Assembly: GCF_011492945.1 (NCBI RefSeq)
Contig: NZ_CP045119.1
Span: 1,364,001 to 1,428,000, forward strand
Reading direction: 5' to 3'
Length of the DNA stretch: 64,000 nucleotides
From: Rubrobacter tropicus
Lineage (GTDB): Bacteria > Actinomycetota > Rubrobacteria > Rubrobacterales > Rubrobacteraceae
Shown: in pieces, positions 1 to 64,000 of the stretch
Position numbering within the stretch: position 1 is the first letter of the stretch
How the letters are laid out: each line of letters opens with the position of its first letter
Notes under the pieces: generated by a model
Databases searched by the model: none
What the model was told of the DNA's origin: nothing
The model's input: the letters and a program-made list of their open reading frames with translations, nothing else
Made by a program: the position numbers and the translations under genes

Positions 1-1702
1 CCAGGCGCCGCGCCGCCTCCAGCCCGAAGGAGAGGCCGGCGAGGGAGGGGCCGAGGCCGTCGTGCAGGTCGCGCCTGAGGCGGCGGCGCTCCTCCTCCCG
101 CGTGGTGACCAGGCGTTCGCGGGAGCGCCTCAGGTCGGCCGTGAGCCGGACGGCGTAGACGGCCACCTCCGCCTGCCGGGCCAGGTCCCGGAGCAGGCGG
201 TGATCCGCCTCCGAGAACGGCTCGTCCGGGGAAGGGGGGGAGAGGATGAGGCGCCCGATCTGGTCTTTCCCGTGCCTGAGGGTCAAGATCGTCGGGACGC
301 CAGCCGGTGAGCCGTAGACCGATGCGGTCTCGAAACCGCCGTCTTTTTTTAGCGAGATCTCGGCGTGTGGAATCCCCATCGCCCGGGCAACGGTCTCCAC
401 GATGGTCGGCAGGACCGCTTCGGGGACGAAAGCGGCCTCCAGACGTTCTCCGAGGCGCGAGAGCGCCGCGTACGGGTCGCGGCGCTGGCCGTACATCAGG
501 CGGTCCACGCCGTCCTGTAGCCGGGCGCGCAGCGGTTGGAAGAGGACGGCGACCAGGCCGGTCGCGACGAGGGAGACAACCAGGTTGCCACCGGCCCCGA
601 CCCGAAAGAGCGCGCCGAAAACCGCCACCAGCAGGACGTAGAGCGCGGCCACCACGGCGGTCAACGACCCGTAGACCAGGGCGCGGTTGATGACGGCGTC
701 GACGTCGTAGAGCCGGTGGCGCAGGACGGCCACGCCCGTAAAGACGGGCACGAAGAAGAGCGCGACCACGATCAGAAGTTCCAGGGTCGTCTCCAGCCTG
801 AGCTCGGCCAGAGGGCCGAGCGTGCGGTCTTGCCTGACGAAGACCCCGAAGCTGCCGGCGACCTGCAGAAGGGGCCTCACCGCCTGTCCGAAGAAGAGCA
901 GCGAAAGTTTCTCCACGGCGCGGTCGAGCAGAAGCAGCATCCCACCGGCCAGCGCCGGGATGGCGGCGCAGGCGAACCACCCGAGCTGTTGGCGCCCGTC
1001 ACCCCCGGCCCGGCGCAGGCGAACGAGTAGCAAGACTATAGAGGCCGCGGAGGCAAGGGAGAGCAGCGCGCCGCCCGCGAGGTAGGAGGCGTCCAGAAGG
1101 CGCCTCACCGGAAGGCCGCCCGGGGCGTCGGCCAGCCCAAGCGGGTTGGAGACGAAGTAGTAGGCCGGAAGGGGGCCGAACCGGAGCGCCTCTGACAGGC
1201 AGATAAGGGCTGTCCCGCACACCGCTCCCCACGCCGCCCACTTCCAGGACCGCGACGGTGGCCGTCCTTCAGGGAAGAGGAGCGTAAGAAACACCCCGAA
1301 AGCCACCAGGAGCGGCAGGCCCAGGATCGTCGATGCCCAGGCGGAGAGATCCCCGCCAGGCAGAGACGGCCGGACGAGGAGGGCGTGGTCCGTGTACGCC
1401 GCGGCCAGGCGCCGGGCGCCGTAGATCAGGCCCACGCCGCAGAAGATCCAGCCCACGAGGTTCCTGGGAAGCCGCGAGACCACGAGGACCCCGATGGTCG
1501 GGCAGGCGAGCGAGAGCAGCGCCGTGAAGACCGCCAGCCCGAGCCCCGGCCGCTCGGGGGGCGCCAGGAGGTTTGGCGTGAGGGCGTCCAGCGCCAGGCT
1601 GGAAAAGATCATGACCGCGCACAAAGACCACAAGAACCACGCCGCCGTCAGGGGCCAATCTCGGGCCACGGACACGGTAGCTTTTTCGCGCGCGACGGTC
1701 AC
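1..1702 (-). CDS. Membrane sensor histidine kinase (NarL/DesK-type), C-terminus outside window
   Basis: About 567 codons are visible, read leftwards and open at base 1. The N-terminal half is hydrophobic with roughly seven to eight membrane segments, followed by RHRLYDVDAVINRALVYGS, a stretch common in actinobacterial kinases of this type. A GAF-like region comes next, then the dimerisation/phosphoacceptor box RRDLHDGLGPSLAGL with the putative phospho-His near residue 547. That box is typical of the HisKA_3 family, so a partner LuxR-type response regulator is expected beyond the left edge. The GTG start at 1702 overlaps the stop of the upstream RTX-like gene as GTGA, suggesting translational coupling; further in-frame GTGs lie at 1675 and 1669. 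The ATPase domain is not in the window. The ligand is unknown. Confidence 0.85.
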   Translation of the reverse strand, partial: MTVAREKATVSVARDWPLTAAWFLWSLCAVMIFSSLALDALTPNLLAPPERPGLGLAVFTALLSLACPTIGVLVVSRLPRNLVGWIFCGVGLIYGARRLAAAYTDHALLVRPSLPGGDLSAWASTILGLPLLVAFGVFLTLLFPEGRPPSRSWKWAAWGAVCGTALICLSEALRFGPLPAYYFVSNPLGLADAPGGLPVRRLLDASYLAGGALLSLASAASIVLLLVRLRRAGGDGRQQLGWFACAAIPALAGGMLLLLDRAVEKLSLLFFGQAVRPLLQVAGSFGVFVRQDRTLGPLAELRLETTLELLIVVALFFVPVFTGVAVLRHRLYDVDAVINRALVYGSLTAVVAALYVLLVAVFGALFRVGAGGNLVVSLVATGLVAVLFQPLRARLQDGVDRLMYGQRRDPYAALSRLGERLEAAFVPEAVLPTIVETVARAMGIPHAEISLKKDGGFETASVYGSPAGVPTILTLRHGKDQIGRLILSPPSPDEPFSEADHRLLRDLARQAEVAVYAVRLTADLRRSRERLVTTREEERRRLRRDLHDGLGPSLAGLSFGLEAARRL

Positions 1703-2275
1703 GGGATCTCGCACCCGGACGTATCGTCTTCCGGGTCGACCGAGGCTATGTCGTTGTCCCCGGGGCCGCAGTCGACGGTCTCGTCGGGGACGCCGTCCGC
1801 CGCGTAGAGGAAATCGTCCCCGCCCCGCCGGAGAGGTCGTCGCGTCCCCCTCTCCGAAGATGGAGTCCCCGCCTTCGCCGCCGGCAAGCTCGTCGTTGCC
1901 CCGGCCGCCCTCCAGCCGGTCCGCGCCCGGACCCCCCTCCAGCCTGTCTACTTCCGTCGCGCCGTCCAGGCGGTCCCGGCCACGGCCCCCGGCCAACTCG
2001 TCCTCGTCCGGGCCGCCCTGGGCGGAGCCGCCCGAGGCGCCCAGCCTGAGGTCGTCCGCGCCCCTGTTGCCGAAGAGGCCGTCGGGGCCCTCGCCCCCGT
2101 AAAGCTCGTCGTCGCCCGCGAGGCCGAGCAGGCGGTCGGTGCCGGGGCCGCCGGAGAGGTTGTCGTCCCCGTTGCCGCCCTTGACCGTGTTCGGTTTCGT
2201 GCCGCCGATCAGGAAGACCGCGGCCCCGATCAGGACGACCCCGGCAAGCACGACCAGGATGGTCCGCCGCGTCAT
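1699..2275 (-). CDS. Secreted RTX-like calcium-binding protein, broken by two frameshifts as sequenced
   Basis: The reading frame starts at ATG 2275 with a hydrophobic signal or anchor segment (ILVVLAGVVLIGAAVFLIGG). Glycine/aspartate nonapeptide-like repeats follow (GGNGDDNLSGG, GLAGDDELYGG, GNRGADDLRLG, GGRGRDRLDG), typical of RTX/hemolysin-type calcium-binding modules. The repeat pattern leaves frame near 1841-1846 and again near 1819-1827. Adding one G at each place restores GDDDLSGGAGDDFLY and joins the end GDNDIASVDPEDDTSGCEIP. Without the changes the first frame runs straight into the histidine kinase. The C-terminal motif closely resembles that of the neighbouring gene at 2330-2839, so these are likely tandem paralogues. 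Sequencing error or recent decay are both possible; the former is favoured by the same pattern elsewhere in the window. Confidence 0.7.
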
Positions 2276-2329
2276 ACTTCCCCGGCCGTCCGTCCGGTCA
2301 TGACCGGGTGGCCGTCGATCGCCGGGGCT

Positions 2330-2839
2330 TTACTGGGGGTTGCCTTGAAGATCTCGCCGGACCTCGCAATCGCGCACCGTATCGCCAGGATCGTAGTAGA
2401 CCGTATCGTTGCCGGCGCCGCAATCCACGGTGTCGCCGCCGGCGTTGTCCGCGACGATGATCCAGTCGTCCTCGTCCATGCCGTAGATGGTGTCGTCCCC
2501 GCGGTTGCTCCCGACGCCGTTGCCCCTCTCGTTGCCGCGAATAGTGTCGTCGCCCTGGCCGGGATGCAGGCGGTCCTCGCCGTCGCCCACGAACAAGTCG
2601 TCGTCGCCGTTCTCGCCGTACACGGTATCGCCGCCCGCGAGGCTCTTTATGGTGTCGGGGCCGCCGCGGCCGTAGACCGACTCGAACTTGTCGGTCCCCA
2701 GAAGCGTGTCCGCCTGCTGCGTGCCGTAGCAGGCGCGGCTATCGTGCGCCTTGCACTGCTTGTTGGCGGCGAGCGCCACCCCGCAGACAAGCACCAGCAT
2801 CGAAATCGTCGCCGCTGTCAACAGGCCCGGTCTTCGCAT
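2330..2839 (-). CDS. Secreted RTX-like calcium-binding protein
   Basis: 169 residues. A Sec signal peptide is clear (MRRPGLL, then a hydrophobic core ending GVALAANK). The rest is built from RTX-like repeats rich in GGxDT, NGDDDLF and GDGEDRL, with further GDDTIRG/GDDTIYG units. The last part, GGDTVDCGAGNDTVYYDPGD, followed by DCE, pairs two cysteines and is shared with the neighbour at 1699-2275. Members of this family are exported and fold on binding Ca2+. Here no toxin, protease or lipase domain is attached, so the protein may be a small structural or surface factor. It precedes a second copy and a sensor kinase on the same strand. Its real role is not known. Confidence 0.8.
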   Translation of the reverse strand: MRRPGLLTAATISMLVLVCGVALAANKQCKAHDSRACYGTQQADTLLGTDKFESVYGRGGPDTIKSLAGGDTVYGENGDDDLFVGDGEDRLHPGQGDDTIRGNERGNGVGSNRGDDTIYGMDEDDWIIVADNAGGDTVDCGAGNDTVYYDPGDTVRDCEVRRDLQGNPQ

Positions 2840-3114
2840 CGACTCAGCCCCTCCAGTCGAGCACGGGGGGCGAGGGTGCTCGTCCTGGTGTAGTGCCGCC
2901 GGTCTTCAGGTCCCTCTCCTCCCGTGCTTACGCTCCGGCCTACGAAGGGGCCGCAGCCTGCATCCGCGAACCCCTGGGGCGCATGTTAGGTCGAAGGGCC
3001 GTCGTCTCGCATGGGAGCCAGGTCCCATATTTGCGGAGAACTCTCGCCTCTCTGCGGTACTGCCATGTAAGCTGGGATTTGGAAGGTAGGTGCCGGCCAA
3101 CCGGGAAGGACCAG

Positions 3115-3432
3115 GTGCGCTGTCCGAACTGCAACACGTGGAACGGAGATCCCCGCCGGCGCCGCTGCTCGAATTGCGGGACCGTTTTGGAGCCCGTCCC
3201 CGATTACCTGGCGCGGGCGGTCGTGGCGGCCCTGATCTGCCCGGTTGCCGGCATCGTCTCCCTCTACTTCTCCGTGTGGACGAACCGCTCGCTCGTCGCG
3301 GGCGACTACTTCGGGGCGCGGGAGCATTCCCGGCTGGCGCGGGCGTGGGCCAACGCGGCACTCTGGCTCGTGCTGGCGGCTGCTTTGTTCTTCGGTCTCG
3401 TCACCCTGCTCGACGCGGTCGGCAACCCGTAG
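3115..3432 (+). CDS. Zinc-ribbon plus dispanin (CD225)-like small membrane protein
   Basis: GTG 3115 is chosen because GGGAAGGA lies just upstream and the codons before it look non-coding. The 105-residue product opens with a short zinc ribbon (CPNC, then CSNC about 17 residues later). Two membrane segments follow (about 30-50 and 80-100), separated by a polar loop VWTNRSLVAGDYFGAREHSRLARAW. That loop matches the dispanin/CD225 pattern of two helices flanking a basic, GDY-A-containing loop. Bacterial proteins of this kind are common in actinobacteria but mostly uncharacterised. The 275 bp before it (2840-3114) contain only a short ATGGGA/TCCCAT inverted repeat near 3010 and no convincing gene. 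Confidence 0.7.
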   Translation: MRCPNCNTWNGDPRRRRCSNCGTVLEPVPDYLARAVVAALICPVAGIVSLYFSVWTNRSLVAGDYFGAREHSRLARAWANAALWLVLAAALFFGLVTLLDAVGNP

Positions 3433-3581
3433 TCCAGGGGCGGGTTGCTCGTATTCTGTGGCCTTCGCGGGCCCTCCGGGCGCGTGTAGCGTGGAAGGGT
3501 AGCCGCCGCGCAGGGCAGACGAACCCCAGTCTCTGTTATCGGTTCAGGTGTGAAAGTTCCGTGTGGGATCGGGTGTCGGCG

Positions 3582-4037
3582 CTAGGATTCGTCCCGGAGG
3601 TCCGGCGCTCCCCTGAGCGCGGCCTCGTATTCCTCGCGCTCGAAGACGAAGGGCCCGAGCCGGTCGTGGCGCCATCTCCTCCGGTGCGGCTGCTCGAAGT
3701 CGTCCCAAACGACGGCATCGTCCTGGACCGTGATCCTCGCGTGTAGCGGCCAGCATCCGACGACGCCGCAGCCGAGGACGGAGATCCTGCCTTCCCAATC
3801 GTCGTAACGATCATCCGGAACGCCGAGCAGACGCCGCGAAGGCATAAAGATGGCTTCGGCGGGCAGCCCGACGTAGCTCCCGGCGCGATCTGGGCGGCCG
3901 TCTCGCGTGGCGAACGGAAGCTCGACCTCCCTTACCAGGTCCAGAAGGCTCCGGCCGTTGACGAAGATGTCCACCGTGTCGATGGGCCCCCAGGCAGGGG
4001 TGTCGGTTCTATCGACCTCGAAGCGAATAGTGTCCAC
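3582..4037 (-). CDS. Conserved hypothetical protein, cytoplasmic
   Basis: 151 residues from a GTG start; no signal peptide or membrane segment is evident. The sequence is acidic and compact, with two cysteines in CGVVGC near the middle and several WDDF/WRHD segments. I do not recognise the family. It begins 18 nt after the stop of the ABC permease on the same strand and could be its last operon member, although the ribosome-binding site is weak. Codon use is like the neighbours, supporting a real gene. Nothing in the sequence indicates a catalytic function. Confidence 0.6.
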   Translation of the reverse strand: MDTIRFEVDRTDTPAWGPIDTVDIFVNGRSLLDLVREVELPFATRDGRPDRAGSYVGLPAEAIFMPSRRLLGVPDDRYDDWEGRISVLGCGVVGCWPLHARITVQDDAVVWDDFEQPHRRRWRHDRLGPFVFEREEYEAALRGAPDLRDES

Positions 4038-4055
4038 CGGGATGTTCTACGCCAC

Positions 4056-6610
4056 CTACTCGTAGCCCACGGCCTCGACTATGGCCTTGCGGGCAGCGGA
4101 GCGGGCAGGGAGCAGGCCGGCGAAGACGCCTATGAAGAGGCCGGAGAAAAGGGCGGCGAGCGCCGGAAGGCGCGGGTAGTAGAACTCGATCTCGAACCCG
4201 CCGGCGCCCGAGCCCTGGACGAACAGGTAGCCGAGAAGGGAGCCCAGAACGACGCCGACGAGGCAGCCGATCAGGCTGATGACGACCCCCTCGTCGATGA
4301 TGAGGCGCCCGACCTGCAACCGCGTGGTCCCGATGGCCCTGAGTATCCCGATCTCCCGCGTCCTCTCGAACACGCTCATGGACAACGTGTTGACGACCCC
4401 GAACGCCGAGACCGCCACCGAGACGCCCATGATGGCGTAGAAGAAGACGTACTGGCGGTTGAAGTCTCCCTCGATGCGCGCCTTCCACTCGGCGTTCGAG
4501 TACAGCGTGAACTGCGGGTAATCCCGCAACACCCGCCCGATCCCATCGGACAGGGCTTCGCGGTCCGAACCCGGCTCCGCCTTTACGGCCAGAAACTCGC
4601 TCTCGGTCTCGTTGAAGTCCCTGGCGAGCGCCCGCTTTGAAAGGTAGACGCCCGACCCGCCCCCGATCAGGTCGTTCTCCAGAACACCCTCGATTGGGTA
4701 CTTCTTTTTCCCTCTCGGTCCTGCCAGCTCTATCTCGTCTCCCACGCCAAGCTTCCTGCTCTCCGCGAGCTGCTTACCGATCAGGGCGCCGCCCTCGTCG
4801 AGCGTACCGAAGGCGTCTTTCGGGGTGCCCGGGGCGAAGTCCGTGCGGAAGATACCGGGGTAGTTCCCGTCCACGCCGAAGACTATGTCCACCTTCTCGC
4901 CGCTGCGGCGGAAGCTCGAGACGATGCTCGTCGTGCTCTCGACGCCTTCTATCGCCTGGACCTTTTCCGGCAGGCTCGCGTTGAAGCCCGCGTCGGAGGT
5001 CTGTTGGGTGGGCTGGACCACGTAGTCGCTGCCCAGAGAGTCGTCGAGGTAGTCTCTTATCGAGCCGAGCAGGCTCCCGCCGAGGGCCGCGAAGGCGACG
5101 ACGAGCGAGATGCCGACCATGAGCGCCGACGCCGTGAGCGCCGTCCTTCCCCGGTTCCTCGTGGCGTTCGCCGCCGCCATCCTTCCCTCTACCCCGAAGA
5201 GAAGCCGCAAGATCGGGGAGAAAAGGGCCGCCAACGGCCGGACGAGGACGGGTATCAGGAGCGAGACGCCGAGAAAGGCCGCGATGACGCCGGCGATGCC
5301 CGAGGCGTAGACGAGGCCGTCGAGGTCGGCCGAGAGGTTCCTGGCGAGGTAGTAGATCCAGGGCACCCCCACGCCCGCCAGCGCCAGCCCGATTACCGGC
5401 GCCAGACGGGAAGCCCTTCGTCTCCCCCCGCCGCCGGCGCGGGAGCGCATCGCCTCGACGGGGCTGACGCGGCCGGCGCGCAGGGCGGGGAGCAGGGCCG
5501 CGACCACCGTGACGGCGACGCCGACGCAGACGGCGGAGACGAGGGCGAAAGGGGAGAGGATGAGCGTGGTGATCTCGAACAGAAAAGCCCTCCCGAAGAG
5601 GTAGACGAGCCCCTTCGCCATCCCGTACCCGAAGAGCACGCCAAGGATGGAACCGAAGATGCCGAGAAGTGCTGCCTCCAGGATGACGGAACGCGCGATC
5701 ATGGCCCGCGTCGAACCGAGCGCCCGCAGCATGCCCAGCTCCCTGGTCCGCTCGAGCACGGTCATCGAGAGCGCGTTGAACACTAGAAACGCCCCGACGA
5801 AGAGCGCCGTCCCGGCGAAGAAGAGCAGCGCGAGCCTGAACCCCTGCAACTGCCCCGTTACCGCCTGCGTCCGCGTCTCCGACCGCTCCGCCTGCAACCC
5901 TTCGCCCAGGCCCCTGTCCAGCCGCTCCCGCAACTCCCCGACCGGCACGCCCTCCCCGGCCTCGACCGCGATGCCGGAGATCTGGTCCGGCTTGTCGAAC
6001 GCGTCCTGGACGAAGGGCAGAGGGACCATGCCGAAGGCGAGCCCCCCGAACGACCCGCCCGGTATCCTGAGCAGCCCTACGACCTTCGCCTCCCGCGGAC
6101 CTGCGGGCGTGCCCAGCGTTACCTCGTCCCCGATCTTCAGCCCGGCCCCCTCCGCCGCGGCGCCGTCGAGGGTGAGCTCCCGCCCGCTCTTCGGGAACCT
6201 CCCGTCCGTCAACTCGAAGCCCGTCGCGAGTTCCGCGGACCTGGGTTCCACGCCGAAGAGGCGCATGCTCCTGACCTCCGGCAGTCCGGCTTCGGTCTCG
6301 CGGTCCAGGATCAGGGACGCCGAGCTCGCGTACCGGGGCGCGGCCGACTCCACCCCCTCGAAACCACGTACCTTCTCAACGGTCTTCTGGTCGAAGCCGC
6401 CCGAGCCCCGGCCGCGGTCACCGTGAGGTCGGCTGATCCGTAGGCGCGGGAGAAGAGTTGCTGAAAGGTGCCCGACATCGTGTTCGAGAGCGTCAACACG
6501 CCGAAGACGATGCCGACCCCGAGCACGATGCCGACGGCGGTGAGCAGCGTGCGCTGCGCCCTGGCCCGCAGGTTGCGCAGGCTCAGGCCCGAGAAGCGCC
6601 TCAACTTCAC
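4056..6610 (-). CDS. ABC transporter permease, FtsX/MacB-like, one frameshift as sequenced
   Basis: The product has the MacB/FtsX-like duplicated layout: a first membrane helix, a large extracytoplasmic domain, three helices, then a second copy of the same unit ending near 4056. In each half a conserved permease motif is visible (LERTRELGMLRALGSTR in the first, FERTREIGILRAIGTTR in the second). The start is GTG 6610, giving VKLRRFSGLSLRNLRARAQR, a typical N-terminus. Frame is lost at a run of four Gs (6406-6409, complement) between DLTVTAAG and GSGGFDQKT; one extra G rejoins the two parts. The matching ATPase is encoded at 7585-8334. Such pairs usually export or extract lipoproteins, peptides or small molecules; the substrate here is unknown. 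Confidence 0.85.
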
Positions 6611-6679
6611 AGGGACGCCGCCCCGGGGCGTGCTAACCTGAACGAGATCTGGGCGAAAACGTTTGAGTGGGGAGGACGG

Positions 6680-7111
6680 ATGGAAGAGCGCGGCGGGCCC
6701 GTCAGGGTAGGTTCTGAGAGGGAGAATAAACACTCGCGGCTCGGGGTCGCCTCCTTCGTGATAGCCGTCCTGACCACGGTGCTCTTCATCGTGCTGCTCG
6801 TCGTGATCTTCGGCGCCGCGGGGCAATTGCTCGGGAACGAGGACCCGCAGAGCGTCACGCCCCAGGACCTGCAACAGAACCTCGAAGAATCTCCCGGCAC
6901 GACGGGCGTGCTCGGGGTCGCGGGCTTCGGCCTGGTGGCTAGCCCGTTCCTGTACCTTCTCGGCGCCGCGCTCGGCACAGCCGGCCTCATACAGAAGCGC
7001 CGCAAGAGGCTGTTCGCCGTCCTCGGGACCGTCGCGAACGGCGTGATCTTCCTCGGCCTTCTGGCCCTCGTCCTGTTCCTCGTCGTGGTCGGCACGACCA
7101 TCCAGCCCTGA
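6680..7111 (+). CDS. Small membrane protein, DUF4190-like
   Basis: 143 residues from ATG 6680, preceded by GGGGAGGA. After a charged N-terminus (SERENKHSRLG) come four predicted membrane segments in two pairs, separated by an acidic extracytoplasmic loop (NEDPQSVTPQDLQQNLEES). The SRLGVASFVIAVL opening and the later GAALGTAGLIQKRRKR stretch resemble the DUF4190 group of uncharacterised actinobacterial membrane proteins. The gene lies head to head with the permease and ends 4 nt before the convergent GNAT gene, so it sits opposite the ABC transporter locus. No function is assigned. Confidence 0.7.
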   Translation: MEERGGPVRVGSERENKHSRLGVASFVIAVLTTVLFIVLLVVIFGAAGQLLGNEDPQSVTPQDLQQNLEESPGTTGVLGVAGFGLVASPFLYLLGAALGTAGLIQKRRKRLFAVLGTVANGVIFLGLLALVLFLVVVGTTIQP

Positions 7112-7115
7112 TCCG

Positions 7116-7583
7116 TCATGCTTCCCGCTCCATGAACAGGAACTCGTACCCGCCGACGTTCGTCTCGTGCATATAAGTCTCGCCCCGCCCGAAACCGGCC
7201 CGCTCGTAGACCCGTATCGCGCGTTCGTTGAAGGTCGTCACGGAGAGCGTGAAACGCCGGGGCGCGAGACGTTCGCGCGCGAACCCCAGCCCGGCGCTGC
7301 AGAACTCCTCCCCGATCCCGCGTCCCGTCAGGTCCGGCCTGAGCCCTAGGCCGACGTCCATGGTCTCGCTCGTCTTCTCGAACTGGAAGAACCCGACGAG
7401 GTCTCCCTCCTCGTCCAGGGCCGAGAAGTAGACGTCTTTTCGGCGCTCTTCGTCCAGAAGCTCCGCGAGGTCATCCGGGTCCGCGTCGCCGTTGTAGAAG
7501 TCGTAGGGGGGCTCGTAGCGCCAGCCGGAGATCTCGCGGGCGTCGGCGGCGTCCATCTGCCGGAAGGAGTAGCCGGAAGGCAT
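7116..7583 (-). CDS. GNAT-family N-acetyltransferase
   Basis: 155 residues. The central acetyl-CoA-binding motif is visible as LRPDLTGRGIGEEF (Q/RxxGxG/A-type loop), followed by the typical C-terminal FNERAIRVYERAGFGRG strand-helix. N-terminal RQMDAADAREISGWRYEPPYDFYN also occurs in acetyltransferases related to the RimJ/RimL group. The start ATG lies beside the stop of the upstream ABC ATPase, so the two are probably co-transcribed. The acceptor substrate cannot be told from sequence. Its position between the ATPase and permease genes of one transporter is unusual but does not prove a shared function. Confidence 0.8.
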   Translation of the reverse strand: MPSGYSFRQMDAADAREISGWRYEPPYDFYNGDADPDDLAELLDEERRKDVYFSALDEEGDLVGFFQFEKTSETMDVGLGLRPDLTGRGIGEEFCSAGLGFARERLAPRRFTLSVTTFNERAIRVYERAGFGRGETYMHETNVGGYEFLFMEREA

Positions 7584-7584
7584 C

Positions 7585-8334
7585 TCAGCCCAGGGATTCG
7601 AGCGTCCTGATGCGCTCGAGGATGTCGTCCGGGTTGGGGTCGCGGGCCTCGTCGACCACGCGGCCGTCGGAGAGGAAGACGGCCCTGTCTGAGGCGGAGG
7701 CGGCGCGCGGGTCGTGGGTGACCATCAGGATGGTCTGGTCGTAGCGGGCGGCCGACTCTTTGAGGAGGACGAGCACCTCGGCTCCGGTCCTCGAGTCGAG
7801 GTTTCCGGTCGGCTCGTCGGCGAGGATGATGTCGGGGAAGCGTATGAGGGCGCGGGCTATGGCGACCCGCTGCTGCTCGCCGCCCGAGAGCTCGTCCGGC
7901 CTGTGATCCCGGCGGCCCGTCAGGCCGACGAGGTCTAGAAGCTCGTCCACCCGCCTCGCGTACTTGCCCGGCTTCTTGCCGGAGATCAAAACCGGCAGGA
8001 GCACGTTCTCCTCGGCCGAGAGCGTCGGTATGAGGTTGAAGAACTGGAACACGAAACCCATCCGCCGCCGCCTCAGCAGCGTGAGCTCCCTGTCGGAGAG
8101 CCCGGACAGCTCCGTCCCGCCGACGATGACGCGCCCTTCCGAGGGCTTGTCCAGGGCGCCGAGGATGTGCAGCAGCGTGCTCTTACCCGACCCGCTTGGG
8201 CCCATGATCGCGGCGAACTCCCCGTTGGGGAACGCCAAAGAGACGTCGTCGAGCGCCCGCACCGCCGTCGAACCCTCGCCGTAGACCTTACGCAGGCCCA
8301 CCGTCTCGACAGCGTTTGGAACACCGTTCTCCAC
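7585..8334 (-). CDS. ABC transporter ATP-binding protein, LolD/MacB-type
   Basis: All ABC ATPase motifs are present: Walker [11 protein letters not shown]-loop [10 protein letters not shown], signature LSGGEQQRV, Walker [12 protein letters not shown] and the H-loop MVTHD. The LDxRTG sequence after Walker B is typical of the LolD/MacB subgroup that works with FtsX-like permeases, here the gene at 4056-6610. I place the start at GTG 8334 ([13 protein letters not shown]): the strand carries TATACT six bases upstream, so the ATG at 8355 would lie before the likely transcription start. The mRNA is then probably leaderless. The downstream GNAT gene is adjacent and same-strand. Confidence 0.88.
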
Positions 8335-8340
8335 GAGCCG

Positions 8341-8346
8341 AGTATA
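8341..8346 (-). promoter_or_regulatory. -10 box for the ABC ATPase gene
   Basis: TATACT on the minus strand ends six bases before GTG 8334. This spacing places the transcription start at or beside the GTG, implying a leaderless mRNA. No clear -35 box is visible. Confidence 0.55.
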
Positions 8347-8445
8347 TCCGTGCATAGGACCGACACGACGAAGAAGGCTTTGAGGGGTGGGGAGTCGGGA
8401 CCCACACTGCCAGGCGCCCCTAAAAACCTGAGAACCTCAAAACCT

Positions 8446-8474
8446 TTGTAACATCTACATCCCGCTGGTAGAAT
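8446..8474 (+). promoter_or_regulatory. Promoter of the rpsF operon
   Basis: TTGTAA (8446-8451), a 17-bp spacer and TAGAAT (8469-8474) form a good sigma-70-type promoter. The predicted start near 8481 leaves a leader of about 70 nt before rpsF. Confidence 0.7.
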
Positions 8475-8498
8475 CCCGCGGCAATCGCATAAGCCCCT

Positions 8499-8524
8499 GC
8501 TCCGCCGGGACGAGCCCGGGGAGC
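8499..8524 (+). promoter_or_regulatory. Leader hairpin upstream of rpsF, possible S6:S18 autoregulatory site
   Basis: GCTCC G CCGGG, loop ACGAG, then CCCGG GGAGC form a strong stem with one bulged G, about 25 nt before the rpsF start. Leaders of rpsF operons in many bacteria carry an S6:S18-binding structure, so this is a plausible autoregulatory element. The known consensus was not checked in detail. Confidence 0.4.
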
Positions 8525-8549
8525 CGAATCTAGACCGGAGGAGGCAACC

Positions 8550-8882
8550 ATAACTACTTACGAAGCCATGCTCATAGTCATACCCGAGCTCGACGAAGAG
8601 CAGGTCGAGAATACGGTCGGCCGTTTTCGCACGATCATCGAGCGCACGGGCGGCGAGGCCGGCGAGCCCAAGCACTGGGGCCGCCGCAAGCTCGCCTACG
8701 AGATAGACAACCGCACCGACGGTTTCTACGTCGTCATGGAGTTCACGACCGGGGAGCGGACCCTCGTCGAGCTCAAGCGCATCCTGCGCGTCTCGGACGA
8801 CGTGCTGCGGCACACGATCGTGAAGCTCCCGCCGAGCTACGCGCACAAGCCGCTGCCGGAGCCCGAAGAAGTCCCGGCCTAA
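8550..8882 (+). CDS. rpsF: 30S ribosomal protein S6, apparent ATA start
   Basis: The protein binds 16S rRNA in the small-subunit platform together with S18. LIVIPELDEEQVENTVGRF and KLAYEIDNRTDGFYVVMEF are typical S6 sequence. The usual S6 N-terminus (here TTYEAMLIV) begins upstream of the first ATG (8568). The only codon placed correctly is ATA at 8550, five bases after GGAGG; starting at 8568 would lose six conserved residues and leave a 23-nt spacing. Either AUA is the initiation codon or the reference base is wrong. rpsR follows after 23 nt; the ssb gene often found between them is absent. Confidence 0.93.
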   Translation: MTTYEAMLIVIPELDEEQVENTVGRFRTIIERTGGEAGEPKHWGRRKLAYEIDNRTDGFYVVMEFTTGERTLVELKRILRVSDDVLRHTIVKLPPSYAHKPLPEPEEVPA

Positions 8883-8905
8883 CACGACTCTCCAGGAGGT
8901 AGAGA

Positions 8906-9157
8906 ATGGGTAAGAGAAGGAGTGGCCCGCCCCGCGGGGGCCGGCCGGTAAAGAGCAAGCCGTGCGTCTTCTGCAAAGAGGACGTCGCGTACGTGGACTA
9001 CAAGGACTACAACGTGCTGCGCCGGTTCGTCTCCGACCGGGGCAAGATCCGGGCCCGCAGGGTGACCGGCCTCTGCCCGCAGCACCAGCGCGAGGCGGCC
9101 ACCTCGATCAAGCGCGCCCGCGAGATGGCGCTTCTGCCCTACGTGGTAGGAAGGTAA
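8906..9157 (+). CDS. rpsR: 30S ribosomal protein S18
   Basis: 83 residues, a normal length. The core [21 protein letters not shown] followed by TGLCPQHQR and a basic C-terminal helix is characteristic of S18, which pairs with S6 on the platform of the 30S subunit. Cysteines at KPCVFCKED plus TGLCPQHQ suggest the zinc-binding (C+) form of S18. An AGGAGG site precedes the ATG. It is the middle gene of the rpsF-rpsR-rplI operon. Confidence 0.95.
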
Positions 9158-9163
9158 AGGGCC

Positions 9164-9613
9164 ATGCAGGTGATACTGACCCAGGACGTGGACAAGATAG
9201 GCCAGAGGGGCGATATCGTGGACGTTAGCCGCGGCTACGTCCGCAACTTCCTGGTCCCCCGCAACCTCGCCGAGGTCGCGACGCCGGGCAAGATGGAAGA
9301 GGCCCGCCGCGAGATGGCCGAGAGCGAGGAGCGGGACCGCCGCCTCGCCGAGCGCGCCGAGGAGATCGCCGCGACCCTGAACAAGAGCGTGATCACCATC
9401 GAGGCCCGCACCGGCGAGGACGAGCGCCTCTTCGGCTCCGTCACCGCCGCGAACGTCGCCGACGCCGTCGAGAAGGCCCGCGGAGTCCGGATCGACCGGC
9501 GCAGGGTCCGCATGGACGAGCCCATAAAGTCCCTCGGCACCCACCAGGTCCCGATCCAGGTCCACGGCGACGTCGAAGCCAGCGTCAAGGTCATCGTCGT
9601 CCCCAAACTGTAG
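9164..9613 (+). CDS. rplI: 50S ribosomal protein L9
   Basis: 149 residues. The N-terminal domain MQVILTQDVDKIGQRGDIVDV and the motif GYVRNFLVPRNLA are diagnostic of L9, followed by the long connecting helix and the C-terminal rRNA-binding domain ending GDVEASVKVIVV. L9 binds 23S rRNA at the base of the L1 stalk and helps maintain reading frame. The gene starts 6 nt after rpsR and ends the operon; a hairpin repeat and an intrinsic terminator follow. Confidence 0.96.
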   Translation: MQVILTQDVDKIGQRGDIVDVSRGYVRNFLVPRNLAEVATPGKMEEARREMAESEERDRRLAERAEEIAATLNKSVITIEARTGEDERLFGSVTAANVADAVEKARGVRIDRRRVRMDEPIKSLGTHQVPIQVHGDVEASVKVIVVPKL

Positions 9614-9616
9614 CCG

Positions 9617-9682
9617 GCGGTTCGTGCAGCGAACCGCGCTTTCAGCTTTCGGCCGTCAGCTTTTTTTGTTCTGCTGACGGCC
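9617..9682 (+). repeat. Post-stop modular repeat, copy G (two hairpins)
   Basis: A mini-hairpin GCGGTTCG/CGAACCGC (9617-9637) is followed by the linker CTTTCAGC, then a perfect 10-bp inverted repeat GGCCGTCAGC (9651-9660) and GCTGACGGCC (9673-9682) with seven Ts in its loop. It begins four bases after the rplI stop. The TTTCAGC and GTCAGC words are the building blocks of the family described at 21790-22140. Confidence 0.65.
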
Positions 9683-9777
9683 CGGCCTCTTGCCGGAACG
9701 CTTGTCCTCCCGGGATACCTCGGGAGGGGTGGGTGTAGTTGAGGTGTAGGTTTATGTATGACCTGGACCAGAAGGTG

Positions 9778-9806
9778 AAGGCCCCCGTCTTGTAACGGGG
9801 GCCTTT
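9778..9806 (+). terminator. Intrinsic terminator between rplI and dnaB
   Basis: An 11-bp perfect stem AAGGCCCCCGT / ACGGGGGCCTT with a six-base loop CTTGTA (9778-9805), followed by a short T/G tract. It separates the ribosomal operon from dnaB, whose translation start lies only 23 nt later, so dnaB must have its own transcription start or depend on readthrough. Confidence 0.75.
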
Positions 9807-9828
9807 GTGTTGCATATTTGGGAGTCCT

Positions 9829-12800
9829 ATGGAGCGTCGGGGGAGGATGCGGAGCGTAGAGACGGGGGCCGACGCGGCCCGCGTGCCGCCGCATGACCTG
9901 GATGCCGAGCGGGCGGTAATAGGGGCTTTGCTCGTCTCGGAGACCGCTGTGGCCGCTGTGGCGGAGCAGCTCACGGCCGAGGAGTTTTACTCGGAGACGC
10001 ACCGGATCATCTACGGGGCTATGATGCGGCTCTACTCGCGCGGGGACCGCATAGACCAGATCACGCTCACGAACGAACTCAACTCCATAAACGAGTTCGA
10101 CCGCGTCGGCGGCCGGGCCTACGTCTTCCAGCTCGTCGAGAGCGTCCCGACGGCCTCCAACGCCGCCCGCTACGCCGAGATAGTTCGCGGCAAGGCGCTC
10201 TTGCGCTCCGTCATAGACGTCGGCAGCCGCATAACGGAGGACGCCTTCCGCGAACCCGAGGACGTAACGGAGGCGTTGGACTCAGCCGAGCAGCTCATCT
10301 ACGGCGTCTCGAACAGGACGCTAAAGCAGCACCTGGCCCCGGTCTCGGAGCTCGCGCCCGGGGCTCTGGAGATGATCCAACGCCTCTACGAACAGGAGGG
10401 CGAGGTAACCGGCGTCGAGGCCGGATTCGAGGACCTCGACCGGCTCACGACCGGCTTCCACAAGAGCGACCTGGTCGTCCTCGCCGCCAGGCCGGCCATG
10501 GGGAAATGCCTGAGCGCCGACGCCGAGATCGTGCTCGCCGACGGCAGCGTCAGGACCATCGAGGAGATCTTCCACCAGCGGAAAGCGCGACTGATGACGC
10601 TCGGGAACGGTCACAAGCTTTCCTGGACCAGCCCGAGCGAGTTCATAGACGACGGGGTGAAGCCCGTCTTCCGGGTGACGACGCGCCTCGGGCGTGAGAT
10701 CAAGACGACGCTCACCCACCCGTTCCTTACGATGGGCGGATGGCGAAAGCTCGGGGAGCTTTCGGTGGGCGACCACGTCGCCGTCCCGCGCCGGATGCCG
10801 GTCTTCGGAGACAAACCGCTCGGTACCCACCGCGTCAAACTCCTCGCCTACATGCTCGGCGACGGCAACATGACCGGACGCACGCCCCGCTTCACCAACG
10901 CCAACCCGACCGTGCGCAAGGACTTCGCGGATGCCATCGGCGAGTTCGGTGGTCTGTACTTTCGGGCCGAGACCTCCGACGGCACGCGGACGCCGACGCT
11001 TTGCGTCTGCTCCGACCGCGTGGTCGTTCGACGGCACCGGGAGGAATTTGCCAGGACGTTGCGGGCTGCGGCGCTGCAGTCCGGCCGTCCCGCCAGCGAG
11101 CTCGCCGGCCTGGTGGGGGTCAGCCCGGCATCGGTAACCAACTGGACCCTGGGCAAGACCGTTCCGAACGAAGCCACCGCGCTCAGGCTCCGCGGGGCGC
11201 TCTCCGAAATTTCCGTGGCCCTTGAAGTCTCCGGCCTGGACCGGGCGCGTACCAACGCCCCGAACGCGCTGCGGCGCTGGCTAGACGGGCTCGGACTGTG
11301 GGGATGCGGGGCGAAAGACAAATTCGTTCCTGACCTCGTTTTCCGGACCCCGCGCGAAGAGCTGGCCTTGTTCTTGAACCGCCTCTTCGCGACCGACGGG
11401 TGGGCCACGGTACTGGCTTCCGGACAGACCCAGCTAGGTTACTGCTCAGTGAGCGATAAGCTCGCCCGGCAGGTCCAACACTTGCTGCTGAGGTTCGGTG
11501 TGATCTCCTCGCTACGAGAGAAATCCGTGAAGTACGGAGGCGCACGTCGCCCGGCTTACCAGCTGGACATCACCGGCGCGGACTCGATCCGTGCCTTCAT
11601 CCAGGAGATCGGCATCTTTGGCAAAGAAGAAGCCGTGGTGCGTGTCTCTGAAGCCCTGGAAAACAAACGCCGCCACGCCAACCGGGATCTGGTACCGCGC
11701 GAAGTATGGAAGCTCATCGACGAGGCCAGGGAAGGTGAGTCGTGGTCCTCATTGGCCCGGCGGGTGGGCCACGGTCCGGGGCACAATCTCCACGTCGGCA
11801 CGCGGTCCCTCTCAAGAGAGAGGCTGGCCCTGTTCGCCGAAGCGCTGGACGATGAAGGCCTGCGAGATCTCGCCGGTAGCGACGTGTACTGGGACCGCAT
11901 CGTCAGCATAGAGCCGCTCGGCCTCGAGCAGGTGTACGACCTTACAGTCCCCGATACCCACAACTTCGTCGCCAACGACGTCTGCGTCCACAACACCGCG
12001 CTTGCTTTGAACGCTATATGGCACGCTGCTGGCGAGAAAAAGATGCCGGTTGCGATCTTCTCTCTGGAGATGAGCAAGGAGCAACTCGTGCAGCGCCTCA
12101 TCTCACAGACGACCCGCATACCGGCCCAGGCTTTGAGGAGCGGCAACGTCAAGGCCGAGGACTGGCCGAAGCTCCTCAGGGGCGTGGCGCAGGTCAGCGA
12201 GGCTCCCATTTGGATCGACGATACAGCGGGTGTTACGTTGATGGAGATGCGCGCGAAGGTGAGGCGCCTCGCGAGCCAGCTCGGCGCCACCGGTGGGCCG
12301 CCGCTCTCGCTCGTCGTCGTGGACTATTTGCAGCTCATGATCGGGCAGGGCAGCCGCAACGACAACCGTCAGCAAGAGATCGCCGAGATCTCCCGCGGTT
12401 TGAAGGTCCTCGCCCGCGACCTCGACGTCCCCGTCCTCGCCATCGCCCAGCTCTCCCGCGCCGTCGAATCCCGCCACGACAAACGTCCCATGCTCTCGGA
12501 CCTCAGGGATTGTGTGACCGGGGATACGCTGGTGTTGCTCGCGGACGGCCGTCGCGTGCCCGTGCGAGAGTTGGTTGGAGCGACGCCGCGCGTGCTGGCG
12601 ATGTCGCCCGGAGGGAAGATCGTGGAGTCCGAGGCCGACCGCGTGTGGTCGGTGGGACGGCGTCCGGTCTTTACGGTGAGGCTCGCCAGCGGACGCGAGG
12701 TTAGGGCCACGGCCAGGCACCGGCTTTTCGGCGCTGACGGTTGGATACGTGTGGGAGAGCTGCGTCCTGGCGACAGGCTCGCGCTGGCTCGTGGCGTACC

Positions 12801-13968
12801 GGAGCCGGAGGCCGCGGGAAGATGGTCCGAGGCACGCCTGGCGTTGCTGGGGCACCTGATCGGGGACGGCAGCTACTTGAGCGGCCAGCCGTTACGCTAC
12901 TGCACCGCCTCGGAGGAGAACAGCCGCCTCGTCGCGAAGTCGGCCATAGAAGAGTTCGGCGTTCGGGTGAACCGCCACGCGGGAAGGGACAACTGGCACC
13001 AACTCGTCTTGAGCGGCAACGGCAACCGCTGGCATCCCGCGGGTGTGAACCGTTGGCTGCGCGAACTTGGCATCTTCGGCCAGAGGTCCCACGAGAAACG
13101 CATCCCCGAACCCGTCTTCGGGCTCGGCAACGAGTCCATCGTTGTCCTGCTCAGGCATTTGTGGGCTACCGATGGGACGATCTTTGCTCGCAAACCGGGG
13201 ACGCACGGTTCCTCCACGATCTGCTTCTCCACCAACAGCAGGGGCCTCGCGGACGACGTTGCCGCCCTGCTTCTGCGCATCGGCATCGTGGCCCGGCTTC
13301 GTGAGGTCGACCAGGGCGGACACCGCCCGATGTTCACGGTCTCCGTCTCCGGTACTCGCGACCAGAGACTCTTCCTCGATCAGGTGGGAGCCTTCGGTCC
13401 CCGTCGCGAGGGGGCTGAGAAGCTCGCGCGACTCCTTGCATCCCGTCGCGATGGAACCAACGTGGATACACTGCCCGCCGAGTTCTTCGCAAAGGTGAAG
13501 GCGAGCATGGCAGCCCGTGGTGTCTCCCACCGCGCCATGTCGCTGGCGAGAGGCACGTCCTACGGCGGCTCGTCGCGGTTCCGGTTCGCACCATCTCGCA
13601 CACTGATGGCCGAATACGCCAGCCTGCTCGAAGACGAAACGCTGCTCGCCGACGCGGAGAGCGATCTCTTCTGGGACCGGGTGGTAGAAGTGGTGCCTTC
13701 GGGAGAGGAAGAGGTCTTCGACCTAACCGTTCCAGGACCGGCTTCCTGGCTCGCCGACGGCATCGTCAGCCATAATTCGGGCGCCATCGAGCAGGACGCG
13801 GACATGGTAATGTTCTTGTATCGAGACGAATACTACAATCCCGAATCGGACGACAAGGGCATAGCGGAGGTCATCGTTGGCAAGCACCGCAACGGGCCTA
13901 CGGGCAAGGTGCAGCTCGCGTGGCTGGAGCAGTACACCAAGTTCGCCTCACTGGCCCGCCGCGGCTAG
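9829..13968 (+). CDS. dnaB: Replicative DNA helicase DnaB with two in-frame inteins
   Basis: DnaB is the hexameric 5'-3' helicase that unwinds DNA at the replication fork. From ATG 9829 (GGGAG four bases upstream; ATG 9847 is an alternative) the precursor has 1379 codons. Removing two inteins of 496 and 422 residues leaves 461 residues, a normal DnaB length. The N-terminal domain begins LDAERAVIGALL. Walker A, ARPAMGK-T, is split by intein 1 between K and T. Walker B is visible as LSLVVVDYLQLM. Motif H4 is split by intein 2 between DLRD and SGAIEQDADMV. The extein ends VGKHRNGPTGKVQLAWL. Both inteins must be spliced out for ATPase activity. The gene is preceded by a terminator and followed convergently by fabI. 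Confidence 0.97.
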   Translation: MERRGRMRSVETGADAARVPPHDLDAERAVIGALLVSETAVAAVAEQLTAEEFYSETHRIIYGAMMRLYSRGDRIDQITLTNELNSINEFDRVGGRAYVFQLVESVPTASNAARYAEIVRGKALLRSVIDVGSRITEDAFREPEDVTEALDSAEQLIYGVSNRTLKQHLAPVSELAPGALEMIQRLYEQEGEVTGVEAGFEDLDRLTTGFHKSDLVVLAARPAMGKCLSADAEIVLADGSVRTIEEIFHQRKARLMTLGNGHKLSWTSPSEFIDDGVKPVFRVTTRLGREIKTTLTHPFLTMGGWRKLGELSVGDHVAVPRRMPVFGDKPLGTHRVKLLAYMLGDGNMTGRTPRFTNANPTVRKDFADAIGEFGGLYFRAETSDGTRTPTLCVCSDRVVVRRHREEFARTLRAAALQSGRPASELAGLVGVSPASVTNWTLGKTVPNEATALRLRGALSEISVALEVSGLDRARTNAPNALRRWLDGLGLWGCGAKDKFVPDLVFRTPREELALFLNRLFATDGWATVLASGQTQLGYCSVSDKLARQVQHLLLRFGVISSLREKSVKYGGARRPAYQLDITGADSIRAFIQEIGIFGKEEAVVRVSEALENKRRHANRDLVPREVWKLIDEAREGESWSSLARRVGHGPGHNLHVGTRSLSRERLALFAEALDDEGLRDLAGSDVYWDRIVSIEPLGLEQVYDLTVPDTHNFVANDVCVHNTALALNAIWHAAGEKKMPVAIFSLEMSKEQLVQRLISQTTRIPAQALRSGNVKAEDWPKLLRGVAQVSEAPIWIDDTAGVTLMEMRAKVRRLASQLGATGGPPLSLVVVDYLQLMIGQGSRNDNRQQEIAEISRGLKVLARDLDVPVLAIAQLSRAVESRHDKRPMLSDLRDCVTGDTLVLLADGRRVPVRELVGATPRVLAMSPGGKIVESEADRVWSVGRRPVFTVRLASGREVRATARHRLFGADGWIRVGELRPGDRLALARGVPEPEAAGRWSEARLALLGHLIGDGSYLSGQPLRYCTASEENSRLVAKSAIEEFGVRVNRHAGRDNWHQLVLSGNGNRWHPAGVNRWLRELGIFGQRSHEKRIPEPVFGLGNESIVVLLRHLWATDGTIFARKPGTHGSSTICFSTNSRGLADDVAALLLRIGIVARLREVDQGGHRPMFTVSVSGTRDQRLFLDQVGAFGPRREGAEKLARLLASRRDGTNVDTLPAEFFAKVKASMAARGVSHRAMSLARGTSYGGSSRFRFAPSRTLMAEYASLLEDETLLADAESDLFWDRVVEVVPSGEEEVFDLTVPGPASWLADGIVSHNSGAIEQDADMVMFLYRDEYYNPESDDKGIAEVIVGKHRNGPTGKVQLAWLEQYTKFASLARRG
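10507..11994 (+). mobile_element. Intein 1 in DnaB (P-loop site), LAGLIDADG homing endonuclease
   Basis: 496 residues from Cys (TGC 10507) to Asn (AAC 11992-11994), followed by Thr of the extein. Block A CLSADAEIVLADGSVRTIEE, a block B with TLTH, and the C-terminal VYDLTVPDTHNFVA...VCVHN with penultimate His are all intact, so self-splicing should be possible. Two LAGLIDADG-like motifs (LLAYMLGDGN and FLNRLFATDG) mark a homing endonuclease. Between them lies a helix-turn-helix-like segment (SELAGLVGVSPASVTNW) that could contact DNA. A second such segment (WSSLARRVGHG) precedes the C-terminal splicing block. Confidence 0.92.
12511..13776 (+). mobile_element. Intein 2 in DnaB (motif H4 site), LAGLIDADG homing endonuclease
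   Basis: 422 residues from Cys (TGT 12511) to Asn (AAT 13774-13776), followed by Ser of the extein. Block A is CVTGDTLVLLADGRRVPVRE, block B holds TARH, and the C-terminus VFDLTVPGPASWLADGIVSHN keeps the penultimate His. LLGHLIGDGS and LLRHLWATDG are the LAGLIDADG motifs. Sequence identity with intein 1 is low apart from these blocks, so the two probably arrived independently rather than by local duplication. It lies in the second classical DnaB insertion site. Confidence 0.92.
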
Positions 13969-14020
13969 CGGCGTCCATGCTCCGCGGCTCCGTCCAGCCA
14001 CCGGCCAGAGCGTCCTTGGC

Positions 14021-14056
14021 CGCTGACAAGCTGAAGCGCTGACCGGCTGACAAGCT
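14021..14056 (+). repeat. Post-stop repeat, copy A (GCTGACAAGCT direct repeat)
   Basis: GCTGACAAGCT occurs at 14022-14032 and 14046-14056, with GCGCTGACC between. It lies between the convergent dnaB and fabI genes; its right end supplies the fabI stop codon (CTA, 14055-14057). The rest of the 86-bp dnaB-fabI gap shows nothing else. Confidence 0.5.
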
Positions 14057-14834
14057 ACCTGATCTTCGTCCCCATGGCGTGGTACCCACCATCGACGTGA
14101 ATGAGCTCCCCGGTGGTCGCGGGCCACCAGTCGGAGAGGAGGCTCACCACCGCCCGCCCGACCGGCTCGGGGTTCGTCGTCTCCCATCCCAGGGGCGCCT
14201 GCCTGCCCCACTCGCCCTCTATCTCCTCGAAGCCGCTGATGCCCTTGGCGGCCAGGGTTTTTACTGGGCCTGCCGAGACCAGGTTCACCCTGATGCCCTT
14301 CTCGCCAAGATCGCGGGCGAGGTAGCGGGAGGTAGACTCCAGGGCCGCCTTTGCCACGCCCATCCAGTCGTAGGAGGGCCAGGCCACGCGGGCGTCGAAG
14401 TCGAGGCCGACGACGGAGGCCCCTGGTTTCATCAGGTCCGAGAGGCCGACGGTAAGAGCCTTCAACGAATAGGCCGACGTCTGGACGGCCGTCGCGACCG
14501 AGGGCCACTCGGCCGTGAGGAAGTTGCCGCCGAGGGCGTCCTCGGGGGCGAAGGCGATGGCGTGGACGACGCCGTGGACCTGCCCCCAGCGTTCTTTCAG
14601 GTCGGCGGCGACGGCCTCGATGTCCTCGGGCTTGTTGACGTCCAGCTCAAGAATGGGGGGCTGGGGATCCAGCTTTCTCGCTGTCCTTTCGGTGAGGCTG
14701 CGGGCGCGGCCGAAGCTGCTCAGAACCACCTCCGCGCCCTGTTCGGCCGCCAGCCGCGCCGCTGAGTAGGCTATGGACCGGCGGTCCAGGACACCCGTAA
14801 CCAGCACCTTCTTGCCTTCTAGCAGTCCAGACAT
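14055..14834 (-). CDS. fabI: Enoyl-[acyl-carrier-protein] reductase (NADH), InhA-like
   Basis: 259 residues from ATG 14834, preceded by GGGAGG. The enzyme carries out the last reduction of each fatty-acid elongation cycle in the cytoplasm. The Rossmann start LLEGKKVLVTGVLDRRSIAY and FabI-type motif SYDWMGVAKAALES with Tyr155 and Lys162 (Y-x6-K) are visible. The GLDFDARVAWPSYDWM region and VSAGPVKTLA closely follow mycobacterial InhA, which supports an actinobacterial origin. An upstream in-frame start is possible but lacks a ribosome site. The gene is convergent with dnaB and followed upstream by a MITE-like repeat. Confidence 0.93.
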   Translation of the reverse strand: MSGLLEGKKVLVTGVLDRRSIAYSAARLAAEQGAEVVLSSFGRARSLTERTARKLDPQPPILELDVNKPEDIEAVAADLKERWGQVHGVVHAIAFAPEDALGGNFLTAEWPSVATAVQTSAYSLKALTVGLSDLMKPGASVVGLDFDARVAWPSYDWMGVAKAALESTSRYLARDLGEKGIRVNLVSAGPVKTLAAKGISGFEEIEGEWGRQAPLGWETTNPEPVGRAVVSLLSDWWPATTGELIHVDGGYHAMGTKIR

Positions 14835-14900
14835 CTCGCCTCCCGGGGCTTCGTCCCTCACAAAGTCCGGCACAGTCTACGGAAAGAGCAAAGAGCTTTC

Positions 14901-15059
14901 AGCGGTCAGCTATCAGCCAGTCGTCTCGATCCGTCACGCCGCCCGTTGCCCGAACCGTCGGATATGGCGCCGCCCGGTGGGGACCTGGGCGGCAAGAAGC
15001 TGACAGCTGATAGCGAGGGGCTGCAAAGCAGGCCCGACGCGTGCTGATAGCTGACCGCT
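14901..15059 (+). repeat. MITE-like element, copy B, with 17-bp perfect terminal inverted repeats
   Basis: AGCGGTCAGCTATCAGC (14901-14917) and its exact reverse complement (15043-15059) bound a 159-bp element. The interior 14918-14998 is the conserved core: RTCGTC at its left end, CGTCACG at offset 14, CCCGGT at offset 55 and GGCAA at offset 73. These blocks sit at the same offsets (within one base) in copies C and D. The right arm contains GCGAGGGGCTGCAAAGCAGG. The element ends exactly where the sulfatase stop codon (CTA, 15060-15062) begins. No reading frame is evident inside. Confidence 0.8.
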
Positions 15060-17012
15060 CTACTCGGTCGTCTCCTCCTGCGGGCGTTGCTGCTCGTAGG
15101 AGTCCGTGACGCGGGCCTCCCAGGCCAGCAGGTCGTCCCGGAGGTCCTCTATCTTCTTGTCGCCCTGCTCTTCGATCAGGTTTTTCTTCTCTTCGGGATC
15201 TTCCGAGAGGTCGTAGTACTCCTCGCCGCGGTTGCCGTAGGAGTAGATGTACTTCTTATCCCCGTCGATGCTCGCCAGGCAGGTGCGCTCGTGGTAGCAA
15301 CTCGCCACGAGCCTTCGGTCCTCCGGCGGAGAGAGAAGCGAGAAGCCGGGGTAGTCGCCGCCTTCCACCCTGTACCCGAGCATGTCGGCGACCGTCGGCA
15401 GGACGTCGAGTTCGTTGACGTTCTCCTCGACGCGTCGCGGTTCGGGGTTCTTGGGATCGTGGACGAGGAGGGGGATGTGGAGGCCTTCCTGGTAGATCGT
15501 GTTGTCGTGCTGCTTGAGGCCGTGTTCGCCGAAACCCTCGCCGTGGTCGCCCAGGATCACGAATATGGTGTCCTCGTAGAGCCCGAGGTCCTTGTACTGG
15601 TCGAAGAGCTTCTCCAGAAAGAAGTCCTGGTAACGGACGGTGTTCAGGTACCTGTTCAACTCCGGGTCTGACGAGTACTTCTTCGTGCCGTAGCGCTGCG
15701 GGACCACGTAGTTGTGGTGGGGGGTGACCGTCAGGTACGTGGTCATGAACGGGCCGTCGTCGGCGTTCTCTTCGAGCCAGGCGCGGCTGGGCTTCAGCAT
15801 GATCTCGTCCTCGAACCCGAAGTAGTTGACGCGCTGGTAACCCGTCTTGCTCATGTCCTCTATCGCCTGGAAGTGCCCGTACCCGAAGTTGTCCACGAGC
15901 TGGGGCCTGCGCTCGAAGGTCTCGGTGGCCGACTGGAAGAAGGCGCTGTTGTAGCCCTGCTCTTCCAGGAGCTCCGGCAAACACCGGGCCGGGATGATGC
16001 CAGGCTCGGACTCCGTCTTCTGGGTGTCGAGGGGCGGAGGCACCCCGCAGGCGGTCGCCACCAGCGCCTTTGAGGTGTGCGGGACCACGGCGTGGGCCCG
16101 CTCCGCCATCAGGCTCTCTTCGGAGAGTTCGTCCAGGAACGGCGTCGTGTCGATCTCGTCGTTGTACGCGGTCGTCGATTCCGCGCGCGTCGACTCGAGG
16201 AAGACCAACACCACGTTTCGTTTCTCGGTCTCGGGCGTGGGGGAGAGGCTCGTGTCCGTCGGGAGGGATTCCGGGGAGACGTTCGCCTCGACCTCCGTCG
16301 TGGCGACCTCGTTGACCACCATGTTCGCCAACGGGTCCCTGGCGAAGGCGTTGCCCGCGTTGGTCACGCTCGGCACTACCGAAAGGGAGAAGAGCAGGAC
16401 GGCGGCCAGGCCGACGGTGAGCGGGGCCCGGCCCGGGCTCCCCGGGGCGTCCGGCTGGGGATCCCAGGTGCCGGTAAACAGGCGGGTCAGCAGGGCCGGG
16501 CCCGCGAGGGTGTAGAAGAGGATGACGGAGACCAGGGCCCAGTGCAGGGTCGTCGTCTCCGAGCCGATGGCGCCCTGGATCTCCCCGATCGAGGAGATCG
16601 AGACGAGCACGAAGCTCAGGTCCAGCGTCGAGCCCGTGGTCGTGTAGAAGAAGTGGGCGCTGGTGGTCAGGATCACGACCACCACGACGGCGAGGTGAAA
16701 CAGGATCAGGACCGCGCGCCTGGGCCAGCCGCCCCTCACGACGGCGAAGACGCCGATCCAGAGCGCCGCGAACCCGAGGTTGAAGAGGAGGTCGGAACGG
16801 ACCTGATCCAGAAAACCGAGAAAGCCGGGCGGGTCCGGACGGGTGACTATGCGGACCACTTTGAGCACGAGGTTGTAGACGACCAGGGGCACGAGTAAGC
16901 TCGCGAGGTAGATCCAATCCCCACGCGTCAACAACCTGTCGAGGCGCTTCACGACGCCCGCCCTGCCTTCGTTTGCCGCCTCAAATGCGGCAGAGTTTAA
17001 CAAAATTTTCAC
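15060..17012 (-). CDS. LtaS-like membrane sulfatase / phosphoglycerol transferase family protein
   Basis: 650 residues. About five membrane helices fill residues 35-240, followed by an extracytoplasmic sulfatase-fold domain. The metal site is visible as NVVLVFLESTRAEST (nucleophile Thr or Ser region) and later VILGDHGEGFGEHG (Asp-His pair). The architecture matches lipoteichoic-acid synthase and related polymer-modifying enzymes, which transfer phosphoglycerol or phosphoethanolamine, or hydrolyse sulfate esters. The substrate is not known. GTG 17012 is given as start; GTG 16952 (VKRLDRLLTRGDW) is an alternative because TTAAACT between the two could be a -10 box. The acs gene diverges from it. 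Confidence 0.8.
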   Translation of the reverse strand: MKILLNSAAFEAANEGRAGVVKRLDRLLTRGDWIYLASLLVPLVVYNLVLKVVRIVTRPDPPGFLGFLDQVRSDLLFNLGFAALWIGVFAVVRGGWPRRAVLILFHLAVVVVVILTTSAHFFYTTTGSTLDLSFVLVSISSIGEIQGAIGSETTTLHWALVSVILFYTLAGPALLTRLFTGTWDPQPDAPGSPGRAPLTVGLAAVLLFSLSVVPSVTNAGNAFARDPLANMVVNEVATTEVEANVSPESLPTDTSLSPTPETEKRNVVLVFLESTRAESTTAYNDEIDTTPFLDELSEESLMAERAHAVVPHTSKALVATACGVPPPLDTQKTESEPGIIPARCLPELLEEQGYNSAFFQSATETFERRPQLVDNFGYGHFQAIEDMSKTGYQRVNYFGFEDEIMLKPSRAWLEENADDGPFMTTYLTVTPHHNYVVPQRYGTKKYSSDPELNRYLNTVRYQDFFLEKLFDQYKDLGLYEDTIFVILGDHGEGFGEHGLKQHDNTIYQEGLHIPLLVHDPKNPEPRRVEENVNELDVLPTVADMLGYRVEGGDYPGFSLLSPPEDRRLVASCYHERTCLASIDGDKKYIYSYGNRGEEYYDLSEDPEEKKNLIEEQGDKKIEDLRDDLLAWEARVTDSYEQQRPQEETTE

Positions 17013-17071
17013 ACGAACCCGCCCTCGCAGACCACGCCGCAGGCCCGAATCCTCTCAAGAAACCTCCATGA

Positions 17072-17100
17072 TTGACCGGCGGCGTAACGGGTAATATTGT
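17072..17100 (+). promoter_or_regulatory. Promoter of the acetyl-CoA synthetase gene
   Basis: TTGACC (17072-17077), a 17-bp spacer and TATTGT (17095-17100) give a near-consensus promoter reading towards acs, with a leader of about 120 nt. An overlapping -10 choice is TAATAT at 17092. The rest of the 214-bp space between the divergent genes holds no gene. Confidence 0.65.
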
Positions 17101-17226
17101 ACGGGCAGTTTGGGTGACTTGGAAAGGGAGCCCGTGCAAAAGGCGAGCAGGTAGCGGTTCGGGTCCCAGCGGGGCCTACCGCGTCCGTGAACAGGCCTGC
17201 CGCATGACACGAGGAAAGGGAGAGTG

Positions 17227-19149
17227 ATGGCTGAAGAGACCGAGATCCGCACTTACGAGCCGCCGGAGGAGTTCGCCCGGCAGGCCAACGTGGACGATGC
17301 TTCGGTGTACGACGAGGCGGAGAAAGATTACGAAGGATTCTGGGAGAAGCGGGCGAAGGAGCTCCACTGGTTCAAGGAGTGGGACCAGGTCCTCAACTGG
17401 GACCCGCCCGAGGCCGAGTGGTTCGTCGGGGGCAAGCTGAACGTCGCCTACAACTGCCTGGACTACCAGGTCGAGCAGGGCAGGGGGGACAAGACGGCCA
17501 TCCTCTGGGAGTCCGACGAGCCGGGCGAGGGGAAGGCCTACACTTACTCCGAGCTCACGGCGGAGGTAAAGAAGTTCGCCAACGTGCTCAAAGGGTTGGG
17601 CGTCGGGAAGGGCGACCCGGTCGCGATCTACATGCCCATGATCCCCGAGCTTCCCATCGCCATGCTCGCCTGCGCCCGCATCGGTGCCCCGCACTCGGTC
17701 GTCTTCGGCGCCTTCTCTGGCGACTCTTTGCGCGACCGCATAAACGACTGCGAGGCGAAGGTCCTCGTGACCGCCGACGGCGGCCCCCGCGGCGGCAAGA
17801 CGGCGTACCACAAGAAGAACGCCGACGAGGCCCTCAAGGACACTCCCTCCATCGATAGCGTGGTCGTCGCTAAACGCGTCGGCGAGGACGTGCCCATGAC
17901 GGAGGGCCGCGACCACTGGTGGGAAGACCTCGCGGCCGAGGCCGAAGACGAGTGCCCGGCCGAGGAGATGGACTCGGAGGACATCCTCTTTATCCTTTAC
18001 TCCTCCGGCTCGACCGGCAAGCCCAAGGGCATCGTGCACACCACGGGCGGCTACCTCACCCAGGTCAAGGCCACGACCAGGTGGGTCCTCGACGTCAAGG
18101 ACGACGACGTCTACTGGTGCCAGGCCGACATAGGGTGGGTCACCGGCCACTCCTACCTCGTCTACGGGCCCCTCAGCAACGGGGCGACTACCGTGCAGTT
18201 CGAGGGCACGCCTAGCTACCCCGGTCCCGACCGCCACTGGGACCTCATCGAGCGGCACGGGGTGACGATCTACTACTCGGCCCCGACCGTGATCCGGGCG
18301 TTCATGAAGCAGGGTACCGAACCGCTGGAAGGGCACGACCTCTCCAGCCTTCGCCTGCTCGGTACGGTGGGCGAGCCGATCAACCCGCGGGCCTGGGAGT
18401 GGTTCCACAACAACGTCGGCAAGGGCAACTGCCCCGTCGTGGACACCTGGTGGCAGACGGAGACGGGCGCCATCATGATAGCGCCCCTCCCCGGCCTCAC
18501 GAAGACCAAGCCGGGCAGCGCTACCCGTCCCTTCCCCGGCATCTCGGTCGACATCTACGACGAAGAGGACAACCCCATAGAGGGCGCCGGCAAGGGCAAC
18601 CTCGTGATCACCAGGCCCTGGCCCAGCATGCTCCGCACGATCTACAAGGACCCCGAGCGTTACCGCAAGACGTACTGGGAGCGGCTCGGCGACAAGTACT
18701 TCGTCGAGGACGGCGCCGAGCGTGACGAGGACGGCTACTACACCATCACCGGCAGGATCGACGACGTGATGAACGTCTCGGGCCACCGAATCGGCACGAT
18801 GGAGGTAGAGAGCGCGCTCGTCGGCCACGAGTCCGTCGCCGAGGCCGCAGTTATCGGGCGCAACGACGAGGACAAGGGCCAGGCCATCGTCGCCTACGTC
18901 ATCCTCGAAGGCGACCGTGAGGGCGACGAGGAGCTAATCAAGGAGCTCAACAACCAGGTTAGAAAGTCCATTGGCCCCCACGCGAGGCCGGAGGAGATCA
19001 TCTTCACCCCCGACCTCCCGAAGACGCGCAGCGGCAAGATCATGCGCCGCGTCCTCCGCGGCGTCGCCGAGGGCCAGGAAGACCTCGGCGATACCTCGAC
19101 CCTGGCCGACCCCTCGGTCGTCGACGACCTGAAGGCGGCCCGGCAGTAA
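17227..19149 (+). CDS. acs: Acetate-CoA ligase (acetyl-CoA synthetase)
   Basis: 640 residues, normal for the family. The enzyme activates acetate with ATP and CoA to acetyl-CoA in the cytoplasm. Visible motifs are the AMP-binding loop [45 protein letters not shown], and the C-terminal [10 protein letters not shown]. Lys604 in that last motif is the adenylation lysine, which acetylation switches off in characterised homologues. ATG 17227 follows GGAAAGGGAGAG. Its own promoter and a strong terminator make it a single-gene transcription unit. Confidence 0.96.
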
Positions 19150-19179
19150 AGCCACCGCCCAACCGGACGCGCGCCCCGA

Positions 19180-19213
19180 CGGGGCGGGGACCAGAGATCC
19201 CCGCCCCGTTTTT
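19180..19213 (+). terminator. Intrinsic terminator after acs
   Basis: An 11-bp perfect stem CGGGGCGGGGA / TCCCCGCCCCG with a 7-nt loop (19180-19208), followed by TTTTT (19209-19213). Confidence 0.9.
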
Positions 19214-19283
19214 GGCCCCCGCCGGGCCCGCGTCCTGGCACCTCATTAGAACTTTCTAAGGCTTCCGACGTACGGGTATGTAG

Positions 19284-19289
19284 TAGAAT
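19284..19289 (+). promoter_or_regulatory. -10 box before the zinc protease gene
   Basis: TAGAAT preceded by GTAG, the same extended -10 seen upstream of rpsF and mfd. It gives a leader of about 28 nt carrying the AGGAGG site. No convincing -35 box is visible. Confidence 0.5.
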
Positions 19290-19323
19290 ATCCGCAGTAA
19301 ATCTTCCCTAGGAGGAACAAGAG

Positions 19324-20016
19324 TTGGGCGGTATCGGTTTCGGTTACCTGTTCATTATGATCATCGGGGCCCTGATCTCGGGCGCCGCGGCGCTGTGGGT
19401 GAGGAGCTCGTACAAGAAGTACTCCAAGCAGAGGAGCAACAGCGGCCTCACGGGGGCCCAGACGGCGCGCATGATCCTGGACCGCAACGGCCTCTCGAAC
19501 GTCCGCGTCGAGCCCGTGGCGGGCACGCTCACGGACCACTACGACCCGCGCAGCAAGGTGGTGAGGCTCTCGGAGGGCAACTTCAGGGAGAGCACCATCG
19601 CGGGCGTCAGCGTTGCGGCCCATGAGGTCGGACATGCGATACAGGATGCCTCGGGTTACGTGCCGATGAAGCTGCGCTCCGGGCTCGTCCCGATAGTGAA
19701 CTTCGGCGGCCAGCTCTGGACGCCGCTCTTCTTCCTGGCCATCATCATGGGCGTCTCGACGGGCATAGGCCAGCTGTTCATCCAGCTCGCCGTCATTGCC
19801 TTCGCAGGCGTGTTGGCCTTCCACGTGGTCACGCTGCCGGTCGAGATAAACGCCTCGACCCGCGCCTACGGCCTCTTGACCCGCTACGGTATCCTCTCTG
19901 CTACGGAGGCAGGCGGCACCCGCCGGGTCCTTACGGCGGCGGCCTTCACCTACATAGCCGCGGCCCTCACCTCGCTTCTCACGCTGCTCTACCTGTTCGC
20001 CCTGAGCCGCGAGTAG
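19324..20016 (+). CDS. Zinc metallopeptidase, YugP-like, integral membrane
   Basis: 230 residues, full length for this family. An N-terminal helix (about 5-25) is followed by the zinc motif HEVGH at residues 100-104 and three further helices in the C-terminal half. Between them, PVEINASTRAYGLL is typical of the YugP (DUF neutral zinc metallopeptidase 2) group and likely supplies the third zinc ligand. Such proteases are membrane-bound and their substrates are mostly unknown; they have been linked to envelope maintenance. TTG 19324 is the start, with AGGAGG nine bases before it. A terminator follows directly. Confidence 0.88.
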   Translation: MGGIGFGYLFIMIIGALISGAAALWVRSSYKKYSKQRSNSGLTGAQTARMILDRNGLSNVRVEPVAGTLTDHYDPRSKVVRLSEGNFRESTIAGVSVAAHEVGHAIQDASGYVPMKLRSGLVPIVNFGGQLWTPLFFLAIIMGVSTGIGQLFIQLAVIAFAGVLAFHVVTLPVEINASTRAYGLLTRYGILSATEAGGTRRVLTAAAFTYIAAALTSLLTLLYLFALSRE

Positions 20017-20038
20017 GCGAAACCCGAGCCGATGGACG

Positions 20039-20065
20039 GGGCGGGGCTTTAGGGCCCCGCCCTTT
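20039..20065 (+). terminator. Intrinsic terminator after the zinc protease gene
   Basis: A 9-bp stem GGGCGGGGC / GCCCCGCCC with a six-base loop (20039-20062), followed by TTT. Confidence 0.8.
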
Positions 20066-20154
20066 CTCGTGCCACGGCTCCCGCCCTCGACCCGCAACTT
20101 GAGGTCTGCGGCCCGGGGTCTCGAACCGCCCGGGCGGCACGCGGAAACAGGTTG

Positions 20155-20160
20155 TAGAAT
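20155..20160 (+). promoter_or_regulatory. -10 box fixing the start of the hypothetical gene at 20170
   Basis: TAGAAT lies directly before ATG 20161 and nine bases before ATG 20170. The first ATG would precede the expected transcription start, so 20170 with almost no leader is preferred. Confidence 0.5.
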
Positions 20161-20169
20161 ATGCCCGCT

Positions 20170-20790
20170 ATGGAAGACGTTCGTCGGATAACGAAGAGGC
20201 GGCGCAGGCTCCGGACCGTGGGGGAGCCGCACCCGTGGGAGCCCCGCCACATGCGCCTGGCGGGCGTGCGCGTCGCCGAGTCGGTTGGGAAGCCGGCGGC
20301 CCGGCGCAACGTCACTTTGGGCGTCGTGAAGCACCTCTGGCGCTCCCCGGTCCCCTTCGTCGGGTTCTACCCGCCCGAGGGCGTCAAGGTCACCGAGCAC
20401 CGCAAGTACGTCCCCCGGTCGCCGCGGCGGGTGGACGACACCGAGTACCTGGCCGGCGTCGAGGCCCACAAGAGGTCCTTCGCCAAAGACCTCCAGGACG
20501 GCATGGTCCCGTCAGGACACCTTCCGGGCTACTTCGAGGTGCCGACCGACGAGGGGTGGCGGATCACCCTGGATCTCGTAGAGGGACGGCTGGAACTGGC
20601 AGACGCCTGGGGGCTCGGAACCGAGTCGAAGGTGGCCGGGGACCTCGCCCCCTTCGTCTGGGCTTACAGGCATTGCGGCTTCTGCATCGTCAGCGTCTAC
20701 GACAAGGACGTCGACGGCCTGCGCGACGACCTCCTCTTCGTCGCCAAACGCCAGGGCGTGGAACTCAGGTGGACCAGAAAGGCCGCTTAA
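20170..20790 (+). CDS. Conserved hypothetical protein
   Basis: 206 residues from ATG 20170. No signal peptide or membrane helix is present. The N-terminus is strongly basic (RRITKRRRRLRTVGE), and the middle contains PFVGFYPPEGVKVTEHRKYVPR and HLPGYFEVPTDEGWRITLDLVEG. The C-terminal HCGFCIVSVYDKDVDGLRDDL has two cysteines. I do not recognise the family. Base composition and codon use match the neighbours. The start follows an extended -10 box by nine bases, suggesting a very short or missing leader. A repeat element begins two bases after its stop codon. Confidence 0.6.
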   Translation: MEDVRRITKRRRRLRTVGEPHPWEPRHMRLAGVRVAESVGKPAARRNVTLGVVKHLWRSPVPFVGFYPPEGVKVTEHRKYVPRSPRRVDDTEYLAGVEAHKRSFAKDLQDGMVPSGHLPGYFEVPTDEGWRITLDLVEGRLELADAWGLGTESKVAGDLAPFVWAYRHCGFCIVSVYDKDVDGLRDDLLFVAKRQGVELRWTRKAA

Positions 20791-20791
20791 G

Positions 20792-20873
20792 AGCGGTCAG
20801 CTATCAGCGCGCTCCGGCTTCGCCTCCGCTCTCAGCCATCAGCAAAAGCCAAGCGAGCTGAAAGCTGACCGCT
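20792..20873 (+). repeat. Post-stop repeat, copy F, same 17-bp terminus as copy B
   Basis: AGCGGTCAGCTATCAGC (20792-20808) is identical to the left end of copy B; the right end GCTGAAAGCTGACCGCT (20857-20873) matches it inverted in 16 of 17 positions. Inside is one mini-hairpin module, GCGCTCCGGC TTC GCCTCCGC, then TCTCAGCC. The 80-bp core is missing. It begins one base after a TAA stop codon. Confidence 0.7.
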
Positions 20874-20994
20874 GAAAGCTGGCAGCGCGATTCGCGGAGC
20901 AAATCGCCACAAACAAGAGCGCTTACAGGAACGATTCTCAAAAAAGTACACCTAAAGATGCATCTGGTGGGCGCGAGGCGTTAGAATGTTTGGG

Positions 20995-21000
20995 TATAAT
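20995..21000 (+). promoter_or_regulatory. -10 box before the Crp/Fnr regulator
   Basis: TATAAT, preceded by GGG. It would give a leader of about 55 nt that includes AGAGAGGTAGAAGAG, a weak ribosome site. TTAGAA at 20981 is too close to serve as a -35 box. Confidence 0.55.
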
Positions 21001-21060
21001 GGTGCCACCCGGCACGAGGTGTTGGGGGCAAAGGGTCTGTTAGAGAGGTAGAAGAGCCAG

Positions 21061-21789
21061 ATGCTTTTGAGCCACAACACCGGGGGATTCGCCGCGACGA
21101 CCGCGCCCGAAGGGTTCAGCCTCGAAGATTTCGAGGAGGTTGGCCTCAGGACGGTGGAGCGAAGGTTTTCGCCCAAAGACACCATCTTCGCGCCGGGGGA
21201 CCCCGACGATCAGCTCTACTTTCTTCTTTCGGGCACGGTTCGTCTGTACAAGATCTACGGCGACTTCAAGGAGGCGACCACGGCGCTGCTCAAGAACGGC
21301 GGCATCTTCGGCAAGCTGAACCTCGTCGAGGGCCGCTGGCAGAACGTGTTCGCCGAGGCCGTCACGGAGGCGCGGGTCGCCGGCGTTCAGAAGAGCTCGC
21401 TTGAGATGGTCATAAAGAGGGACCCCGCGTTTGCCCTGAAGCTCTTCTCCTCTTTCTCGGAGCGGCTCCGCCAGTCGGACGAGGTCATAGAGAGCCTTCT
21501 GCACCGGGAGGTCTCGACCCGGCTCGCTACTCTGCTCAGCAACCTGGACGACCGCTTCGGCCGGGAAAACGGGAAGGGTTCGCTGATAGACGTGCGGCTC
21601 ACGCACCAGGATCTCGCCAACATGATCGCCTCCACAAGAGAGGCCGTCTCCAAGGTGATGAGCGAGCTCCAGCGCGAGGGCGTCATAGAGAACCGCAACC
21701 GCCGCATAGCCATCCTCGACCGCACGGCCCTCGCCGAGCACGCCTCGAGGCTCTCGGGCCTCACCGTCGACGGACAGACACAGATCTAG
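21061..21789 (+). CDS. Crp/Fnr-family transcriptional regulator
   Basis: 242 residues. The N-terminal cyclic-nucleotide-binding fold is visible from FSPKDTIFAPGDPDDQLYFLLSGTVRLYK through GGIFGKLNLVEG. The C-terminal winged helix holds LTHQDLANMIASTREAVSKVM, the Fnr-type recognition helix. The usual PRAS-like phosphate cassette of true cAMP binders is not obvious, and there is no N-terminal cysteine cluster for an iron-sulfur centre. The effector is therefore unknown. The gene is single, with its own -10 box, and is followed by the longest repeat element of the window. Confidence 0.88.
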   Translation: MLLSHNTGGFAATTAPEGFSLEDFEEVGLRTVERRFSPKDTIFAPGDPDDQLYFLLSGTVRLYKIYGDFKEATTALLKNGGIFGKLNLVEGRWQNVFAEAVTEARVAGVQKSSLEMVIKRDPAFALKLFSSFSERLRQSDEVIESLLHREVSTRLATLLSNLDDRFGRENGKGSLIDVRLTHQDLANMIASTREAVSKVMSELQREGVIENRNRRIAILDRTALAEHASRLSGLTVDGQTQI

Positions 21790-22140
21790 CGCCGGCAAAG
21801 CCGGCGCGCACGCTGCGCCCTTCGGGCTCCGCTTTCAGCCCGGCGCCGTTGGCGCCTTGTCAGCACGCTCCAGCCTTCGGCTTCCACTCTCAGCACGCCT
21901 CCCTGCGGGAGGCTTTCAGCCCAGTCGTCCGTAGGCGTCACGCTTTATGACACTCGAATCGCAGCGCCATACGTGGCCCGGTTGGGCTTCGCACGGCAAA
22001 AAGCTGAAAGCGGAGGCGCAGCCGGAGCGGGCTGAGAGCGAGGACTGCGAAGCAGGCCGATGCCTGCCGAAAGCGAAGCCCTTAGGGCGCAGCGTGCCGA
22101 AAGCTCGCGAAGCGAGCGTGCTGCGCCGGAAACCTTTCCG
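21790..22140 (+). repeat. Modular inverted-repeat element, copy C (mini-hairpin arms around an 80-bp core)
   Basis: This gene-free stretch of about 350 bp starts right after the regulator stop codon. The left arm is a chain of mini-hairpins (for example GGCGCC/GGCGCC, CCTCC/GGGAGG) joined by linkers of the type T-T/G/C-TCAGC. The core (21922-22001, 80 bp) has CAGTCGTC, CGTCACG at offset 14, CCCGGT at 55 and GGCAA at 73. The right arm carries inverted modules (GCTGAAAGC, GCTGAGAGCGAGGACTGCG, AGCAGGCC). Bases 21861-21898 match 41613-41650 of copy D, inverted, in about 35 of 38 positions. No coding capacity is seen. Confidence 0.75.
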
Positions 22141-22151
22141 GCGCGAGGGCG

Positions 22152-22157
22152 TATACT
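22152..22157 (+). promoter_or_regulatory. -10 box of the ECF sigma operon
   Basis: TATACT nine bases before ATG 22167; the leader would be only a few bases. No ribosome-binding site precedes the ATG, consistent with leaderless initiation. Confidence 0.5.
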
Positions 22158-22166
22158 CAGTCCGAT

Positions 22167-22778
22167 ATGGATTACGCATCTGCTGTGGCGGTGGGAGGGT
22201 GGCGGACGAGGCTCAAGGGCCTCTCGGTTCGGCGTGCCGGCCTCGAGGACAACGAGCTCGTTACGCGAACGATGGCCGGGGACGTGCGTTCTTACGAGGA
22301 GTTGGTAAAGCGCTACGAGCGGCTCGTCGGGAAGGTGCTCTATCCTTACGCCCGCCGCGAGATCTCCGTCGAGGATCTCGTGCAGGAGACGTTCTTGCGG
22401 GCCTACGACAGGCTGGAGACGTTCAACCCGGAGTACCGGTTCAAGACCTGGCTGCTCGCCATCGCCAACAACCTCGGGATCGACACCCTGCGCAGGCGCA
22501 AGGAGACCGTCGAGTTCAACCCGGAGACCCACGCCGCCGTCTCCGGTGGACCGGAGGGCGAGGCGGTGCGCAAGGACCAGTCTCGCAGCGTACAGGCGGC
22601 GGTGGCGACGTTGCCCGAGACCTACGGCGTGCCGATAGTGCTGCGCTACTCCGAGGGGATGAGCTACGCCGAGATCTCCGAGGTCCTCTCCATCTCCGTG
22701 CCGGCCGTAAAGAGCCGGCTCTTCCGCGCCCGCAACATGCTGGCCGGGAGGCTGGAGGAGGCGGGGGAGGGGGCATGA
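22167..22778 (+). CDS. ECF-family RNA polymerase sigma factor
   Basis: 203 residues, with regions 2 and 4 and no region 3, as in ECF sigma factors. Region 2 is RSYEELVKRYERLVGKVLY through DLVQETFLRAYDRLETF and FKTWLLAIANNLGIDTLRRR; region 4 is LRYSEGMSYAEISEVLSISVPAVKSRLFRAR. It overlaps the next gene as ATGA. That gene encodes a zinc-type anti-sigma factor, so this sigma is probably held inactive at the membrane and released by an envelope signal. The operon probably controls its own transcription as well, but no target promoter was identified. Confidence 0.93.
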   Translation: MDYASAVAVGGWRTRLKGLSVRRAGLEDNELVTRTMAGDVRSYEELVKRYERLVGKVLYPYARREISVEDLVQETFLRAYDRLETFNPEYRFKTWLLAIANNLGIDTLRRRKETVEFNPETHAAVSGGPEGEAVRKDQSRSVQAAVATLPETYGVPIVLRYSEGMSYAEISEVLSISVPAVKSRLFRARNMLAGRLEEAGEGA

Positions 22779-23281
22779 ACCGCCCCGGCGGGCCCCGCTG
22801 CGACCCGAAGAGGGTCTTCGAGCTCGCCGACGGGGAACTCCCTCCCGAGGAAGGGCGCGAGGTACTGGACCACCTGGACCGTTGTCCTTCCTGCAAGAAG
22901 CTCTACATGGAAGAGCTGGAACTGAGCGCTTGCATGGGCGGGCTCGAAGTCGGGGAGACGCCTTCGGTCTGCCGGGAAGTGGCGATGGCGCTTCCGACCC
23001 GGCTGATGGGGGCCAGGGTCCTGTGGGCCGGGCTCGCGGTAGTCCTGCTGGTCGCCGTCTCGGTGGCCCTGAGCCTCGACGGAACGAACCCTGCCGCCTT
23101 CGTGCTCGACTCGGTCGGGGCCTTCTGGGGCTTCGTCTCCGGGCTCGCGGAGGTGGCCGAGGCCTTTCTCGTGGCAGCGGGACCGGCGCTTCTGGTGGCC
23201 CTTGGCGTCGGGGCCGTGTTGGATCTCCTCATAGCGGGGGTGGTGTTCTCCGTCTCGCGCCGGCGCGCGCGCGAAGCATGA
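22775..23281 (+). CDS. Zinc-type membrane anti-sigma factor
   Basis: 168 residues. The ZAS motif is visible near the N-terminus as HLDRCPSC (H-x3-C-x2-C), preceded by the short helix DGELPPEEGREVLD typical of anti-sigma zf-HC2 domains. Two hydrophobic regions follow: one helix near residues 82-105 and a longer region near 112-160. The N-terminal domain would bind the sigma factor in the cytoplasm. Both gene junctions are 4-nt overlaps (ATGA), so the three products are likely made in fixed proportion. Confidence 0.88.
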   Translation: MNRPGGPRCDPKRVFELADGELPPEEGREVLDHLDRCPSCKKLYMEELELSACMGGLEVGETPSVCREVAMALPTRLMGARVLWAGLAVVLLVAVSVALSLDGTNPAAFVLDSVGAFWGFVSGLAEVAEAFLVAAGPALLVALGVGAVLDLLIAGVVFSVSRRRAREA

Positions 23282-24324
23282 GCGCCTCGGTAACCCTCAG
23301 CAGGTTCGACGCTCGGCCCCTGATCGCGGCCTCCGTCGCCCTCATCGGGTTCGTGATCTTCTTGCCGCCGCTCCCCGCGTACGCCGGGGAGAAGAGCGTC
23401 TTCGCGGACGTGGTGGTCGAGCGTGGCGGTCACACGGGCGAGGTCTCGACCGTCTTTGGAGACGCGAGCGTGCACGGGCCGGTGGCCGGGAACGTGCATT
23501 CGGCGTTCGGGGACGTCCGGGTGGGCGCCCCCGTCGACGGCAGCGTCAACTCCGGCTTCGGCGACATAAAGGTGCGCGAGCCCGTGACGGGGGAGGTGGA
23601 CGCGGGGTTCGGCGACGTGTACGTGAACTCCCGCGTCGGCAGCATCGACGTGGACCACGGGGACATCCGCCTCGGGCCCGACGCCGTTGTGATGGGCCAC
23701 GTCCGTCCGGGCAGCGGTGAATTCCGCCCTGACCCGGGGGCCGTGATCCACGGCCCGATGGGCGCCGGCATGATGCCGGAATTCGAGTCGTCCGGAGACG
23801 ATGGGCTACTCGGTTATCTCGGCTGGTTGCTCGCCGCCGCCGGCTTCGCCGCGTGCGTCGTGCTCGCCGCCGTGGTAGCCCCGCGCGCCCTTTCCGCCTC
23901 CGCCCGGCGGGCCGAGGAGGCCCCCGGTTGGTCTCTGCTCGTGGGCCTGGTCTCCGTGCCCGCCGTCCTCGTCCTCTCCGTCGCGCTGGCCGTCTCCGTG
24001 GTGGGCGTGCCCCTCCTGCTTCTACTGGCGCCCGCCTACCTGGCCCTCGTCTTCTACGGCGCCCTGGTCGCGGCGTTCTACGTGGGCCGAAAAGTGGTGC
24101 TCGCCACCGGCCGCTACCGGTCGGGCAACGCTTCGGCCGCGGCGGTGGGCGCGATCCTCGTGGCCGCCACCACCCTGATCCCGATCCTCGGCGAGATCCT
24201 GCTCTTCGGCCTCGCCCTCCTCGGTACCGGCGCCGCGATCCTGGCCCTCGCTTCCCGACGCCGGGCACGCCGCCCCACCTACCCCTCCTACGAGGCCTTC
24301 GTCGGCGACCGCCGCGACGCGTAG
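23278..24324 (+). CDS. Bactofilin-like/polymer-forming domain fused to membrane helices
   Basis: 348 residues. After a signal-like helix (RPLIAASVALIGFVIFLPPL, then AYAGEKS) comes a beta-repeat domain of five to six units such as GNVHSAFGDVRVGAPVDGS and GEVDAGFGDVYV. The repeated pattern x-G-x-V-x-x-x-x-G-D-V-x-V resembles bactofilin (DUF583) or other beta-solenoid polymers. Four predicted helices follow (about 185-330). As the third gene of the sigma/anti-sigma operon it may sense, scaffold or repair the envelope. The extracytoplasmic position of a bactofilin-like fold is unusual, since classical bactofilins are cytoplasmic. Confidence 0.75.
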   Translation: MSASVTLSRFDARPLIAASVALIGFVIFLPPLPAYAGEKSVFADVVVERGGHTGEVSTVFGDASVHGPVAGNVHSAFGDVRVGAPVDGSVNSGFGDIKVREPVTGEVDAGFGDVYVNSRVGSIDVDHGDIRLGPDAVVMGHVRPGSGEFRPDPGAVIHGPMGAGMMPEFESSGDDGLLGYLGWLLAAAGFAACVVLAAVVAPRALSASARRAEEAPGWSLLVGLVSVPAVLVLSVALAVSVVGVPLLLLLAPAYLALVFYGALVAAFYVGRKVVLATGRYRSGNASAAAVGAILVAATTLIPILGEILLFGLALLGTGAAILALASRRRARRPTYPSYEAFVGDRRDA

Positions 24325-24761
24325 AGGGTTCGCGCAGCTTCGACGGGCGAGCCGTCTGCCCGCTACCGAAACCCCGGCCCTCACGCCTCCATATTGTCTA
24401 CCGGTGCTTCGGTAAAGGCGCGTCCGCCCTCCACGTTTGGCCGCGAGTCGACGGAGACAAACGAAAAGCAAGAAGAGTTCGCGGTTGCCGTGGCAACAGG
24501 GTCGCCCAGGCTAAAGCGGATGGCCCGATGGTTCGAGGATAGTCTCCGATAGGGCCGATGCCGCGAGCCGACTCGGGCGTTCGCCAGCCCGTACCGGGGC
24601 CCTGCTCTCTTGTGCGGGTGGCACAAGAGAGCAGGAGTTGCGACGGGCGAACTCCTGTACTGAGGCGGGGTCGCGCCGGGTTTCGCGGTGATGTAACTTG
24701 GCTCATGTATCTCCAGGACTCGACACAGAAGAAAATGCTGGGAATGCAAGGGAGGGAAGAC
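24325..24761 (+). other. Long gene-free leader before the first peptide-binding protein
   Basis: 437 bp with no convincing gene. Small stems occur at GTTGCC/GGCAAC (near 24484-24497) and ACCG/CGGT. The major structure is the pair of overlapping hairpins at 24601-24657, described separately. A possible -10 box TATTGT lies near 24392. The length and structure suggest a regulated 5' leader. Confidence 0.5.
24601..24657 (+). promoter_or_regulatory. Two overlapping, mutually exclusive hairpins upstream of the peptide-binding protein
   Basis: Hairpin 1 is a 15-bp perfect stem: CCTGCTCTCTTGTGC (24601-24615), loop GGGTG, GCACAAGAGAGCAGG (24621-24635). Hairpin 2 pairs CAGGAGTT (24632-24639) with AACTCCTG (24650-24657). 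They share 24632-24635, so only one can be complete. There is no U-run after either. This could be an attenuator, a translational switch, an mRNA-stabilising stem, or an operator for a dimeric protein. Confidence 0.55.
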
Positions 24762-26462
24762 TTGAACGGCAAGGCAAAGGGCGGGCTCGGCGCCGACAGG
24801 GTTCTAAGCCTCAAACCGGTAACGCGCAGGGACTTCCTCAAGGTCGGTGGCGCAGGGCTGGCCGGGACGGTCCTGCTTGGCGGTGCGGGGTGCGGCGTGT
24901 TCGAGGGGGGCGGCCAGCAAGAGCAGGGGGCCGGTGGCGGCAGCAAGGTATTCAACGACTATTACGAGGGCGACATCGTGGACATCGTCTCCACGACCAC
25001 CACGGACATTTACTCCTTCTCGATCCTGAACAACGTGATGGAGGGGCTCTACCGTCTCGATAAGAACACAGAGCCCGCGCCGGCCCAGGCCAAGGGCGTC
25101 GAGATCAGCGACGACGACATCACCTACACCTTTACGCTCAGGGACAGGCTCCGGTGGTCGAACGGCGATCCCGTCGTGGCGGAGAACTTCAGGTATGCGT
25201 GGCTCAGGGCCATGGGTCCCGATACGGCGGGCGACTACTCGTTTATCCTCACGGACTACATAGACGGCGGCGCGGAATTTTTGGCGGGGGACACCGATGA
25301 GGGCTCCGTGGGCCTGGAGGCGCCCGACGAGAAGACGTTGGTGGTCACCCTCACCAAACCGGCCCCCTTCTTCCTGGGGCTGACCTCTTTCCCAACCTAC
25401 CTGCCCCTCAACCAGGAGTTCACCGAGCAGCAGGGCGACCAGTTCGGGCTGAACCCGGACGCTCTGGTCTACAACGGCCCGTTCACGCTCACGGAGTTCA
25501 AGCCTTCAAGCCAGGCAGTGCTTCAGAAAAGCCAGGACTACTGGGACAAGGACAACGTGGGCGTTGAGCGGGTGAACGTCAGAATCGTCAAAGAAGACGA
25601 GACGGCGCTCAACCTCTACGAGGCGGGAGACCTCGACGTCTTCGCCCTCGCCGGCCAGTACTACAACGAGTTCCAGGACTCGCCGGAGTTCGAATCCTCA
25701 CCATACTTCTCCACCTTCTACCTCCATTTCAATGCTCAGGACGAGGCGATGGACAACCTCAACATCCGCAAGGCCATCCAGATCGGCTACGACCGCCGGA
25801 TCGTGGCCGACAGGATCCTGAACGACGGTTCGCGGCCGGCGGTCGGGTTCGCACCGATAGGTATTGCCGGTCCTGGAGGCGAGACCTTCCGCGAGGCGAC
25901 GGGAGACACCTTGCCTGCTTTCGACGCCGGGGAGGCCAGGCGGCTCTTCGAGCAGGGGTCCGAAGAACTGGGTGGGGCGCCTCCCTTGACCATCCTGGTC
26001 AGCGACGACGACACCTCCAAGGACTTCGGCGCCTTCGTGCAGGAGGAGTTGAGCAAAAACCTGGGCGCCGATGTAAAAGTCACGTCGTTGCCCTTCGACG
26101 CACTCTACGAGCGTACAAACGACAAGGATTACCAGATCTCGGCCTACTCCTGGATCGGGGACTACAACGACCCGATGACGTTTATGGACCTCTGGCTCTC
26201 GGAGTCCGGGTTCAACACCGTCAGCTTCTCGAACGACCGCTACGACGAGCTCATCAGCGGCGCGAAGGCGGAGCCCGACAATGACCGGCGGATGGAGATG
26301 ATGGCCGAGGCCGAAAAAATACTTCTCGAGGAGAACGCCGCGATAGGCCCTATATCCCACGGTGCCCTCGCGAGGCTCGAGAAACCATACCTCAAGAACT
26401 ACGTGGCCCACCCCTACGGCGCCGCCGCAGAATACAAGCCCTTGCGCCTCGAAGGCAAGTAG
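24762..26462 (+). CDS. Peptide ABC transporter substrate-binding lipoprotein (family 5), Tat-exported
   Basis: 566 residues from TTG 24762, six bases after GGGAGGGA. The N-terminus has the twin-arginine motif TRRDFLKVGG and a lipobox LLGGAGC, so the protein is folded before export and anchored outside by a lipid. The rest follows the OppA/DppA fold (ANNVMEGLYRLDK-like region: NVMEGLYRLDKNTEPAPAQA; later GDYNDPMTFMDLWL). It is a paralogue of the next gene (26710-28419), which has the same Tat signal and layout. Only the second binding protein lies directly beside the permease genes, so both may feed one transporter with different peptide ranges. Confidence 0.9.
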   Translation: MNGKAKGGLGADRVLSLKPVTRRDFLKVGGAGLAGTVLLGGAGCGVFEGGGQQEQGAGGGSKVFNDYYEGDIVDIVSTTTTDIYSFSILNNVMEGLYRLDKNTEPAPAQAKGVEISDDDITYTFTLRDRLRWSNGDPVVAENFRYAWLRAMGPDTAGDYSFILTDYIDGGAEFLAGDTDEGSVGLEAPDEKTLVVTLTKPAPFFLGLTSFPTYLPLNQEFTEQQGDQFGLNPDALVYNGPFTLTEFKPSSQAVLQKSQDYWDKDNVGVERVNVRIVKEDETALNLYEAGDLDVFALAGQYYNEFQDSPEFESSPYFSTFYLHFNAQDEAMDNLNIRKAIQIGYDRRIVADRILNDGSRPAVGFAPIGIAGPGGETFREATGDTLPAFDAGEARRLFEQGSEELGGAPPLTILVSDDDTSKDFGAFVQEELSKNLGADVKVTSLPFDALYERTNDKDYQISAYSWIGDYNDPMTFMDLWLSESGFNTVSFSNDRYDELISGAKAEPDNDRRMEMMAEAEKILLEENAAIGPISHGALARLEKPYLKNYVAHPYGAAAEYKPLRLEGK

Positions 26463-26478
26463 AAGACACCGGTACAGA

Positions 26479-26520
26479 ACCCCGCGAGACAAGAGAAAGG
26501 ATCTCGCGGGGTCGTCTTTG
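26479..26520 (+). terminator. Intrinsic terminator after the first binding-protein gene
   Basis: An 11-bp perfect stem ACCCCGCGAGA (26479-26489) / TCTCGCGGGGT (26502-26512), 12-nt loop, followed by CGTCTTTG. It separates the two binding-protein genes. Confidence 0.7.
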
Positions 26521-26552
26521 TCCGGCCGTACGAGCGTCGCAGGGCCTTCGCA

Positions 26553-26582
26553 TTGCAAGATCGTTAAAGTTAGGCTTATACT
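26553..26582 (+). promoter_or_regulatory. Promoter of the second binding protein and permease operon
   Basis: TTGCAA (26553-26558), 18-bp spacer, TATACT (26577-26582). The leader to ATG 26710 is about 120 nt and includes a small stem CAAGA/TCTTG near 26587-26600. Nothing else is recognised in the 247-bp gap. Confidence 0.6.
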
Positions 26583-26709
26583 GCCGCAAGACAAATCTTG
26601 ATGCCGCACCGAAGAAGTCGTCCGAAGCCGGGGGGATTCGTACACCGATCATACGCTAGTACCTGGCGTTTTTGCGTGCGGCGGGCACCGGGATTAGAGA
26701 GGAGAAATC

Positions 26710-28419
26710 ATGACCAGAAAGAAAATGCGGCCCATGATGCCCAGACCGTTGGACCTCGCGAGGTTCAGCCGCCGGGACTTTCTGAAGATGGGCGGGACGG
26801 GCCTGGCCGGCGCCGCCTTGCTAGGCACCGCCGGGTGCGGCAGCCTCTTCGGGGGCGGGCAGGGCGGGGGCAACGGCGGCGGGGGCGGTGGTGGCAACTC
26901 CATCACCATCAACCTCGGGGACGCCATCAGGGACCTGAACTCCACCACCACCACCGACTCCGTATCCACGGACGTCCTGCTCAACGTCATGGACGGCCTC
27001 TACCGGCTGGACGAGAACACCGAGGCGCAGCCGGCTATCGCCGAGGGCGTGGAGATTAGCGACGACCAGCTCAACTACACCTTTACGCTGCGTGACGGCG
27101 TGCAGTGGTCCGACGGCTCGCCCGTCACGGCGCAGGACTTCGAGTATGCCTGGTTGCGGGCGCTCGACCCCGAGACGGCGGGCCAGTACGCCTTTATCAT
27201 CGGCCAATTCGTCGAGGGCGGCACGGAGTTCAACGCCGGCGAGGGTAGCCGGGAGGACGTGGGCATCCGGGCCACCGACGATAAGACGCTCGAGGTTACG
27301 CTGGCGGCGCCGGCGCCGTTCTTCCTCGGCCTCACCTCGTTCTTCACCTACCTGCCCCAGAAGCAGAGCTTCGTCGAAGAGCAGAGCGACAACTACGCCC
27401 AGGGCGCCGACGGCCTGCTCTACAACGGTCCTTACACCCTGACGGAGTTCAACTCGACAAAGGGCGTGACCTTCGAGAAGAACGACCGCTACTGGAACGC
27501 GGACAACGTGGACATCCCGAAGGTCGAGGCCGTGATCGTAACGGAGCAGGACACCATCGTGAATCTCTACGAAGGCGGCGACCTAGACGTGGCCGGCCTC
27601 AGCGCGGAGTACGTGGACGAGTACCGGGATTCCCCGGAGTTCAACACGCAGACGTTCTTCGCCACCTTCTACCTCACCTGGAACTACGAGAACGAGATCT
27701 TCCAGAACTCGAACATACTCAAGGCCATCCAGATGGGCTTCGACCGGCAGGCCATAGCCGACCAGATCCTCAACAACGGCTCCAAGCCCGCAACCGGGTA
27801 CGTGCCGGAGGGCATGGCCGCGAACGGCGGGGACGATCAGACCTTCCGCGAGGTGCAGGGCCCGACGGTGCCGGAGTTTAACGCGGATGAAGCGCGCAGG
27901 CTCTTCGAACAGGGCGTCGAGGAGCTCGGCCAGGAGCCGGGCGAGATAGAGTTGCTCGTCTACGAGGGCGACCCGGCCGAAGACGTGGCGGCGTTTTTGC
28001 AGGAGCAGTTCAGGAAGAACCTCGGGCTGCAGACCCGTATCAAAGTCCAGCCCTTCGACGCCAAGCTCCAGCTCGAAGCCGACGGGGATTTCGAGATGTC
28101 CTGGCAGGGTTGGATCGGGGACTACAACGACCCTATGACCTTCCTCGACCTGTACCTCAGCGACTCGTCCTTCAACACCGGCGGCTACCAGAATGACCAG
28201 TACGACCAGCTCATCACCGACGCGCAGGCCGAGGCCGACCCCGCCGCTCGCCTGGAGTTGATGCAGGAGGCGGAGAGGCTGCTGGTGGAAGAAGACGCGG
28301 CCGTCGCGCCGATCTTCTTCGACGGCGAGGCAGAGCTCATCCGGTCCAACATCAAGAACTACGTGGACCATCCCTACGGCGGCGGTATAGACCTCAGCCT
28401 GTGGAGGCTCGAGGGATAA
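26710..28419 (+). CDS. Peptide ABC transporter substrate-binding lipoprotein (family 5), Tat-exported
   Basis: 569 residues from ATG 26710 with GAGAGGAG upstream. Twin-arginine motif SRRDFLKMGG and lipobox LLGTAGC give a Tat lipoprotein, then a glycine-rich tether. The binding domain begins near residue 65 and carries the family features NVMDGLYRLDENTEAQPAIA and GDYNDPMTFLDLYL. It parallels the previous gene throughout and looks like a tandem duplicate. It is followed by two permease and two ATPase genes; an interlocked pair of hairpins after its stop could raise its expression over the permeases. Confidence 0.92.
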   Translation: MTRKKMRPMMPRPLDLARFSRRDFLKMGGTGLAGAALLGTAGCGSLFGGGQGGGNGGGGGGGNSITINLGDAIRDLNSTTTTDSVSTDVLLNVMDGLYRLDENTEAQPAIAEGVEISDDQLNYTFTLRDGVQWSDGSPVTAQDFEYAWLRALDPETAGQYAFIIGQFVEGGTEFNAGEGSREDVGIRATDDKTLEVTLAAPAPFFLGLTSFFTYLPQKQSFVEEQSDNYAQGADGLLYNGPYTLTEFNSTKGVTFEKNDRYWNADNVDIPKVEAVIVTEQDTIVNLYEGGDLDVAGLSAEYVDEYRDSPEFNTQTFFATFYLTWNYENEIFQNSNILKAIQMGFDRQAIADQILNNGSKPATGYVPEGMAANGGDDQTFREVQGPTVPEFNADEARRLFEQGVEELGQEPGEIELLVYEGDPAEDVAAFLQEQFRKNLGLQTRIKVQPFDAKLQLEADGDFEMSWQGWIGDYNDPMTFLDLYLSDSSFNTGGYQNDQYDQLITDAQAEADPAARLELMQEAERLLVEEDAAVAPIFFDGEAELIRSNIKNYVDHPYGGGIDLSLWRLEG

Positions 28420-28484
28420 CGAGCCGTTGCAGGGATTCGGCATGATGCGTGGAACGGCTCGTTACCAGGGTCGCTCCACGCATC
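28417..28484 (+). promoter_or_regulatory. Interlocked inverted repeats (pseudoknot topology) between binding-protein and permease genes
   Basis: Stem A pairs 28417-28428 (TAACGAGCCGTT) with 28453-28464 perfectly over 12 bp. Stem B pairs 28444-28453 (GATGCGTGGA) with 28475-28484 over 10 bp. The 5' arm of B lies in the loop of A and the 3' arm of A lies in the loop of B, which is the H-type pseudoknot arrangement; one base (28453) is shared. Stem A begins within the last codon of the binding-protein gene. Confidence 0.65.
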
Positions 28485-28536
28485 CGCCACGAGTATCGAC
28501 TGGCCTCATGACTATTCATAGGGAGGCAGCAACGTC

Positions 28537-29451
28537 ATGTTGAGGTATGTGGCGCGACGCCTGGTAATCATGCTCGTCACGCTCTTTGTGATCATCTCCC
28601 TTACGTGGTTCATGAGCCAGCTTCTGCCCGGCACGCCATTTGCGGACGAGAAGCTCTCGGACAGCGCCAGGGAGCAACTCTACGCCAAATACGGCCTCGA
28701 CGATCCGCTGCCGGTCCAGTACTTCTGGTACATGGTGAACGTGTTGCAGGGAGACCTCGGGAACTCCTTCTACTTCGAGAACAGGTCGGTTACGTCCGTG
28801 ATCATGGACGGGGCGCCCATATCGGGGTTCATCGGGGTTCAGGCGATAGTCTTCGGACTCGTTCCAGGCCTCGTGCTCGGGGTGGTCGCAGCCCTCTGGC
28901 ACAACAGCATCCTGGACTACACGGCGACGGTGGTGGCGATACTGGGCATCTCCGTGCCGAGCTTCGTGCTCGGCCCGATCATGCAGTACTGGTTCGGCTA
29001 CAAGTGGGGGTTGCTGCCGATAGCGTTCTTCGAGAGTTGGGCGCACTCGATCATGCCCTCGGCCTGTCTTGCGGTCTTCGTGATCGCGATAGTGGCCCGG
29101 TACATCCGGGCCGAGATGCTGGAGGTTTTGGGGCAGGACTACGTCACGCTCGCCAAGGCCAAGGGGCTCTCCAGGGTGGCCGTCGTGATGCGGCACGTGT
29201 TGCGCAACTCCCTGATACCACTCGTCACCGTGCTGCTGCCGCTCATGGTGGGGTTGGTGACCGGCTCCATAATCGTCGAGAACATCTTCGCGGTGCCGGG
29301 GATCGGGGATCTGTTCGTGCGCTGCATCTTCGTCAACGACTACGCGGTGATCCTGGGTACAACCATCTTCTTCGCGGTGTTCTTTATAGTCGCCTACCTG
29401 GTCCAGGACGTCCTTTACGCGATCATCGACCCCCGCATACGGGTCTCTTAG
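28537..29451 (+). CDS. Peptide ABC transporter permease, DppB/OppB type
   Basis: 304 residues with six predicted helices. The first helix and following loop RRLVIMLVTLFVIISLTWF...LLPGTPF, and the EAA-like loop (VLGQDYVTLAKAKGLSRVAV) facing the ATPase are typical of the OppB family. It ends VQDVLYAIIDPRIRVS, the usual C-terminus. GGGAGG precedes ATG 28537. It forms the membrane channel with the next gene product. Confidence 0.93.
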   Translation: MLRYVARRLVIMLVTLFVIISLTWFMSQLLPGTPFADEKLSDSAREQLYAKYGLDDPLPVQYFWYMVNVLQGDLGNSFYFENRSVTSVIMDGAPISGFIGVQAIVFGLVPGLVLGVVAALWHNSILDYTATVVAILGISVPSFVLGPIMQYWFGYKWGLLPIAFFESWAHSIMPSACLAVFVIAIVARYIRAEMLEVLGQDYVTLAKAKGLSRVAVVMRHVLRNSLIPLVTVLLPLMVGLVTGSIIVENIFAVPGIGDLFVRCIFVNDYAVILGTTIFFAVFFIVAYLVQDVLYAIIDPRIRVS

Positions 29452-29466
29452 GGGGAGGAGAAGAGC

Positions 29467-30399
29467 ATGGAGACACGCCAAAGGGATCTGACGCCGGACC
29501 TGTTCGAGCCGGCCGGCACGGCAGCCAAGGACGCCGAGAAGATCTCCGGTCCCTCGGTAGGGTTCTGGAAAGACTCCTGGATACGGCTGAAGAAGAACAA
29601 GGCGGCCGTGGTCTCGCTCGTGGTGATCGTCTTGCTGCTCGTGATGGCTTTTATTCTCGGGCCCCTGATCAGCCCCTACGCCTCCAACGAGCAGGATCTC
29701 GGCCGCAGCTACAGAGATCCGACGGGAGGGTTCTGGTTCGGGACGGACAAGTTCGGCCGGGACATGTTCGTTCGCGTGTGGGAGGGGACCAGGGTCTCGC
29801 TTTACATCGCGTTCCTGGCCGCCGCGCTCGACATCTTCCTCGGCGTTACCTACGGGGCGGTCTCGGGCCTGTTGGGGGGCAAGACGGACAGCGTCATGCA
29901 GCGCGCGATCGAGGTGCTGGTCGGAATACCGAGCCTCGTCGTCGCCATCCTGGTCATGGTGGTTCTCGATCCCGGCATCATCACGCTCAGCATCGCCGTC
30001 GGCCTGACCGGCTGGGTGACGATGGCCCGGATCGTGCGCGGTAGGGTGATGCAGCTCAAGGAGCAGGAATTCACCCTCGCCTCGTTGTCGCTCGGGGCGG
30101 GCAAGCGCAGGCTCCTTACGAAGCATCTCATCCCCAACGCGCTCGGGCCTATAATCATCACCGTCATGTTTACGGTTCCGAGCGCGATCTTTTACGAGGC
30201 GGTCCTGAGCTTTATAGGCCTCGGGATACAGGTGCCGAACGCGTCTCTCGGGTCCCTGATCAGCGACGGCGCCAAAGAGATGCGCTTCCACGCCTACCTG
30301 CTGCTGGTCCCGGCCGCCGTCTTCAGCGTGCTGATGCTCACCTTCAACGTCCTGGGCGACGGCCTGCGCGACGCCCTCGACCCGAGGATGAGGAAGTAA
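29467..30399 (+). CDS. Peptide ABC transporter permease, DppC/OppC type
   Basis: 310 residues. An N-terminal cytoplasmic stretch, then WIRLKKNKAAVVSLVVIVLL (OppC_N), the FGTDKFGRDMFVRVWEGTRVS motif region, and the ATPase-contact loop with LASLSLGAGKRRLLTKHLIP. It ends GDGLRDALDPRMRK. Five to six helices are predicted. It starts 15 nt after the DppB-type gene and nearly touches the following ATPase gene, so all belong to one transcript. Confidence 0.93.
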   Translation: METRQRDLTPDLFEPAGTAAKDAEKISGPSVGFWKDSWIRLKKNKAAVVSLVVIVLLLVMAFILGPLISPYASNEQDLGRSYRDPTGGFWFGTDKFGRDMFVRVWEGTRVSLYIAFLAAALDIFLGVTYGAVSGLLGGKTDSVMQRAIEVLVGIPSLVVAILVMVVLDPGIITLSIAVGLTGWVTMARIVRGRVMQLKEQEFTLASLSLGAGKRRLLTKHLIPNALGPIIITVMFTVPSAIFYEAVLSFIGLGIQVPNASLGSLISDGAKEMRFHAYLLLVPAAVFSVLMLTFNVLGDGLRDALDPRMRK

Positions 30400-30400
30400 A

Positions 30401-31438
30401 TTGGCGACGTTGAACGGCGCGAACGACGCCATCCTGCAGGTAAAGGACCTGCGCATCTCCTTCTCAACCTACGCCGGCGAGGTGCAGGCCGTGAGGGGCG
30501 CCTCTTTCGACCTCCGTAGGGGCGAGACGCTGGCGATCGTCGGTGAGTCCGGCTCGGGAAAGTCGGTCGCGGCGAGAAGCATTATGAGGTTGAACCCGCC
30601 GGCCAACACCCTGGTTCGGGGGGGCGAGATCCTCTTCGAGGGTGAGGACATCCTCAAGCATTCCGAGAGACGGATGCAGGGCATCAGGGGGCCGAAGATA
30701 GCGATGGTCTTCCAGGACCCTATGACCTCCCTCGACCCGACGATGCGGGTCGGACGCCAGATCTCGGAGAGCCTCACCAAGCACCTCGGGATGAAGGGTC
30801 GCCGGGCGACGGAGCGCGCGGTGGAGCTTCTGAAGCTGGTCGGCATCCCGAACGCCGAGGAGCGCGTCAAGCAGTACCCGCACCAGTTCTCGGGCGGGAT
30901 GCGCCAGAGGGTCGTCATAGCCATCGCGCTCTCGTGCGACCCGCAGATACTCATAGCCGACGAGCCGACGACGGCCCTCGACGTCACGATCCAGGCCCAG
31001 ATCCTGGACCTCATGCGCGAGTTGCAGGACAGGATAGGGACTTCCATCATCCTGATCACGCACGACCTCGGCGTCGTCGCGAGCACGGCCCACCGCGTCG
31101 CCGTCATGTACGGCGGCAGGATCGTCGAGACTGGAACGGTCCGCGAGATCTTCTACAACCCCCAGATGCCGTACACCTGGGGCTTGCTGGCCTCGATCCC
31201 GCTCCCCAACGCCGACAGGAGCCAGGAGCTCATACCGATCCCCGGCACCCCTCCCAACGCCCTCGACCCGCCGAAGGGCTGCCCGTTCACGGCCCGCTGC
31301 CCCTACGCCATGAAGGTCTGCGAGGGTGAGATGCCAGACAAGACCACGTTCTCGAACGAACACTGGGCCGCCTGCTGGCTGCACCACCCGATGGCCCCGA
31401 AGGGCGAGCCCCCGGTCCGGGTCAGGGGGCAGCGATGA
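30401..31438 (+). CDS. Peptide ABC transporter ATP-binding protein, DppD/OppD type
   Basis: 345 residues from TTG 30401, one base after the permease stop. Walker [10 protein letters not shown], signature FSGGMRQRV, Walker [13 protein letters not shown] and H-loop LITHD are all present. The C-terminal oligopeptide-transporter extension has the cysteine pattern [15 protein letters not shown], which in related proteins binds an iron-sulfur cluster. It powers transport as a heterodimer with the next gene product; the four-base overlap ATGA couples their synthesis. Confidence 0.94.
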
Positions 31439-32439
31439 CGGACGGGACCACGAACGGCGGCCCGAACGGGAGCGCGAACGGGCAGGCGCTGCTCCAGGTC
31501 AAGGACCTGAAGAAGCACTTCCACGTCGGGCGCGGGGCAATGCTCAAGGCCGTGGACGGGATCTCACTTGAGATAAAGAAAGGCGAGACCTTCGGCCTGG
31601 TGGGCGAGTCGGGGTGCGGCAAATCGACCGCCGGGCGGACCCTGATCCGGCTCTACGAGCCATCGGGCGGCCAGATCGTCTACGGCGGCAGGGACATCAG
31701 CCAGGCGACGGGCGAAGAGGCGCATTCTCTCAAGCGCAAGATGCAGATGATCTTCCAGGACCCCCAGGCCTCCCTGAACCCGCGCATGGTAGTCGGCGAC
31801 ATCGTCGCCGAGGGCATCGACATCCACGGCCTCGCGGACAGCACGAAAGAGCGCAACGACCGGGTCCAGGAGCTCCTGGAAACGGTCGGCCTGAACCGGG
31901 AGCACGCCAACCGCTACCCGCACGAGTTTTCCGGGGGACAGCGCCAGAGGATCGGGATAGCGAGGGCTCTGGCCGTCGACCCCGACTTCATAGTGGCCGA
32001 CGAGCCGGTCTCCGCCCTCGACGTCTCCATTCAAGCGCAGGTGATCAACCTGATGAAGAAGCTCCAGAGGGAGCGCAACCTCACCTACATGTTTATCTCC
32101 CACGACCTCTCGGTGGTGAAGTACATAAGCGACCGCGTGGGCGTCATGTACCTGGGCGTGATGGTCGAGATGGCCCCGAGCGACGAGTTGTACTCGAACC
32201 CGGTCCACCCTTACACCCAGGCCCTGCTCTCGGCGGTCCCGGTCCCCGACCCGGACGTGGAGAACGAGCGGGAGCGGATGGTGCTCGAAGGCGACGTACC
32301 GAGCCCGGTGAACCCGCCTTCTGGTTGCCGCTTCCGCACCCGCTGCCCCTACGCGACCGAGGCCTGCGCCCACGACGAGCCGGTCTGGCGCGAGGTCAGC
32401 CCGGAGCACTGGGTCGCCGCCTGCCACTGCATCGACTGA
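31435..32439 (+). CDS. Peptide ABC transporter ATP-binding protein, DppF/OppF type
   Basis: 334 residues. Walker [10 protein letters not shown], signature FSGGQRQRI, Walker [14 protein letters not shown]-loop FISHD. The DppF-type C-terminal extension with [15 protein letters not shown] holds conserved cysteines. It is the last gene of the first peptide-transport operon. The unusual N-terminus is a glycine/asparagine-rich tail ([12 protein letters not shown]) before the ABC domain, also seen in the paralogue at 38090. Confidence 0.94.
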
Positions 32440-32452
32440 AATAAAGGTTTCG

Positions 32453-32468
32453 GGCTACAGGCTTCAGG
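32453..32468 (+). repeat. Partial copy of the CTACAGGCTTCAGG repeat
   Basis: GGCTACAGGCTTCAGG, 13 bases after the stop of the DppF-type gene, matches the arm of the inverted repeat at 44934-45025. No inverted partner is present here. Confidence 0.5.
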
Positions 32469-32622
32469 TTTTGCCGCGGCGAGAGTGGACGTTTCCACAT
32501 AGCGTTTGACCGTTGTACTGCCGGCGGATTGTCGGGCGTGCGAGTGGTGGCGTTTGGGACGATGCCGGGATTGCGGCGCGTCGCTTACATTTTGGTCGTG
32601 ACGGACGTATACGGAAAAAGGG

Positions 32623-32651
32623 TTGACCCAGGTTCGGGCGCCTGCTACGTT
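32623..32651 (+). promoter_or_regulatory. Promoter of the second peptide-transport operon
   Basis: TTGACC (32623-32628), 17-bp spacer, TACGTT (32646-32651), with about 50 nt to the start at 32711. The preceding part of this 271-bp gap shows no gene. Confidence 0.6.
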
Positions 32652-32710
32652 GCGCATAGGGAATAGCCGGCCGGTGAGGGTCGGGACGATCGGGAGATTT
32701 CGGGGGGAAG

Positions 32711-34252
32711 ATGAAGCTTGTTCGTGTCGGTGTAGTCTTGTTGTTGGCTGGCGTATTGTCCCTGGCCGCGGCCTGTGGCGGCGGTGGGGGGGAGACGCAG
32801 TCGAACACGCCTCCCGGTACGCTGGAGGTCGGGTTGGAGGCCGAGCCGCCCGAGTTGGACCCGAACCTCTCCAGTGCCTACGTGGACCGGCAGGTGATGT
32901 CCAGCATCTACGACAGGCTCGTCGACATCGACGAGAACGGCGAAATCGTGCCGATGCTCGCCGAGAGCTGGGAGGTCTCCGACGACGGGAAAGAGTACAC
33001 CTTCAAGCTCCGCCAGGGCGTCGAGTTCCACGACGGCGAACCGTTCGACGCCGAGGCCGTCAAGTTCAACCTGGAGCGCTACCAGAAAGACGACTCCGTA
33101 AGGAGCACGGAAATAGAGCCCGTACGGTCGGTCGAGGCCGTTGACGAATCCACGGTGCGGGTCACGCTCGAGAGGCCCTTCGCCCCGTTCCTGGCCGTGC
33201 TTACGGACCGTGCCGGGATCATGGTCTCGCCGAAGGCTATCGAAGAGGGCGGGGGACGCGTCTCCAAGAAGCCGGTCGGGACGGGGCCATTCGAGTTCGT
33301 GGAGCGGGTGCGCGGGGATCACATCACCGTCAAGAAGAACCCCGACTACTGGAAGGACGGCCAGCCCAAGCTCGACGAGATCGTCTACAACGGCATAGAC
33401 GACGAGAACGTCCAGTACCAGAACCTGCAGAGCGGCGAGCTCGACATGATCGACTCCATCCCGTTCGTGAACTTCAAGAGCCTCCAGGAGGGCGGCGACT
33501 ACAAGGTCTCCTCCATCCCGGGCCTCGGCTACCAGGGCTTCTTCCTCAACACCCGCCAGCCCCCCTTCGACAACAAGGCGCTCAGGCAGGCTGTCTATCA
33601 TCTCGTGGACCGCGACGCCATAGTGAAGGCGGTCTTGCGTAACGTCGGCGGCACGCCGGCGAACTCGCCGTTCTCCAAAGCCTCCTTCGCCTACAGCGAG
33701 GAGAGCGACTCCTACCCCGAGCGGGACGTCGCGGAGGCCAAGAGGCTCCTCGAAGAGGGCGGGGAGCCGGGCGGGTTCTCGTTCACCTACAAGACCGACC
33801 CCTCGCCCGTAAGCCAGCAGATGGGGCAGGTCATCCAGAACAACCTCAAGCCCGCGGGCATAGACGTCAAGCTGGAGCAGCTCGAGTTCGGGACGCTGCT
33901 GGAAGACTCCACCAGCGGTGACTTCGAGGCGCTGCACCTCGGCTGGAGCGGCAGGATCGACCCCGACCTCAACATCTACGACTTCATGACGACCGACGGC
34001 GACTTCAACGACTCCGGCTACAGCAACCCGGAGGTGGACGATCTGCTCAACGAGGCGCGCACGACGAGCGACGAGGCCAGGCGCAAGGAGCTGTACACAC
34101 AGACCATGGAGATCCTGCACGAGGACGTCCCGTACGTCTACCTCTACCACTCCAACACGACGACGGACTTCGCCATGCAGTCGAACGTCAAGGGCTTCAC
34201 GGCCTACCCCGACGGGATCTTGCGGCTCGCGAACGTGAGCAAGCAGCAGTAG
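32711..34252 (+). CDS. Peptide ABC transporter substrate-binding lipoprotein (family 5), Sec-exported
   Basis: 513 residues. The signal peptide ends in the lipobox SLAAAC and lacks a twin-arginine motif, unlike the binding proteins of the first operon. The mature part has GTLEVGLEAEPPELDPNLSS and DRLVDIDENGEIVPMLAESW, typical of DppA/GsiB-like peptide or glutathione binding proteins. GGGGGGAAG precedes the ATG. The following genes are the cognate permeases, so the transporter is complete: 32711-39163. The ligand range cannot be told from the sequence. Confidence 0.93.
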   Translation: MKLVRVGVVLLLAGVLSLAAACGGGGGETQSNTPPGTLEVGLEAEPPELDPNLSSAYVDRQVMSSIYDRLVDIDENGEIVPMLAESWEVSDDGKEYTFKLRQGVEFHDGEPFDAEAVKFNLERYQKDDSVRSTEIEPVRSVEAVDESTVRVTLERPFAPFLAVLTDRAGIMVSPKAIEEGGGRVSKKPVGTGPFEFVERVRGDHITVKKNPDYWKDGQPKLDEIVYNGIDDENVQYQNLQSGELDMIDSIPFVNFKSLQEGGDYKVSSIPGLGYQGFFLNTRQPPFDNKALRQAVYHLVDRDAIVKAVLRNVGGTPANSPFSKASFAYSEESDSYPERDVAEAKRLLEEGGEPGGFSFTYKTDPSPVSQQMGQVIQNNLKPAGIDVKLEQLEFGTLLEDSTSGDFEALHLGWSGRIDPDLNIYDFMTTDGDFNDSGYSNPEVDDLLNEARTTSDEARRKELYTQTMEILHEDVPYVYLYHSNTTTDFAMQSNVKGFTAYPDGILRLANVSKQQ

Positions 34253-34264
34253 GGGAGGAGGGGC

Positions 34265-35215
34265 GTGGCGTTCCTGGTCAGGCGGTTGCTGTTGACGTTG
34301 CCGATCCTGTTCATCGTCAGCGTCATCTGCTTTTCCATGATCAACCTCATACCGGGCGACCCGGCGACGGTGATCTTGGGCCCCGAGGCCACGGAGCAGG
34401 CCAAGGAGCAGATGCGCAACCGCCTGAACTTGAACGACCCCATAGCGTCCCAGTACCTCGACTGGCTCGGCGGCGTCCTCCGCGGTGACCTCGGCGAGTC
34501 CCTTATAGACGATGAGCCGGTCTCGGGCATCATCCTCCAGCGGTTGCCCGTGACGATAGAGCTTGCCCTGGGCACCTTCCTGGTCAGCCTGACGATAGCC
34601 GTGGTCGCCGGCATCCTCTCCGCGAGCCGGCGGGGGACGTGGGTGGATTACGTGAGCACGGGTGTCGCCCTCGGCGGGATTTCCATCCCTCACTTCTGGC
34701 TCGGGATGATGTTCATAATAATCTTCGCGGTGAGCCTCGGGTGGCTGCCGGCCTCGGGCTACGAGCCGTTCTTCGAGGACCCCGTCGCCAACATAACGGC
34801 CATGATCCTGCCCGTCTTCGCCACCGGCCTGCGCGAGTCGGCGGAGCTTACCCGAATGCTCAGGAGCAGTTTGCTGGAGGAGCTCGGCTCCGACTACGTC
34901 AGGACGGCATTCTCCAAGGGACTCAGCAGGCGGGTCGTTGTGATGCGGCACGCCGTCAGGAACGCCCTGGTGCCGTTCGTGACGGCGAGCGGGCTCCAGA
35001 TCGCGGGCCTCCTGGGAGGGTTGGTGGTTACCGAGACGGTCTTCCAACTCCCCGGTCTCGGGCGGCTGGTCGTGGACTCGATAGAGCAGCGGGACTTCAC
35101 TACCGTGCAAGGGGCCGTGCTGACCATCACCCTGATAGTGGTCCTCGTAAACGTGCTGGTCGACACGCTCTACGCGTTCATAGACCCGCGCATCTCCGCG
35201 GGCAGCAGGGGCTAG
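34265..35215 (+). CDS. Peptide ABC transporter permease, DppB type
   Basis: 316 residues from GTG 34265 with GGGGAGGAGG just upstream. Six helices; the first one RRLLLTLPILFIVSVICFSM with MINLIPGDPATVILG is a hallmark of DppB. The ATPase-contact loop contains LGSDYVRTAFSKGLSRRVVV. The protein ends DTLYAFIDPRI. It lies 12 nt after the binding-protein gene and 3 nt before the DppC-type gene. Confidence 0.94.
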   Translation: MAFLVRRLLLTLPILFIVSVICFSMINLIPGDPATVILGPEATEQAKEQMRNRLNLNDPIASQYLDWLGGVLRGDLGESLIDDEPVSGIILQRLPVTIELALGTFLVSLTIAVVAGILSASRRGTWVDYVSTGVALGGISIPHFWLGMMFIIIFAVSLGWLPASGYEPFFEDPVANITAMILPVFATGLRESAELTRMLRSSLLEELGSDYVRTAFSKGLSRRVVVMRHAVRNALVPFVTASGLQIAGLLGGLVVTETVFQLPGLGRLVVDSIEQRDFTTVQGAVLTITLIVVLVNVLVDTLYAFIDPRISAGSRG

Positions 35216-35218
35216 AGG

Positions 35219-36115
35219 ATGAGCGAAGCCGTCACCGCAGAGGGTTCCCAGACGCAGGCCATCCAGCCGCGCGAGAGGCGGCTGGCGGGTTTCTGGCGGC
35301 GGTTCAAGCGCAACAAGCTGGCCGTCGTAGGTCTCGTCATCGTCGCGATCATGCTGCTCACGGCCCTCCTGGCACCCGTCATAGCGCCGTCCGACCCGCA
35401 GGCCCAGGACTACGGGCTCACGCTGCAGCCGCCGGGGGTGGGCGGGCTGATGGGGACGGATTCTCTGGGGGGCGACGTGTTCTCCAGGGTGGTTTTCGGG
35501 GCCAGGATCTCGCTTTACTCGTCCCTGATCTCCGTCGGCATAGCCCTTCTGATCGGCGTCCCGGTGGGTCTTACGAGCGGGTACTTTCGCGGGATCTGGG
35601 ACGAGTGGATAGTGATGCGCGTCGTCGACAGCCTCCAGGCATTCCCGTTTCTGATCCTGGCGCTCGTAATAGCCGCGATCCTGGGCGGCGGCCTCGGCTA
35701 CGCGATGATCGCCATCGGCATAGGCTTCGTCCCCGCGTTCGTAAGGATCACGCGCGCCCAGGTCCTCACGGTCCGCTCCCTGGACTACGTGGACGCCGCC
35801 CGCGCCATAGGCACCGGCCACTTGGGCATCATGCTCCGCCACGTCCTCCCGAACTCCCTGCCCCCCTTGCTGGTCCAGACTACCCTGGCCGTCGGTTACG
35901 CCATCATCGCCGAGGCCACCCTTTCTTTTCTGGGGCTCGGGGCGGAGCCGGGCCAGCCGAGCTGGGGCTCGATGCTCTTCCAGGCCCAGTCCTACCTGAC
36001 GACCGCCTGGTGGATGGCGTTCTTCCCTGGCATGGCGATCTTCTTCGCCGTTCTCGGCTTCAACCTTCTCGGCGACGGCGTCCGCGAGGCCCTCGATCCC
36101 AGAACCTACGACTAG
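35219..36115 (+). CDS. Peptide ABC transporter permease, DppC type
   Basis: 298 residues. WRRFKRNKLAVVGLVIVAIM is the OppC_N helix, followed by LMGTDSLGGDVFSRVVFGAR and the contact loop with YVDAARAIGTGHLGIMLRHVLP. Ends LLGDGVREALDPRTYD. Together with the preceding gene it forms the channel. Confidence 0.94.
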   Translation: MSEAVTAEGSQTQAIQPRERRLAGFWRRFKRNKLAVVGLVIVAIMLLTALLAPVIAPSDPQAQDYGLTLQPPGVGGLMGTDSLGGDVFSRVVFGARISLYSSLISVGIALLIGVPVGLTSGYFRGIWDEWIVMRVVDSLQAFPFLILALVIAAILGGGLGYAMIAIGIGFVPAFVRITRAQVLTVRSLDYVDAARAIGTGHLGIMLRHVLPNSLPPLLVQTTLAVGYAIIAEATLSFLGLGAEPGQPSWGSMLFQAQSYLTTAWWMAFFPGMAIFFAVLGFNLLGDGVREALDPRTYD

Positions 36116-36130
36116 AGAGCGAGCCCGTCT

Positions 36131-36989
36131 TTGAGAGAGATAGTCGCCACCTTCTCCATCGCCGCCTTCGACCCCGAGACCGACTCTTTAGGCGTGGCCG
36201 TCCAGTCCAAGTTCCTCGCCGTCGGCTCGGTCGTGCCGTGGGCGCGGGCGGGCGTGGGCGCCGTCGCGACCCAGGCGATGGCCAACTTCAACTACGGCCC
36301 ACGGGGCCTGGACCTCATGGCCGAAGGAAAGACCGCCGAAGAGACCGTCGAGGCCCTGACCTCGGCGGACGAGGACCGCGGGCACCGGCAAGTGGGCGTC
36401 GTCGATGCGAGAGGTCGGAGCGCCACGTACACGGGCTCCGAGTGCTTCGACTGGGCGGGGGGCGTTACGGGGGAGCATTACGCCGCGCAGGGGAACATCC
36501 TCGTCGGGCGGGAGACGGTCGAGGCGATGGCGCGGGCCTACGAGGGGACCGGGGGGACCTCGCCTCGCGGCTGCTGGCCGCGCTCGCGGCGGGGCAGGAG
36601 GCGGGGGGCGATTCGCGGGGAAGCAGTCCGCGGCGTTGCTGGTCGTGCGCGAGGGCGGCGGGTACGGCGGGGATAACGACAGGGCGATAGACCTGCGGGT
36701 GGACGACCACCCCGAGCCGGTTGCGGAGCTGGCGCGCATCCGGGACCTCCACACCCTGTACTTCGGGGAGACGGGGCCAGGGGACGTAGTCGCGATAGAC
36801 GGGAGCGTGCGCGGGCAGGTCGTCGCCTCGCTGCGGAGCCTGGGGTACCTGCGGGAAGAGGACCCGGACGATGAGGATCTTTTCAGGGCCCTTGCGGCCT
36901 TTATCGGTACGGAGAACTTCGAGGAGCGGGAGCAGGCGCGGGGGTACGTGGACCGGGCCGTGCTGGAGTTTATGAGGGGGAAGGGGTGA
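36131..36989 (+). CDS. DUF1028 family protein (Ntn-hydrolase-like), two frameshifts as sequenced
   Basis: The start TTG 36131 gives REIVATFSIAAFDPETDSLGV, then AVQSKFLAVGSVVPWARAGVG and GAVATQAMANFNYGPRGL, all diagnostic of DUF1028. Frame is lost at G runs 36551-36556 and 36617-36620; adding one G to each gives AYEGTGGDLASRLLAALAAG, then QEAGGDSRGKQSAALLVV, joining the C-terminal part that ends at 36989. That part (DRAIDLRVDDHPEPVAELARI) is the usual family C-terminus with a peptidoglycan-binding-like tail. The family is annotated as uncharacterised and resembles Ntn hydrolases, so it may process an imported or wall-derived peptide. Its place between permease and ATPase genes supports a link with peptide uptake. 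Confidence 0.85.
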
Positions 36990-37073
36990 GCTGGATGCGC
37001 TGGCCGGGACGCCGCCGCTGCTGTAGTCTTCGCGGGAGTCGTGGGGTTCGTCCGGGAGAGGAGGCGTAGTCCG

Positions 37074-38093
37074 GTGGCGATGCTGGAGGTGAACAACCTC
37101 AAGACGCACTTTTCGACCCAGGACGGGGTCGTCAAGGCCGTGGACGGGGTCTCGTACTCGCTGGAGCCCGGAGAGACCCTGGGGATAGTGGGGGAGTCCG
37201 GGAGCGGCAAGAGCGTGACGGCGCTCTCGGTCATGCAGCTAAACCCCAAGCCGCCCGCCTCGTACCCGGAGGGTGAGATCCTCTTCGAGGGCCAGGACCT
37301 CCTCAAGGTGCCCGAGAAGAGGATGCAAGAGATCCGGGGCAACGACATAGCCATGATCTTCCAGGACCCCATGACGAGCCTCAACCCGGTCTTTACCGTC
37401 GGAAACCAGATCCGGGAGGCCATCCGCATCCACCAGGACGTCTCGAAGTCCGAGGCGTCCGAGAAGACCGTCCAGGTTCTGAAAGACGTAGGGATAGCCA
37501 ACCCCGAGCGCAGGGCGAAAGAGTACCCGCACCAGTTCTCCGGCGGGATGCGCCAGCGGGCCATGATCGCGATGGCGCTCTCGTGCAACCCGAAGGTCCT
37601 CATAGCCGACGAGCCTACGACGGCGCTCGACGTGACGATCCAGGCCCAGATCCTGGAGCTGATGGTGGACTTGCAGGAGAAGTACGGCACCGCGATCGTC
37701 ATGATCACGCACGACCTCGGAGTCGTCTCCCAGATAGCCGACAAGGTGATGGTCATGTACGCGGGCCGCGCCGTCGAGCAGGCGACCACCGACGACGTCT
37801 TCTACGACCCGCTGATGCCGTACTCGTGGAGCCTGCTTCGGAGCCTGCCGCGCCTCGACACCGCTGGCGAGGTGAGGCTGCTCCCGATAGAGGGTACGCC
37901 GCCGTCCCTGATCTTCCTCCCCGACGGCTGCAACTTCCACCCCCGCTGCCCGTTCGCCAAGGACGAGTGCCGCACGGTGGACCCCGCGCTAGAAGAGAAG
38001 AAGCCGGGCCACGAGGCGGCGTGCATCCTCTCTGTGGAGGAGATAGAAGCGAGCAAGAGCCGCGTGGACCAGGAGCTGGGGGTCGGGGGATGA
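37074..38093 (+). CDS. Peptide ABC transporter ATP-binding protein, DppD type
   Basis: 339 residues from GTG 37074, eight bases after GAGAGGAGG. Walker [10 protein letters not shown], signature FSGGMRQRA, Walker [14 protein letters not shown]-loop MITHD. The C-terminal [14 protein letters not shown] motif is the oligopeptide-transporter extension with conserved cysteines. Overlaps the next gene by ATGA. Confidence 0.94.
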
Positions 38094-39163
38094 CCGAGGC
38101 CGTGGCCACGAACGGGAGCCCGAACGGTCGTCCCGCCGAGAACCTGCTGGAGATGCGGAACCTGAAGATGCACTTCCCGATCAAGGCGGGCGTCTTGAGG
38201 CGGACGGTGGGCCACGTCAAGGCGGTCGACGGGGTCGACCTCGCCATCCGCAAGGGCGAGACTTTGGGCCTCGTCGGCGAGTCCGGCTGCGGCAAGAGCA
38301 CGCTCGCCCGCCTCGTCCTGCGCCTGCTCGAACCGACTGAGGGCGAGGTCCTGTTCGACGGCGAGAACATCCTCGGCTTCGACCGCAAGCGGATGCTCGG
38401 CGTCAGGCGCAACATGCAGATCATCTTCCAGGACCCCTACGCCTCCCTGAACCCCCGCATGTCCGTGGGCAACATCATCGCCGAGCCCCTGAAAACGCAC
38501 GACGTCGGCGATGGCCCCGGGCGCAAGAAACGGGTGCAGGAACTCCTCGAGGTCGTCGGCCTCAGCCCCGAGCACTACAACCGCTACCCGCACGAGTTCT
38601 CGGGCGGCCAGCGCCAGAGGATCGGGGTCGCCAGGGCCATAGCGCTGAACCCGCGCCTCATAATCTGCGACGAGCCGGTGAGCGCGCTTGACGTCTCGAT
38701 CCAGGCCCAGGTCGTGAACCTGCTCCAGGACCTCCAGAAAGAGTTCGACCTCACCTACGTCTTCATAGCCCACGACCTCTCCGTCGTGAAGCACATCTCG
38801 GATCGGGTCGCGGTCATGTACCTCGGCAAGATCGTGGAGGTCGCCGACCGCAAGGACCTCTACGACCACCCCCGCCACCCCTACACCGCCTCGCTCCTCT
38901 CGGCGATCCCGGTCCCGGACCCCCGCAAGGAGCGCGAGCGCAGGCGCGTGGTCCTGACCGGCGACGTGCCGAGTCCCGCCAACCCGCCTTCGGGCTGCCA
39001 CTTCCACACCCGCTGCCCCCGCGCCCAGGACTACTGCAAACAGAACGAGCCGCCCCTGGAGCCCCAGGAGAGCGAAGACCACCGCGCCGCCTGCTTCTTC
39101 CCCGTAAAAGAGGGGCAGAGGATAGACGATGCAGCCACGAGCACGCCATACCGCGTCGAATAG
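38090..39163 (+). CDS. Peptide ABC transporter ATP-binding protein, DppF type
   Basis: 357 residues. Walker [10 protein letters not shown], signature FSGGQRQRI, Walker [14 protein letters not shown]-loop FIAHD. The cysteine-containing extension is [15 protein letters not shown]. Like the OppF paralogue at 31435 it has an Asn/Gly-rich N-terminal tail ([10 protein letters not shown]). It closes the second peptide operon; a repeat element follows its TAG stop with only 12 bases between. Confidence 0.94.
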
Positions 39164-39175
39164 CTGTCAGCTTTT

Positions 39176-39316
39176 AGCAATCAGCCGTCAGCTTCTCGGA
39201 GGACGGCGAAAGATTCTGTCGTCCGGAGAAAAGCTTCTTGCCGGAGGTACTTCGGATCTTGTTCCCGTAGCGGTCGCGCTTTGCGCGGCGTGGCTGAGGG
39301 CTGAGGGCTGATTGCT
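39176..39316 (+). repeat. Post-stop repeat, copy E, 141 bp with near-perfect 17-bp inverted ends
   Basis: AGCAATCAGCCGTCAGC (39176-39192) and GCTGAGGGCTGATTGCT (39300-39316) match inverted in 16 of 17 positions. The stop codon of the DppF-type gene lies in TAGCTGTCAGC just before it. The interior has GTCGTCCGG and a GC-rich stem near 39270-39290 but not the core spacing of copies B, C and D. The right end reaches the promoter region of the next gene. Confidence 0.65.
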
Positions 39317-39329
39317 GACGGCTTGCTAG

Positions 39330-39335
39330 TACAAT
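39330..39335 (+). promoter_or_regulatory. -10 box of the S41 protease gene
   Basis: TACAAT six bases before GTG 39342; no ribosome site precedes that codon. The mRNA is probably leaderless. Confidence 0.6.
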
Positions 39336-39341
39336 CTTTGC

Positions 39342-40586
39342 GTGTTCGGGAGCTTTGATAAGGCTGGCAGGCGTGGCGGCGGGGCGTGGCGCCTGCTTGC
39401 GTTCGCCGTGGTTCTGGTCGCCACGGCGGCGGGGGCGTTTTACGTGGGGCGGTCCCAGAGCCCGGCTTCTCTGCAGGAGCGGGACCGGGAGAGCCTCGAG
39501 TTGTACGCCGAGGCGCTGGACGTCGTCAGGGACGATTACGTGGACCAGGGGGCCCTTGACCCAGAGAAGCAGACGCGCGGGGCCATAGAGGGGATGCTCG
39601 ACACTTTGGGCGACAAGGGGCACACGCGCTTTCTGACCCCGGAGGAGCGCAAACAGAACCAGGCCGGGCTCTCCGGGACCTACGTCGGCATCGGGGTGCA
39701 GCTGGAGATGCGCGGGGACGACGTCGTCATCTCGGCGCCGATAGAAGGGTCTCCCGCGGAGGAGGCCGGGGTCGAGTCGGGGGACGTGGTGGTCGGCGTG
39801 GACGGCGAGGGCGTGCGGGGTGAGGAGATCTCCGGGATCGTCTCGAAGGTCAAGGGGCCCGAAGGAACGAGGGTCGAGCTGACGGTCTCGCGGGACGGCG
39901 AAGAGCGGGTCTTCGACCTGCGGCGCGAGGAGATAGACTCGCCCGTGGTCTCCTGGGCGCGCATTCAGGGCACGGACGTGGCCCACGTCCTCCTCTCTTC
40001 TTTCTCCAACGACGCCGCCGAAGAGCTGCGGGACGCCTTCGGTGAGGCGAAGGCCGCCGGCGCCGAGCGGTTCGTGCTGGATCTCCGGGACAACCCCGGA
40101 GGGAGGCTGGACCAGGCGGTCGAGGTCGCCGGCTTCTTCCTCGAACCCGGCAGCGTCGCCTACGTCCGCAAGGACGCCTCCGACGGGCGCGAGGAGGTAG
40201 AGGTCGAGGGGGAGCCCGGCCTGACCGACGCGCCGCTGGTGGTGCTCGTAAACGAGGGTTCGGCTTCGAGCTCCGAGATCGTGGCCGGCGCTTTGCGGGA
40301 CAACGACCGCGCCACCGTCGTCGGGCAGACTACCTTCGGAACGGGGACCGTCCTCTCCGAGTTCGAGCTGGACGACGGCTCTTCCATCCTGCTCGGCGTC
40401 GCCGAGTGGCTCACGCCTGACGGCGACTTTATCCGGGAGACCGGCATAGAGCCCGACGTGACGGTCCCGCCGGAGAAAGGGGACGAGGCCGTCTCGCCCA
40501 GCGACTTGAGGAACTTGTCCAGGGAAGAGGCCTTCGAGAGGGACGCGCAGCTACGCGCCGCTTTCGAGCAGATGCCTGATCAGTAG
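39342..40586 (+). CDS. S41 C-terminal-processing peptidase-like protein lacking the catalytic lysine
   Basis: 414 residues: N-terminal membrane anchor (18-36), PDZ domain (about 110-190) and S41 tail-protease domain. The serine region NEGSASSSEI places the nucleophile at about Ser309. In active CtpA/Prc the general-base lysine follows 25 residues later in TFGKG; here the sequence is GQTTFGTGTV with Thr334, and the helper Gln is Leu338. The frame is intact and codon use normal, so this looks like a genuine variant, either inactive or using another base. The PDZ and substrate-binding parts remain, suggesting a scaffold or peptide-binding role outside the membrane. Confidence 0.85.
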   Translation: MFGSFDKAGRRGGGAWRLLAFAVVLVATAAGAFYVGRSQSPASLQERDRESLELYAEALDVVRDDYVDQGALDPEKQTRGAIEGMLDTLGDKGHTRFLTPEERKQNQAGLSGTYVGIGVQLEMRGDDVVISAPIEGSPAEEAGVESGDVVVGVDGEGVRGEEISGIVSKVKGPEGTRVELTVSRDGEERVFDLRREEIDSPVVSWARIQGTDVAHVLLSSFSNDAAEELRDAFGEAKAAGAERFVLDLRDNPGGRLDQAVEVAGFFLEPGSVAYVRKDASDGREEVEVEGEPGLTDAPLVVLVNEGSASSSEIVAGALRDNDRATVVGQTTFGTGTVLSEFELDDGSSILLGVAEWLTPDGDFIRETGIEPDVTVPPEKGDEAVSPSDLRNLSREEAFERDAQLRAAFEQMPDQ

Positions 40587-40660
40587 CCCCGTTCACTTAA
40601 AGAAACGCGCCCGTATCCGATGCTCTCGGGCGAGATCGACTGACTACAGAAGGGATAACC

Positions 40661-41128
40661 GTGGCACAGCAGGTACGCGAAAGCATCGAGCTCCAGGCGC
40701 CATTGCAGGACGTCTTTGCCTACTGGTCCAACTTCGAGAACTTCCCGAGCTTCATGTCCAACGTCGAAGAGGTGAGGATGACGGGGCAGGACACGAGCCA
40801 CTGGAAGGTGAAGGGTCCGCTCGGCAAGACCGTTCAGTTCGACGCGAAGACCACGGAGATGGACCCTGGCCGCGGCATCGGCTGGAACACGGTGGACGGT
40901 GACGTCTCGACCAGCGGCGAGGCCCGCTTCGAGGAGGTCGCGCCCGGACGCACCCGCGTCGACGTAACCATGAACTACTCCGACCCGCCCGGCGGCGCCG
41001 TCGGCGAGGCCGTCGCGAACGTCCTCTCGAACCCCGAGCGGAACCTCAAGGAGGACCTGCAGAACTTCGCGAAGATCGTGGAGCGCGGGGAGCTCGGCGG
41101 CCCCGGGGCCCAGTCGCCAAGCCGCTAA
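40661..41128 (+). CDS. SRPBCC (START-like) family protein
   Basis: 155 residues from GTG 40661. RESIELQAPLQDVFAYWSNF and ENFPSFMSNVEEVRMTGQD are typical of polyketide cyclase/dehydrase-like SRPBCC proteins, with the ligand cavity formed by the following beta sheet and the C-terminal helix (NPERNLKEDLQNFAKIVE). Many actinobacterial members are stress-linked; the ligand is unknown. AGAAGGGA precedes the start. It stands alone between the S41 gene and a small membrane peptide. Confidence 0.85.
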   Translation: MAQQVRESIELQAPLQDVFAYWSNFENFPSFMSNVEEVRMTGQDTSHWKVKGPLGKTVQFDAKTTEMDPGRGIGWNTVDGDVSTSGEARFEEVAPGRTRVDVTMNYSDPPGGAVGEAVANVLSNPERNLKEDLQNFAKIVERGELGGPGAQSPSR

Positions 41129-41208
41129 ACGGTAGAACCCCGCATAAGGTAGTATGGGGTCGTCGGGCTAGACCCGGCGACCTTTGTACGCTCGAGAAAG
41201 GGCGGCCA

Positions 41209-41379
41209 GTGAGCATCGCCATCGTATCCTTGCTTCTTTTGATCCCGCTGGCGATCCTCGGGATCATACTCTTCGCCGTGATCTCCGGACGGGCCACGGG
41301 GCGCAACGAGAACCGCCCCGGGGGCACGGGCAGCGACGAGACCAGGCCCGGGGACAGGGGCCCCGGCGGGGAGGAATAG
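41209..41379 (+). CDS. Small single-pass membrane protein (56 residues)
   Basis: GTG 41209 to TAG 41377-41379. One hydrophobic helix (IAIVSLLLLIPLAILGIILF) is followed by a hydrophilic Gly/Pro/Arg-rich tail ending RGPGGEE. AGAAAGG lies seven bases before the start and a possible -10 box TAGTAT near 41149. The clear helix-plus-tail design, ribosome site and promoter support a real gene, but no family is recognised. Confidence 0.6.
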   Translation: MSIAIVSLLLLIPLAILGIILFAVISGRATGRNENRPGGTGSDETRPGDRGPGGEE

Positions 41380-41671
41380 CGGGCTCCTCCCTTCGGTCGT
41401 CGCGCACGCTCCGGCTTACGCCTCCGCTTGTCAGCCCGGCGCTTCGCGCCTCGTCAGCACGCCCTCTCCGAGGGCTTTCAGCCTATCAGCCAATCGTCTT
41501 GGCGCGTTACGGCTTCGCGACATCTGAACCGACGCGCGACTCGCGGCCCGGTCGGGCCCTCGACGGTAAATAGCTGACCGCTGAGAGCGAGGACCTGCGG
41601 AGCAGGCCCGAAGCGTGCTGAAAGCGGAAGCCGAGGGCTGGAGCGTGCTGAAAGCCCGCGAAGCGGGCGTG
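41380..41671 (+). repeat. Modular inverted-repeat element, copy D, between two convergent stop codons
   Basis: The 292-bp space is filled by this element. It begins after the small-protein stop codon and ends at the rpoD stop codon (CTA, 41672-41674). Left-arm modules include GCTCCGGC TTAC GCCTCCGC-TTGTCAGC, GGCGC TTC GCGCC and CCCTC TCC GAGGG-CTTTCAGC. The core (41491-41571, 81 bp) has CAATCGTC, CGTTACG at offset 14, CCCGGT at 56 and GGTAA at 74. The right arm carries inverted modules and AGCGAGGACCTGCGGAGCAGG, the counterpart of copies B and C. Confidence 0.78.
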
Positions 41672-42766
41672 CTAATCGAGCAGGTCTCTGAGCCCCGCGG
41701 CGTGGGGGCTGCTCTTTATCTTGGCGAGGGCGGTGAGTTGTATCTGGCGGATGCGCTCGCGGGTTACGTCGAAGCGCTCGCCGACCTCTTCGAGGGTCTT
41801 GGGTTGGCCGCCGGTGAGGCCGAAGCGGTATTCGAGGACCATGCGTTCGCGTTCGGGGAGGCTGCTGAGGGCCTCGCGCATCCTCGCTTTTAGCAGGGAG
41901 GACTTGGCGAGGTCGTGGGGGGATTCCGAGTCCTCGTCGGCTATGAAGTCGCCGAGTTCGGAGGAGTGGTCTTCGCCCACGGGGGTTTCGAGGGAGATGG
42001 AGCGGCGGGAGACGCGGCGGATGCGGACTATCTCCTCGGCGTCTACTTCCATGATGGCGCCGACCTCTTCGTCCGAGGGGTCGCGGTTCAGTTGGGCCGC
42101 GAGGCTGCGCTGGACGCGGTAGTACTTGTTGATCTTCTCGACCATGTGGACCGGCACCCGGATCGTGCGGCCCTTGTCCGCGATGGCGCGGGTGACGGCC
42201 TGGCGGATCCACCAAGTCGCGTACGTCGAGAACTTGAAGCCCTTGCGGTGGTTGAACTTCTCGACGGCGCGCATCAGGCCGATGTTGCCCTCCTGGATCA
42301 GATCCAGAAGAGAGACGCCGCGGCCTGCGTACTTCTTGGCTATGGAGACGACGAGCCTGAGGTTTGCCTTCGTCAGGTGCGCTTTGGCCCGACGGTCCCC
42401 GCGCTCTATGCGCCGGGCGAGGTAGACCTCTTGCGCTTTGGTGAGGAGGGGGGTCTTGCCGATCTCGTCGAGGTACATCTGGACGGCGTCGCCGGTGTAG
42501 CGGCTCTTCAGGTCGGCCTCCAGTACCTCTTCGACGAGCTGGGTGTCTTCGTCCTCTTGCAGCGTCTCTGTGAGAAAACCCGCGTCCACCACCTCGACGC
42601 CGTGTTCCCGAAGAAGGCCGTAGACTTGCTGGATCTCGTCTGTCGAGAGATCCACTTCCTGGAGGAGTTCGAGCACCTCGCTCGATTCCAGGGTGCCGGT
42701 CTCTTGGCCGGCTTCGAATAGCCCTTGTATCTCCTCTATGTCCCGCAGATCGCGCTGTGGCTGCAA
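41672..42766 (-). CDS. Principal RNA polymerase sigma factor (RpoD/SigA family)
   Basis: 364 residues from TTG 42766, with GGAGAGAGAG upstream. Region 1.2 ([18 protein letters not shown]), region 2 ([20 protein letters not shown], then [19 protein letters not shown]), region 3 ([17 protein letters not shown]) and region 4 ([18 protein letters not shown]) are complete. An N-terminal part ([20 protein letters not shown]) corresponds to region 1.1. These are the marks of a group 1 sigma factor; a group 2 paralogue cannot be excluded. It directs most housekeeping transcription. It is convergent with the small membrane gene across a repeat element and has its own promoter. Confidence 0.93.
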
Positions 42767-42818
42767 GAAACTCTCTCTCCGGAGATTTTAGGTTGGAACC
42801 CTTCCGTAGCCTGCACGT

Positions 42819-42846
42819 AATATATCTTAAAAGGGTCATTTATCAA
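42819..42846 (-). promoter_or_regulatory. Promoter of the sigma factor gene
   Basis: On the minus strand TTGATA (42846-42841), 16-bp spacer, TATATT (42824-42819), about 45 nt before the TTG start. This AT-rich patch stands out in the GC-rich surroundings. Confidence 0.6.
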
Positions 42847-42898
42847 TTCGGGGTCCCGGCAGGGGCTCCGCCCGCTGGTCGCGGAGGAGGACACGCTT

Positions 42899-43642
42899 AT
42901 GATGGGGTTAAGGAACCTGTACAAGGTCTTTGCCGAGACGCGCAAGGCGAGCCGGGAGCGGGCGACGCTCGCTGTGGTCGGCGACTCGCCGCGCACGGGG
43001 GAGCTGGCCGACCTTCTCGGGGCGCAGCGGAACATGAGGAAGGCCGAGGTGATCCTGACCGTCTCTGGAGACGAGATCTCGCTCTCCGGCAAGGCCGCCG
43101 AGGACCCCGGCGAGATACCGCTGCCGCCGCCGGGGGCCACGGAAGAGCTTGCGCCCCGCATCGTGAAGGCGTTGGACGAGGACTACCTGGTGCCGCTGGC
43201 GAAGGCTTATCCGGCCCTCAGGCGGGCCTCGTGCGAGCGGATCATCCGCAAGAACGCCCGCGAGAACGCGGTGATAGGTCTCCTGCCGATCCCCGGCGCC
43301 GACATGCCGGTCATGACGGCGAACCAGGCGAGGATGGTCTTGCACCTGGCCGCGGCCTACGGGGAAGAGCTCTCGCTGCAGCGGGCGCGGGAACTTCTCG
43401 GGGTGCTCGCGGCGGGGTTCGGGTTGCGGGCCCTGACGCGGCAGGTGGTGAAGGTGGTGCCGGTCGGGGGATGGGCCGCGGCCGCGGCAATCGGGTACGC
43501 CGGCACGGTGGCGATGGGCCGCTCCACGATGCTGTACTTCGAGCGGGGCGGGCAGAAGGTCGGGCAGGAGGAGATGGAGCAGATCCAGCACCGCGCCGCC
43601 GAGGAGGCCAGGGCTTTCGTCTCCCGGCTCAGGCGCCGGTAG
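42899..43642 (+). CDS. DUF697-family membrane-associated protein
   Basis: 247 residues from ATG 42899 (GGAGGAGG upstream). The C-terminal half matches the DUF697/YcjF pattern: ERIIRKNARENAVIGLLPIP, GADMPVMTANQARMVLHLAA, then VVPVGGWAAAAAIGYAGTVAMGR with hydrophobic helices. The N-terminal part (residues 22-70) resembles the end of a degenerate GTPase-like fold (TLAVVGDSPRTGELADLLG) but no nucleotide-binding motif is preserved. DUF697 domains are often attached to membrane-linked GTPases. It is divergent from rpoD and followed by the PLD gene, possibly a membrane-maintenance pair. Confidence 0.78.
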   Translation: MMGLRNLYKVFAETRKASRERATLAVVGDSPRTGELADLLGAQRNMRKAEVILTVSGDEISLSGKAAEDPGEIPLPPPGATEELAPRIVKALDEDYLVPLAKAYPALRRASCERIIRKNARENAVIGLLPIPGADMPVMTANQARMVLHLAAAYGEELSLQRARELLGVLAAGFGLRALTRQVVKVVPVGGWAAAAAIGYAGTVAMGRSTMLYFERGGQKVGQEEMEQIQHRAAEEARAFVSRLRRR

Positions 43643-43663
43643 GGAGAAGAGGGACCCCGCCGC

Positions 43664-43669
43664 TATAAT
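43664..43669 (+). promoter_or_regulatory. -10 box of the PLD-family gene
   Basis: TATAAT seven bases before ATG 43677, with no ribosome site between. Leaderless transcription is likely. Confidence 0.6.
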
Positions 43670-43676
43670 CCGTGCC

Positions 43677-44933
43677 ATGAACCTTTCCCTGGGACGGACG
43701 TTCTCTGACTTGCGAAGGCTGGCTTTCAGGCTCTTTCTCGCCCTGACGGCGGTGCAGGCGGCCGTCGTCGGCGTGCTGGTGGCCATGGCGCAACTGCGCA
43801 AGCGCCGCGCGGGCCCGCAGGGGGGCTTTCCCTGGGAGGACCAGCCGGAGGTCTCGCTGAAAGGGGGGGACAGGCTCAAGCTCTACCCTTACGGCGTCCA
43901 GCTCTACGACGCGATGCTCGAGGACATCCGAAACGCGAAGAAGAGCATCTACGTCGGCACCTTCATCTGGAAGGGGGACGAGGTCGGAAAGCGATTCGTG
44001 GAGGCGCTGGCCGAGAAGGCGCGGGAGGGGGTCCTGGTCTGCGTGATCTTCGACGGCCTCGCCAACGTCTTCGTCTCCCCCGAGTTCAAGGACTTCCCAA
44101 AGGAGATAAACACGCTCCACTTCCGGCCGCTCTGGGGGCCCGAGAACCTCGCCAACCCGCGCAACGTCTTCCGGTACCACAAGCACATCATGAGCGTGGA
44201 CGGGGAGATCGGCTTCGTCGGCGGCTACAACATCGGCTCGCTCTACGCGGAGAGCTGGCGCGACACGCACATCCGCATCGAGGGGCCCGACGCCCGCGAG
44301 ATCGAGAACGACCTCGTCGATTTCTGGAACGACCACCGTACCGCCGGCCTTCCGGAGCTCGGGCTTGCCGGGAAGCGCGCGTGGAACTCGGACACCATGT
44401 TCCACAGGAACGACCCGTTCATGAGGATGTTCCCCATACGGGCCATGTACATCGAGGCGATAGACCGCGCCAACAGCCACATCTACCTGACCCACGCCTA
44501 CTTCATCCCCGACAGGGCGATGCGCGCCGGCCTCATAGAGGCGGTCAAGAGGGGGGTGGACGTGCAGGTTCTCGTGCCCGAGCACTCCAACCACGTAACG
44601 GCCGACTGGCTCGCCAGACGCCACTTCAGGGAGCTTCTGGAGGCGGGGGTCAGGATCCACCTCTACAAGCACATGATGATCCACTCCAAGACAGCCACCA
44701 TAGACGGTGTCTGGTCGACGGTCGGCACGGCGAACATCGACCGCTACAGCCTGCTCGGCAACTACGAGACGAACCTCGAGGTCTACAGCGAAGACCTCGC
44801 CGACCAGATGGAGAGGATGTTCGAGCTCGACAAGACGAACGCGCGTGAGATCACGGCCGAAGAATGGGACCGCCGCCCCCTCCCCGCGAAGGTGGTCGAA
44901 CGCGTCCTCGCCTCTTTGAGCCCGCTGGTCTAG
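43677..44933 (+). CDS. Phospholipase D-family cardiolipin synthase-like protein with an altered first HKD motif
   Basis: 418 residues: one N-terminal helix (about 17-38), then two PLD domains. The second motif is canonical (HSKTATID: H336, K338, D343). The first reads HKHIMSVD followed by GEIGFVGGYN: His168 and Asp175 are present but the lysine position (170) is His. Flanking GGxN and the spacing are otherwise intact. The family makes cardiolipin or moves phosphatidyl groups at the membrane. The altered site could change the nucleophile partner or substrate. The gene begins with a leaderless-type -10 box and is abutted at its stop codon by a repeat. Confidence 0.85.
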   Translation: MNLSLGRTFSDLRRLAFRLFLALTAVQAAVVGVLVAMAQLRKRRAGPQGGFPWEDQPEVSLKGGDRLKLYPYGVQLYDAMLEDIRNAKKSIYVGTFIWKGDEVGKRFVEALAEKAREGVLVCVIFDGLANVFVSPEFKDFPKEINTLHFRPLWGPENLANPRNVFRYHKHIMSVDGEIGFVGGYNIGSLYAESWRDTHIRIEGPDAREIENDLVDFWNDHRTAGLPELGLAGKRAWNSDTMFHRNDPFMRMFPIRAMYIEAIDRANSHIYLTHAYFIPDRAMRAGLIEAVKRGVDVQVLVPEHSNHVTADWLARRHFRELLEAGVRIHLYKHMMIHSKTATIDGVWSTVGTANIDRYSLLGNYETNLEVYSEDLADQMERMFELDKTNAREITAEEWDRRPLPAKVVERVLASLSPLV

Positions 44934-45025
44934 AGGCTACAGGTCGCCCGCTTCGCGGGCTTTCAGGCTTCAGGGGTGGTCGGCGGTGTAAAGCCCCGAT
45001 CGCGCACCCCTGAAGCCTGTAGCCT
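44934..45025 (+). repeat. Post-stop inverted repeat, copy H, CTACAGGCTTCAGG type
   Basis: Starts on the base after the PLD-gene stop codon. The right arm (45005-45025) is the reverse complement of AGGCTACAGG plus CTTCAGGGGTG; the left arm carries the same two parts at 44934-44943 and 44965-44978, separated by a mini-hairpin module GCCCGC TTC GCGGGC-TTTCAG. That module is also in copy D (inverted near 41651-41668). A shorter copy of the arm is at 32453-32468. Confidence 0.72.
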
Positions 45026-45038
45026 AATACCCTCTTTG

Positions 45039-45044
45039 TATAAT
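45039..45044 (+). promoter_or_regulatory. -10 box of the recJ operon
   Basis: TATAAT, with a short leader of about 24 nt to GTG 45075. The preceding repeat ends 13 bases upstream. Confidence 0.6.
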
Positions 45045-45074
45045 GACGATGATCTGGGATCGGGTTTCTAGCTT

Positions 45075-46742
45075 GTGGAGGACTGGTTGGCGCGCTGGCG
45101 TTTTCTTGAGCCGGATAGTGGGGCGGTCGACGACCTCGCGCGGGCTGCCGAGGTGGACCGGCTCTGCGCCCGCGTGCTGGCGAACCGGGACGTAAACCCG
45201 GAGGACGCCGCGGCCTTTCTCGCGCCTTCGTTGAAGGCTATAGGTATGCCCGAGGAGGAGCCGTGGGGGGTCGGGGCCAGGCGGGTGGCCAAGGCCATAA
45301 AGGCCGGCGAGCGCATCGGGGTCTTCGGCGACTACGACACCGACGGCCTGACCTCCGCGGCCGTGCTTTACCTGGCGCTCTCGAACTACACGGACAACCT
45401 GACGGTCGCCCTGCCCACCCGCCAGACCGGATACAGCCTGAGGGAACCCTACGTTCGGGACCTCTTCGCCGAGGGGGTGGACCTGCTCGTCACGGCCGAC
45501 TGCGGCATCTCGAACCGCAGGGAGGTGGCGCTCGCGAACGAGCTCGGGATGGAGGTGATCGTGACGGACCACCACATCCCGCCCGAAGACCCGCCCGACT
45601 CGGCCGTCGCCGTGCTCGACCCGAAGCTCTGGGACCCGGACGATCCTCTCGCCGGTGTCGGCGTGGCCTGGAAGTTCGCCTGGGCCGTCGCCCGCGAGCT
45701 CGGGGACGCGGAGGGCAAGAAACGGCTCGGGCGCCTGCTCGACCTCGTCTCCGTGGGCACGGTGGTGGACATAGCGCCGCTCGTCGGGGACAACCGGGCG
45801 CTCGCCACGATGGGCCTCAAGCACATGAACCGGGGGCTGTCGGCTGGCATCGCGAGGCCCGGCATCCAGGCGCTCGTCAAGGCGGCGGGGGTGCGCGGGG
45901 AGCTAAACGAGGAGGACCTCGGGTGGAAGCTCGGGCCGCGGCTCAACTCCATCGGCAGGATCAAGAACCCCCGCCCCGCCCTCGACCTCCTGCTCACCGA
46001 AGATCCCAAAGAGGCGACCCGCATAGCCTGGGAGCTCAACCAGCTCAACTCCGAGCGCCAGCGCCGGACGCGGTACGCCGTCGAGCGGGCGATGGAGGAG
46101 GTCGACCCGGACCAGGACTTCAAGGTGGTCGTCACGGACGAGACGGGCGGGCTGGCCGGGCTGGTGGCCGGAAGGGTCGCGGGGGCGACGGGTCGGCCGG
46201 CGGCGATCCTGCACCGCAGGGCCGACGGTTCCTACGGCGGTTCGGCGCGCGCCGGGGACACGGACGTCGACCTCTACGGCGCCCTCTTCTCCGTCAGGCA
46301 CCTGATGGGGGAATGGGGCGGCCACCGCAAGGCCGCGGGCCTCTCGGTGAACCCCGGGCAGTTCGACGAGTTCGTCGCGGGCGTCAACGAAGCGGTGCGG
46401 GCGCAGCACGCGGAGGACCCCGAGGTCTTCGTCCCGGCGCTCGAGGTGGACGCGGAGATAGCACTGGCTAGCGTGCAGAACGGCCTGCTCGACTGGCACG
46501 AGAAGCTCGCGCCTTTCGGGAGCGGCAACCACAGGCCCGTCTTCGCGAGCGAGGGCTTGCGGATCGAGGGCTCAAGACAACTCTGGGAGGGCATGAACCT
46601 GGTGAGCCTCGCCGGAGGCGTCAAGGCCAGGATGGCGGGAGACCCCGACGACCTGCCGGACGGGCTTTTCGACGCCGCCTACACCGTCTCCCGCAGCCGG
46701 TACTCCGGGCAGGCCGAGCTAGAGATAGTGGACGTGAGGTAG
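45075..46742 (+). CDS. recJ: Single-stranded-DNA-specific exonuclease RecJ
   Basis: 555 residues, full length. DHH-family motifs: GVFGDYDTDGLTSAAVLYLA (motif I), LLVTADCGIS (motif II), VIVTDHHIPP (motif III) and the DHHA1 motif GGHRKAAGLSVNP. RecJ degrades 5' ends of single-stranded DNA during recombination and mismatch or base-excision repair. GTG 45075 is the start; no strong ribosome site is present. The TATAAT 5' to it probably drives recJ and the tightly packed following genes up to the next promoter at 49026. Confidence 0.94.
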   Translation: MEDWLARWRFLEPDSGAVDDLARAAEVDRLCARVLANRDVNPEDAAAFLAPSLKAIGMPEEEPWGVGARRVAKAIKAGERIGVFGDYDTDGLTSAAVLYLALSNYTDNLTVALPTRQTGYSLREPYVRDLFAEGVDLLVTADCGISNRREVALANELGMEVIVTDHHIPPEDPPDSAVAVLDPKLWDPDDPLAGVGVAWKFAWAVARELGDAEGKKRLGRLLDLVSVGTVVDIAPLVGDNRALATMGLKHMNRGLSAGIARPGIQALVKAAGVRGELNEEDLGWKLGPRLNSIGRIKNPRPALDLLLTEDPKEATRIAWELNQLNSERQRRTRYAVERAMEEVDPDQDFKVVVTDETGGLAGLVAGRVAGATGRPAAILHRRADGSYGGSARAGDTDVDLYGALFSVRHLMGEWGGHRKAAGLSVNPGQFDEFVAGVNEAVRAQHAEDPEVFVPALEVDAEIALASVQNGLLDWHEKLAPFGSGNHRPVFASEGLRIEGSRQLWEGMNLVSLAGGVKARMAGDPDDLPDGLFDAAYTVSRSRYSGQAELEIVDVR

Positions 46743-46745
46743 CCT

Positions 46746-47696
46746 TTGAACGCCGTCGGGGTGGACGTGGGCGGGACCAAGATCGCCGCCGGCGTCGTCT
46801 CCCCCGAGGGCGAGGTCCTCGCGGCGGTCCGCTACCCGACGCCGCGCTCTCCCGATAAGCTCGTCGAGACGATGGTCCGGGCCATAAACGAGGTCGGGAG
46901 CGGCAAAGACGTGGCAGGGGTCTGCCTCGCCGTTCCGGGCTTCGTTCTCGCGCAGAAAGACACGGTCGTCTTCTCCCCGAACCTGCCCGCCATCGAGGGC
47001 ATCCCGCTCAAGGAGCGGGTCGGGCCCGAGGTCGGGTTTCCGCTCACCATCGAGAACGACGCGAGCGCCGCTGCGTGGGGCGAGTTCCGGTTCGGGTCGG
47101 GGAGCGGGGTCGATGACCTCGTCTTTCTGACGCTTGGGACCGGGATTGGGGGAGGTGTGATCTCGCACCGCGCCCTCCTGCGCGGCGCCCAGGGCTCCGG
47201 CGGCGAGCTCGGCCACGTCACCGTCCACGCCACGGGCCCCCGCTGCGCCTGCGGCAACCGCGGTTGCCTGGAAGCCCTCGCCTCGGGCACCGCCATAGGC
47301 CGCCGCGCCAGGGAGGCGGCCGTCGAAAACCCGGGCTCGGCCCTGGGCCGCCTGGCCGCGCGGCGGGGGTTGCTCGGGGAGGACGTCACGGAGCTCGCGC
47401 GGGAGGGGGACGGGGTGGCGCTCTCCGTGCTCGAAGAGACGGGCAGGTGGCTCGGCATCGGCCTCGCGGGCTTCGTCAACGTCTTCAACCCGGAGGTCGT
47501 GGCGGTAGGCGGCGGCGCGATGGAGGCCGGGGACCTGATCCTGGCCTCCGCGCGGCGCGAGATCCGGCTCCGCGCCCGCCCCCCTTCCCGCGACCTGGTC
47601 GAGGTCAAAGAAGCCACCCTCGGCCCCGAATCCGGCGTACTCGGGGCCGCCGCCCTCGCCCGAAACACCGACGGCGCGTACGCGCTCGGCGGTTAG
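46746..47696 (+). CDS. ROK-family sugar kinase (glucokinase-like)
   Basis: 316 residues from TTG 46746. The ATP-binding loop VGVDVGGTKIAAGVV, sugar-binding region IENDASAAAWGEFRFG, TLGTGIGGGVI and the zinc motif CACGNRGCLEA are all diagnostic of ROK kinases. A glucokinase role (glucose to glucose 6-phosphate) is the common one in actinobacteria, but N-acetylmannosamine or fructose kinases share these motifs. It starts 3 nt after recJ and 3 nt before rsmI. Confidence 0.9.
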   Translation: MNAVGVDVGGTKIAAGVVSPEGEVLAAVRYPTPRSPDKLVETMVRAINEVGSGKDVAGVCLAVPGFVLAQKDTVVFSPNLPAIEGIPLKERVGPEVGFPLTIENDASAAAWGEFRFGSGSGVDDLVFLTLGTGIGGGVISHRALLRGAQGSGGELGHVTVHATGPRCACGNRGCLEALASGTAIGRRAREAAVENPGSALGRLAARRGLLGEDVTELAREGDGVALSVLEETGRWLGIGLAGFVNVFNPEVVAVGGGAMEAGDLILASARREIRLRARPPSRDLVEVKEATLGPESGVLGAAALARNTDGAYALGG

Positions 47697-47699
47697 CCC

Positions 47700-48500
47700 G
47701 TGCCCCTGGCCGTCGTCCCGACCCCCATAGGCAACCTCGAAGACATCACCCTTCGCGCCCTCCGCTACCTGCGCGAGGCCGACCTCGTAGCCTGCGAGGA
47801 CTCCCGCCGCACCGGGCGCCTGCTCGCCCACTACGAGATAAAGAAGACCCTCGTCTCCTACCACGAACACAACGAGGAACGCCTGGCGATGGACCTCGCC
47901 GAACGGGCAAAGACCGAGCGCGTGGCACTCGTCTCCGACGCGGGGACCCCGCTCGTCTCCGACCCCGGCTACCGGCTCGTCGCCGCCTGCATAGAGGCGG
48001 GCGTAAAGGTCGAAGTCCTGCCCGGCCCGTCCGCGCTCGTCACGGCGCTCGCCGTCTCCGGACTACCGTCGGACGCGTTCACGTTTCTCGGCTTTCTCCC
48101 GCGCAAGGGCAGGGAGAGGACGGAGATCCTGTCCCGAATCGCCGGGGAAGAGTCTACCTTCGTGGTCTACGAGTCCCCGCACCGGATCGGCAAGACGCTG
48201 GCGGAGCTTCCGCCGGGGGCCCGGGTGGCCGTCTGCAGGGAGCTCACCAAGCTGCACGAGGAGGTCTATCGTGGGACGGCGGTCGAGGCCGCGGAGCATT
48301 TCGAGGAGGGCGTCAAGGGGGAGATCGTGCTCGTAGTGAGGGGTGGCGCGGCAAACGTCGCGGGCAGCCTGGAAGACGCCGTGGGGAGGGCGCGGGAGTA
48401 CGTGGCCGGAGGCGAGAGCCCTTCGAGGGCCGCGGCGCGGGCGGCAAGGGAGGCCGGGTTCAAGAAGGGCGAGGTCTACGACCGGGTGGCGAAAGGTTAG
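47700..48500 (+). CDS. rsmI: 16S rRNA (cytidine(1402)-2'-O)-methyltransferase RsmI
   Basis: 266 residues from GTG 47700. VVPTPIGNLEDITLRALRYL, ACEDSRRTGRLLAHY, LVSDAGTPLVSDPGYRLV and GFLPRKGRER are the classical motifs of this SAM-dependent enzyme, which methylates C1402 in the decoding centre of 16S rRNA. The C-terminus has an extension rich in Ala/Arg (RAAARAAREAGFKKGEVYDRV). It follows the ROK kinase by 3 nt. Confidence 0.94.
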   Translation: MPLAVVPTPIGNLEDITLRALRYLREADLVACEDSRRTGRLLAHYEIKKTLVSYHEHNEERLAMDLAERAKTERVALVSDAGTPLVSDPGYRLVAACIEAGVKVEVLPGPSALVTALAVSGLPSDAFTFLGFLPRKGRERTEILSRIAGEESTFVVYESPHRIGKTLAELPPGARVAVCRELTKLHEEVYRGTAVEAAEHFEEGVKGEIVLVVRGGAANVAGSLEDAVGRAREYVAGGESPSRAAARAAREAGFKKGEVYDRVAKG

Positions 48501-48510
48501 CGGAACGGCG

Positions 48511-49002
48511 GTGGAGGTCCCGTACACCATCTGCTTTTGCCGGTGTGGGGACCTCGTCCTCATGCTGCTCAGGACCAGGCCGCCGAACATGGGGTTGTGG
48601 AACGGGCTCGGCGGCAAGATCTCTCCCGGCGAGACGCCGCTGCAAAGCATACGACGCGAGGTGTTCGAGGAGGCCGGGATCGATCTCCGGGAGACGGAAA
48701 GGGTGCGTTTCGGGGGCGCGGTTCGGTGGGCGGCCGGCGTGGACCCGACCGGTCCGAGCACGGGGATGCACGCGTTCGTCGCGGACCTGCGGCCCGGATC
48801 GGCCCGGGAAGGGGCGCGGGAGACCCCGGAGGGACTGCTGTCCTGGAAGACCCTGGACTGGGTGTGCGACCCCGAGAACGGGGCCGTCGTCAGCAACATA
48901 CCGCGTTTTCTACCGGATCTCATCCAAAGCGACAGGCCGATGGAGTACCGCTGCGAGTACGATGGGGAGAAGCTGGTGGGGCTTTCGGTCGGACCTCTGT
49001 AG
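48511..49002 (+). CDS. Nudix hydrolase (MutT-like)
   Basis: 163 residues from GTG 48511. The Nudix box is visible as G-KISPG-E-TPLQSIR-REVFEEAG (G-x5-E-x7-REVxEEAG). The N-terminal CFCRCGDLVLMLLRTRPP and LWNGLGGKI are typical of the 8-oxo-dGTP diphosphatase group; a nucleotide-pool cleaning role fits the neighbouring repair and RNA-processing genes. The exact substrate is not fixed by sequence. The ribosome site is weak and the gene follows rsmI by 10 nt. Confidence 0.85.
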   Translation: MEVPYTICFCRCGDLVLMLLRTRPPNMGLWNGLGGKISPGETPLQSIRREVFEEAGIDLRETERVRFGGAVRWAAGVDPTGPSTGMHAFVADLRPGSAREGARETPEGLLSWKTLDWVCDPENGAVVSNIPRFLPDLIQSDRPMEYRCEYDGEKLVGLSVGPL

Positions 49003-49025
49003 CATCGCCGGTCGGCGGTGCTCTG

Positions 49026-49031
49026 TATAAT
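49026..49031 (+). promoter_or_regulatory. -10 box before tatD
   Basis: TATAAT within CTCTGTATAATGCGG, about 42 bases before ATG 49073, which has GGGGGAGAGGGG as ribosome site. Confidence 0.5.
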
Positions 49032-49072
49032 GCGGCCCGCTGACGTCTGGCGGGGGAGAGGGGATGGGCTAA

Positions 49073-49831
49073 ATGCTGGTGGACTCGCACACGCACCTTC
49101 TGCGGCTCGAAATTTCGCCCGAGGACGCGGTCGGGGAGGCGGCGGAGGCCGGGGTCGGGATCGTGGTGAACATCGGGACCCAGATCGAGGACTCGCGGCG
49201 CGGGGCGGAGCTCGCGGTCCGGTTGCCCAACGTGTACTCGGCGGCCGGGATACACCCGCACAACGCGGGGACCCACACGTCCGCCGATCTGGAGGCGCTG
49301 GCGGAACTCGCGGAGTCGCCCGGGATCGTGTCGCTCGGCGAGGTCGGGTTGGACTACTATCGATCGGAGTGGTCGAAGGAGGTGCAGCGGGCCTTGTTCG
49401 AGGAGGCGATCTCGCTCGCCAACGACGCGCGGCTGCCGCTCGTCGTCCACTCCAGGCAGGCCTTCGCCGACACGATGGCCTGCCTCGGGAGCGCCCGCGT
49501 GCCCGTCGTCCTCCACTGCTTCGAGGGCGGCGACCGCGAGGTCCGCGAGGCGACCGAGCGCGACTACTACGTGGGCCTCGCCGGAAACATCACCTACAAG
49601 AACAACGAGACGGCCAGAGTGCTGCGTCTCATAAACCCGGACCGCCTACTCGTCGAGACGGACGCCCCCTACCTGAGCCCCCAACCCCTGCGCGGCACTA
49701 AGAACGCGCCGAAGAACGTGGTCCACACGGCCGCCTTCGTGGCGGAGCGGCTCGGGTACGAAGACGAGGAGTTCGCCGCCCTCACCACCCGCAACGCCCG
49801 TAACTTCTACGGCCTGCCGCCCGAAGTGTGA
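49073..49831 (+). CDS. TatD-family metal-dependent DNase
   Basis: 252 residues. The metal-binding signatures are visible: VDSHTHL at the N-terminus, AAGIHPHNAG, GEVGLDYYRS, LVVHSRQAF, VLHCFEGG and ETDAPYLSPQ. This TIM-barrel enzyme degrades DNA from 3' ends in repair or apoptosis-like clearance. It commonly neighbours rsmA in bacteria, as here (with a HIT gene between). GGGGGAGAGGGG lies upstream of the ATG. Confidence 0.92.
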   Translation: MLVDSHTHLLRLEISPEDAVGEAAEAGVGIVVNIGTQIEDSRRGAELAVRLPNVYSAAGIHPHNAGTHTSADLEALAELAESPGIVSLGEVGLDYYRSEWSKEVQRALFEEAISLANDARLPLVVHSRQAFADTMACLGSARVPVVLHCFEGGDREVREATERDYYVGLAGNITYKNNETARVLRLINPDRLLVETDAPYLSPQPLRGTKNAPKNVVHTAAFVAERLGYEDEEFAALTTRNARNFYGLPPEV

Positions 49832-49843
49832 GCGGAGCGCCGC

Positions 49844-50302
49844 GTGGGCAAGTGGACGGATTCCGAAGAGTGGGGGAAACTTCTCAGCGGCGATGGATGC
49901 CCGATCTGCCTGGAGGGCAAACCGCCGGGCGCTATCGCGGAGCTGGAGACCGGCTACCTCACCACCCAGCCGGAGCAGCCGCTCCACGGTTACTGCTGCC
50001 TGGTCCTCAGGCGGCACGCCGTCGAGCTACAAGATCTCGAAATCGCCGAGGCCGAGGGGTTTATGAGGGACATGCGCGCCGTGTCCGGCGCTCTCCAGGG
50101 CGTCACCGGGGCCGTCAAGATGAACGTGGAGATCCACGGCAACACCATTCCCCACTTGCACGCGCACTTCTTTCCCCGTTACGCTGGAGACCGCTTCGAA
50201 GGCGGGCCGATAGATCCGCAAGGGACGGAGCCGATCCGGCTCCGTCCCGACGAGTTCGAGGTGTTCGTCGCCGGTTTGCGGGCGGCGCTGGAAGAGGTGT
50301 GA
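49844..50302 (+). CDS. HIT-family protein
   Basis: 152 residues from GTG 49844. The histidine triad is HLHAHFFPRY (H-x-H-x-H) preceded by VKMNVEIHGNTIP. Near the N-terminus two cysteines (GCPICLEG) could bind zinc, as in many HIT proteins. The family hydrolyses or transfers nucleotide phosphoramidates and dinucleoside polyphosphates; the specific substrate is unknown. It sits between tatD and rsmA in the same orientation. Confidence 0.88.
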   Translation: MGKWTDSEEWGKLLSGDGCPICLEGKPPGAIAELETGYLTTQPEQPLHGYCCLVLRRHAVELQDLEIAEAEGFMRDMRAVSGALQGVTGAVKMNVEIHGNTIPHLHAHFFPRYAGDRFEGGPIDPQGTEPIRLRPDEFEVFVAGLRAALEEV

Positions 50303-50308
50303 GCGGGG

Positions 50309-51085
50309 GTGCCTGATTCCGGCAGGCCGAAGAAGAAGCTCGGCCAGCACTTCCTGAAGGACCCCAACACGGCCAGGATAGTCGCCTCCGGCGTCGGGGC
50401 CGAGGACGTTGTGCTGGAGATCGGGCCGGGCCGCGGCTTTTTGACGGGCTTTCTGGCCGAGAGGGCGAAGCTTGTCCACGCCGTCGAGCTGGACCCCGAC
50501 GTGCTGCCCGCCCTGCGCAGGGCCGTGGGCGCGGCTGGCAACGTCCGAATTCACGAGGGCGACGCCCTGCGCTTCGACTATTCGAGTCTCGACCCCGCGC
50601 CGAACAGGATGGTCGCCAACCTCCCCTACAACGTCGCCTCGCCGCTCGTGCTGATGTTGTTAGAACGGGTAACGAACCTTCGGACCTTGCGGTTCATGGT
50701 GCAGTTGGAGGTGGCCCGCAGGATGGCCGCGACGCGGGGGACCAAGGATTACGGCTCTTACGCGGTCCTGGTTGGGCTTTTGGCCGGGGTCAAGATCCTG
50801 CACAAAGTCCCGCCCACGGTCTTCGACCCGCCTCCCCGCGTACACTCGGCGGTCGTGGAGATGGAGCGCAGGGAGCCGCCGAAGGACTACGACCGGGTGA
50901 AGGGCCTCGTGCTCGGCGCTTTCAAGAGCCGCCGCAAGCGGCTCGTCAACAACCTGCCGGAACCGGCTCGGGCGGGGGCCCCGCGGGCCCTCGTCTCACT
51001 CGGTCACGGGCCGGACGCCAGGGCCGAGGAGCTGTCGTCCGAGGACTTCGTCGGGCTCTACCGCGCGCTCTCGTGGGCGCTGTGA
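50309..51085 (+). CDS. rsmA: 16S rRNA dimethyladenosine transferase RsmA (KsgA)
   Basis: 258 residues from GTG 50309. KKKLGQHFLKDPNTARIV is the family N-terminus; motif I is VVLEIGPGRGFLTGFLAE, and motif IV is NLPYN. The C-terminal domain has VFDPPPRVHSAVV. The enzyme dimethylates A1518 and A1519 in the 3' minor domain of 16S rRNA, a late step in 30S maturation. It overlaps ispE by four bases (GTGA) and the two are translationally coupled. Confidence 0.95.
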   Translation: MPDSGRPKKKLGQHFLKDPNTARIVASGVGAEDVVLEIGPGRGFLTGFLAERAKLVHAVELDPDVLPALRRAVGAAGNVRIHEGDALRFDYSSLDPAPNRMVANLPYNVASPLVLMLLERVTNLRTLRFMVQLEVARRMAATRGTKDYGSYAVLVGLLAGVKILHKVPPTVFDPPPRVHSAVVEMERREPPKDYDRVKGLVLGAFKSRRKRLVNNLPEPARAGAPRALVSLGHGPDARAEELSSEDFVGLYRALSWAL

Positions 51086-51957
51086 GGCGGAAGATCAGGC
51101 TAAAGGCTTTTGCGAAAGTGAACTACGCCCTGGACGTGGTCGGGGTGCGACCTGACGGGTACCACGAGCTGAGGACGGTGTTGCAGAGCGTCTCGCTCGC
51201 CGACGGGGTGACGGTGGAGCGCATCGGGAGCGGGTTCGAGTTGCTGGTCGAGCCGGAGAACCTCGGGATAGGGACGTTGGAGCAGAACACGGCGTACCGG
51301 GCGCGGAGCCTGCTCGGCGAGCTCTGTGACACGGAGCTTCCGGCCAGGGTGACGCTCACAAAAAACGTCCCGGCAGGCGCCGGCCTCGGCGGGGGGTCTT
51401 CTGACGCGGCCGCGGTCCTGCTCGGCCTGGACGAGCTCTTCGGCCTCGGCCTGTCGGCCGAAGAGCTCGGGATCGTCGGTGCGAAGATCGGGGCAGACGT
51501 GCCGTTCTGCCTCGCCGGCGGGACCGCGCTCGCGGAGGGAGTCGGAGAGGCTCTGACCAACGTTCCCGCGCCGCCGGATCACCGGCTCCTAATCGCCAAA
51601 CCGTCCCGCGGGGCCGACACCGGGAAGGTCTACCGGGCTTACGACGCGGCTCCCGTTCCGAGCGTGGACTCCGCGGACCGCGTCCTTGCCGCCCTACGCT
51701 CGGGCGACCTGGCCGCGCTCGCCGGGGCGCTCGGCAACGACCTCGCCTATTTCACCAAGGAAGAGCTGCCTGAGGTCGCGGAGCTTGAGGAAAAACTCCT
51801 GCAAGCGGGCGCACTCGGGGCCTCCATGACCGGCAGCGGGAGCGCCGTTTACGGGCTGTTCCGCGACGAGGAGGCCGCCGAGCGGGCGAGAGGAAAGATC
51901 GAAGCCTCGTTCACGGGCGTTTGCGCGCCTGTCTCCCGTGGGGTCGAGGAGATCTAG
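51082..51957 (+). CDS. ispE: 4-diphosphocytidyl-2-C-methyl-D-erythritol kinase
   Basis: 291 residues from GTG 51082 (a start at GTG 51073 is also possible). The GHMP kinase motifs are KAFAKVNYALDVVGVRPDGY, PAGAGLGGGSSDAAAVLLGL (ATP-binding) and MTGSGSAVYGLF. IspE phosphorylates CDP-ME in the non-mevalonate isoprenoid pathway in the cytoplasm. The rsmA-ispE pairing is widely conserved. Confidence 0.95.
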   Translation: MRRKIRLKAFAKVNYALDVVGVRPDGYHELRTVLQSVSLADGVTVERIGSGFELLVEPENLGIGTLEQNTAYRARSLLGELCDTELPARVTLTKNVPAGAGLGGGSSDAAAVLLGLDELFGLGLSAEELGIVGAKIGADVPFCLAGGTALAEGVGEALTNVPAPPDHRLLIAKPSRGADTGKVYRAYDAAPVPSVDSADRVLAALRSGDLAALAGALGNDLAYFTKEELPEVAELEEKLLQAGALGASMTGSGSAVYGLFRDEEAAERARGKIEASFTGVCAPVSRGVEEI

Positions 51958-52332
51958 CCTGGAGAAGGCGTTCCCGGTCTCGGTCAAAGGGGTGCTCCTG
52001 GAGCGGGGGATGGTCGTCCTGCTTCGGAACGAACGCGGGGAATGGGAGCTACCGGGCGGCAGGCTGGAAGACGGCGAGACCCCACAAGAATGCGTGGCCA
52101 GGGAGATCCTGGAGGAGTTGAACCTCGAAGCCGGGGTGGGGCCGCTGCTCGACGCGTGGGTCTTCGAGGTATTGCCCGAATCGCGCGTGCTGATCTTGGC
52201 TTACGGGTGCTTTGTTGGGGGGGTGGTGAGATGGCGTGTAGCGCGGAGCATTCGGAGGTGGGGTTCTTCGGTCTTGACGAGTTGGACGATATCGTCCTGC
52301 CTGAGGGGTATGCAAGGATTATACGGACGTGA
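51938..52332 (+). CDS. Nudix hydrolase, one frameshift as sequenced
   Basis: The Nudix box reads WELPGGRLEDGETPQECVAR followed by EILEELN, with the N-terminal FPVSVKGVLLERGMVVLLRN. Frame is lost in a run of seven Gs (52217-52223) after LILAYGCFVGG. One added G (or two removed) continues as GEMACSAEHSEVGFFGLDE, then LDDIVLPEGYARIIRT, a normal Nudix end with a stop at 52330. GTG 51938 overlaps ispE by 20 bases; the true start may be further in. The gene lies just before tRNA-Gln. Confidence 0.78.
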
Positions 52333-52390
52333 GCCGGGCATCCGGCGGTTTCTGGGTCTTCCGGGGTCTGACGGGCCAGGGGGGCTTCGG

Positions 52391-52396
52391 TATACT
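52391..52396 (+). promoter_or_regulatory. -10 box of tRNA-Gln (and glmU)
   Basis: TATACT, with a weak CTGACG at 52368 as a possible -35 box (17-bp spacer). It lies 27 bases before the tRNA. Confidence 0.55.
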
Positions 52397-52422
52397 TGCG
52401 GCGTCGCGGAGCGTTGCGGTTT

Positions 52423-52493
52423 TGGGGCGTGGCCAAGAGGCAAGGCACCGGGTTTTGGTCCCGGGATCGCAGGTTCGAATCCTGCCGCCCCAG
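52423..52493 (+). tRNA. tRNA-Gln (anticodon TTG)
   Basis: A complete cloverleaf: 7-bp acceptor stem TGGGGCG / CGCCCCA, D-arm GCC/GGC, anticodon stem CCGGG/CCCGG with loop TTTTGGT (anticodon TTG), and a T-arm GCAGG-TTCGAAT-CCTGC. The discriminator base is G and CCA is not encoded. It lies between the frameshifted Nudix gene and glmU. Confidence 0.95.
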
Positions 52494-52539
52494 CCCCGGG
52501 GCGCGACGAGAGGCTAACGAACAGGAGTAGCGCAGACCG

Positions 52540-53943
52540 ATGCCCGAGAGCTCGCCGATCTTCGCCGTCGTCCTGGCGGCCGGCAGGGGGACCCGGATGA
52601 AGTCCAACCGGGCGAAGGTGCTTCACACCCTCTGCGGCGTCCCGATGGTCAACTACGTTATAGAGGCGACCAGGCCCCTCCTCCCCGAGGGGCTCTTCGT
52701 CGTCGTGGGACACCAGGCCGACCTGGTGGAGGCGGTACTTCCCCCCGACGCCACGCCCGTCCTTCAAAAAGAACAGCGGGGCACGGGGGACGCGGTGCGG
52801 GTGGCGCTGGAGTCCCTGGAAGGGCAGGAGGATGGCGTGTTGCTGGTCGTCAACGGCGACGGGCCGCTCGTCTCCGACAGGACGCTCGGGGAGCTTCTGG
52901 AGCGGCACCGTTCCGCGGGGGTCGGGGCGACGGTGCTGGTGGCGAAGCTCGAAGACCCGAGCGGGCTCGGGCGGGTCGTCGAGGAGGCCGGGGTCGTCAG
53001 GATCGTCGAGGAGCGGGACGCCAGCGAGGCCGAGCGGAAGAACCGGCTCGTCAACCTGGGGCTCTACGCGTTCGAGCTGGCGGAGATCCGGGACGCCATA
53101 GCGGGCCTCGAATCCGGAAACGACCAGGGCGAGCTGTACCTGACGGACGTGCTCGAGACCATCGGGCGGAGGAGCCGGGCGGTCACGTACAAGCTCAAGA
53201 ACCCGGAGGAGGCGAACCTCGTCAACGACCGGGCGCAGCTCGCGAGGGCCGAGGAGATCCTGCGCCGCAGGATCCTGGACGCGCACATGAGGGATGGGGT
53301 GACGGTCAGGGACCCGGCCAGCACGCACATAGAGGCGTCGGTCGAGATCGGCCGGGACACGGTGATCCTGCCCGGCAGCTTCCTGCGCGGCGACACGGAG
53401 ATCGGCTCCGACTGCGTGATCGGGCCCTCTGCCGACCTGCTAGACACGAAGGTCGGCGACGGCGCCCAGGTCGAGCACTCGGTCGGACGGGGCGCCGTGG
53501 TCGGGGAGAACGTCACCGTCGGCCCCTACTCGTTCTTGCGGCCGGGGACGGTGCTCGAGGCCGGCTCGAAGGTCGGCGCTTATTGCGAGGTAAAGAACAC
53601 GCGGGTCGGCAAGGGGAGCAAGGTCCCGCACCTCTCCTACATCGGGGACACGGAGATAGGGGAGGGGGCGAACCTCGGGGCCGGCACGATAACCGCCAAC
53701 TACGACGGGCAGAACAAGAGCAGGACGAGCATCGGGGACGGGGCGTTCACGGGCGTCAACACGAACCTTATAGCGCCGGTTACAATTGGGGCGGACTCCT
53801 ACACAGGGGCAGGGAGCGTGGTCAGCAAGGACGTCCCGCCGGGGAGGCTCGCCGTCGGGGCGCCGGCGCGCGCCATCAAGGAATCACCGCAGAGCCGGAG
53901 GAAGCGAGAGATGAACGATGGAGAAGGGGGACTAACGCGGTGA
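52540..53943 (+). CDS. glmU: Bifunctional GlmU (UDP-GlcNAc pyrophosphorylase / glucosamine-1-P acetyltransferase)
   Basis: 467 residues. N-terminal uridylyltransferase: VVLAAGRGTRMKSNRAKVLH and EQRGTGDAVRVAL. C-terminal left-handed beta-helix with hexapeptide repeats (GSDCVIGPSADLLDTKVGDG, then VGPYSFLRPGTVLEAGSKVG) and the acetyltransferase region SYIGDTEIGEGANLGAGTIT. GlmU supplies UDP-GlcNAc for peptidoglycan. AACAGGAG precedes the ATG. It overlaps prs at its stop codon. Confidence 0.96.
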   Translation: MPESSPIFAVVLAAGRGTRMKSNRAKVLHTLCGVPMVNYVIEATRPLLPEGLFVVVGHQADLVEAVLPPDATPVLQKEQRGTGDAVRVALESLEGQEDGVLLVVNGDGPLVSDRTLGELLERHRSAGVGATVLVAKLEDPSGLGRVVEEAGVVRIVEERDASEAERKNRLVNLGLYAFELAEIRDAIAGLESGNDQGELYLTDVLETIGRRSRAVTYKLKNPEEANLVNDRAQLARAEEILRRRILDAHMRDGVTVRDPASTHIEASVEIGRDTVILPGSFLRGDTEIGSDCVIGPSADLLDTKVGDGAQVEHSVGRGAVVGENVTVGPYSFLRPGTVLEAGSKVGAYCEVKNTRVGKGSKVPHLSYIGDTEIGEGANLGAGTITANYDGQNKSRTSIGDGAFTGVNTNLIAPVTIGADSYTGAGSVVSKDVPPGRLAVGAPARAIKESPQSRRKREMNDGEGGLTR

Positions 53944-54933
53944 TGCACAACGGCCACCTGACGCAGACCACGGAGAAGCGGCTGATGATCGTCAGCGGCC
54001 AGGGCTACCCCGAGCTTGCCGAGAAGATAACCGACCGGCTGGACATGGACCTGAGCGGGGTCGAGCTCGTCAAGTTCCCCGGCGGGGAGCTCTACGCCCG
54101 TTACCTGGAGAGCGTGCGCGGGGCTGACATGTTCATCGTCCAGTCCTTGTGCGAGCCCGTCAACGAGAACCTGATGCAGCTCCTCATCATGATAGACGCC
54201 GCCAAGAGGGCTTCGGCGAAGCGCATAGTCGCCGTCATCCCCTGGTACGCCTACTCTCGCCAGGACCGCAAGACCAAGCCGCGCGAGCCCATAACAGCGA
54301 GGCTCGTCGCCAACATGATCCAGGCCGCCGGAGCCGAACGCGTGATGACGATGGACCTGCACACGGGCCAGATCGAGGGCTACTTCACCTTCCCGGTCGA
54401 CCACCTGACGGCGATGCACACCTTCGTCGACTACTTCGTGGAGCAGGGCTTCAAGGACGCGGACGACGCGGTCGTGGTGGCCCCCGACACGGGCGAGGTC
54501 AAGGTCGCCAAGCAGCTCGCGGGGCACCTCAGGCTGCCGTGGGCCATCGTGAACAAGATGCGCGAGGGTCCCGAGCGTTCGGAGGTTACGCACGTCATAG
54601 GCGACGTGGCCGGCAAGAGGGTAGTCATGATCGACGACATCATCGCCACCGGCGGGACGCTCGTGAACGCGGCCGAGCGCCTGGAGAAGGAGGGGGCCAC
54701 CGAGGTCTGGGCGGCGGCCACGCACGGGAGTTCTCGGGGAGGCGTACCGCAAGATCGAGGAGTCTCGCATAAAAGAGGTGGTCGTGACGGACACGCTTCC
54801 CTTGAAGAGCGACCAGCCGCGGTCTAAGATCAAGACGCTTACTATCGCCCCCATCCTCGCGAGCACCATAAAGAACGTCTTTACGGACGAGTCGGTGAGC
54901 GAGGTCTTTATGGGCGAGAACCAACTTTTCTGA
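53943..54933 (+). CDS. prs: Ribose-phosphate pyrophosphokinase, two frameshifts as sequenced
   Basis: From ATG 53943 (or GTG 53940). The enzyme makes PRPP from ribose 5-phosphate and ATP for nucleotide, His and Trp synthesis. The catalytic flexible loop region is YSRQDRKTKPREPITARLVA; the PRPP loop is VVMIDDIIATGGTL. Just after it the frame breaks: ATHG is followed by a wrong frame, and the normal end EAYRKIEESRIKEVVVTDTL...GENQLF lies in another. One added G at 54726-54728 and one at 54736-54739 restores ATHGEFSGEAYRKIEES. prs is normally essential and single-copy, which makes a real mutation unlikely. Confidence 0.92.
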
Positions 54934-54952
54934 GAGAGGTCAGGAGAAAGAG

Positions 54953-55651
54953 ATGGCGGACAACGTAACTTTGCAGGCGAGGGAGCGCGACGAGCGGGGC
55001 AAGAACGCCGCCCGGCGCCTCCGGGCCTCCGGGATGCTCCCGGCGATCCTCTACGGCGACGGGGAGAGCACGTCTCTCGCGGTCGAGACGAGGACGCTGG
55101 ACTACACCCTCACCCATTTCGGGGACAACGCCCTCTACGACATAGATCTCGGCTCCGGGAACGCGACGGCCCGCGTCGTCGACGCCCACCGGGACCCCGT
55201 CACCGGCCTGCTGGTCCACGTCGACTTCGCGCCGGTGAACATGCGCGAGAAGATCGAGGTAACCGTCCCGCTCACGGTCGTCGGAGAGGCCGCCGGCTCC
55301 GAGGAGGGCGGCGTGCTGCAGCAGGTGGCGTACGAGATCCAGGTCGAGACCCTGCCGGGGGACATCCCGCAGGAGATCACGCTGGACGTCACGCCCCTCG
55401 GCATGAACGAGAACCTCACGCTGGGGGACCTGTCCCTGCCGGAGGGGGTCGAGCTTCTCTCCGACCCGGAGGAAGTGGCCGCCACGGTGACCCAGCCGAC
55501 GGAGATCACGGACGAGGAGATGGAGGCCGCCGGCATCGTCGAGGAAGAGTCCGACGAGGAGCTTGCCGAGGGCGAAGAGGCCGAAGGTGAGGAGGCCGAA
55601 GAGGGCGACGAGGGTTCCGCCGAGGAAGGCGAAGAGCGGGAGAACGGGTAA
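54953..55651 (+). CDS. rplY: 50S ribosomal protein L25 (CTC form)
   Basis: 232 residues. The N-terminal 5S-rRNA-binding domain (LQARERDERGKNAARRLRAS, GMLPAILYG) is followed by the TL5 domain (KIEVTVPLTVVGEA). The long C-terminal tail (about 190-232) is extremely acidic with repeated GEEAEGEEAEEG, as in general stress protein CTC. GAGAGGTCAGGAGAAAGAG lies before the ATG. prs-rplY-pth is a conserved order. Confidence 0.93.
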   Translation: MADNVTLQARERDERGKNAARRLRASGMLPAILYGDGESTSLAVETRTLDYTLTHFGDNALYDIDLGSGNATARVVDAHRDPVTGLLVHVDFAPVNMREKIEVTVPLTVVGEAAGSEEGGVLQQVAYEIQVETLPGDIPQEITLDVTPLGMNENLTLGDLSLPEGVELLSDPEEVAATVTQPTEITDEEMEAAGIVEEESDEELAEGEEAEGEEAEEGDEGSAEEGEERENG

Positions 55652-55683
55652 CCTGCGGCTCGCGCGCTCCTTTTTCGGGCGAA

Positions 55684-56246
55684 ATGACGGCGGGGGGCCT
55701 TCCGGGTCCCCCGTAGTCGTTGGCCTCGGAAACCCCGGCCGCTCCTACGAACGCACCCGCCACAACGCCGGCTACCTCGTCGTCGAGGAGCTGGCCCGCC
55801 GCCACGGCGGCTCCTGGCGCCGGAAGAAGAAGGCCGAGACGGCCGAAGTCTCCGTCGGCCCGAAGAACGTCACCCTGCTAAAACCAACGACGTTCATGAA
55901 CCTCTCGGGCTCGGCGCTGGCGGGCCGACGGGCGGACGACCTCATCCTCGTCCACGACGACCTCGACCTCGACCCCGGCACCGTCAGGGTCAAGGTCGGC
56001 GGCGGTGCGGGCGGCCACAACGGCCTCCGCTCGACGATCCAGAACATAGGCCCGGACTTCACGCGCGTCCGCATCGGCATAGGCCGCCCCCCCGAGGGGT
56101 CCCGTATCACGGTAACGGACTTCGTCCTGGGCCGGATGGACTCGGCGGTAAAGGATGCCCTTCCCCTGGCCGCCGACGCGGTCGAGGCCGTGCTGGAGGA
56201 GGGCGCCGAAGCGGCCATGAACCGCTTCAACGTGCGGTCGGCGTAG
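55684..56246 (+). CDS. pth: Peptidyl-tRNA hydrolase, start region frameshifted as sequenced
   Basis: Pth releases peptides from peptidyl-tRNA dropped from ribosomes and is normally essential. The active-site His is in GLGNPGRSYERTRHNAGYLV, and the Asp in LVHDDLDLDPGTVRVK; TTFMNLSGSAL and GGGAGGHNGLRS are further hallmarks. There is no ATG or GTG start in the frame that encodes these motifs. ATG 55684 is correct in position but its frame stops after ten codons. One extra G in the six-G run 55692-55697 makes it read MTAGGPSGSPVVVGLGNPG. It is followed closely by the convergent GntR gene. Confidence 0.9.
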
Positions 56247-56258
56247 GGGCGATCCGCT

Positions 56259-57209
56259 TCAAGGGGTGGGTGGTTGGGCCCGGCGGAGCATGCGGCCCAG
56301 CATCTCGACGCCGCCCTTGTCGAGGGTCTGGTCTTCTTCGATGATCTCGAGGTCTTCCGGCACGCCGAGCTCCCGCAGCCTGCGGGCCGTTATGCTGGCG
56401 CACACGACCGCCCGGCACCCGTGCAGGTCCGGGATGGCCTCTTTTGCGTCCCGGTCCACGTAGGACTGCACGAACTCGAGGTGGTCGAGGCCGGCGCCTT
56501 CGAGCGAGCGGGAGAGGTTCTCCATGCACGTCCGACCCCATCCCACGACGCCCACGGTGGTCCCGGCGGGCAGGTCGGTCAGGCGGCGCAGGCTCTCGAG
56601 GTTTGCCTCAGCCAGGAGCGCCACGGTCTCCACCCCCAGGGGCTCCACGAGGTCCTGCACCTCGTGGACGTGGAAGAAGGTCGTGACTGCCATCGCCCAG
56701 GGCGTCTCCCCGTCTTCCGAGAGCCGCCCTGGCAGGTCCTCCAGGAGCACCCTCTCCACGTCCACCGGCAACTGCGCCTCGAGCTCGTCCGAGAACTGGT
56801 CGAGCGCCTCCCGCGTGCACTCGACGAAGAGGATCTTCGCCTTCTCCCGCGGCTCGGCGCCGGACCGGGCCAGGAGCGCGTAGGCCAAATCCTCCACGGG
56901 CAACCCCTGCGCCGCCGCGAGGTCCATCACCCGGTCGAGAACGTCGTCCTTCATCTCGATCGCGTCCACCGGCGGCTCCAGCACGTACATCCCGCTGCCG
57001 CGGCGGCTCTCCACGAACCCCTCGCGTTCGAGGTCTGAAAATACCCGCGCCACCGTGTTGCGGTTGATGCGCAGGTAACCCGCCATCGCCCTGATGCTCG
57101 GCAGCCGGCCCCCGACCTCGAAACCGCCCGTCATGATGAGGTGCTTTATCTGCTGCTCCAGCTGCAAATGCACCGGTACCCGACTCTTCAAATTTATCCG
57201 CAAATCCAT
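56259..57209 (-). CDS. GntR-family transcriptional regulator
   Basis: 316 residues. The N-terminal winged helix is HLQLEQQIKHLIMTGGFEVG, GRLPSIRAMAGYLRINRNTV and FSDLEREGFVESRRGSGMYV. The C-terminal 200 residues do not match the common FadR or HutC ligand domains on inspection; they contain VGWGRTCMENLSRSLEGAGL and an alpha/beta pattern that could be a substrate-binding fold. Two tandem palindromes between it and the divergent gene at 57304 are the likely operators, so it probably represses itself and that gene. An unusually AT-rich promoter region precedes it. Confidence 0.87.
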   Translation of the reverse strand: MDLRINLKSRVPVHLQLEQQIKHLIMTGGFEVGGRLPSIRAMAGYLRINRNTVARVFSDLEREGFVESRRGSGMYVLEPPVDAIEMKDDVLDRVMDLAAAQGLPVEDLAYALLARSGAEPREKAKILFVECTREALDQFSDELEAQLPVDVERVLLEDLPGRLSEDGETPWAMAVTTFFHVHEVQDLVEPLGVETVALLAEANLESLRRLTDLPAGTTVGVVGWGRTCMENLSRSLEGAGLDHLEFVQSYVDRDAKEAIPDLHGCRAVVCASITARRLRELGVPEDLEIIEEDQTLDKGGVEMLGRMLRRAQPPTP

Positions 57210-57219
57210 GAATTATCCT

Positions 57220-57271
57220 ATTGTCCTATGTCGCTATGTCAATTACAATTGTCCTAGTCGAATAGGGCAAT
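57220..57271 (+). promoter_or_regulatory. Two tandem palindromic operators in the GntR divergent promoter region
   Basis: Site 1 (57248-57271): ATTGTCCTA, 6-bp gap, TAGGGCAAT, matching as inverted halves in 8 of 9 positions. Site 2 (57220-57243): ATTGTCCTA, 6-bp gap, TATGTCAAT, 7 of 9. The centres are 28 bp apart, close to an integral number of helix turns. An extra ATTATCCTA overlaps at 57212. They lie between the divergent starts of GntR (57209) and the acetyltransferase (57304). Confidence 0.7.
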
Positions 57272-57303
57272 TATACAGCAGGCGCATTGCCCGGAGGTGA
57301 GCG

Positions 57304-57891
57304 GTGTACGGGATGATGGACATCGAGTTGGCGAAGGAGCGGCGTAGGGAGCTAATCGAGGAGGCTGAGGGTATGCGGCTCGCCCGGATAGCGGGGGCGG
57401 CCGGGGCTGAGAAGAGGGTTGGGACAGGCATCGGGGTTCGCTGGGGGATGGCCGCGGACGAGGAGGCGGTCGCCGACCTCTTGCAGCTAAACGGTATGCC
57501 GCGGTGGGTCGCTTTCGAGGAGCGGTTCATCGTTGCCGAGAAAGACGAGAGACTACTCGGCGCGGTGCGCTACAGGACCGAGTCGAAGCGGCTACTTCTG
57601 GGGCTGCTGGTGGTAGATCCCTGGGAAGGTGAGCGTCGGACGGCGCGGGCGCTCTATTCCGGGGCGGTCGGGTTGGCGCGGGATCTCGGGGCGTCCGAAG
57701 TTCTCGCGGAGTCGGTGACGGGCGCGGATTACCCGGGAGAGGCCGGGTACTGGCGGGCCGGACGCGGGTGGAGGATACCCGTGTCTTCGGAAGGCGGTGG
57801 AGGACGCGTGGGCTTCTGGCGCGCGCTGGTGCACCTGTTGGGCACGAAGGCGGCGTTGCCGTTCTACAGGATCCCCCGCCGGGGTCGATGA
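57304..57891 (+). CDS. GNAT-like acetyltransferase, probably regulated by GntR
   Basis: 195 residues from GTG 57304, with a strong ribosome site GGAGGTGA. A GNAT-like core is seen as RFIVAEKDERLLGAVRYRTE, then LLLGLLVVDPWEGERRTARA and LYSGAVGLARDLGASEVLAE. The acetyl-CoA loop is weak (PWEGERR), so the assignment is tentative. It is divergent from the GntR gene across two operators. A monooxygenase-like gene follows. Confidence 0.6.
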   Translation: MYGMMDIELAKERRRELIEEAEGMRLARIAGAAGAEKRVGTGIGVRWGMAADEEAVADLLQLNGMPRWVAFEERFIVAEKDERLLGAVRYRTESKRLLLGLLVVDPWEGERRTARALYSGAVGLARDLGASEVLAESVTGADYPGEAGYWRAGRGWRIPVSSEGGGGRVGFWRALVHLLGTKAALPFYRIPRRGR

Positions 57892-57938
57892 CTGGGAGAG
57901 CGCGGCCAGCCGTCGCAAAGCGGAAGTCTGGAGGGGGC

Positions 57939-58217
57939 ATGATCGCGAGGATCTGGCACGGCGTGACGGCCGCGGTGAAGCCCGACGAGTACCTCGACTA
58001 CCGCGCCGCTGAGGGGAACCGGGGCGTCTACGTGCTGCGCAGGATCGAAGCCGACCGGGCCCACTCTCTGACGGTCTCGTTCTGGGAACCCGGGGCGAAT
58101 ACCGTGAAGCTCGCCGGCCCCGACCCGGAGAAGGCGAGATACTGCCCCGGGGACGAAAAGTTCCTCCTCGACTTCGAGGCGGGGGTGGAGCACTATGAGG
58201 TCGTCGCCGAACCGTAG
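57939..58217 (+). CDS. Antibiotic-biosynthesis-monooxygenase (ABM)-like small protein
   Basis: 92 residues from ATG 57939, with GGAGGGGG upstream. The pattern ARIWHGVTAAVKPDEYLDYR and NRGVYVLRRIEADRAHSLTV, then VSFWEP and a C-terminal FEAGVEHYEVVAEP, resembles dimeric alpha-beta barrel (ABM-like) proteins. Enzymatic residues cannot be named. It may belong to the same transcript as the preceding acetyltransferase. Confidence 0.6.
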   Translation: MIARIWHGVTAAVKPDEYLDYRAAEGNRGVYVLRRIEADRAHSLTVSFWEPGANTVKLAGPDPEKARYCPGDEKFLLDFEAGVEHYEVVAEP

Positions 58218-58239
58218 GGCGGTCAATCTGCACAACGCG

Positions 58240-58958
58240 ATGGGGGATGGTCTCTTGGGTCGAACATCTGGGGTGAAGCAAGGCGGGGAAGCGGCAAACC
58301 CTCGGGAACGGTACTACGCCGGGGCCAGGGTCGCCCTTCCGTTCGCCCTCGTGACGGGCGTGGTGGGCGTCTCCTTCGGGGTCCTCGCCGGCTCTTTGGG
58401 CTGGGGGCGCTGGCGGCCATCGCCTCCTCCGTCTTTATCTGCTCCGCATCCGCCCAGTTCGCGGTGGCCGCGGTTCTGGGTTCGGGCGGGGGGCCGGTCG
58501 CGGCAATCGCCGCCGCCGTGCTCCTGAACGCCCGTTTCGGGCCGATGGGGTTGGCCGTCGGGCCCTACCTCAAGGGCGGGCGGTTGCGGCGCGCGCTCGA
58601 AGGACAGACCGTGATCGACACCTCCTGGGCCCTGGCCAGCCGGGGCGGGGGACGGTTCGACCGCGAGTTCATGATCGGGGCCAGCGTCCCGCAGATAGTC
58701 GCCTGGGTCGGGGGCACGGCCGTCGGGGTCCTCGGCGGGGACCTCGTCGGAGACCCCGAGAGGCTTGGCCTCGACGCCATCTTTCCGGCCTTCTTTCTGG
58801 TTCTCCTCGTCGGAGAGATCCGCAACGGAGGGTCGGCGCTCGTCGTGGCGGTTCTCGCCGCGGTCCTGGCCCTCTTGCTCGTCCCCGTGGCACCCCCCGG
58901 CGTGCCCGTGATCGCCGCCTGCGTGGCCGCGCTCCTCGGTCTGAGGAGGACGTTTTGA
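58240..58958 (+). CDS. AzlC-family branched-chain amino acid exporter subunit, one frameshift as sequenced
   Basis: The N-terminal part (ARVALPFALVTGVVGVSFGV, then LAGSLGWG) and the C-terminal part (AVAAVLGSGGGPVAAIAAAV, NARFGPMGLAVGPYL, ALASRGGGRFDREFMIGASV) together make a normal AzlC. They are separated by a break in the five-G run 58403-58407. One added G gives GWGALAAIASSVFICSASAQ, a typical AzlC stretch. Start is placed at ATG 58240, though the N-terminus is uncertain. The gene ends in TGATG with azlD. Confidence 0.8.
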
Positions 58959-59263
58959 TGACGCTCTGGTTCACGCTGCTCGCCGTCGCCCTCGCCAACG
59001 CCGCGATCAAGGCCTCGGGGCCGGTGCTCGCCGGGGGGAAGGAGCTCCCGGCGTGGGCGAACGCCGTGATCCCGCTCCTCGCCCCAGCCCTTCTCGCGGC
59101 CCTCGTCGTCACCGAGACCTTCGGCGACGACGGCGCGCTCGTCCTCGACGAGAAGGCCCTCGGCGTAGGGGTGGCGGCCATAGCCCTCGCGCTGCGCGCG
59201 CCGGTGCTCGTCGCCGTCTTCCTCGCGGCCCTCACCGCCGCCCTGGCCCGGGCCTTCGGCTAA
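58958..59263 (+). CDS. AzlD-family branched-chain amino acid exporter subunit
   Basis: 101 residues, four predicted helices. TLWFTLLAVALANAAIKASG, KELPAWANAVIPLLAPALLA and a central DDGALVLDEKALGV agree with the AzlD family. With AzlC it forms a two-component amino-acid exporter in the inner membrane; branched-chain amino acids are the usual substrates. Start ATG 58958 overlaps the azlC stop (TGATG). Confidence 0.85.
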   Translation: MTLWFTLLAVALANAAIKASGPVLAGGKELPAWANAVIPLLAPALLAALVVTETFGDDGALVLDEKALGVGVAAIALALRAPVLVAVFLAALTAALARAFG

Positions 59264-59339
59264 CCGGGTGGATGCGCCGTCCACGGCCATGTCCGATTTC
59301 CGCCAGAAAAGGGATGGTGGGGGTGGCACAATCGGGGGC

Positions 59340-60848
59340 GTGATCGGGGACTTCGACAGCAGGTACAGGGCGGTCAGCAGCCGCGACGAGCGTTTCGACG
59401 GGTGGTTCATAGTGGCCGTGACTTCTACCGGGATCTACTGCCGCCCGAGCTGCCCGGCCGTCACGCCCAAGAGGAAGAACGTGCGCTTCTACCCGACCGC
59501 AGGCGCCGCCCAGTACGCCGGCTTTCGGGCGTGCAAGCGCTGCCTGCCGGACGCCGTGCCCGGCTCACCCGAGTGGGACGTTCGGGCCGACGCCGCCGCG
59601 AGGGCCATGCGCCTCATCTCGGACGGCGTCGTCGACCGCGAGGGCGTCTCCGGCCTCGCCGGACGCCTGGGATACACGGAGCGCCACCTGCACCGGCTCC
59701 TCGTGGCGGAGCTCGGCGCGGGGCCGCTCGCGCTGGCCCGGACCCGTCGGGCCCACACCGCAAGGCTCTTGCTCGAATCGACCGGCCTGCCCATTACTCA
59801 GGTCGCCTTCGCCGCCGGCTTTTCGAGCATCCGGCAGTTCAACGAGACCGTGCGGGCCGTCTTTGCGGCGACGCCCGGAGAGCTTCGGAGGGCGGGGAGG
59901 CGCGGCGGGGTTTCGGAGGGTATGGAGCGGGGTGAGATCCACCTCCGACTCCCGTACCGCGAACCTCTGGATATCGGCGGCCTTCTGGATTTCCTCGGCG
60001 CCCGGGCCGTCCCCGGCATAGAGTCGTACGAAGGCGGCGTCTACCGGCGGACCCTCAGGCTGCCCCACGGCGCCGGAACCGTCGCGCTTTCGGCCGGCGA
60101 GGGGCGCATCAGATGCGTCCTGCGCCTCGAAGATCTGCGGGACCTCGGCGCGGCGGTGCAACGCTGCAGGCGGCTCCTCGACCTCGATGCCGACCCTGTG
60201 GCGGTCGACGGGGCTTTTGCGGCCGACCCGATTCTGGGGCCGCTCGTGGCCGGACGCCCCGGTCTTCGGACGCCCGGCGGCACCGACGCCGAAGAACTCG
60301 CGGCGAGGGCCGTGCTCGGCCAGCAGGTCTCCGTGGCGGGGGCGAGGACCCTCGCGGGCAGGCTGGTCAGGAACTGCGGAGACGGCCTGCCTGTGAGTTT
60401 GCAGGATCCCGCCGAGACGCTCACGCACCTCTTCCCCGAACCGGCCGCCATCGCGGAGGCCGGGCCCGATCAATCGGGGCTGCCGGGGGCCAGGCACGAG
60501 ACCCTGGTGTCTCTGGCGGGCAGCCTGGAGCGTGGGGAGGTGCTGCTGGACCCGGGCGCAGACCGTGACGAGGCCCGGCGGCGGCTCCTGTCGCTGCGGG
60601 GGATCGGGCCGTGGACCGCGTCATACGTCGCGATGCGGGCGCTCGGGGAGCCCGACGCGTTCCTGCCGACGGACCTCGGGGTGCGCAGGGCGCTCGCGCG
60701 GCTCGGCCATCCCGGCAACCCCCGGGGCGTGGAAGCGCTGGCCGAACGCTGGCGTCCCTGGCGCTCCTACGCCGTGCAGCACCTGTGGAAGAGCCTCGGA
60801 GGCGCCCCCAAAGAGAAAGAAGCACGTAGAGAGGAGACGGTCGCATGA
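59340..60848 (+). CDS. Ada-AlkA fusion: methylphosphotriester sensor plus 3-methyladenine glycosylase
   Basis: 502 residues from GTG 59340 (CACAAT lies seven bases upstream). N-terminal Ada zinc domain: TSTGIYCRPSC and RACKRC give the four cysteines (about 34, 38, 65, 68). An AraC-type helix-turn-helix follows (LAGRLGYTERHLHRLLVAEL). Then comes an AlkA N-domain and the helix-hairpin-helix glycosylase: LSLRGIGPWTASYVAMRALG with the catalytic Asp in FLPTDLGVRR. The protein would detect alkylated DNA by taking a methyl group on cysteine, activate transcription, and excise alkylated bases. It overlaps ogt by ATGA. Confidence 0.92.
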   Translation: MIGDFDSRYRAVSSRDERFDGWFIVAVTSTGIYCRPSCPAVTPKRKNVRFYPTAGAAQYAGFRACKRCLPDAVPGSPEWDVRADAAARAMRLISDGVVDREGVSGLAGRLGYTERHLHRLLVAELGAGPLALARTRRAHTARLLLESTGLPITQVAFAAGFSSIRQFNETVRAVFAATPGELRRAGRRGGVSEGMERGEIHLRLPYREPLDIGGLLDFLGARAVPGIESYEGGVYRRTLRLPHGAGTVALSAGEGRIRCVLRLEDLRDLGAAVQRCRRLLDLDADPVAVDGAFAADPILGPLVAGRPGLRTPGGTDAEELAARAVLGQQVSVAGARTLAGRLVRNCGDGLPVSLQDPAETLTHLFPEPAAIAEAGPDQSGLPGARHETLVSLAGSLERGEVLLDPGADRDEARRRLLSLRGIGPWTASYVAMRALGEPDAFLPTDLGVRRALARLGHPGNPRGVEALAERWRPWRSYAVQHLWKSLGGAPKEKEARREETVA

Positions 60849-61360
60849 ACGTTTACGCCGACGCGGTCGAGTCGCCGGCCGGGGAACTGGCCTTCGCCGT
60901 GGACGAGGAGGGGGCCCTTGTCGCCCTCCACTTCGCCGAGGGCGAAGGCGGGCACTCCATGGAAGAGGCGCTGGAGGACGAGGGATTCCGGATTTTGCAC
61001 GACGGGGCGAGGACCGCCCCGGCGCGGGAGGAGTTGCGGGAGTACTACGCCGGCGAGCGCCGGGAGTTCGGGTTGCCGCTCTCGTTCGTCGGGTCCGAGT
61101 GGCAGAAGGCCGTGTGGATGGAGCTCACGCGCATACCTTACGGGGAGACGCGGTCGTACGGGGAGATAGCGGACAGGCTCGACCGACCCGGCGCCGCCCG
61201 CGCCGTCGGACGGGCAAACGCCACTAACCGGCTGCCCGTGGTCGTGCCGTGCCACAGGGTCATAGCGGCGGACGGCTCGCTCGGCGGGTTCAACGGGGGC
61301 TTGCACCTCAAGGAGCGGCTGCTGGAGCACGAGCGTCGCGTGCTCGGATCGGGGTCTTGA
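60845..61360 (+). CDS. ogt: Methylated-DNA-[protein]-cysteine S-methyltransferase
   Basis: 171 residues. The active-site motif PCHRVI (Cys136), the helix-turn-helix YGETRSYGEIADRLDRPGAA and RAVGRANATNRLPVVV are diagnostic. The enzyme removes O6-alkyl groups from guanine by irreversible transfer to Cys136. It is co-expressed with the Ada-AlkA fusion, from which it starts by a four-base overlap. A reasonably complete adaptive response is thus encoded in two genes. Confidence 0.95.
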   Translation: MNVYADAVESPAGELAFAVDEEGALVALHFAEGEGGHSMEEALEDEGFRILHDGARTAPAREELREYYAGERREFGLPLSFVGSEWQKAVWMELTRIPYGETRSYGEIADRLDRPGAARAVGRANATNRLPVVVPCHRVIAADGSLGGFNGGLHLKERLLEHERRVLGSGS

Positions 61361-61382
61361 GCGCCGCAGAGAGAAGCGCGGC

Positions 61383-62270
61383 TTGAGCTTCAAAGACTTC
61401 GCGGCCCTGATCTCGCTCGGCGCCCTCTGGGGCGCGTCGTTCCTGTTTATCCGGGTAGCCGTGCCCGCGCTCGGGCCCTTCGTCCTCGTCGGGCTGCGCG
61501 TCGGGCTGGCGGCCCTCACCCTCGCGCTCTTCGCGGTCGCGACGCGACGGGCGCTGAAGCTGCGGGGTTTGTGGGCGCCCTTGCTGTTCGTGGGGTTCGC
61601 CAACACGGCGGTGCCGTTCTCCCTGATCTCGGCCTCCGAGCTGCACCTCACCGCCTCCCTGGCCGCCATCCTGAACTCGACGACCGTCTTGTTCACGGCG
61701 CTCGTCGCCGCCCTCTGGCTGGGGGAATCGTTGACGCCGAAGAAGATCCTGGGCGTGCTGCTCGGCATCTTCGGGGTCGCGGTGCTCGTCGGCTGGGACC
61801 CGCTGCCGCTGAGCCCCATCGTCCTGCTCTCGGTCGCCGCGGTGCTCGGGGCTTCCCTCTGCTACGGGGTCGGGGCGGTCTTCACCAAGCGGGCCTTCGT
61901 CGGCGTCCCGCCGCTCACCCTCGCCGTGGGCCAGCAGACGGCCGCCGCGGGCATCATGATCCCCATATCCTTCACGGACCTGCCGAACGAGGCGCCTTCC
62001 GTCTCGGCGGCGCTCTGCGTGCTGGCGCTCGCCGTCCTCTCGACCGCGGTCGCGTACCTGCTGTTTTTCCACCTCATCGCCAGCGCGGGGCCCACGGCCA
62101 CCTCAACCGTCACGCTCATAGTGCCGGTCTTCGGCCTGATCTTCGGGGTCCTGTTTCTCGGCGAGCCGGTAGGCTTCGGTACGCTGGCCGGCCTCGCCGT
62201 GATCCTGTTCAGCGTCGTCCTCATCACGGGTATCGGTCTCGGAAGGGCCGAAAAAGCCCCGGCCCACTAA
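61383..62270 (+). CDS. EamA-family (DMT) transporter
   Basis: 295 residues from TTG 61383, ten predicted helices in two halves, as in the DMT superfamily. ALISLGALWGASFLFIRVAV and LRVGLAALTLALFAVATRRA (first half) and GVGAVFTKRAFVGVPPLTLA, ATSTVTLIVPVFGLIFGVLF, GEPVGFGTLAGLAVILFSVV (second half) are typical. DMT proteins export amino acids or other metabolites; the substrate is unknown. It ends 3 bases inside the convergent thioesterase gene. Confidence 0.9.
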   Translation: MSFKDFAALISLGALWGASFLFIRVAVPALGPFVLVGLRVGLAALTLALFAVATRRALKLRGLWAPLLFVGFANTAVPFSLISASELHLTASLAAILNSTTVLFTALVAALWLGESLTPKKILGVLLGIFGVAVLVGWDPLPLSPIVLLSVAAVLGASLCYGVGAVFTKRAFVGVPPLTLAVGQQTAAAGIMIPISFTDLPNEAPSVSAALCVLALAVLSTAVAYLLFFHLIASAGPTATSTVTLIVPVFGLIFGVLFLGEPVGFGTLAGLAVILFSVVLITGIGLGRAEKAPAH

Positions 62271-62707
62271 CTCGGGTAGAGCACCATCTGCGTGCAGCGG
62301 AAGAGCGCGAGGGTCTTCTCGGGTCCTTGTACGGTGGCGTCCCACACCTGGGTGGTGCGACCGCCGTGGACGAGCCGCGCTTCGCACCAGATGGTCCCCT
62401 CGCGGGCCGTGCCGAGGAAGTTGCTCTTAAGCTCTATCGTGGTGAAGCCCGTCGATCCCTCGGGAAGGTGTACGAACGTGCCGTAGCCGCAAGAGGTGTC
62501 CGCGAGCGCCACGACCGTCGCCGCGTGCAGGTAGCCGTTCGGCGCCAGAAGCTCGTCCCTCAATTGCAGCCGGCTGGAGATGGAACCCTCCGCCGCCTCC
62601 ACTATCTCCAACCCGATAAGCCCCGGCAGCGCGCCCTCGCCGCGCCTGTTCAGATCTTCAACAATCCCCACAGCTTGGTCTCCCACTCCCGCCGATAAGA
62701 AGACCAT
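62267..62707 (-). CDS. PaaI-like hotdog-fold thioesterase
   Basis: 146 residues. The hotdog signature is GYLHAATVVALADTSCGYGT, with LRDELLAPNG before it and FTTIELKSNFLGTAREGTIW after. Such enzymes hydrolyse acyl-CoA or phenylacetyl-CoA-like thioesters. The start may be ATG 62707 or a later GTG (VGDQAVGIVEDL). The last four bases overlap the convergent EamA gene. An AGCGGATAGCTGACGGCT fragment just upstream (near 62717-62734) is a leftover of the repeat family. Confidence 0.85.
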   Translation of the reverse strand: MVFLSAGVGDQAVGIVEDLNRRGEGALPGLIGLEIVEAAEGSISSRLQLRDELLAPNGYLHAATVVALADTSCGYGTFVHLPEGSTGFTTIELKSNFLGTAREGTIWCEARLVHGGRTTQVWDATVQGPEKTLALFRCTQMVLYPS

Positions 62708-62766
62708 TGTCTCAAATAGCGGATAGCTGACGGCTTCTCTTCACATTGTTTTTGCTCGTGAGCGGG

Positions 62767-62772
62767 TAGAAT
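62767..62772 (+). promoter_or_regulatory. -10 box of mfd
   Basis: TAGAAT (preceded by GGG) six bases before GTG 62779. No ribosome site is present, so mfd is probably leaderless. Confidence 0.6.
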
Positions 62773-62778
62773 CCCCCG

Positions 62779-64000
62779 GTGAGCGAGAAGACCAGAACCA
62801 GGCTCCTGCGCGCCCCGCGCAGGGTTCGCTCTTACCTTGCGGCGAAAGCGGGTTCTCCCGTACTGCTGCTCGCGGCGAGCGAGGAGGCGGCGGAGCGTTA
62901 CGCTGGCGAGGCCGCGGTGTTTACCGACGGGCCGGTGGTCCATCTTCCTTCGCGCGGCGTGGCGTTCGGGGACGTGTTCGAGCCGGCGGTCACGCGGGTC
63001 GGCCGGCGGCAGCGGGCTTTGAGGTCGTTCTCTTCGGCCAGGCTCGTGGTGGCCGGTCCGCTCGCTTTCATGGAGAAGACGCCGCTCCACGAGCCGCTAG
63101 CGCTCTCGGGTGGGACGGAGATCGAGCTCGACGAGACGCTCGAGAGGCTCGTCGGCCTGGGTTACGAGAGGGTTGACCGGGCCTCGCGTCCGGGCGAGTT
63201 CGCGGTGCGGGGTGGGATCGTGGACGTCTTCCCGAGCACCCGCCGCTCGCCCGTGCGGGTCGAGTGGTGGGGCGACGAGGTGGAGAGCGTCCGCGCCGTC
63301 TCCCTCGCCACCCAGCGCGTCGTGCGCGAGCTCGAAGGCGTTACCGTCTACGCCGCCCGCGAGGGGGACCTTGCCGGCCTCGCCGCCGCGGCCGGGGACG
63401 GCTACCCGGAGGAGGCCCGCCGCGGGGCGCGGGTGCCGGGCCTCGACCGCCTCCTCGCCGACCTCGACCCCGTCTCGCCGGCCGATCTCGTGCCGGACGG
63501 GTTCGAGGTGTGGCGCGAGGGGGCGCAGGAGGGGTTGCCCGAGGGGCTGGAGGACCTAGTCCGGGAGATGTACGACGAGGCGCCGCCCGCCGCGGACGTG
63601 GAGTTCTCGCTCGACGAGGAGGGGGAGGCAGTCGAGGCGCCGCCGGTCGCGGCGTTCGCCACCACTTTGCGCGAGGCGGCGCGAAGGCTGGACGCGCTGG
63701 TCGAGGGTGGGTTGGCCGTCTTCGTGGCGTGTGATTCCGGCGGGGAGGCGAGGAGGACCGTCTACGCGTTCGGGGAGATCCACCGCACCATGCGCGAGGC
63801 CGAATGGGTCGACCCGTCCCTCCCGCCGGGCCTCTACGCGGTGCCCGGCCCCGTCGAGGAGGGCTTCACGTACCCCGAGGACGGCGTCGCGGTCGTGCGG
63901 CGGGACGCGCTGCTCGGCCGCAGGCGCGAGCCGAAGCGCCGCCCCGGACGGGTGGTCTCATCCTTCGCGGACCTGAAAGTGGGCGACCTCGTCGTCCACG
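62779..64000 (+). CDS. mfd: Transcription-repair coupling factor Mfd, C-terminus outside window
   Basis: 407 codons are visible from GTG 62779. The UvrB-homology module is recognisable (ERVDRASRPGEFAVRGGIVD, then VFPSTRRSPVRVEWWGDEVE), and the start of the RNA-polymerase-interacting CarD-like domain (SFADLKVGDLVVH) appears at the right edge. Mfd removes stalled RNA polymerase and recruits UvrA to lesions. The helicase domains are beyond base 64000. In related genomes mfd often follows pth directly; here about 6.5 kb of accessory genes intervene. Confidence 0.93.
   Translation, partial: MSEKTRTRLLRAPRRVRSYLAAKAGSPVLLLAASEEAAERYAGEAAVFTDGPVVHLPSRGVAFGDVFEPAVTRVGRRQRALRSFSSARLVVAGPLAFMEKTPLHEPLALSGGTEIELDETLERLVGLGYERVDRASRPGEFAVRGGIVDVFPSTRRSPVRVEWWGDEVESVRAVSLATQRVVRELEGVTVYAAREGDLAGLAAAAGDGYPEEARRGARVPGLDRLLADLDPVSPADLVPDGFEVWREGAQEGLPEGLEDLVREMYDEAPPAADVEFSLDEEGEAVEAPPVAAFATTLREAARRLDALVEGGLAVFVACDSGGEARRTVYAFGEIHRTMREAEWVDPSLPPGLYAVPGPVEEGFTYPEDGVAVVRRDALLGRRREPKRRPGRVVSSFADLKVGDLVVH

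Follow-up and report, generated by a model that had tools for sequence, protein, structure and literature searches.

Dispersed intergenic elements with opposed heptad arrays, often directly behind stop codons, in Rubrobacter tropicus

Results

An element built from opposed heptad arrays lies between fabI and a sulfatase gene

The window, the 64,000-nucleotide stretch of Rubrobacter tropicus DNA analysed here, carries a non-coding element between the genes for an enoyl-ACP reductase (fabI) and a sulfatase (Table 1). The preliminary description had delimited it as 159 bp bounded by a perfect 17-bp terminal inverted repeat. We confirmed the 17-mer AGCGGTCAGCTATCAGC at 14901-14917 (+) and its exact inverse at 15043-15059, and found eight matches in the window (up to three mismatches), compared to 0.12 expected from shuffled sequences. 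The 159-bp bounds were correct as the positions of the two 17-mers, but the left array begins earlier, with AGC at 14894 and TTTCAGC at 14897. The 17-mer itself consists of AGC plus two heptads of an NNTCAGC array and is part of that array rather than a unique terminus. The arrays follow the formula AGC(NNTCAGC)n ... (GCTGANN)nGCT, in which five bases of each heptad are fixed and two are free. Elsewhere in the window, a 1387-aa DnaB helicase frame (9805-13968, +) contains two intein-splicing and two LAGLIDADG stretches (Pfam), possibly representing more than one intein.

Table 1 Features of the element in the fabI-sulfatase spacer and of further copies in the window
Feature	Position	Strand	Basis or remark
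Whole element	14894..15059	.	Sequence reading; absent from 4/4 relatives with both flanking genes
Sulfatase stop codon	15060-15062	-	Element adjoins
fabI (enoyl-ACP reductase) start	14873	-	Other flank of element; gene from Pfam
Left arm AGC-TTTCAGC-GGTCAGC-TATCAGC	14894..14917	+	Sequence reading; terminal AGC-NN-TCAGC is the rule across 91 arrays
85-bp core, CAGTCGTC ... GGCAAGAAGCTGA	14918..15003	+	Alignment of copies; profile matches
Inner right heptads GCTGACA-GCTGATA-GC	14999..15014	-	Sequence reading, alignment
Hairpin module AGC-GA-GGGGCTGCAAAGCAGGCCC-GA-CGCGTGCTGA, closed by pentamer GCTGA	15012..15047	+	Sequence reading, alignment
Outer right arm GCTGATA-GCTGACC-GCT (inverted 17-mer of the preliminary description)	15043..15059	-	Sequence reading, 17-mer matches
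Copy F: AGC-GGTCAGC-TATCAGC, hairpin module, CATCAGC, A-rich loop, GCTGAAA-GCTGACC-GCTGAAA-GCT	20792..20880	.	No core
Composite core element, several hairpin modules	21801..22140	.	Downstream of Crp-like regulator gene
Element with (NNTCAGC)n/(GCTGANN)n arms, strongly diverged interior	39162..39323	.	
Composite core element, several hairpin modules	41379..41673	.	Not in 2 relatives with both flanks

A second copy in the window, copy F, had been described as sharing the 17-mer and lacking the core, and both observations were reproduced. The 17-mer occurs at 20792-20808 (+) and, with one mismatch, at 20857-20873 (-), and the core-only profile matched at 14919-15003, 21922-22007 and 41492-41577 but not at 20792 (12 of the 16 sample matches listed). 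The right array of copy F extends to 20880, beyond the end at 20873 given previously, and the copy begins 1 bp past a TAA stop codon (20788-20790); it is not present in the orthologous spacer of the close relative G006. Its proposed origin as an internal-deletion derivative is unproven: copy F contains a hairpin module as well as an A-rich loop, and it matches a distinct and common class, since in 15 of the 40 distinct inward pairs the loop is no longer than 30 bp. In the two composite elements (21808-22130 and 41390-41665), GCTGA flanks GC-rich hairpin modules whose internal mismatches are GA or GGA; matches to these modules were found scattered in relatives.

The arrays are numerous, intergenic and point inward

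The R. tropicus genome (4.58 Mb, two contigs) contained 201 + 195 matches to GTCAGCTATCAGC with at most one mismatch, compared to 3 + 0 for the reversed pattern. The window and the following 400 kb were used as an unbiased 464-kb sample, in which a home-made gene caller predicted 381 genes (82% coding). Ninety-one arrays of at least two heptads were found there, 88 of them intergenic, while only 19% of the sample sequence is. The terminus ahead of the first TCAGC was AGCNN (A in 48, G in 84 and C in 88 of the 91 arrays). Neighbouring arrays no more than 250 bp apart pointed inward in 26 cases, were tandem in 7 and 5 and never pointed outward; the reversed pattern yielded 0. Loop lengths were bimodal, with 11-13 bp in 8/26 pairs and 81-150 bp in 13/26. 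Short-loop copies of this genome have CAAGAGCAAAA-like loops. One long array (C1:762712-762919) differs from the short, mixed arrays at other sites in that it alternates GGTCAGC and TATCAGC with a period of 14 bp.

In a scan over all pentamers for X-NN-X-NN-X (period 7), GCTGA accounted for 53 of 59 mixed triplets. At period 8 it accounted for 13/14, while periods 6, 9, 10 and 11 gave 1-20 mixed triplets with no dominant pentamer. These data bear on an improbable alternative, namely that the arrays are simply a microsatellite of heptamers, expanding and contracting through replication slippage. Heptamer repeats are over-represented in bacteria according to the covered part of one study (PMC4692102), and pure arrays do exist (48 of the 80 genome_contigs loci listed and the GG/TA array at C1:762712-762919). 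However, slippage yields identical units, whereas here the free dinucleotide varies from unit to unit; the period-7 triplets were mixed in 59 cases and pure in 7, so they are not the identical tandem units of a simple sequence repeat. The opposed arms (26 inward, 0 outward) and the core shared between copies also speak against slippage.

The two arms do not form a fixed inverted repeat

We compared the two arms in 40 distinct inward pairs, taken from the 464-kb sample and loci L001-L080. Dinucleotide agreement between arms was 11/92 when aligned from the outside (13.7 in shuffles) and 13/92 when aligned from the inside (12.9 in shuffles); the best-offset count alone was slightly high (36 vs 29.1, p = 0.026). 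The arms thus share the pentamer, but their free dinucleotides are independent and match no more than expected by chance. Consequently, there is no fixed terminal inverted repeat, the perfect 17-bp repeat cannot serve as the defined end that had been proposed, and the perfect match of the window copy is one draw among many. A perfect hairpin under selection in the arms was rejected because of the same independence.

A core family with hairpin modules is found only in the R. tropicus genome among the samples

Searching the genome with the element (blastn) returned at least 48 matches (40 of 305 candidates scored). After removal of overlapping fetches, 43 core-like copies were aligned and 41 were trimmed to the core, the two most deviant being dropped. 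Median pairwise identity of the 41 cores was 68%, with best pairs at 100, 97.7 and 96.6%; in these three pairs identity stops at or near one of the pentamers TCAGC and GCTGA, beyond which the sequences are unrelated. Hairpin modules flanked by GCTGA adjoin the core in most copies; their internal mismatches, on the GCTGA strand, are GA or GGA. No core was split by a gene in the 464-kb sample (unpaired: 0/15 left halves, 1/16 right halves). The 85-bp core profile gave 16 matches in the 464 kb of R. tropicus and 0 in 473 kb of G006, and 0 in smaller samples of G002, G004, G005, G007, G008 and G106. Even when E values up to 1 were allowed, Rfam returned nothing at the element, and the 41 cores had no consensus fold (alifold -3.3); a structured RNA family was rejected on these grounds.

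Genes for a possible mobiliser were also searched. Y1_Tnp (PF01797) gave 0 candidates in the R. tropicus genome, while the same search was positive in 5/14 control genomes; the reverse transcriptase domain RVT_1 (PF00078) was found in 0/9 genomes of the genus and in 3/14 controls. A retroelement (group II intron, retron or DGR) was rejected because all nine genus genomes lack a reverse transcriptase. It is highly improbable that the unit is an IS200/IS605-like or RAYT-driven REP element, whose pentamer-flanked hairpin modules would be cut and joined single-stranded: GCTGA does bracket the hairpin modules and near-identical units do end at the pentamer, but the genome has no Y1_Tnp candidate, so that the transposase would have to belong to another family or to have been lost.

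Arrays are often placed behind stop codons

An array was scored as placed behind a stop when its start lay no more than 3 bp upstream or 12 bp downstream of the point where an open frame of 150 codons ends; pure arrays with at least four units were dropped. This was the case for 23/82 arrays of R. tropicus, compared to 2.9% of random positions and 6/82 in the opposite polarity. Among the loci listed for two contig collections, the same placement was found for 9/72 arrays in genome_contigs (1.5% random) and, in viral_contigs, for 37/177 TCAGC arrays (1.8% random; opposite polarity 11/177), 47/260 CAGTG arrays (1.5%; opposite polarity 9/260) and 15/92 AGTCG arrays (1.8%). For gene context, 53 clusters of the 464-kb sample were considered, of which three overlapping called genes were dropped. 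Of the remaining 50, 18 lay between convergent genes (background 45/239 gaps, p = 0.013) and 5 between divergent genes (p = 0.15). Twenty-seven clusters stood in tandem gene context: 19 were closer to the 3' end of the upstream gene, 7 were closer to the 5' end and one was a tie (p = 0.029).

An alternative explanation, possible but doubtful, is that the unit is a gene-end regulatory element (a terminator, mRNA 3'-end stabiliser or processing site) whose heptads are the binding sites of a cellular factor. Selection would keep the opposed arrays behind stops, and the pentamer would drift with the factor and give rise to species dialects, as in DNA uptake sequences. Such a role agrees with the right-polarity placement in R. 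tropicus and in unrelated contigs, which also holds for two other pentamers, and with the enrichment between convergent genes. It is at odds with the lack of complementarity between the free dinucleotides of the two arms, which means that no perfect stem is selected, and with the core having no consensus fold. Nor is there an intrinsic-terminator signature: GC stems followed by a T run occurred at 7 sites in the region 14000-22500, compared to 5.2 in shuffles, with none inside 14894-15059.

Orthologous sites in relatives are mostly empty, and some carry another heptad

Triple heptads numbered 394 in R. tropicus and 2, 12, 0, 1, 4, 2, 5 and 5 in eight other genomes of the genus, most of which are fragmented assemblies, although G006, with 2 triple heptads, is rated 100% complete; the control gave 0 in all. 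Comparison of the orthologous fabI-sulfatase spacers, the check suggested in the preliminary description, revealed spacers of 30-43 bp without the element in 4/4 relatives with both genes. Together with the many copies, the near-identical copies in unrelated flanks and the core restricted to this genome among those sampled, the empty spacer agrees with the dispersed, non-coding and insertion-like character proposed earlier; the element is not confined to a single site common to all relatives, and other copies exist. No target-site duplication was seen when the empty sites were inspected by eye. Approximately 20 bp of the relatives' spacer are replaced in R. tropicus at fabI-sulfatase and at 39162, and several left junctions lie directly at the stop codon. 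At 39162, spacers are 29-47 bp in G002, G004 and G005, and G006 has a different, 322-bp insert.

Eighteen element sites were tried, 15 of which had at least one relative with both flanks (4/6 + 11/12). Reading the printed spacers by eye, we found no heptad arrays in any relative shown at 10/15 testable sites, AGG-type heptads at the same place in at least one relative at four (C1:1431331, 1445761, 1701130, 1730530) and a TCAGC array in G005 at one (C1:1741906). Part of the family has therefore been inherited in place with a change of heptad, which a simple jump does not explain. The spacer before the gene starting MTEIVAVHGREILDSRGNP, which we take to be enolase, carries an insert in 4/4 relatives with a homologous interior but AGGTTNN-type arms, while R. 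tropicus has TCAGC arms. Within this interior, GCGTAGAGTTACG is common to 3/4 relatives, with one mismatch in the fourth, and the neighbouring blocks are also homologous.

Strict AGGTTNN triplets numbered 12 in R. tropicus, 84 in G004, 24 in G006, 12 in G005 and 0-4 in the others, while TCAGC triplets numbered 394 in R. tropicus and 1 in G004. With the looser AGGYY pattern (at least two units), R. tropicus had 52 arrays in 464 kb and G006 had 63 in 473 kb; both spellings thus coexist, and the strict counts alone differ strongly. The AGGYY arrays of G006 were behind stops in 13/63 cases (3.1% random), and neighbours were inward in 7, tandem in 8 and outward in 0. In the sample of G007 (L348-L357), GCTGA recurs at period 8 rather than 7 (11 vs 4 mixed triplets). 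The spacer that keeps its opposed arms and homologous interior while the heptad differs by species, and the reversed abundance of the two spellings in R. tropicus and G004, favour a gene-end element; the empty sites in relatives count against it, because the genes there do without the element.

Opposed heptad arrays occur beyond the genus

Four consecutive heptads were found in 34/396 genomes of the phylum, a count to which pure arrays in the large genomes of a single genus (g35) contribute. In genome_contigs, at least 117 stretches had five heptads; among the 80 loci listed, arrays were mixed at 32 and pure at 48. Mixed arms occur in many phyla, and opposed pairs of them that enclose unrelated interiors are seen, for instance, in candidate division KSB1 (L117), Chloroflexi (L138), Moorena (L144), Phycisphaerae (L155) and Nitrospiraceae (L177); neighbours at mixed loci were inward in 14/20 among the loci listed. 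GGAACTT, TCAACNN and GGCCACN type heptamer-like runs were observed near TCAGC arrays at L160, L110 and L178.

In viral_contigs, whose label is the collection's own and may include host DNA, 60 of the 80 loci listed were mixed, with neighbours inward in 38/60 and outward in 7/60, and some contigs carry arrays between many genes (e.g. L403, 22 arrays in 9.2 kb). Scrambled-pentamer controls were not clean in this collection: CGACT gave 80 stretches and CACTG was also abundant among the matches listed, and many CACTG loci, when inspected, belonged to a TCAGT/CAGTG dialect and shared the left-arm polarity behind stops. We therefore claim no enrichment of TCAGC over other pentamers in viral_contigs; the clean negative controls are the reversed pattern (R. 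tropicus and genus) and the all-pentamer scan. Five viral_contigs loci (L570, L574, L579, L606 and L616) show the TCAGT/CAGTG dialect between many genes, often with loops like AAAGGCAAAA.

Discussion

In R. tropicus, copies of the element are interspersed, orthologous sites in relatives are mostly empty, the arms have a strictly inward polarity, arrays are often placed at stop codons and the core is absent from the sampled relatives. These observations support a lineage-amplified, non-autonomous insert. Whether it is more precisely a short MITE-like or REP-like insert that multiplied in the lineage and settled in spacers, often right behind stops, is in our estimate an even call. Heptads of TCAGC and two free bases, in arrays that face each other, would form its ends, and the 85-bp core and GC-rich hairpin modules would be optional parts. 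A trans-acting recombination machinery may read the pentamer in the arms, and this putative machinery would copy or insert the unit. Against a simple mobile insert stand the arms, which are not a fixed terminal inverted repeat, the replacement of approximately 20 bp of ancestral spacer at two sites, the fact that no target-site duplication, Y1 transposase or reverse transcriptase was seen, and the lack of a split long copy able to carry a gene in the 464-kb sample.

More tentatively, we consider a class that spans phyla and viral-labelled contigs, defined by opposed heptad arrays (five fixed and two free bases) directly behind stops. The pentamer would be a species dialect (TCAGC, TCAGT, AGGTT and AGTCG types), and both arms would switch dialect together while the interior is inherited, so that an undescribed machinery might write or correct heptads at gene ends.

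The element resembles MITEs in being short, non-coding and dispersed in many copies, with inverted ends and presence or absence at orthologous sites (empty in 10/15), but it differs from them in lacking a fixed terminal inverted repeat; no target-site duplication was seen, and the 464-kb sample showed no split core that would point to a parent transposon. REP/BIME elements lie near gene 3' ends. Similar to these, the element is extragenic and consists of modular composites with imperfectly palindromic hairpin modules; unlike REP/BIME with RAYT, it has heptad arrays and its genome encodes no Y1 transposase. DNA uptake sequences are likewise dispersed short motifs with a species-specific spelling, but they are single 10-12 mers, not heptad arrays.

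The closest published repeats are TAACTGA heptamers, direct repeats in Beggiatoaceae, Cyanobacteria and Bacteroidetes (MacGregor 2015, PMC4679880; cited in PMC4853749, in the parts covered). As far as the covered parts of PMC4679880 extend, they likewise form intergenic heptamer arrays that are patchy across phyla. TAACTGA equals ACTGANN with NN = TA, one base from GCTGANN, and judged by this spelling the repeats look like a TCAGT dialect. They differ in being direct repeats, apart from one inverted case, and in lying mostly a short distance ahead of start codons, and the covered parts of that paper contain no opposed arms, core or dialect comparison. The GGGAATC and GGGGA(C/T)T heptamers of Xanthomonas and Nostoc also form intergenic arrays but are G-rich and, in the covered part of PMC4692102, were studied as quadruplex formers. 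Searches of the open-licence literature returned no account of heptad arms that face each other, of their position at stop codons or of a change of dialect, and no publication on in-frame peptide repeats (QLSAISYQLS and similar); titles retrieved with heptamer spellings showed no link to bacterial intergenic repeats among the matches listed.

That heptamers recur in the spacers of bacteria is a long-standing observation, made mainly for direct arrays or microsatellites. In the present case they form the two ends of a dispersed element that has a polarity, a position rule at stop codons and species dialects, in a genome in which searches for a Y1 transposase and a reverse transcriptase found no known mobiliser. 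Testable questions follow: which factor reads the pentamer, by what route units are copied with no target duplication, and whether the element is kept by a function at gene ends or by selfish spread.

Follow-up and report, generated by a model that had tools for sequence, protein, structure and literature searches.

BIMEs of Enterobacteria lie at the 3' ends of genes and in gaps between convergent ones, and their alternating REP units bind gyrase, IHF or Pol I. MITEs such as RUP, Correia/NEMIS and BOX are short, palindromic, dispersed and intergenic, and bacterial interspersed repeats in general are mostly read as decaying mobile DNA. CGTC-tagged REPs have been reported from five phyla, Actinobacteria not included (PMC3733652), and heptanucleotide repeats have been described from Calothrix, as GGGAATC of Xanthomonas and as TAACTGA of Beggiatoaceae, with those of Xanthomonas lying near ORF ends at kept positions and with variable length and sequence (PMC4692102, PMC4679880). 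Here we describe a family of elements in Rubrobacter tropicus of which three full copies lie in a 64,000-nucleotide stretch of its genome (the window). An earlier note on this DNA knew of no named family that would fit, and indeed the window elements have no Rfam match and a literature search, limited to sources outside subscription journals, found no paper describing such a repeat in Rubrobacter-like genomes; the family is apparently unnamed so far. We tentatively prefer to see these repeats as functional gene-end DNA elements in which a protein-binding core and inward-facing arms would mark or insulate the 3' ends of transcription units.

The three elements proposed to be related in the earlier note were re-found by direct reading and by profile, all on the forward strand (Table 1), and the cores that it had placed at 14918-14998, 21922-22001 and 41491-41571 agree with the profile matches. 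The blocks RTCGTC, CGTYACG, CCCGGT and GGYAA keep their reported spacing in the three window copies with one additional base in copy C, though CGTYACG is merely one variant when the whole family is considered, and free variation between the four blocks is refuted by further conserved columns (GAACCG, GCGC, GGGC and AAGCTGA). The mini-hairpins are real, as are the T-N-TCAGC linkers, which point inward and run inverted in the right arm; two copies also share an arm stretch in inverted orientation (21849-21901 with 41610-41662; 53 nt, 83%). The earlier note did not mention that stop codons lie directly against element A on the right, element B on the left and element C on both sides, nor the strand polarity of GNA loops in the arms, the period of seven of their linkers and the sites common to several species. 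Element A, with an outer inverted repeat of 17 bp that is perfect on direct reading, meets at its right end the stop codon of a sulfatase gene (15060-16952, reverse strand), read as CTA at 15060-15062 of the forward strand; the right arm of element B stops just upstream of a sigma-factor gene; and element C is bounded by TAG 41377-41379 and by CTA 41672-41674, the stop of a sigma-70 gene. Arms also occur without a core at two places in the window, both directly after stop codons (Table 1), and one of these arrays, 9614..9684, includes in addition a T-rich loop enclosed by an inverted repeat. Separately, two pairs of similar gene blocks that form direct repeats in the window (30600-32400 with 37250-38820 and 24700-26460 with 26700-28420; 71-79% identical) are paralogous gene clusters.

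Table 1. Full elements, their cores and coreless arrays in the 64-kb window.
Feature	Position	Strand	Description
Element A	14893..15059	+	Shortest copy; outer inverted repeat AGCGGTCAGCTATCAGC / GCTGATAGCTGACCGCT
Core of element A	14910..15009	+	Profile match, 78.9 bits
Element B	21790..22145	+	Left end directly after TAG 21787-21789 of a CRP-family regulator gene
Core of element B	21915..22013	+	Profile match, 77.4 bits
Element C	41380..41671	+	Occupies the entire convergent-gene gap, stop to stop
Core of element C	41483..41583	+	Profile match, 73.4 bits; one extra base
Coreless relative	20791..20882		Inverted NNTCAGC arrays and one mini-hairpin, directly after stop codon 20788-20790
Coreless array	9614..9684		Directly after TAG; one hairpin; TTTCAGC/TTTCGGC/CGTCAGC linkers

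A scarcity of further copies had been named as an outcome that would count against a repeat family, but profile searches returned 86 to 88 matches genome-wide with a best E of 2e-26, placing the family far beyond chance. The sequence-only profile R1, built from 24 copies, gave 88 matches at E<=0.1 of which 86 were kept, and profile R2 gave 86 matches at E<=0.001 in the R. tropicus genome. This 4.58-Mb genome carries ca. 86 cores of ca. 86 nt each, every one of them on the 4.38-Mb contig and, by profile search, none on the 205-kb second contig. Copies are somewhat clustered apart from one stretch of 457 kb without any core (G000:C1:3625816-4082992 of R. tropicus), compared with a mean spacing of 51 kb. 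The number differs strongly among congeners (86 versus 0-13), with 8 cores in each of G004 and G005, 11-13 in G003 and 5-8 diverged ones in G006. In another genus of the same family, the profile search found 8 weak matches in G014; outside the family there were only isolated marginal matches, and a search of a plasmid collection gave a single weak and unrelated one. The view that this is a conserved unit and not a set of decayed transposon ends is supported as well.

The core is conserved as sequence, with no support for a conserved fold. Across an alignment of 101 copies, median pairwise identity is 63% with several columns almost invariant, RNAalifold predicts zero pairs, and a mutual-information ranking yields no convincing Watson-Crick pair, while weak pairs seen with 24 copies disappeared in the larger set. 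Of the two options that had been offered for the core, a conserved fold or a protein-binding unit, this speaks against a conserved RNA fold and leaves protein binding as the better one; the absence of base pairs favors a double-stranded site, so that the core is most likely a putative double-stranded protein-binding site judging from its sequence. A coding core was likewise rejected, as no codon phase stands out and around half of the copies have stops in every frame. A helical (gyrase-like) periodicity of core conservation, such as a site of DNA wrapping might show, is not significant (P=0.24). Among 33 closer pairs of cores (74-98% identical; 29 within R. tropicus, two within congeners and two between species), 7.4% of conserved but 30.5% of variable columns differ (Fisher P=3e-32), which indicates that constraint acts on fairly recent copies, an argument that would be weaker if cores were often replaced by other functional copies.

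Read from the outside inward, an arm is composed of units of a mini-hairpin followed by T-N-TCAGC, with plain NNTCAGC heptamers between them, and the right arm is the inverse, so that two arms with linkers of period seven face inward around the core. When perfect hairpins with a stem of at least 5 are counted, 133 of 201 show, in the direction of the core, a triloop TNC with C-G as its closing pair in every case, and only four have a GNA loop in this direction; 20 further arm hairpins have TNNC loops. On the outward strand, these C-TNC-G and TNNC loops are C-GNA-G and GNNA, and GNA or GNNA loops on G-C stems are known as "extraordinarily stable" DNA mini-hairpins (PMC4686876). The loop is rare in controls (5/415 in coding sequence, 9/131 in gene tails without a core), and the 133 hairpins comprise 35 distinct stems, one of which supplies 43, so the preference is not merely that of one copied unit. 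Arms toward gene starts have the same loop polarity. The DNA folding parameters that we used assign equal energy to both strands and no special score to GNA loops. So extreme a preference, on one strand only, for a loop motif of DNA biophysics hints in a way rarely seen in sequence that hairpins of DNA, and not of RNA, matter. In the right arm at G000:C1:1621596, we noted a tandem array of 14-base units (GCTGACAGGCTGAGA-like), each comprising two heptamers.

All 86 cores are intergenic with none inside genes, and 82 of them adjoin a gene 3' end, as gauged from genes called with a crude, simple codon model over ca. 0.5 Mb around the elements plus the window. Convergent gaps hold 36 of the 86 compared with 69 of 505 in the background (P=8e-9); 46 lie beside one tail and four between divergent genes. 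At most tails, a base-by-base listing shows that the arm starts directly after the stop codon, and an automatic measure, coarse because outer units are often imperfect and therefore less telling than the listing, put the start within 15 nt of the stop in 83 of 112 tails. The stop beside an element is TAG in 87 of 114 cases versus 176 of 364 elsewhere. A palindrome with a stem of at least 6 encloses the stop codon in 15 of 112 tails (e.g., GAAGATCTAGGCGCCAAAGGCGCCTAGATCTTC), and several of these palindromes include coding bases, the longest being 15 bp. At G000:C1:2326551 and 1578869, the last codons and the stop are inside perfect palindromes of 14-15 bp. By eye, arms facing a gene start often stop shortly before a TANAAT-like sequence.

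Some of these sites are shared with congeners. Eight of the 14 congener cores examined in G003-G005 lie at seven gene junctions where R. tropicus also has a core (R. tropicus positions 3625816, 3222722, 4302384, 1215741, 4363226, 1116746 and 704469), and the chance of seven of 14 being shared is P ~4e-9 under our own estimate of ca. 2% junction occupancy. Core orientation is the same at six of the seven; at junction 1215741 (L107), which has a core in three species, the R. tropicus core is inverted relative to those of G003 and G004 (L161, L086). Identity between cores at a shared site is 57-70%, which does not exceed that of paralogs picked at random; 58% of their variable columns differ (near saturation) versus 16% of conserved ones. 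That particular core positions are kept at corresponding gene ends of different species, with the remaining ones saturated, makes function testable. The site at 3343714 matches a congener on one side only, two cores of G006 have no counterpart among the R. tropicus loci compared, and at other syntenic sites the congener has heptamer or hairpin arrays only, or nothing. At the sigma-factor site of element C, G003 and G004 carry a different intervening sequence (by eye, a glyoxalase-like gene), G002 has arms with a different centre, and in G006 the whole interval between the two stops is a perfect palindrome. In addition, whole elements have dispersed: ten pairs that we compared are 85-97% identical over 177-315 nt at unrelated loci, and homology between such copies often stops at or near the stop codon.

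This dispersal, together with the variable core number among congeners, is what one would expect if the repeat were selfish and non-autonomous, akin to MITEs or REPs, with insertion at stops (TA/CTAG-type targets) and no host function, its conservation reflecting the needs of a mobiliser. The enrichment of TAG and ends of the kind TA|GCACGC...GCGTGC|TA would fit a TA target, but clean TA insertion with target duplication, attractive as these ends are, was rejected since the syntenic congener sites compared gave no clean empty site with such a duplication. Element ends also differ among copies without a single terminal repeat, the second contig is free of cores, and the seven junctions common with congeners, mostly in the same orientation, argue against it as well. 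A RAYT-like transposase, which the earlier note had suggested looking for, was not found, as a search for Y1 transposases (PF01797) gave no match in the R. tropicus genome when five of 14 controls were positive; on this search, a RAYT-driven REP was rejected. Selfish dispersal is real and not exclusive of function, yet as the whole explanation we consider it possible only with some doubt.

We regard it as quite unlikely that the elements act as RNA hairpins, be it as bidirectional transcription terminators or as stabilisers of mRNA 3' ends, despite their position right after stops and in convergent gaps, the stop-to-stop palindrome of another species at the sigma-factor site and the strong folding of the three whole window elements (z -5.9, -4.3 and -2.4). 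There is no T-tract, and a consensus scan found no terminator-like site within B or C; one weak site of this kind (20783-20796) lies at the edge of the coreless array 20791-20882. Among one-tail sites, core orientation is split 27 versus 19 relative to gene direction without a clear tie, which is not as a simple terminator predicts. Stem mismatches in tail and head arms include 8 G.T versus 17 A.C and thus no G.T excess, speaking against upkeep of the stems at the RNA level, though these counts are small and come from related, non-independent copies; RNA selection on arm stems was dismissed for want of a G.U excess. An RNA UNCG tetraloop would need another register than the TNC triloop, and tail arms have just three TTCG loops. 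The polarity shared by arms toward gene starts and the core without a conserved RNA fold point in the same direction, and loop polarity combined with Watson-Crick stems favors hairpins at the DNA level. Very unlikely, finally, is a mutational by-product without any element as such, in which intergenic gaps free of constraint fill up with repeats and palindromes through polymerase slippage (period seven) and template switching. Bacteria are known for an excess of heptameric repeats (PMC4692102), the palindromes take in host codons, and TCAGC heptamer arrays occur in many phyla among the matches listed in a scan of ca. 85,000 species genomes, where several of those from other phyla come after a stop codon, L237, L246, L249, L261 and L309 consist of two arrays in inverted orientation about a centre, and many are plain tandem repeats. 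Such a process leaves unexplained why a homologous core of ca. 86 nt with constrained columns should recur at ca. 86 places and be retained at the same junctions; a by-product origin is therefore disfavored for the core and plausible for the arms.

Constraint, shared sites and gene-end placement thus favor a functional cis element, and a role at the 3' boundary of transcription units is likely by analogy with BIMEs. In a full copy, a core that most likely binds protein as double-stranded DNA would lie between two inward arms; copies are placed right after stops, most often where two transcription units converge, and probably mark or insulate the 3' ends of such units; we infer that a nucleoid protein, topoisomerase or termination factor would bind, as with BIMEs. 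The arms may work or arise at the DNA level, as suggested by their Watson-Crick stems and strand-polar GNA loops. Outer hairpins incorporate the neighboring stop and last codons, as expected from templated hairpin copying, and template switching is a known route to create and maintain perfect stems (PMC8794818). Whole elements would occasionally be copied to new gene ends and then be inherited by descent with a constrained core. Going further, a dedicated host protein might sit on the stop-adjacent core while GNA mini-hairpins extrude under transcription-driven supercoiling between convergent genes, with the cross-phylum TCAGC arrays as less elaborate relatives and the whole as a new element class, a version that we think unlikely in this specific form. 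The heptamers of other phyla nonetheless offer a route to ask how such arrays arise.

Among described systems, MITEs resemble the Rubrobacter elements in being short, palindromic, dispersed and intergenic, with modular arms recalling BOX and with near-identical copies spread in the genome, but constant terminal inverted repeats are missing, and no clean target duplication was found at the syntenic sites compared. Structured RNAs and intrinsic terminators are matched neither by covarying core pairs (101 sequences) nor by a GC hairpin with T-tract inside elements B and C. CGTC-tagged REPs are similar as short palindromic extragenic repeats without known transposase (PMC3733652), yet the arm hairpins of Rubrobacter are joined by TCAGC and lack the CGTC tag. 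With heptanucleotide repeats, the arms share an intergenic location and a period of seven, manifest in 145 exact four-unit TCAGC heptamer arrays in R. tropicus compared with none for a reversed control pattern (24 of 296 genomes of the phylum have such arrays), but two of seven positions are free, hairpins lie between the linkers, and the arms are opposed around a core. In placement, the elements are like BIME/REP sequences of Enterobacteria (see PMC2817692, PMC3733652). Instead of one fixed GTAG-tagged palindrome of 20-40 bp and a RAYT gene, the Rubrobacter elements have many different TCAGC-joined stems, a long non-palindromic core, arms with period-7 linkers and GNA triloops. Like BIMEs, they number around 10^2 extragenic copies with palindromic units in both orientations and a bias to 3' ends and convergent genes, and they combine dispersal with long persistence.

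Follow-up and report, generated by a model that had tools for sequence, protein, structure and literature searches.

Inverted heptad elements of Rubrobacter tropicus lie just behind stop codons and are candidate REP-like mobile elements

REPs are dispersed extragenic palindromes located downstream of genes, mostly in tandem and convergent gaps, and those with GTAG and CGTC tags often supply a TAG stop (PMC3733652). The heptameric repeats of Xanthomonas and Nostoc (PMC4692102) are intergenic repeats of a 7-nt unit that lie on the coding strand, near or overlapping stop codons; CTGA-containing heptamers are represented by the TAACTGA repeats of Beggiatoaceae, which are also intergenic and occur in several phyla (PMC4679880). 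MITEs are small non-coding inverted-repeat insertions that show presence/absence differences between relatives. All these traits recur in the repeats of Rubrobacter tropicus analyzed here. For REPs and heptamer repeats, a position on the stop side is an established feature, usually attributed to lack of room or to an RNA function.

The window (the whole 64,000-nt stretch of the R. tropicus genome that was analyzed) contains eight element clusters according to an unbiased detection, in which a cluster is defined by repeated intergenic 9-mers, and each of these lies at a gene end. The original prediction was that such repeats are placed right after stop codons; every place cited in its support is confirmed in the window, and the pattern extends genome-wide, as judged from 1.6 Mb. 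The two-arm element at 44934..45025, with CAGG-type heptads, a mini-hairpin insert and the arms GGCTACAGG..CTTCAGGGGTG / CACCCCTGAAGCCTGTAGCC, starts right behind the TAG stop at 44931-44933. Another two-arm element, 20791..20912, directly follows a TAA stop ending at 20790 (its start can be set at 20791 or 20792). A long element with a core (14894..15059) adjoins the minus-strand stop at 15060-15062, and the long element 41380..41671 fills the entire gap between two convergent stops. In the short one-arm element 14022..14057, the repeat word TAGCTTGTCAGC includes the fabI stop itself (TAG, 14055-14057, minus strand). Three further elements, noted at 9617, 21790 and 39176, are an element with a leading hairpin (9614..9733), a long composite of hairpin modules, heptads and a core (21790..22123), many scattered partial copies of which are present in the same genome, and a two-arm element (39162..39330), the first AGC of which overlaps the TAG stop at 39161-39163. 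With the leading hairpins included, these three lie 0-3 nt behind TAG stops ending at 9613, 21789 and 39163; by repeated words alone, the distances are 23, 37 and -2 nt, the element edges being approximate because hairpin modules reach past the repeated words.

The core of about 150 nt at 14906-15054 of the window has at least 35 dispersed copies in the genome (70-89% identity) and next to none in congeners. Apart from the elements, the minus strand at 2330-2800 encodes repeats that, by eye, resemble glycine-/aspartate-rich calcium-binding (RTX-type) units, and two similar sets of ABC transporter genes, at 30400-32440 and 37040-39163, neighbor each other and share about 74% DNA identity.

The gaps show a 7-nt period, with the unit AG[C/G]NNTC. 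The full design, AG[C/G](NNTCAG[C/G])n - loop - ([C/G]CTGANN)n[C/G]CT, consists of two arms of heptads facing each other, with a median element hull of 87 nt; many arms are interrupted by mini-hairpins, e.g., GCCCGCTTCGCGGGC, and by the longer core, and the base preceding the terminal AGC is mixed. The polarity is strict: the TCAG arm comes first in 39 cases and second in none in this genome, it leads in 36 of the 36 tandem gaps with both arms, and one-arm copies near convergent stops follow the same polarity (35 vs 3). Copies are mosaic, so that part of 20791-20912 matches elsewhere at 98% over 51 nt and longer stretches match at 75-85%. The strong 7-nt period might suggest simple heptamer repeats produced by polymerase slippage, given that heptamers are the commonest among long simple repeats of many bacteria (PMC4679880). 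However, adjacent units vary at NN while TCAGC stays constant, the arms form an inverted pair of constant polarity, and entire elements of about 115-145 nt arise at once, all of which makes slippage highly improbable. Another candidate explanation, that the arrays supply backup stop codons given that a period of 7 places TGA in three frames, is rejected: it is the TCAGC arm that adjoins the stop, and this arm offers no TGA in the sense of the gene, so the polarity is opposite to the one required.

The placement was quantified in 1.6 Mb of the 4.58 Mb genome, where a gene-calling script trained on the same 1.6 Mb yields 1446 genes (about 86% coding). In this sample, 301 element clusters, with approximate edges, occupy 281 of the 1197 gaps, and called genes contain only 32 clusters although most of the sequence is genic. 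Elements are found in 58% of the convergent gaps (98/170), as against 19% of the tandem (162/855) and 12% of the divergent ones (21/172). The original prediction called for a comparison of distances from element edges to stops and to starts, and in tandem gaps these are clearly non-uniform: the median is 7 nt from the upstream stop to the element edge and 81 nt to the next start. The stop-side gap is the shorter one for 139 of the 177 tandem elements (p 1e-14), and 55% of the elements lie within 12 nt of the stop, compared to 23% +/- 2.4% when elements are placed uniformly in those gaps (maximum among 2000 nulls, 31%). The excess persists when only high-scoring flanking genes of at least 600 nt are considered (55% near the stop vs 28% in the null) and when each gap is represented by a single hull (60% vs 27%). 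These data bear on the notion that the elements are a neutral leftover, i.e., that they insert at random and survive only in the free space between a stop and the next promoter or ribosome-binding site. Such a process would be compatible with the avoidance of coding sequence and starts, and with the short spacers of relatives, but the stop-side excess survives when the last 30, 60, 80 or 100 nt ahead of the start are closed to placement (46-50% vs 15-20% in the null), as it does in other phyla with 15-30 nt closed off, so that a purely neutral origin of the pattern appears quite unlikely.

The stops themselves are biased in this genome. Of the 75 stops directly adjoining an element (-5 to 0 nt), 62 are TAG, compared to 382 of 837 in element-free gaps (p 4e-10), and fixed stop registers recur, such as TAG|CTTTCAGC, GCTAG|TCAGC and TAG|AGGTTTCAGG. 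At the orthologous sites that were read letter by letter, the stop is present without the element and is therefore independent of it at those sites. Across phyla, the three stops are equally frequent beside elements, so TAG is no general requirement. Over the 1.6 Mb analyzed, more gaps are preceded by TAG than by any other stop (603/1195), despite the 67% G+C of the genome.

Comparison with draft genomes of congeners bears on how the elements came to occupy these sites. The 20791-20912 element is missing in seven congeners, with the stop unmoved; loss in relatives would be possible for single sites but is implausible for seven out of seven. The gap that holds 14894-15059 is 186 nt long in R. 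tropicus, and its counterpart in G001 and G004 measures about 41 nt (by match coordinates, not letters), so that at least two congeners lack most of this element. At the 9614-9733 site, where TGTAG occurs at either edge of the R. tropicus element, G005 has the two flanks joined (likewise by match coordinates). The site at 44934 is empty in G004, occupied by a diverged two-arm version in G003 and G005 and by a one-arm version in G002 and G008; at the 39162..39330 site, the same stop is present in G004. Gain of an element behind an unmoved stop, in a lineage-specific manner, can thus be read directly from relatives and, like the design, the polarity and the placement, is a matter of observation. 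Heptad arrays are also common with G004 in 7 of 27 element gaps, compared to 1 of 76 other gaps (p 3e-4), and at these shared sites the words have drifted, e.g., from CAGG to TAGG or GAGG. Given the empty, diverged and shared orthologous sites, some element sites are young and others old. The findings directly support insertion into, or retention in, stop-proximal DNA, with which targeting and selection both fit; of the three readings offered by the original prediction, it is this one that has direct support, through the empty orthologous sites with unmoved stops and the stop-side excess that persists when the stretch ahead of the start is closed to placement.

Copy numbers also differ sharply: the pattern (GCTGANN)2GCTGA has 394 matches in R. 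tropicus, 0-12 per genome among eight congeners and, here and there elsewhere in the phylum, as many as 73. A genome pattern scan identifies at least 120 stretches with the inverted heptad design (L116-L235), most of them from MAGs; among the matches listed are Nitrospirota, Planctomycetota, Acidobacteria, Bacteroidales, Omnitrophota, Chloroflexi, Cyanobacteria, Deltaproteobacteria and others. The polarity of this set is not independent evidence because the search pattern, an inverted repeat, required the TCAGC arm to lead, but placement was not a selection criterion. Among the tandem loci listed, the median distance is 7 nt to the stop and 32 nt to the start; 69% of these tandem loci lie within 12 nt of a stop, compared to 34% in the null, and the difference holds if placement within 15-30 nt of the start is disallowed (59-66% vs 25-40%). 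Convergent gaps show no clear preference in this selected set. The loci listed carry fixed TCAGC words with free NN between them. Both a shared ancestry and separate origins of the design would fit its occurrence in these phyla. One element (L180:859-913) lies on a contig of a MAG labelled Klebsiella pneumoniae, which is possibly misbinned.

The predicted folding of the elements is strong (median z of -3.0 in silico, vs -0.4 for control gaps), which follows largely from the inverted arms. Covariation of NN does not demonstrate an RNA stem across phyla, where complementarity between the arms is at chance (0.464 vs 0.460 +/- 0.019); in R. tropicus it partly holds (0.636 vs 0.488). The folding, the convergent-gap enrichment, the arm polarity relative to the stop and the sites common to congeners with drifted words would all be expected of a functional 3'-end element, a hairpin that protects mRNA, modulates the termination of translation or terminates transcription, either with Rho or, in convergent gaps, in both directions, and is kept behind stops by selection; in addition, canonical intrinsic terminators are few in this genome, near background, and Rho is present. 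This explanation is nevertheless rather unlikely, considering that seven congeners do without the element at 20791, that copy number ranges more than thirtyfold within the genus, that the NN positions are non-complementary across phyla, and that the U-tract is absent. As for the last point, the original prediction included 3'-end formation, but in its intrinsic form this is not supported by the sequence following the element, where TTTT occurs within 12 nt in only 5 of 74 and 2 of 57 cases; with both the U-tract and NN pairing between the arms across phyla missing, a classical intrinsic terminator is unlikely. Rho loading by a TC every 7 nt is possible for this genome, where Rho_N is found; against it, cyanobacterial loci carry the element too, and most cyanobacteria are not known to have a canonical Rho. 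An effect on translation termination is possible by analogy, given a report, cited in PMC12306157, that E. coli REPs within 15 nt of the stop down-regulate translation. mRNA protection, another reading of the original prediction, is possible in view of the strong folding; a benefit of the element to host mRNA is unproven.

Taken together, the observations are best compatible, with moderate confidence, with a REP-like mobile non-coding element that enters the 3' edge of genes and is retained there. Under the mobile-element reading, an activity in trans would insert copies; those that interfere with coding sequence, ribosome-binding sites or promoters would be lost; and an additional stop-side preference, arising either at insertion or through selection on the hairpin in the transcript, would leave the survivors a few bases from the stop, so that clean insertions would yield new copies found almost only just behind stop codons. 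This reading accommodates the empty orthologous sites with unchanged stops, the excess of matches over the eight congeners, the dispersed long-type copies, the fixed polarity and the same placement in other phyla. On the other side, profile searches of the genome found no mobilizing gene, neither a reverse transcriptase domain (PF00078) nor a RAYT-type Y1 transposase (PF01797, E 0.001, with matches in control genomes); direct repeats at element edges are not in excess, with TGTAG at both edges of a single site, so that target-site duplication is not apparent. Furthermore, maintenance fits at least as well for the drifted-word sites common to G004 and other congeners, and element gaps are on average not longer than their G004 orthologs (median 178 vs 192 nt). 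A bolder form of the proposal, which is possible but doubtful, is that inverted AGCNNTC arrays with strict polarity and unpaired NN constitute an undescribed class of mobile elements in many phyla, inserted at stops by an activity that is neither RAYT nor reverse transcriptase. The question raised is whether a novel mobilizer recognizes gene ends or whether selection on 3' flanks is common to these genomes, and it is testable because the same heptad grammar and stop spacing are found in distant phyla.

With respect to known systems, the elements agree with REPs as dispersed extragenic palindromes that prefer tandem and convergent gaps downstream of genes. In contrast to REPs, which are units of 20-40 nt with a terminal GTAG or CGTC tag, they are longer, composite arrays of 7-nt units with free NN, in a genome without a RAYT-type transposase. 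The latter is a weak criterion, since many genomes reported to have REPs likewise lack RAYT. The heptameric repeats of Xanthomonas and Nostoc differ in being quadruplex-forming direct repeats rich in G (GGGAATC, GGGGATT), as opposed to inverted AGCNNTC arrays, and those of Beggiatoaceae are direct, lie mostly just upstream of starts and have no second inverted arm. Heptameric simple repeats in general consist of near-identical tandem units, whereas here the period is 7 but two positions vary per unit. MITEs are set apart by transposase terminal repeats and general target-site duplication, neither of which was identified at the heptad elements, whose copies moreover are mosaic; intrinsic terminators, by the U-tract that follows their hairpin. 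An Rfam scan of the window at the gathering score detects only a tRNA. The inverted AGCNNTC design was not found in the literature searched, which left most subscription literature outside its scope, so it may have been described already. In sum, the placement resembles that of known REPs and heptamer repeats, and neither the heptad design nor its distribution over many phyla appears to have been described.
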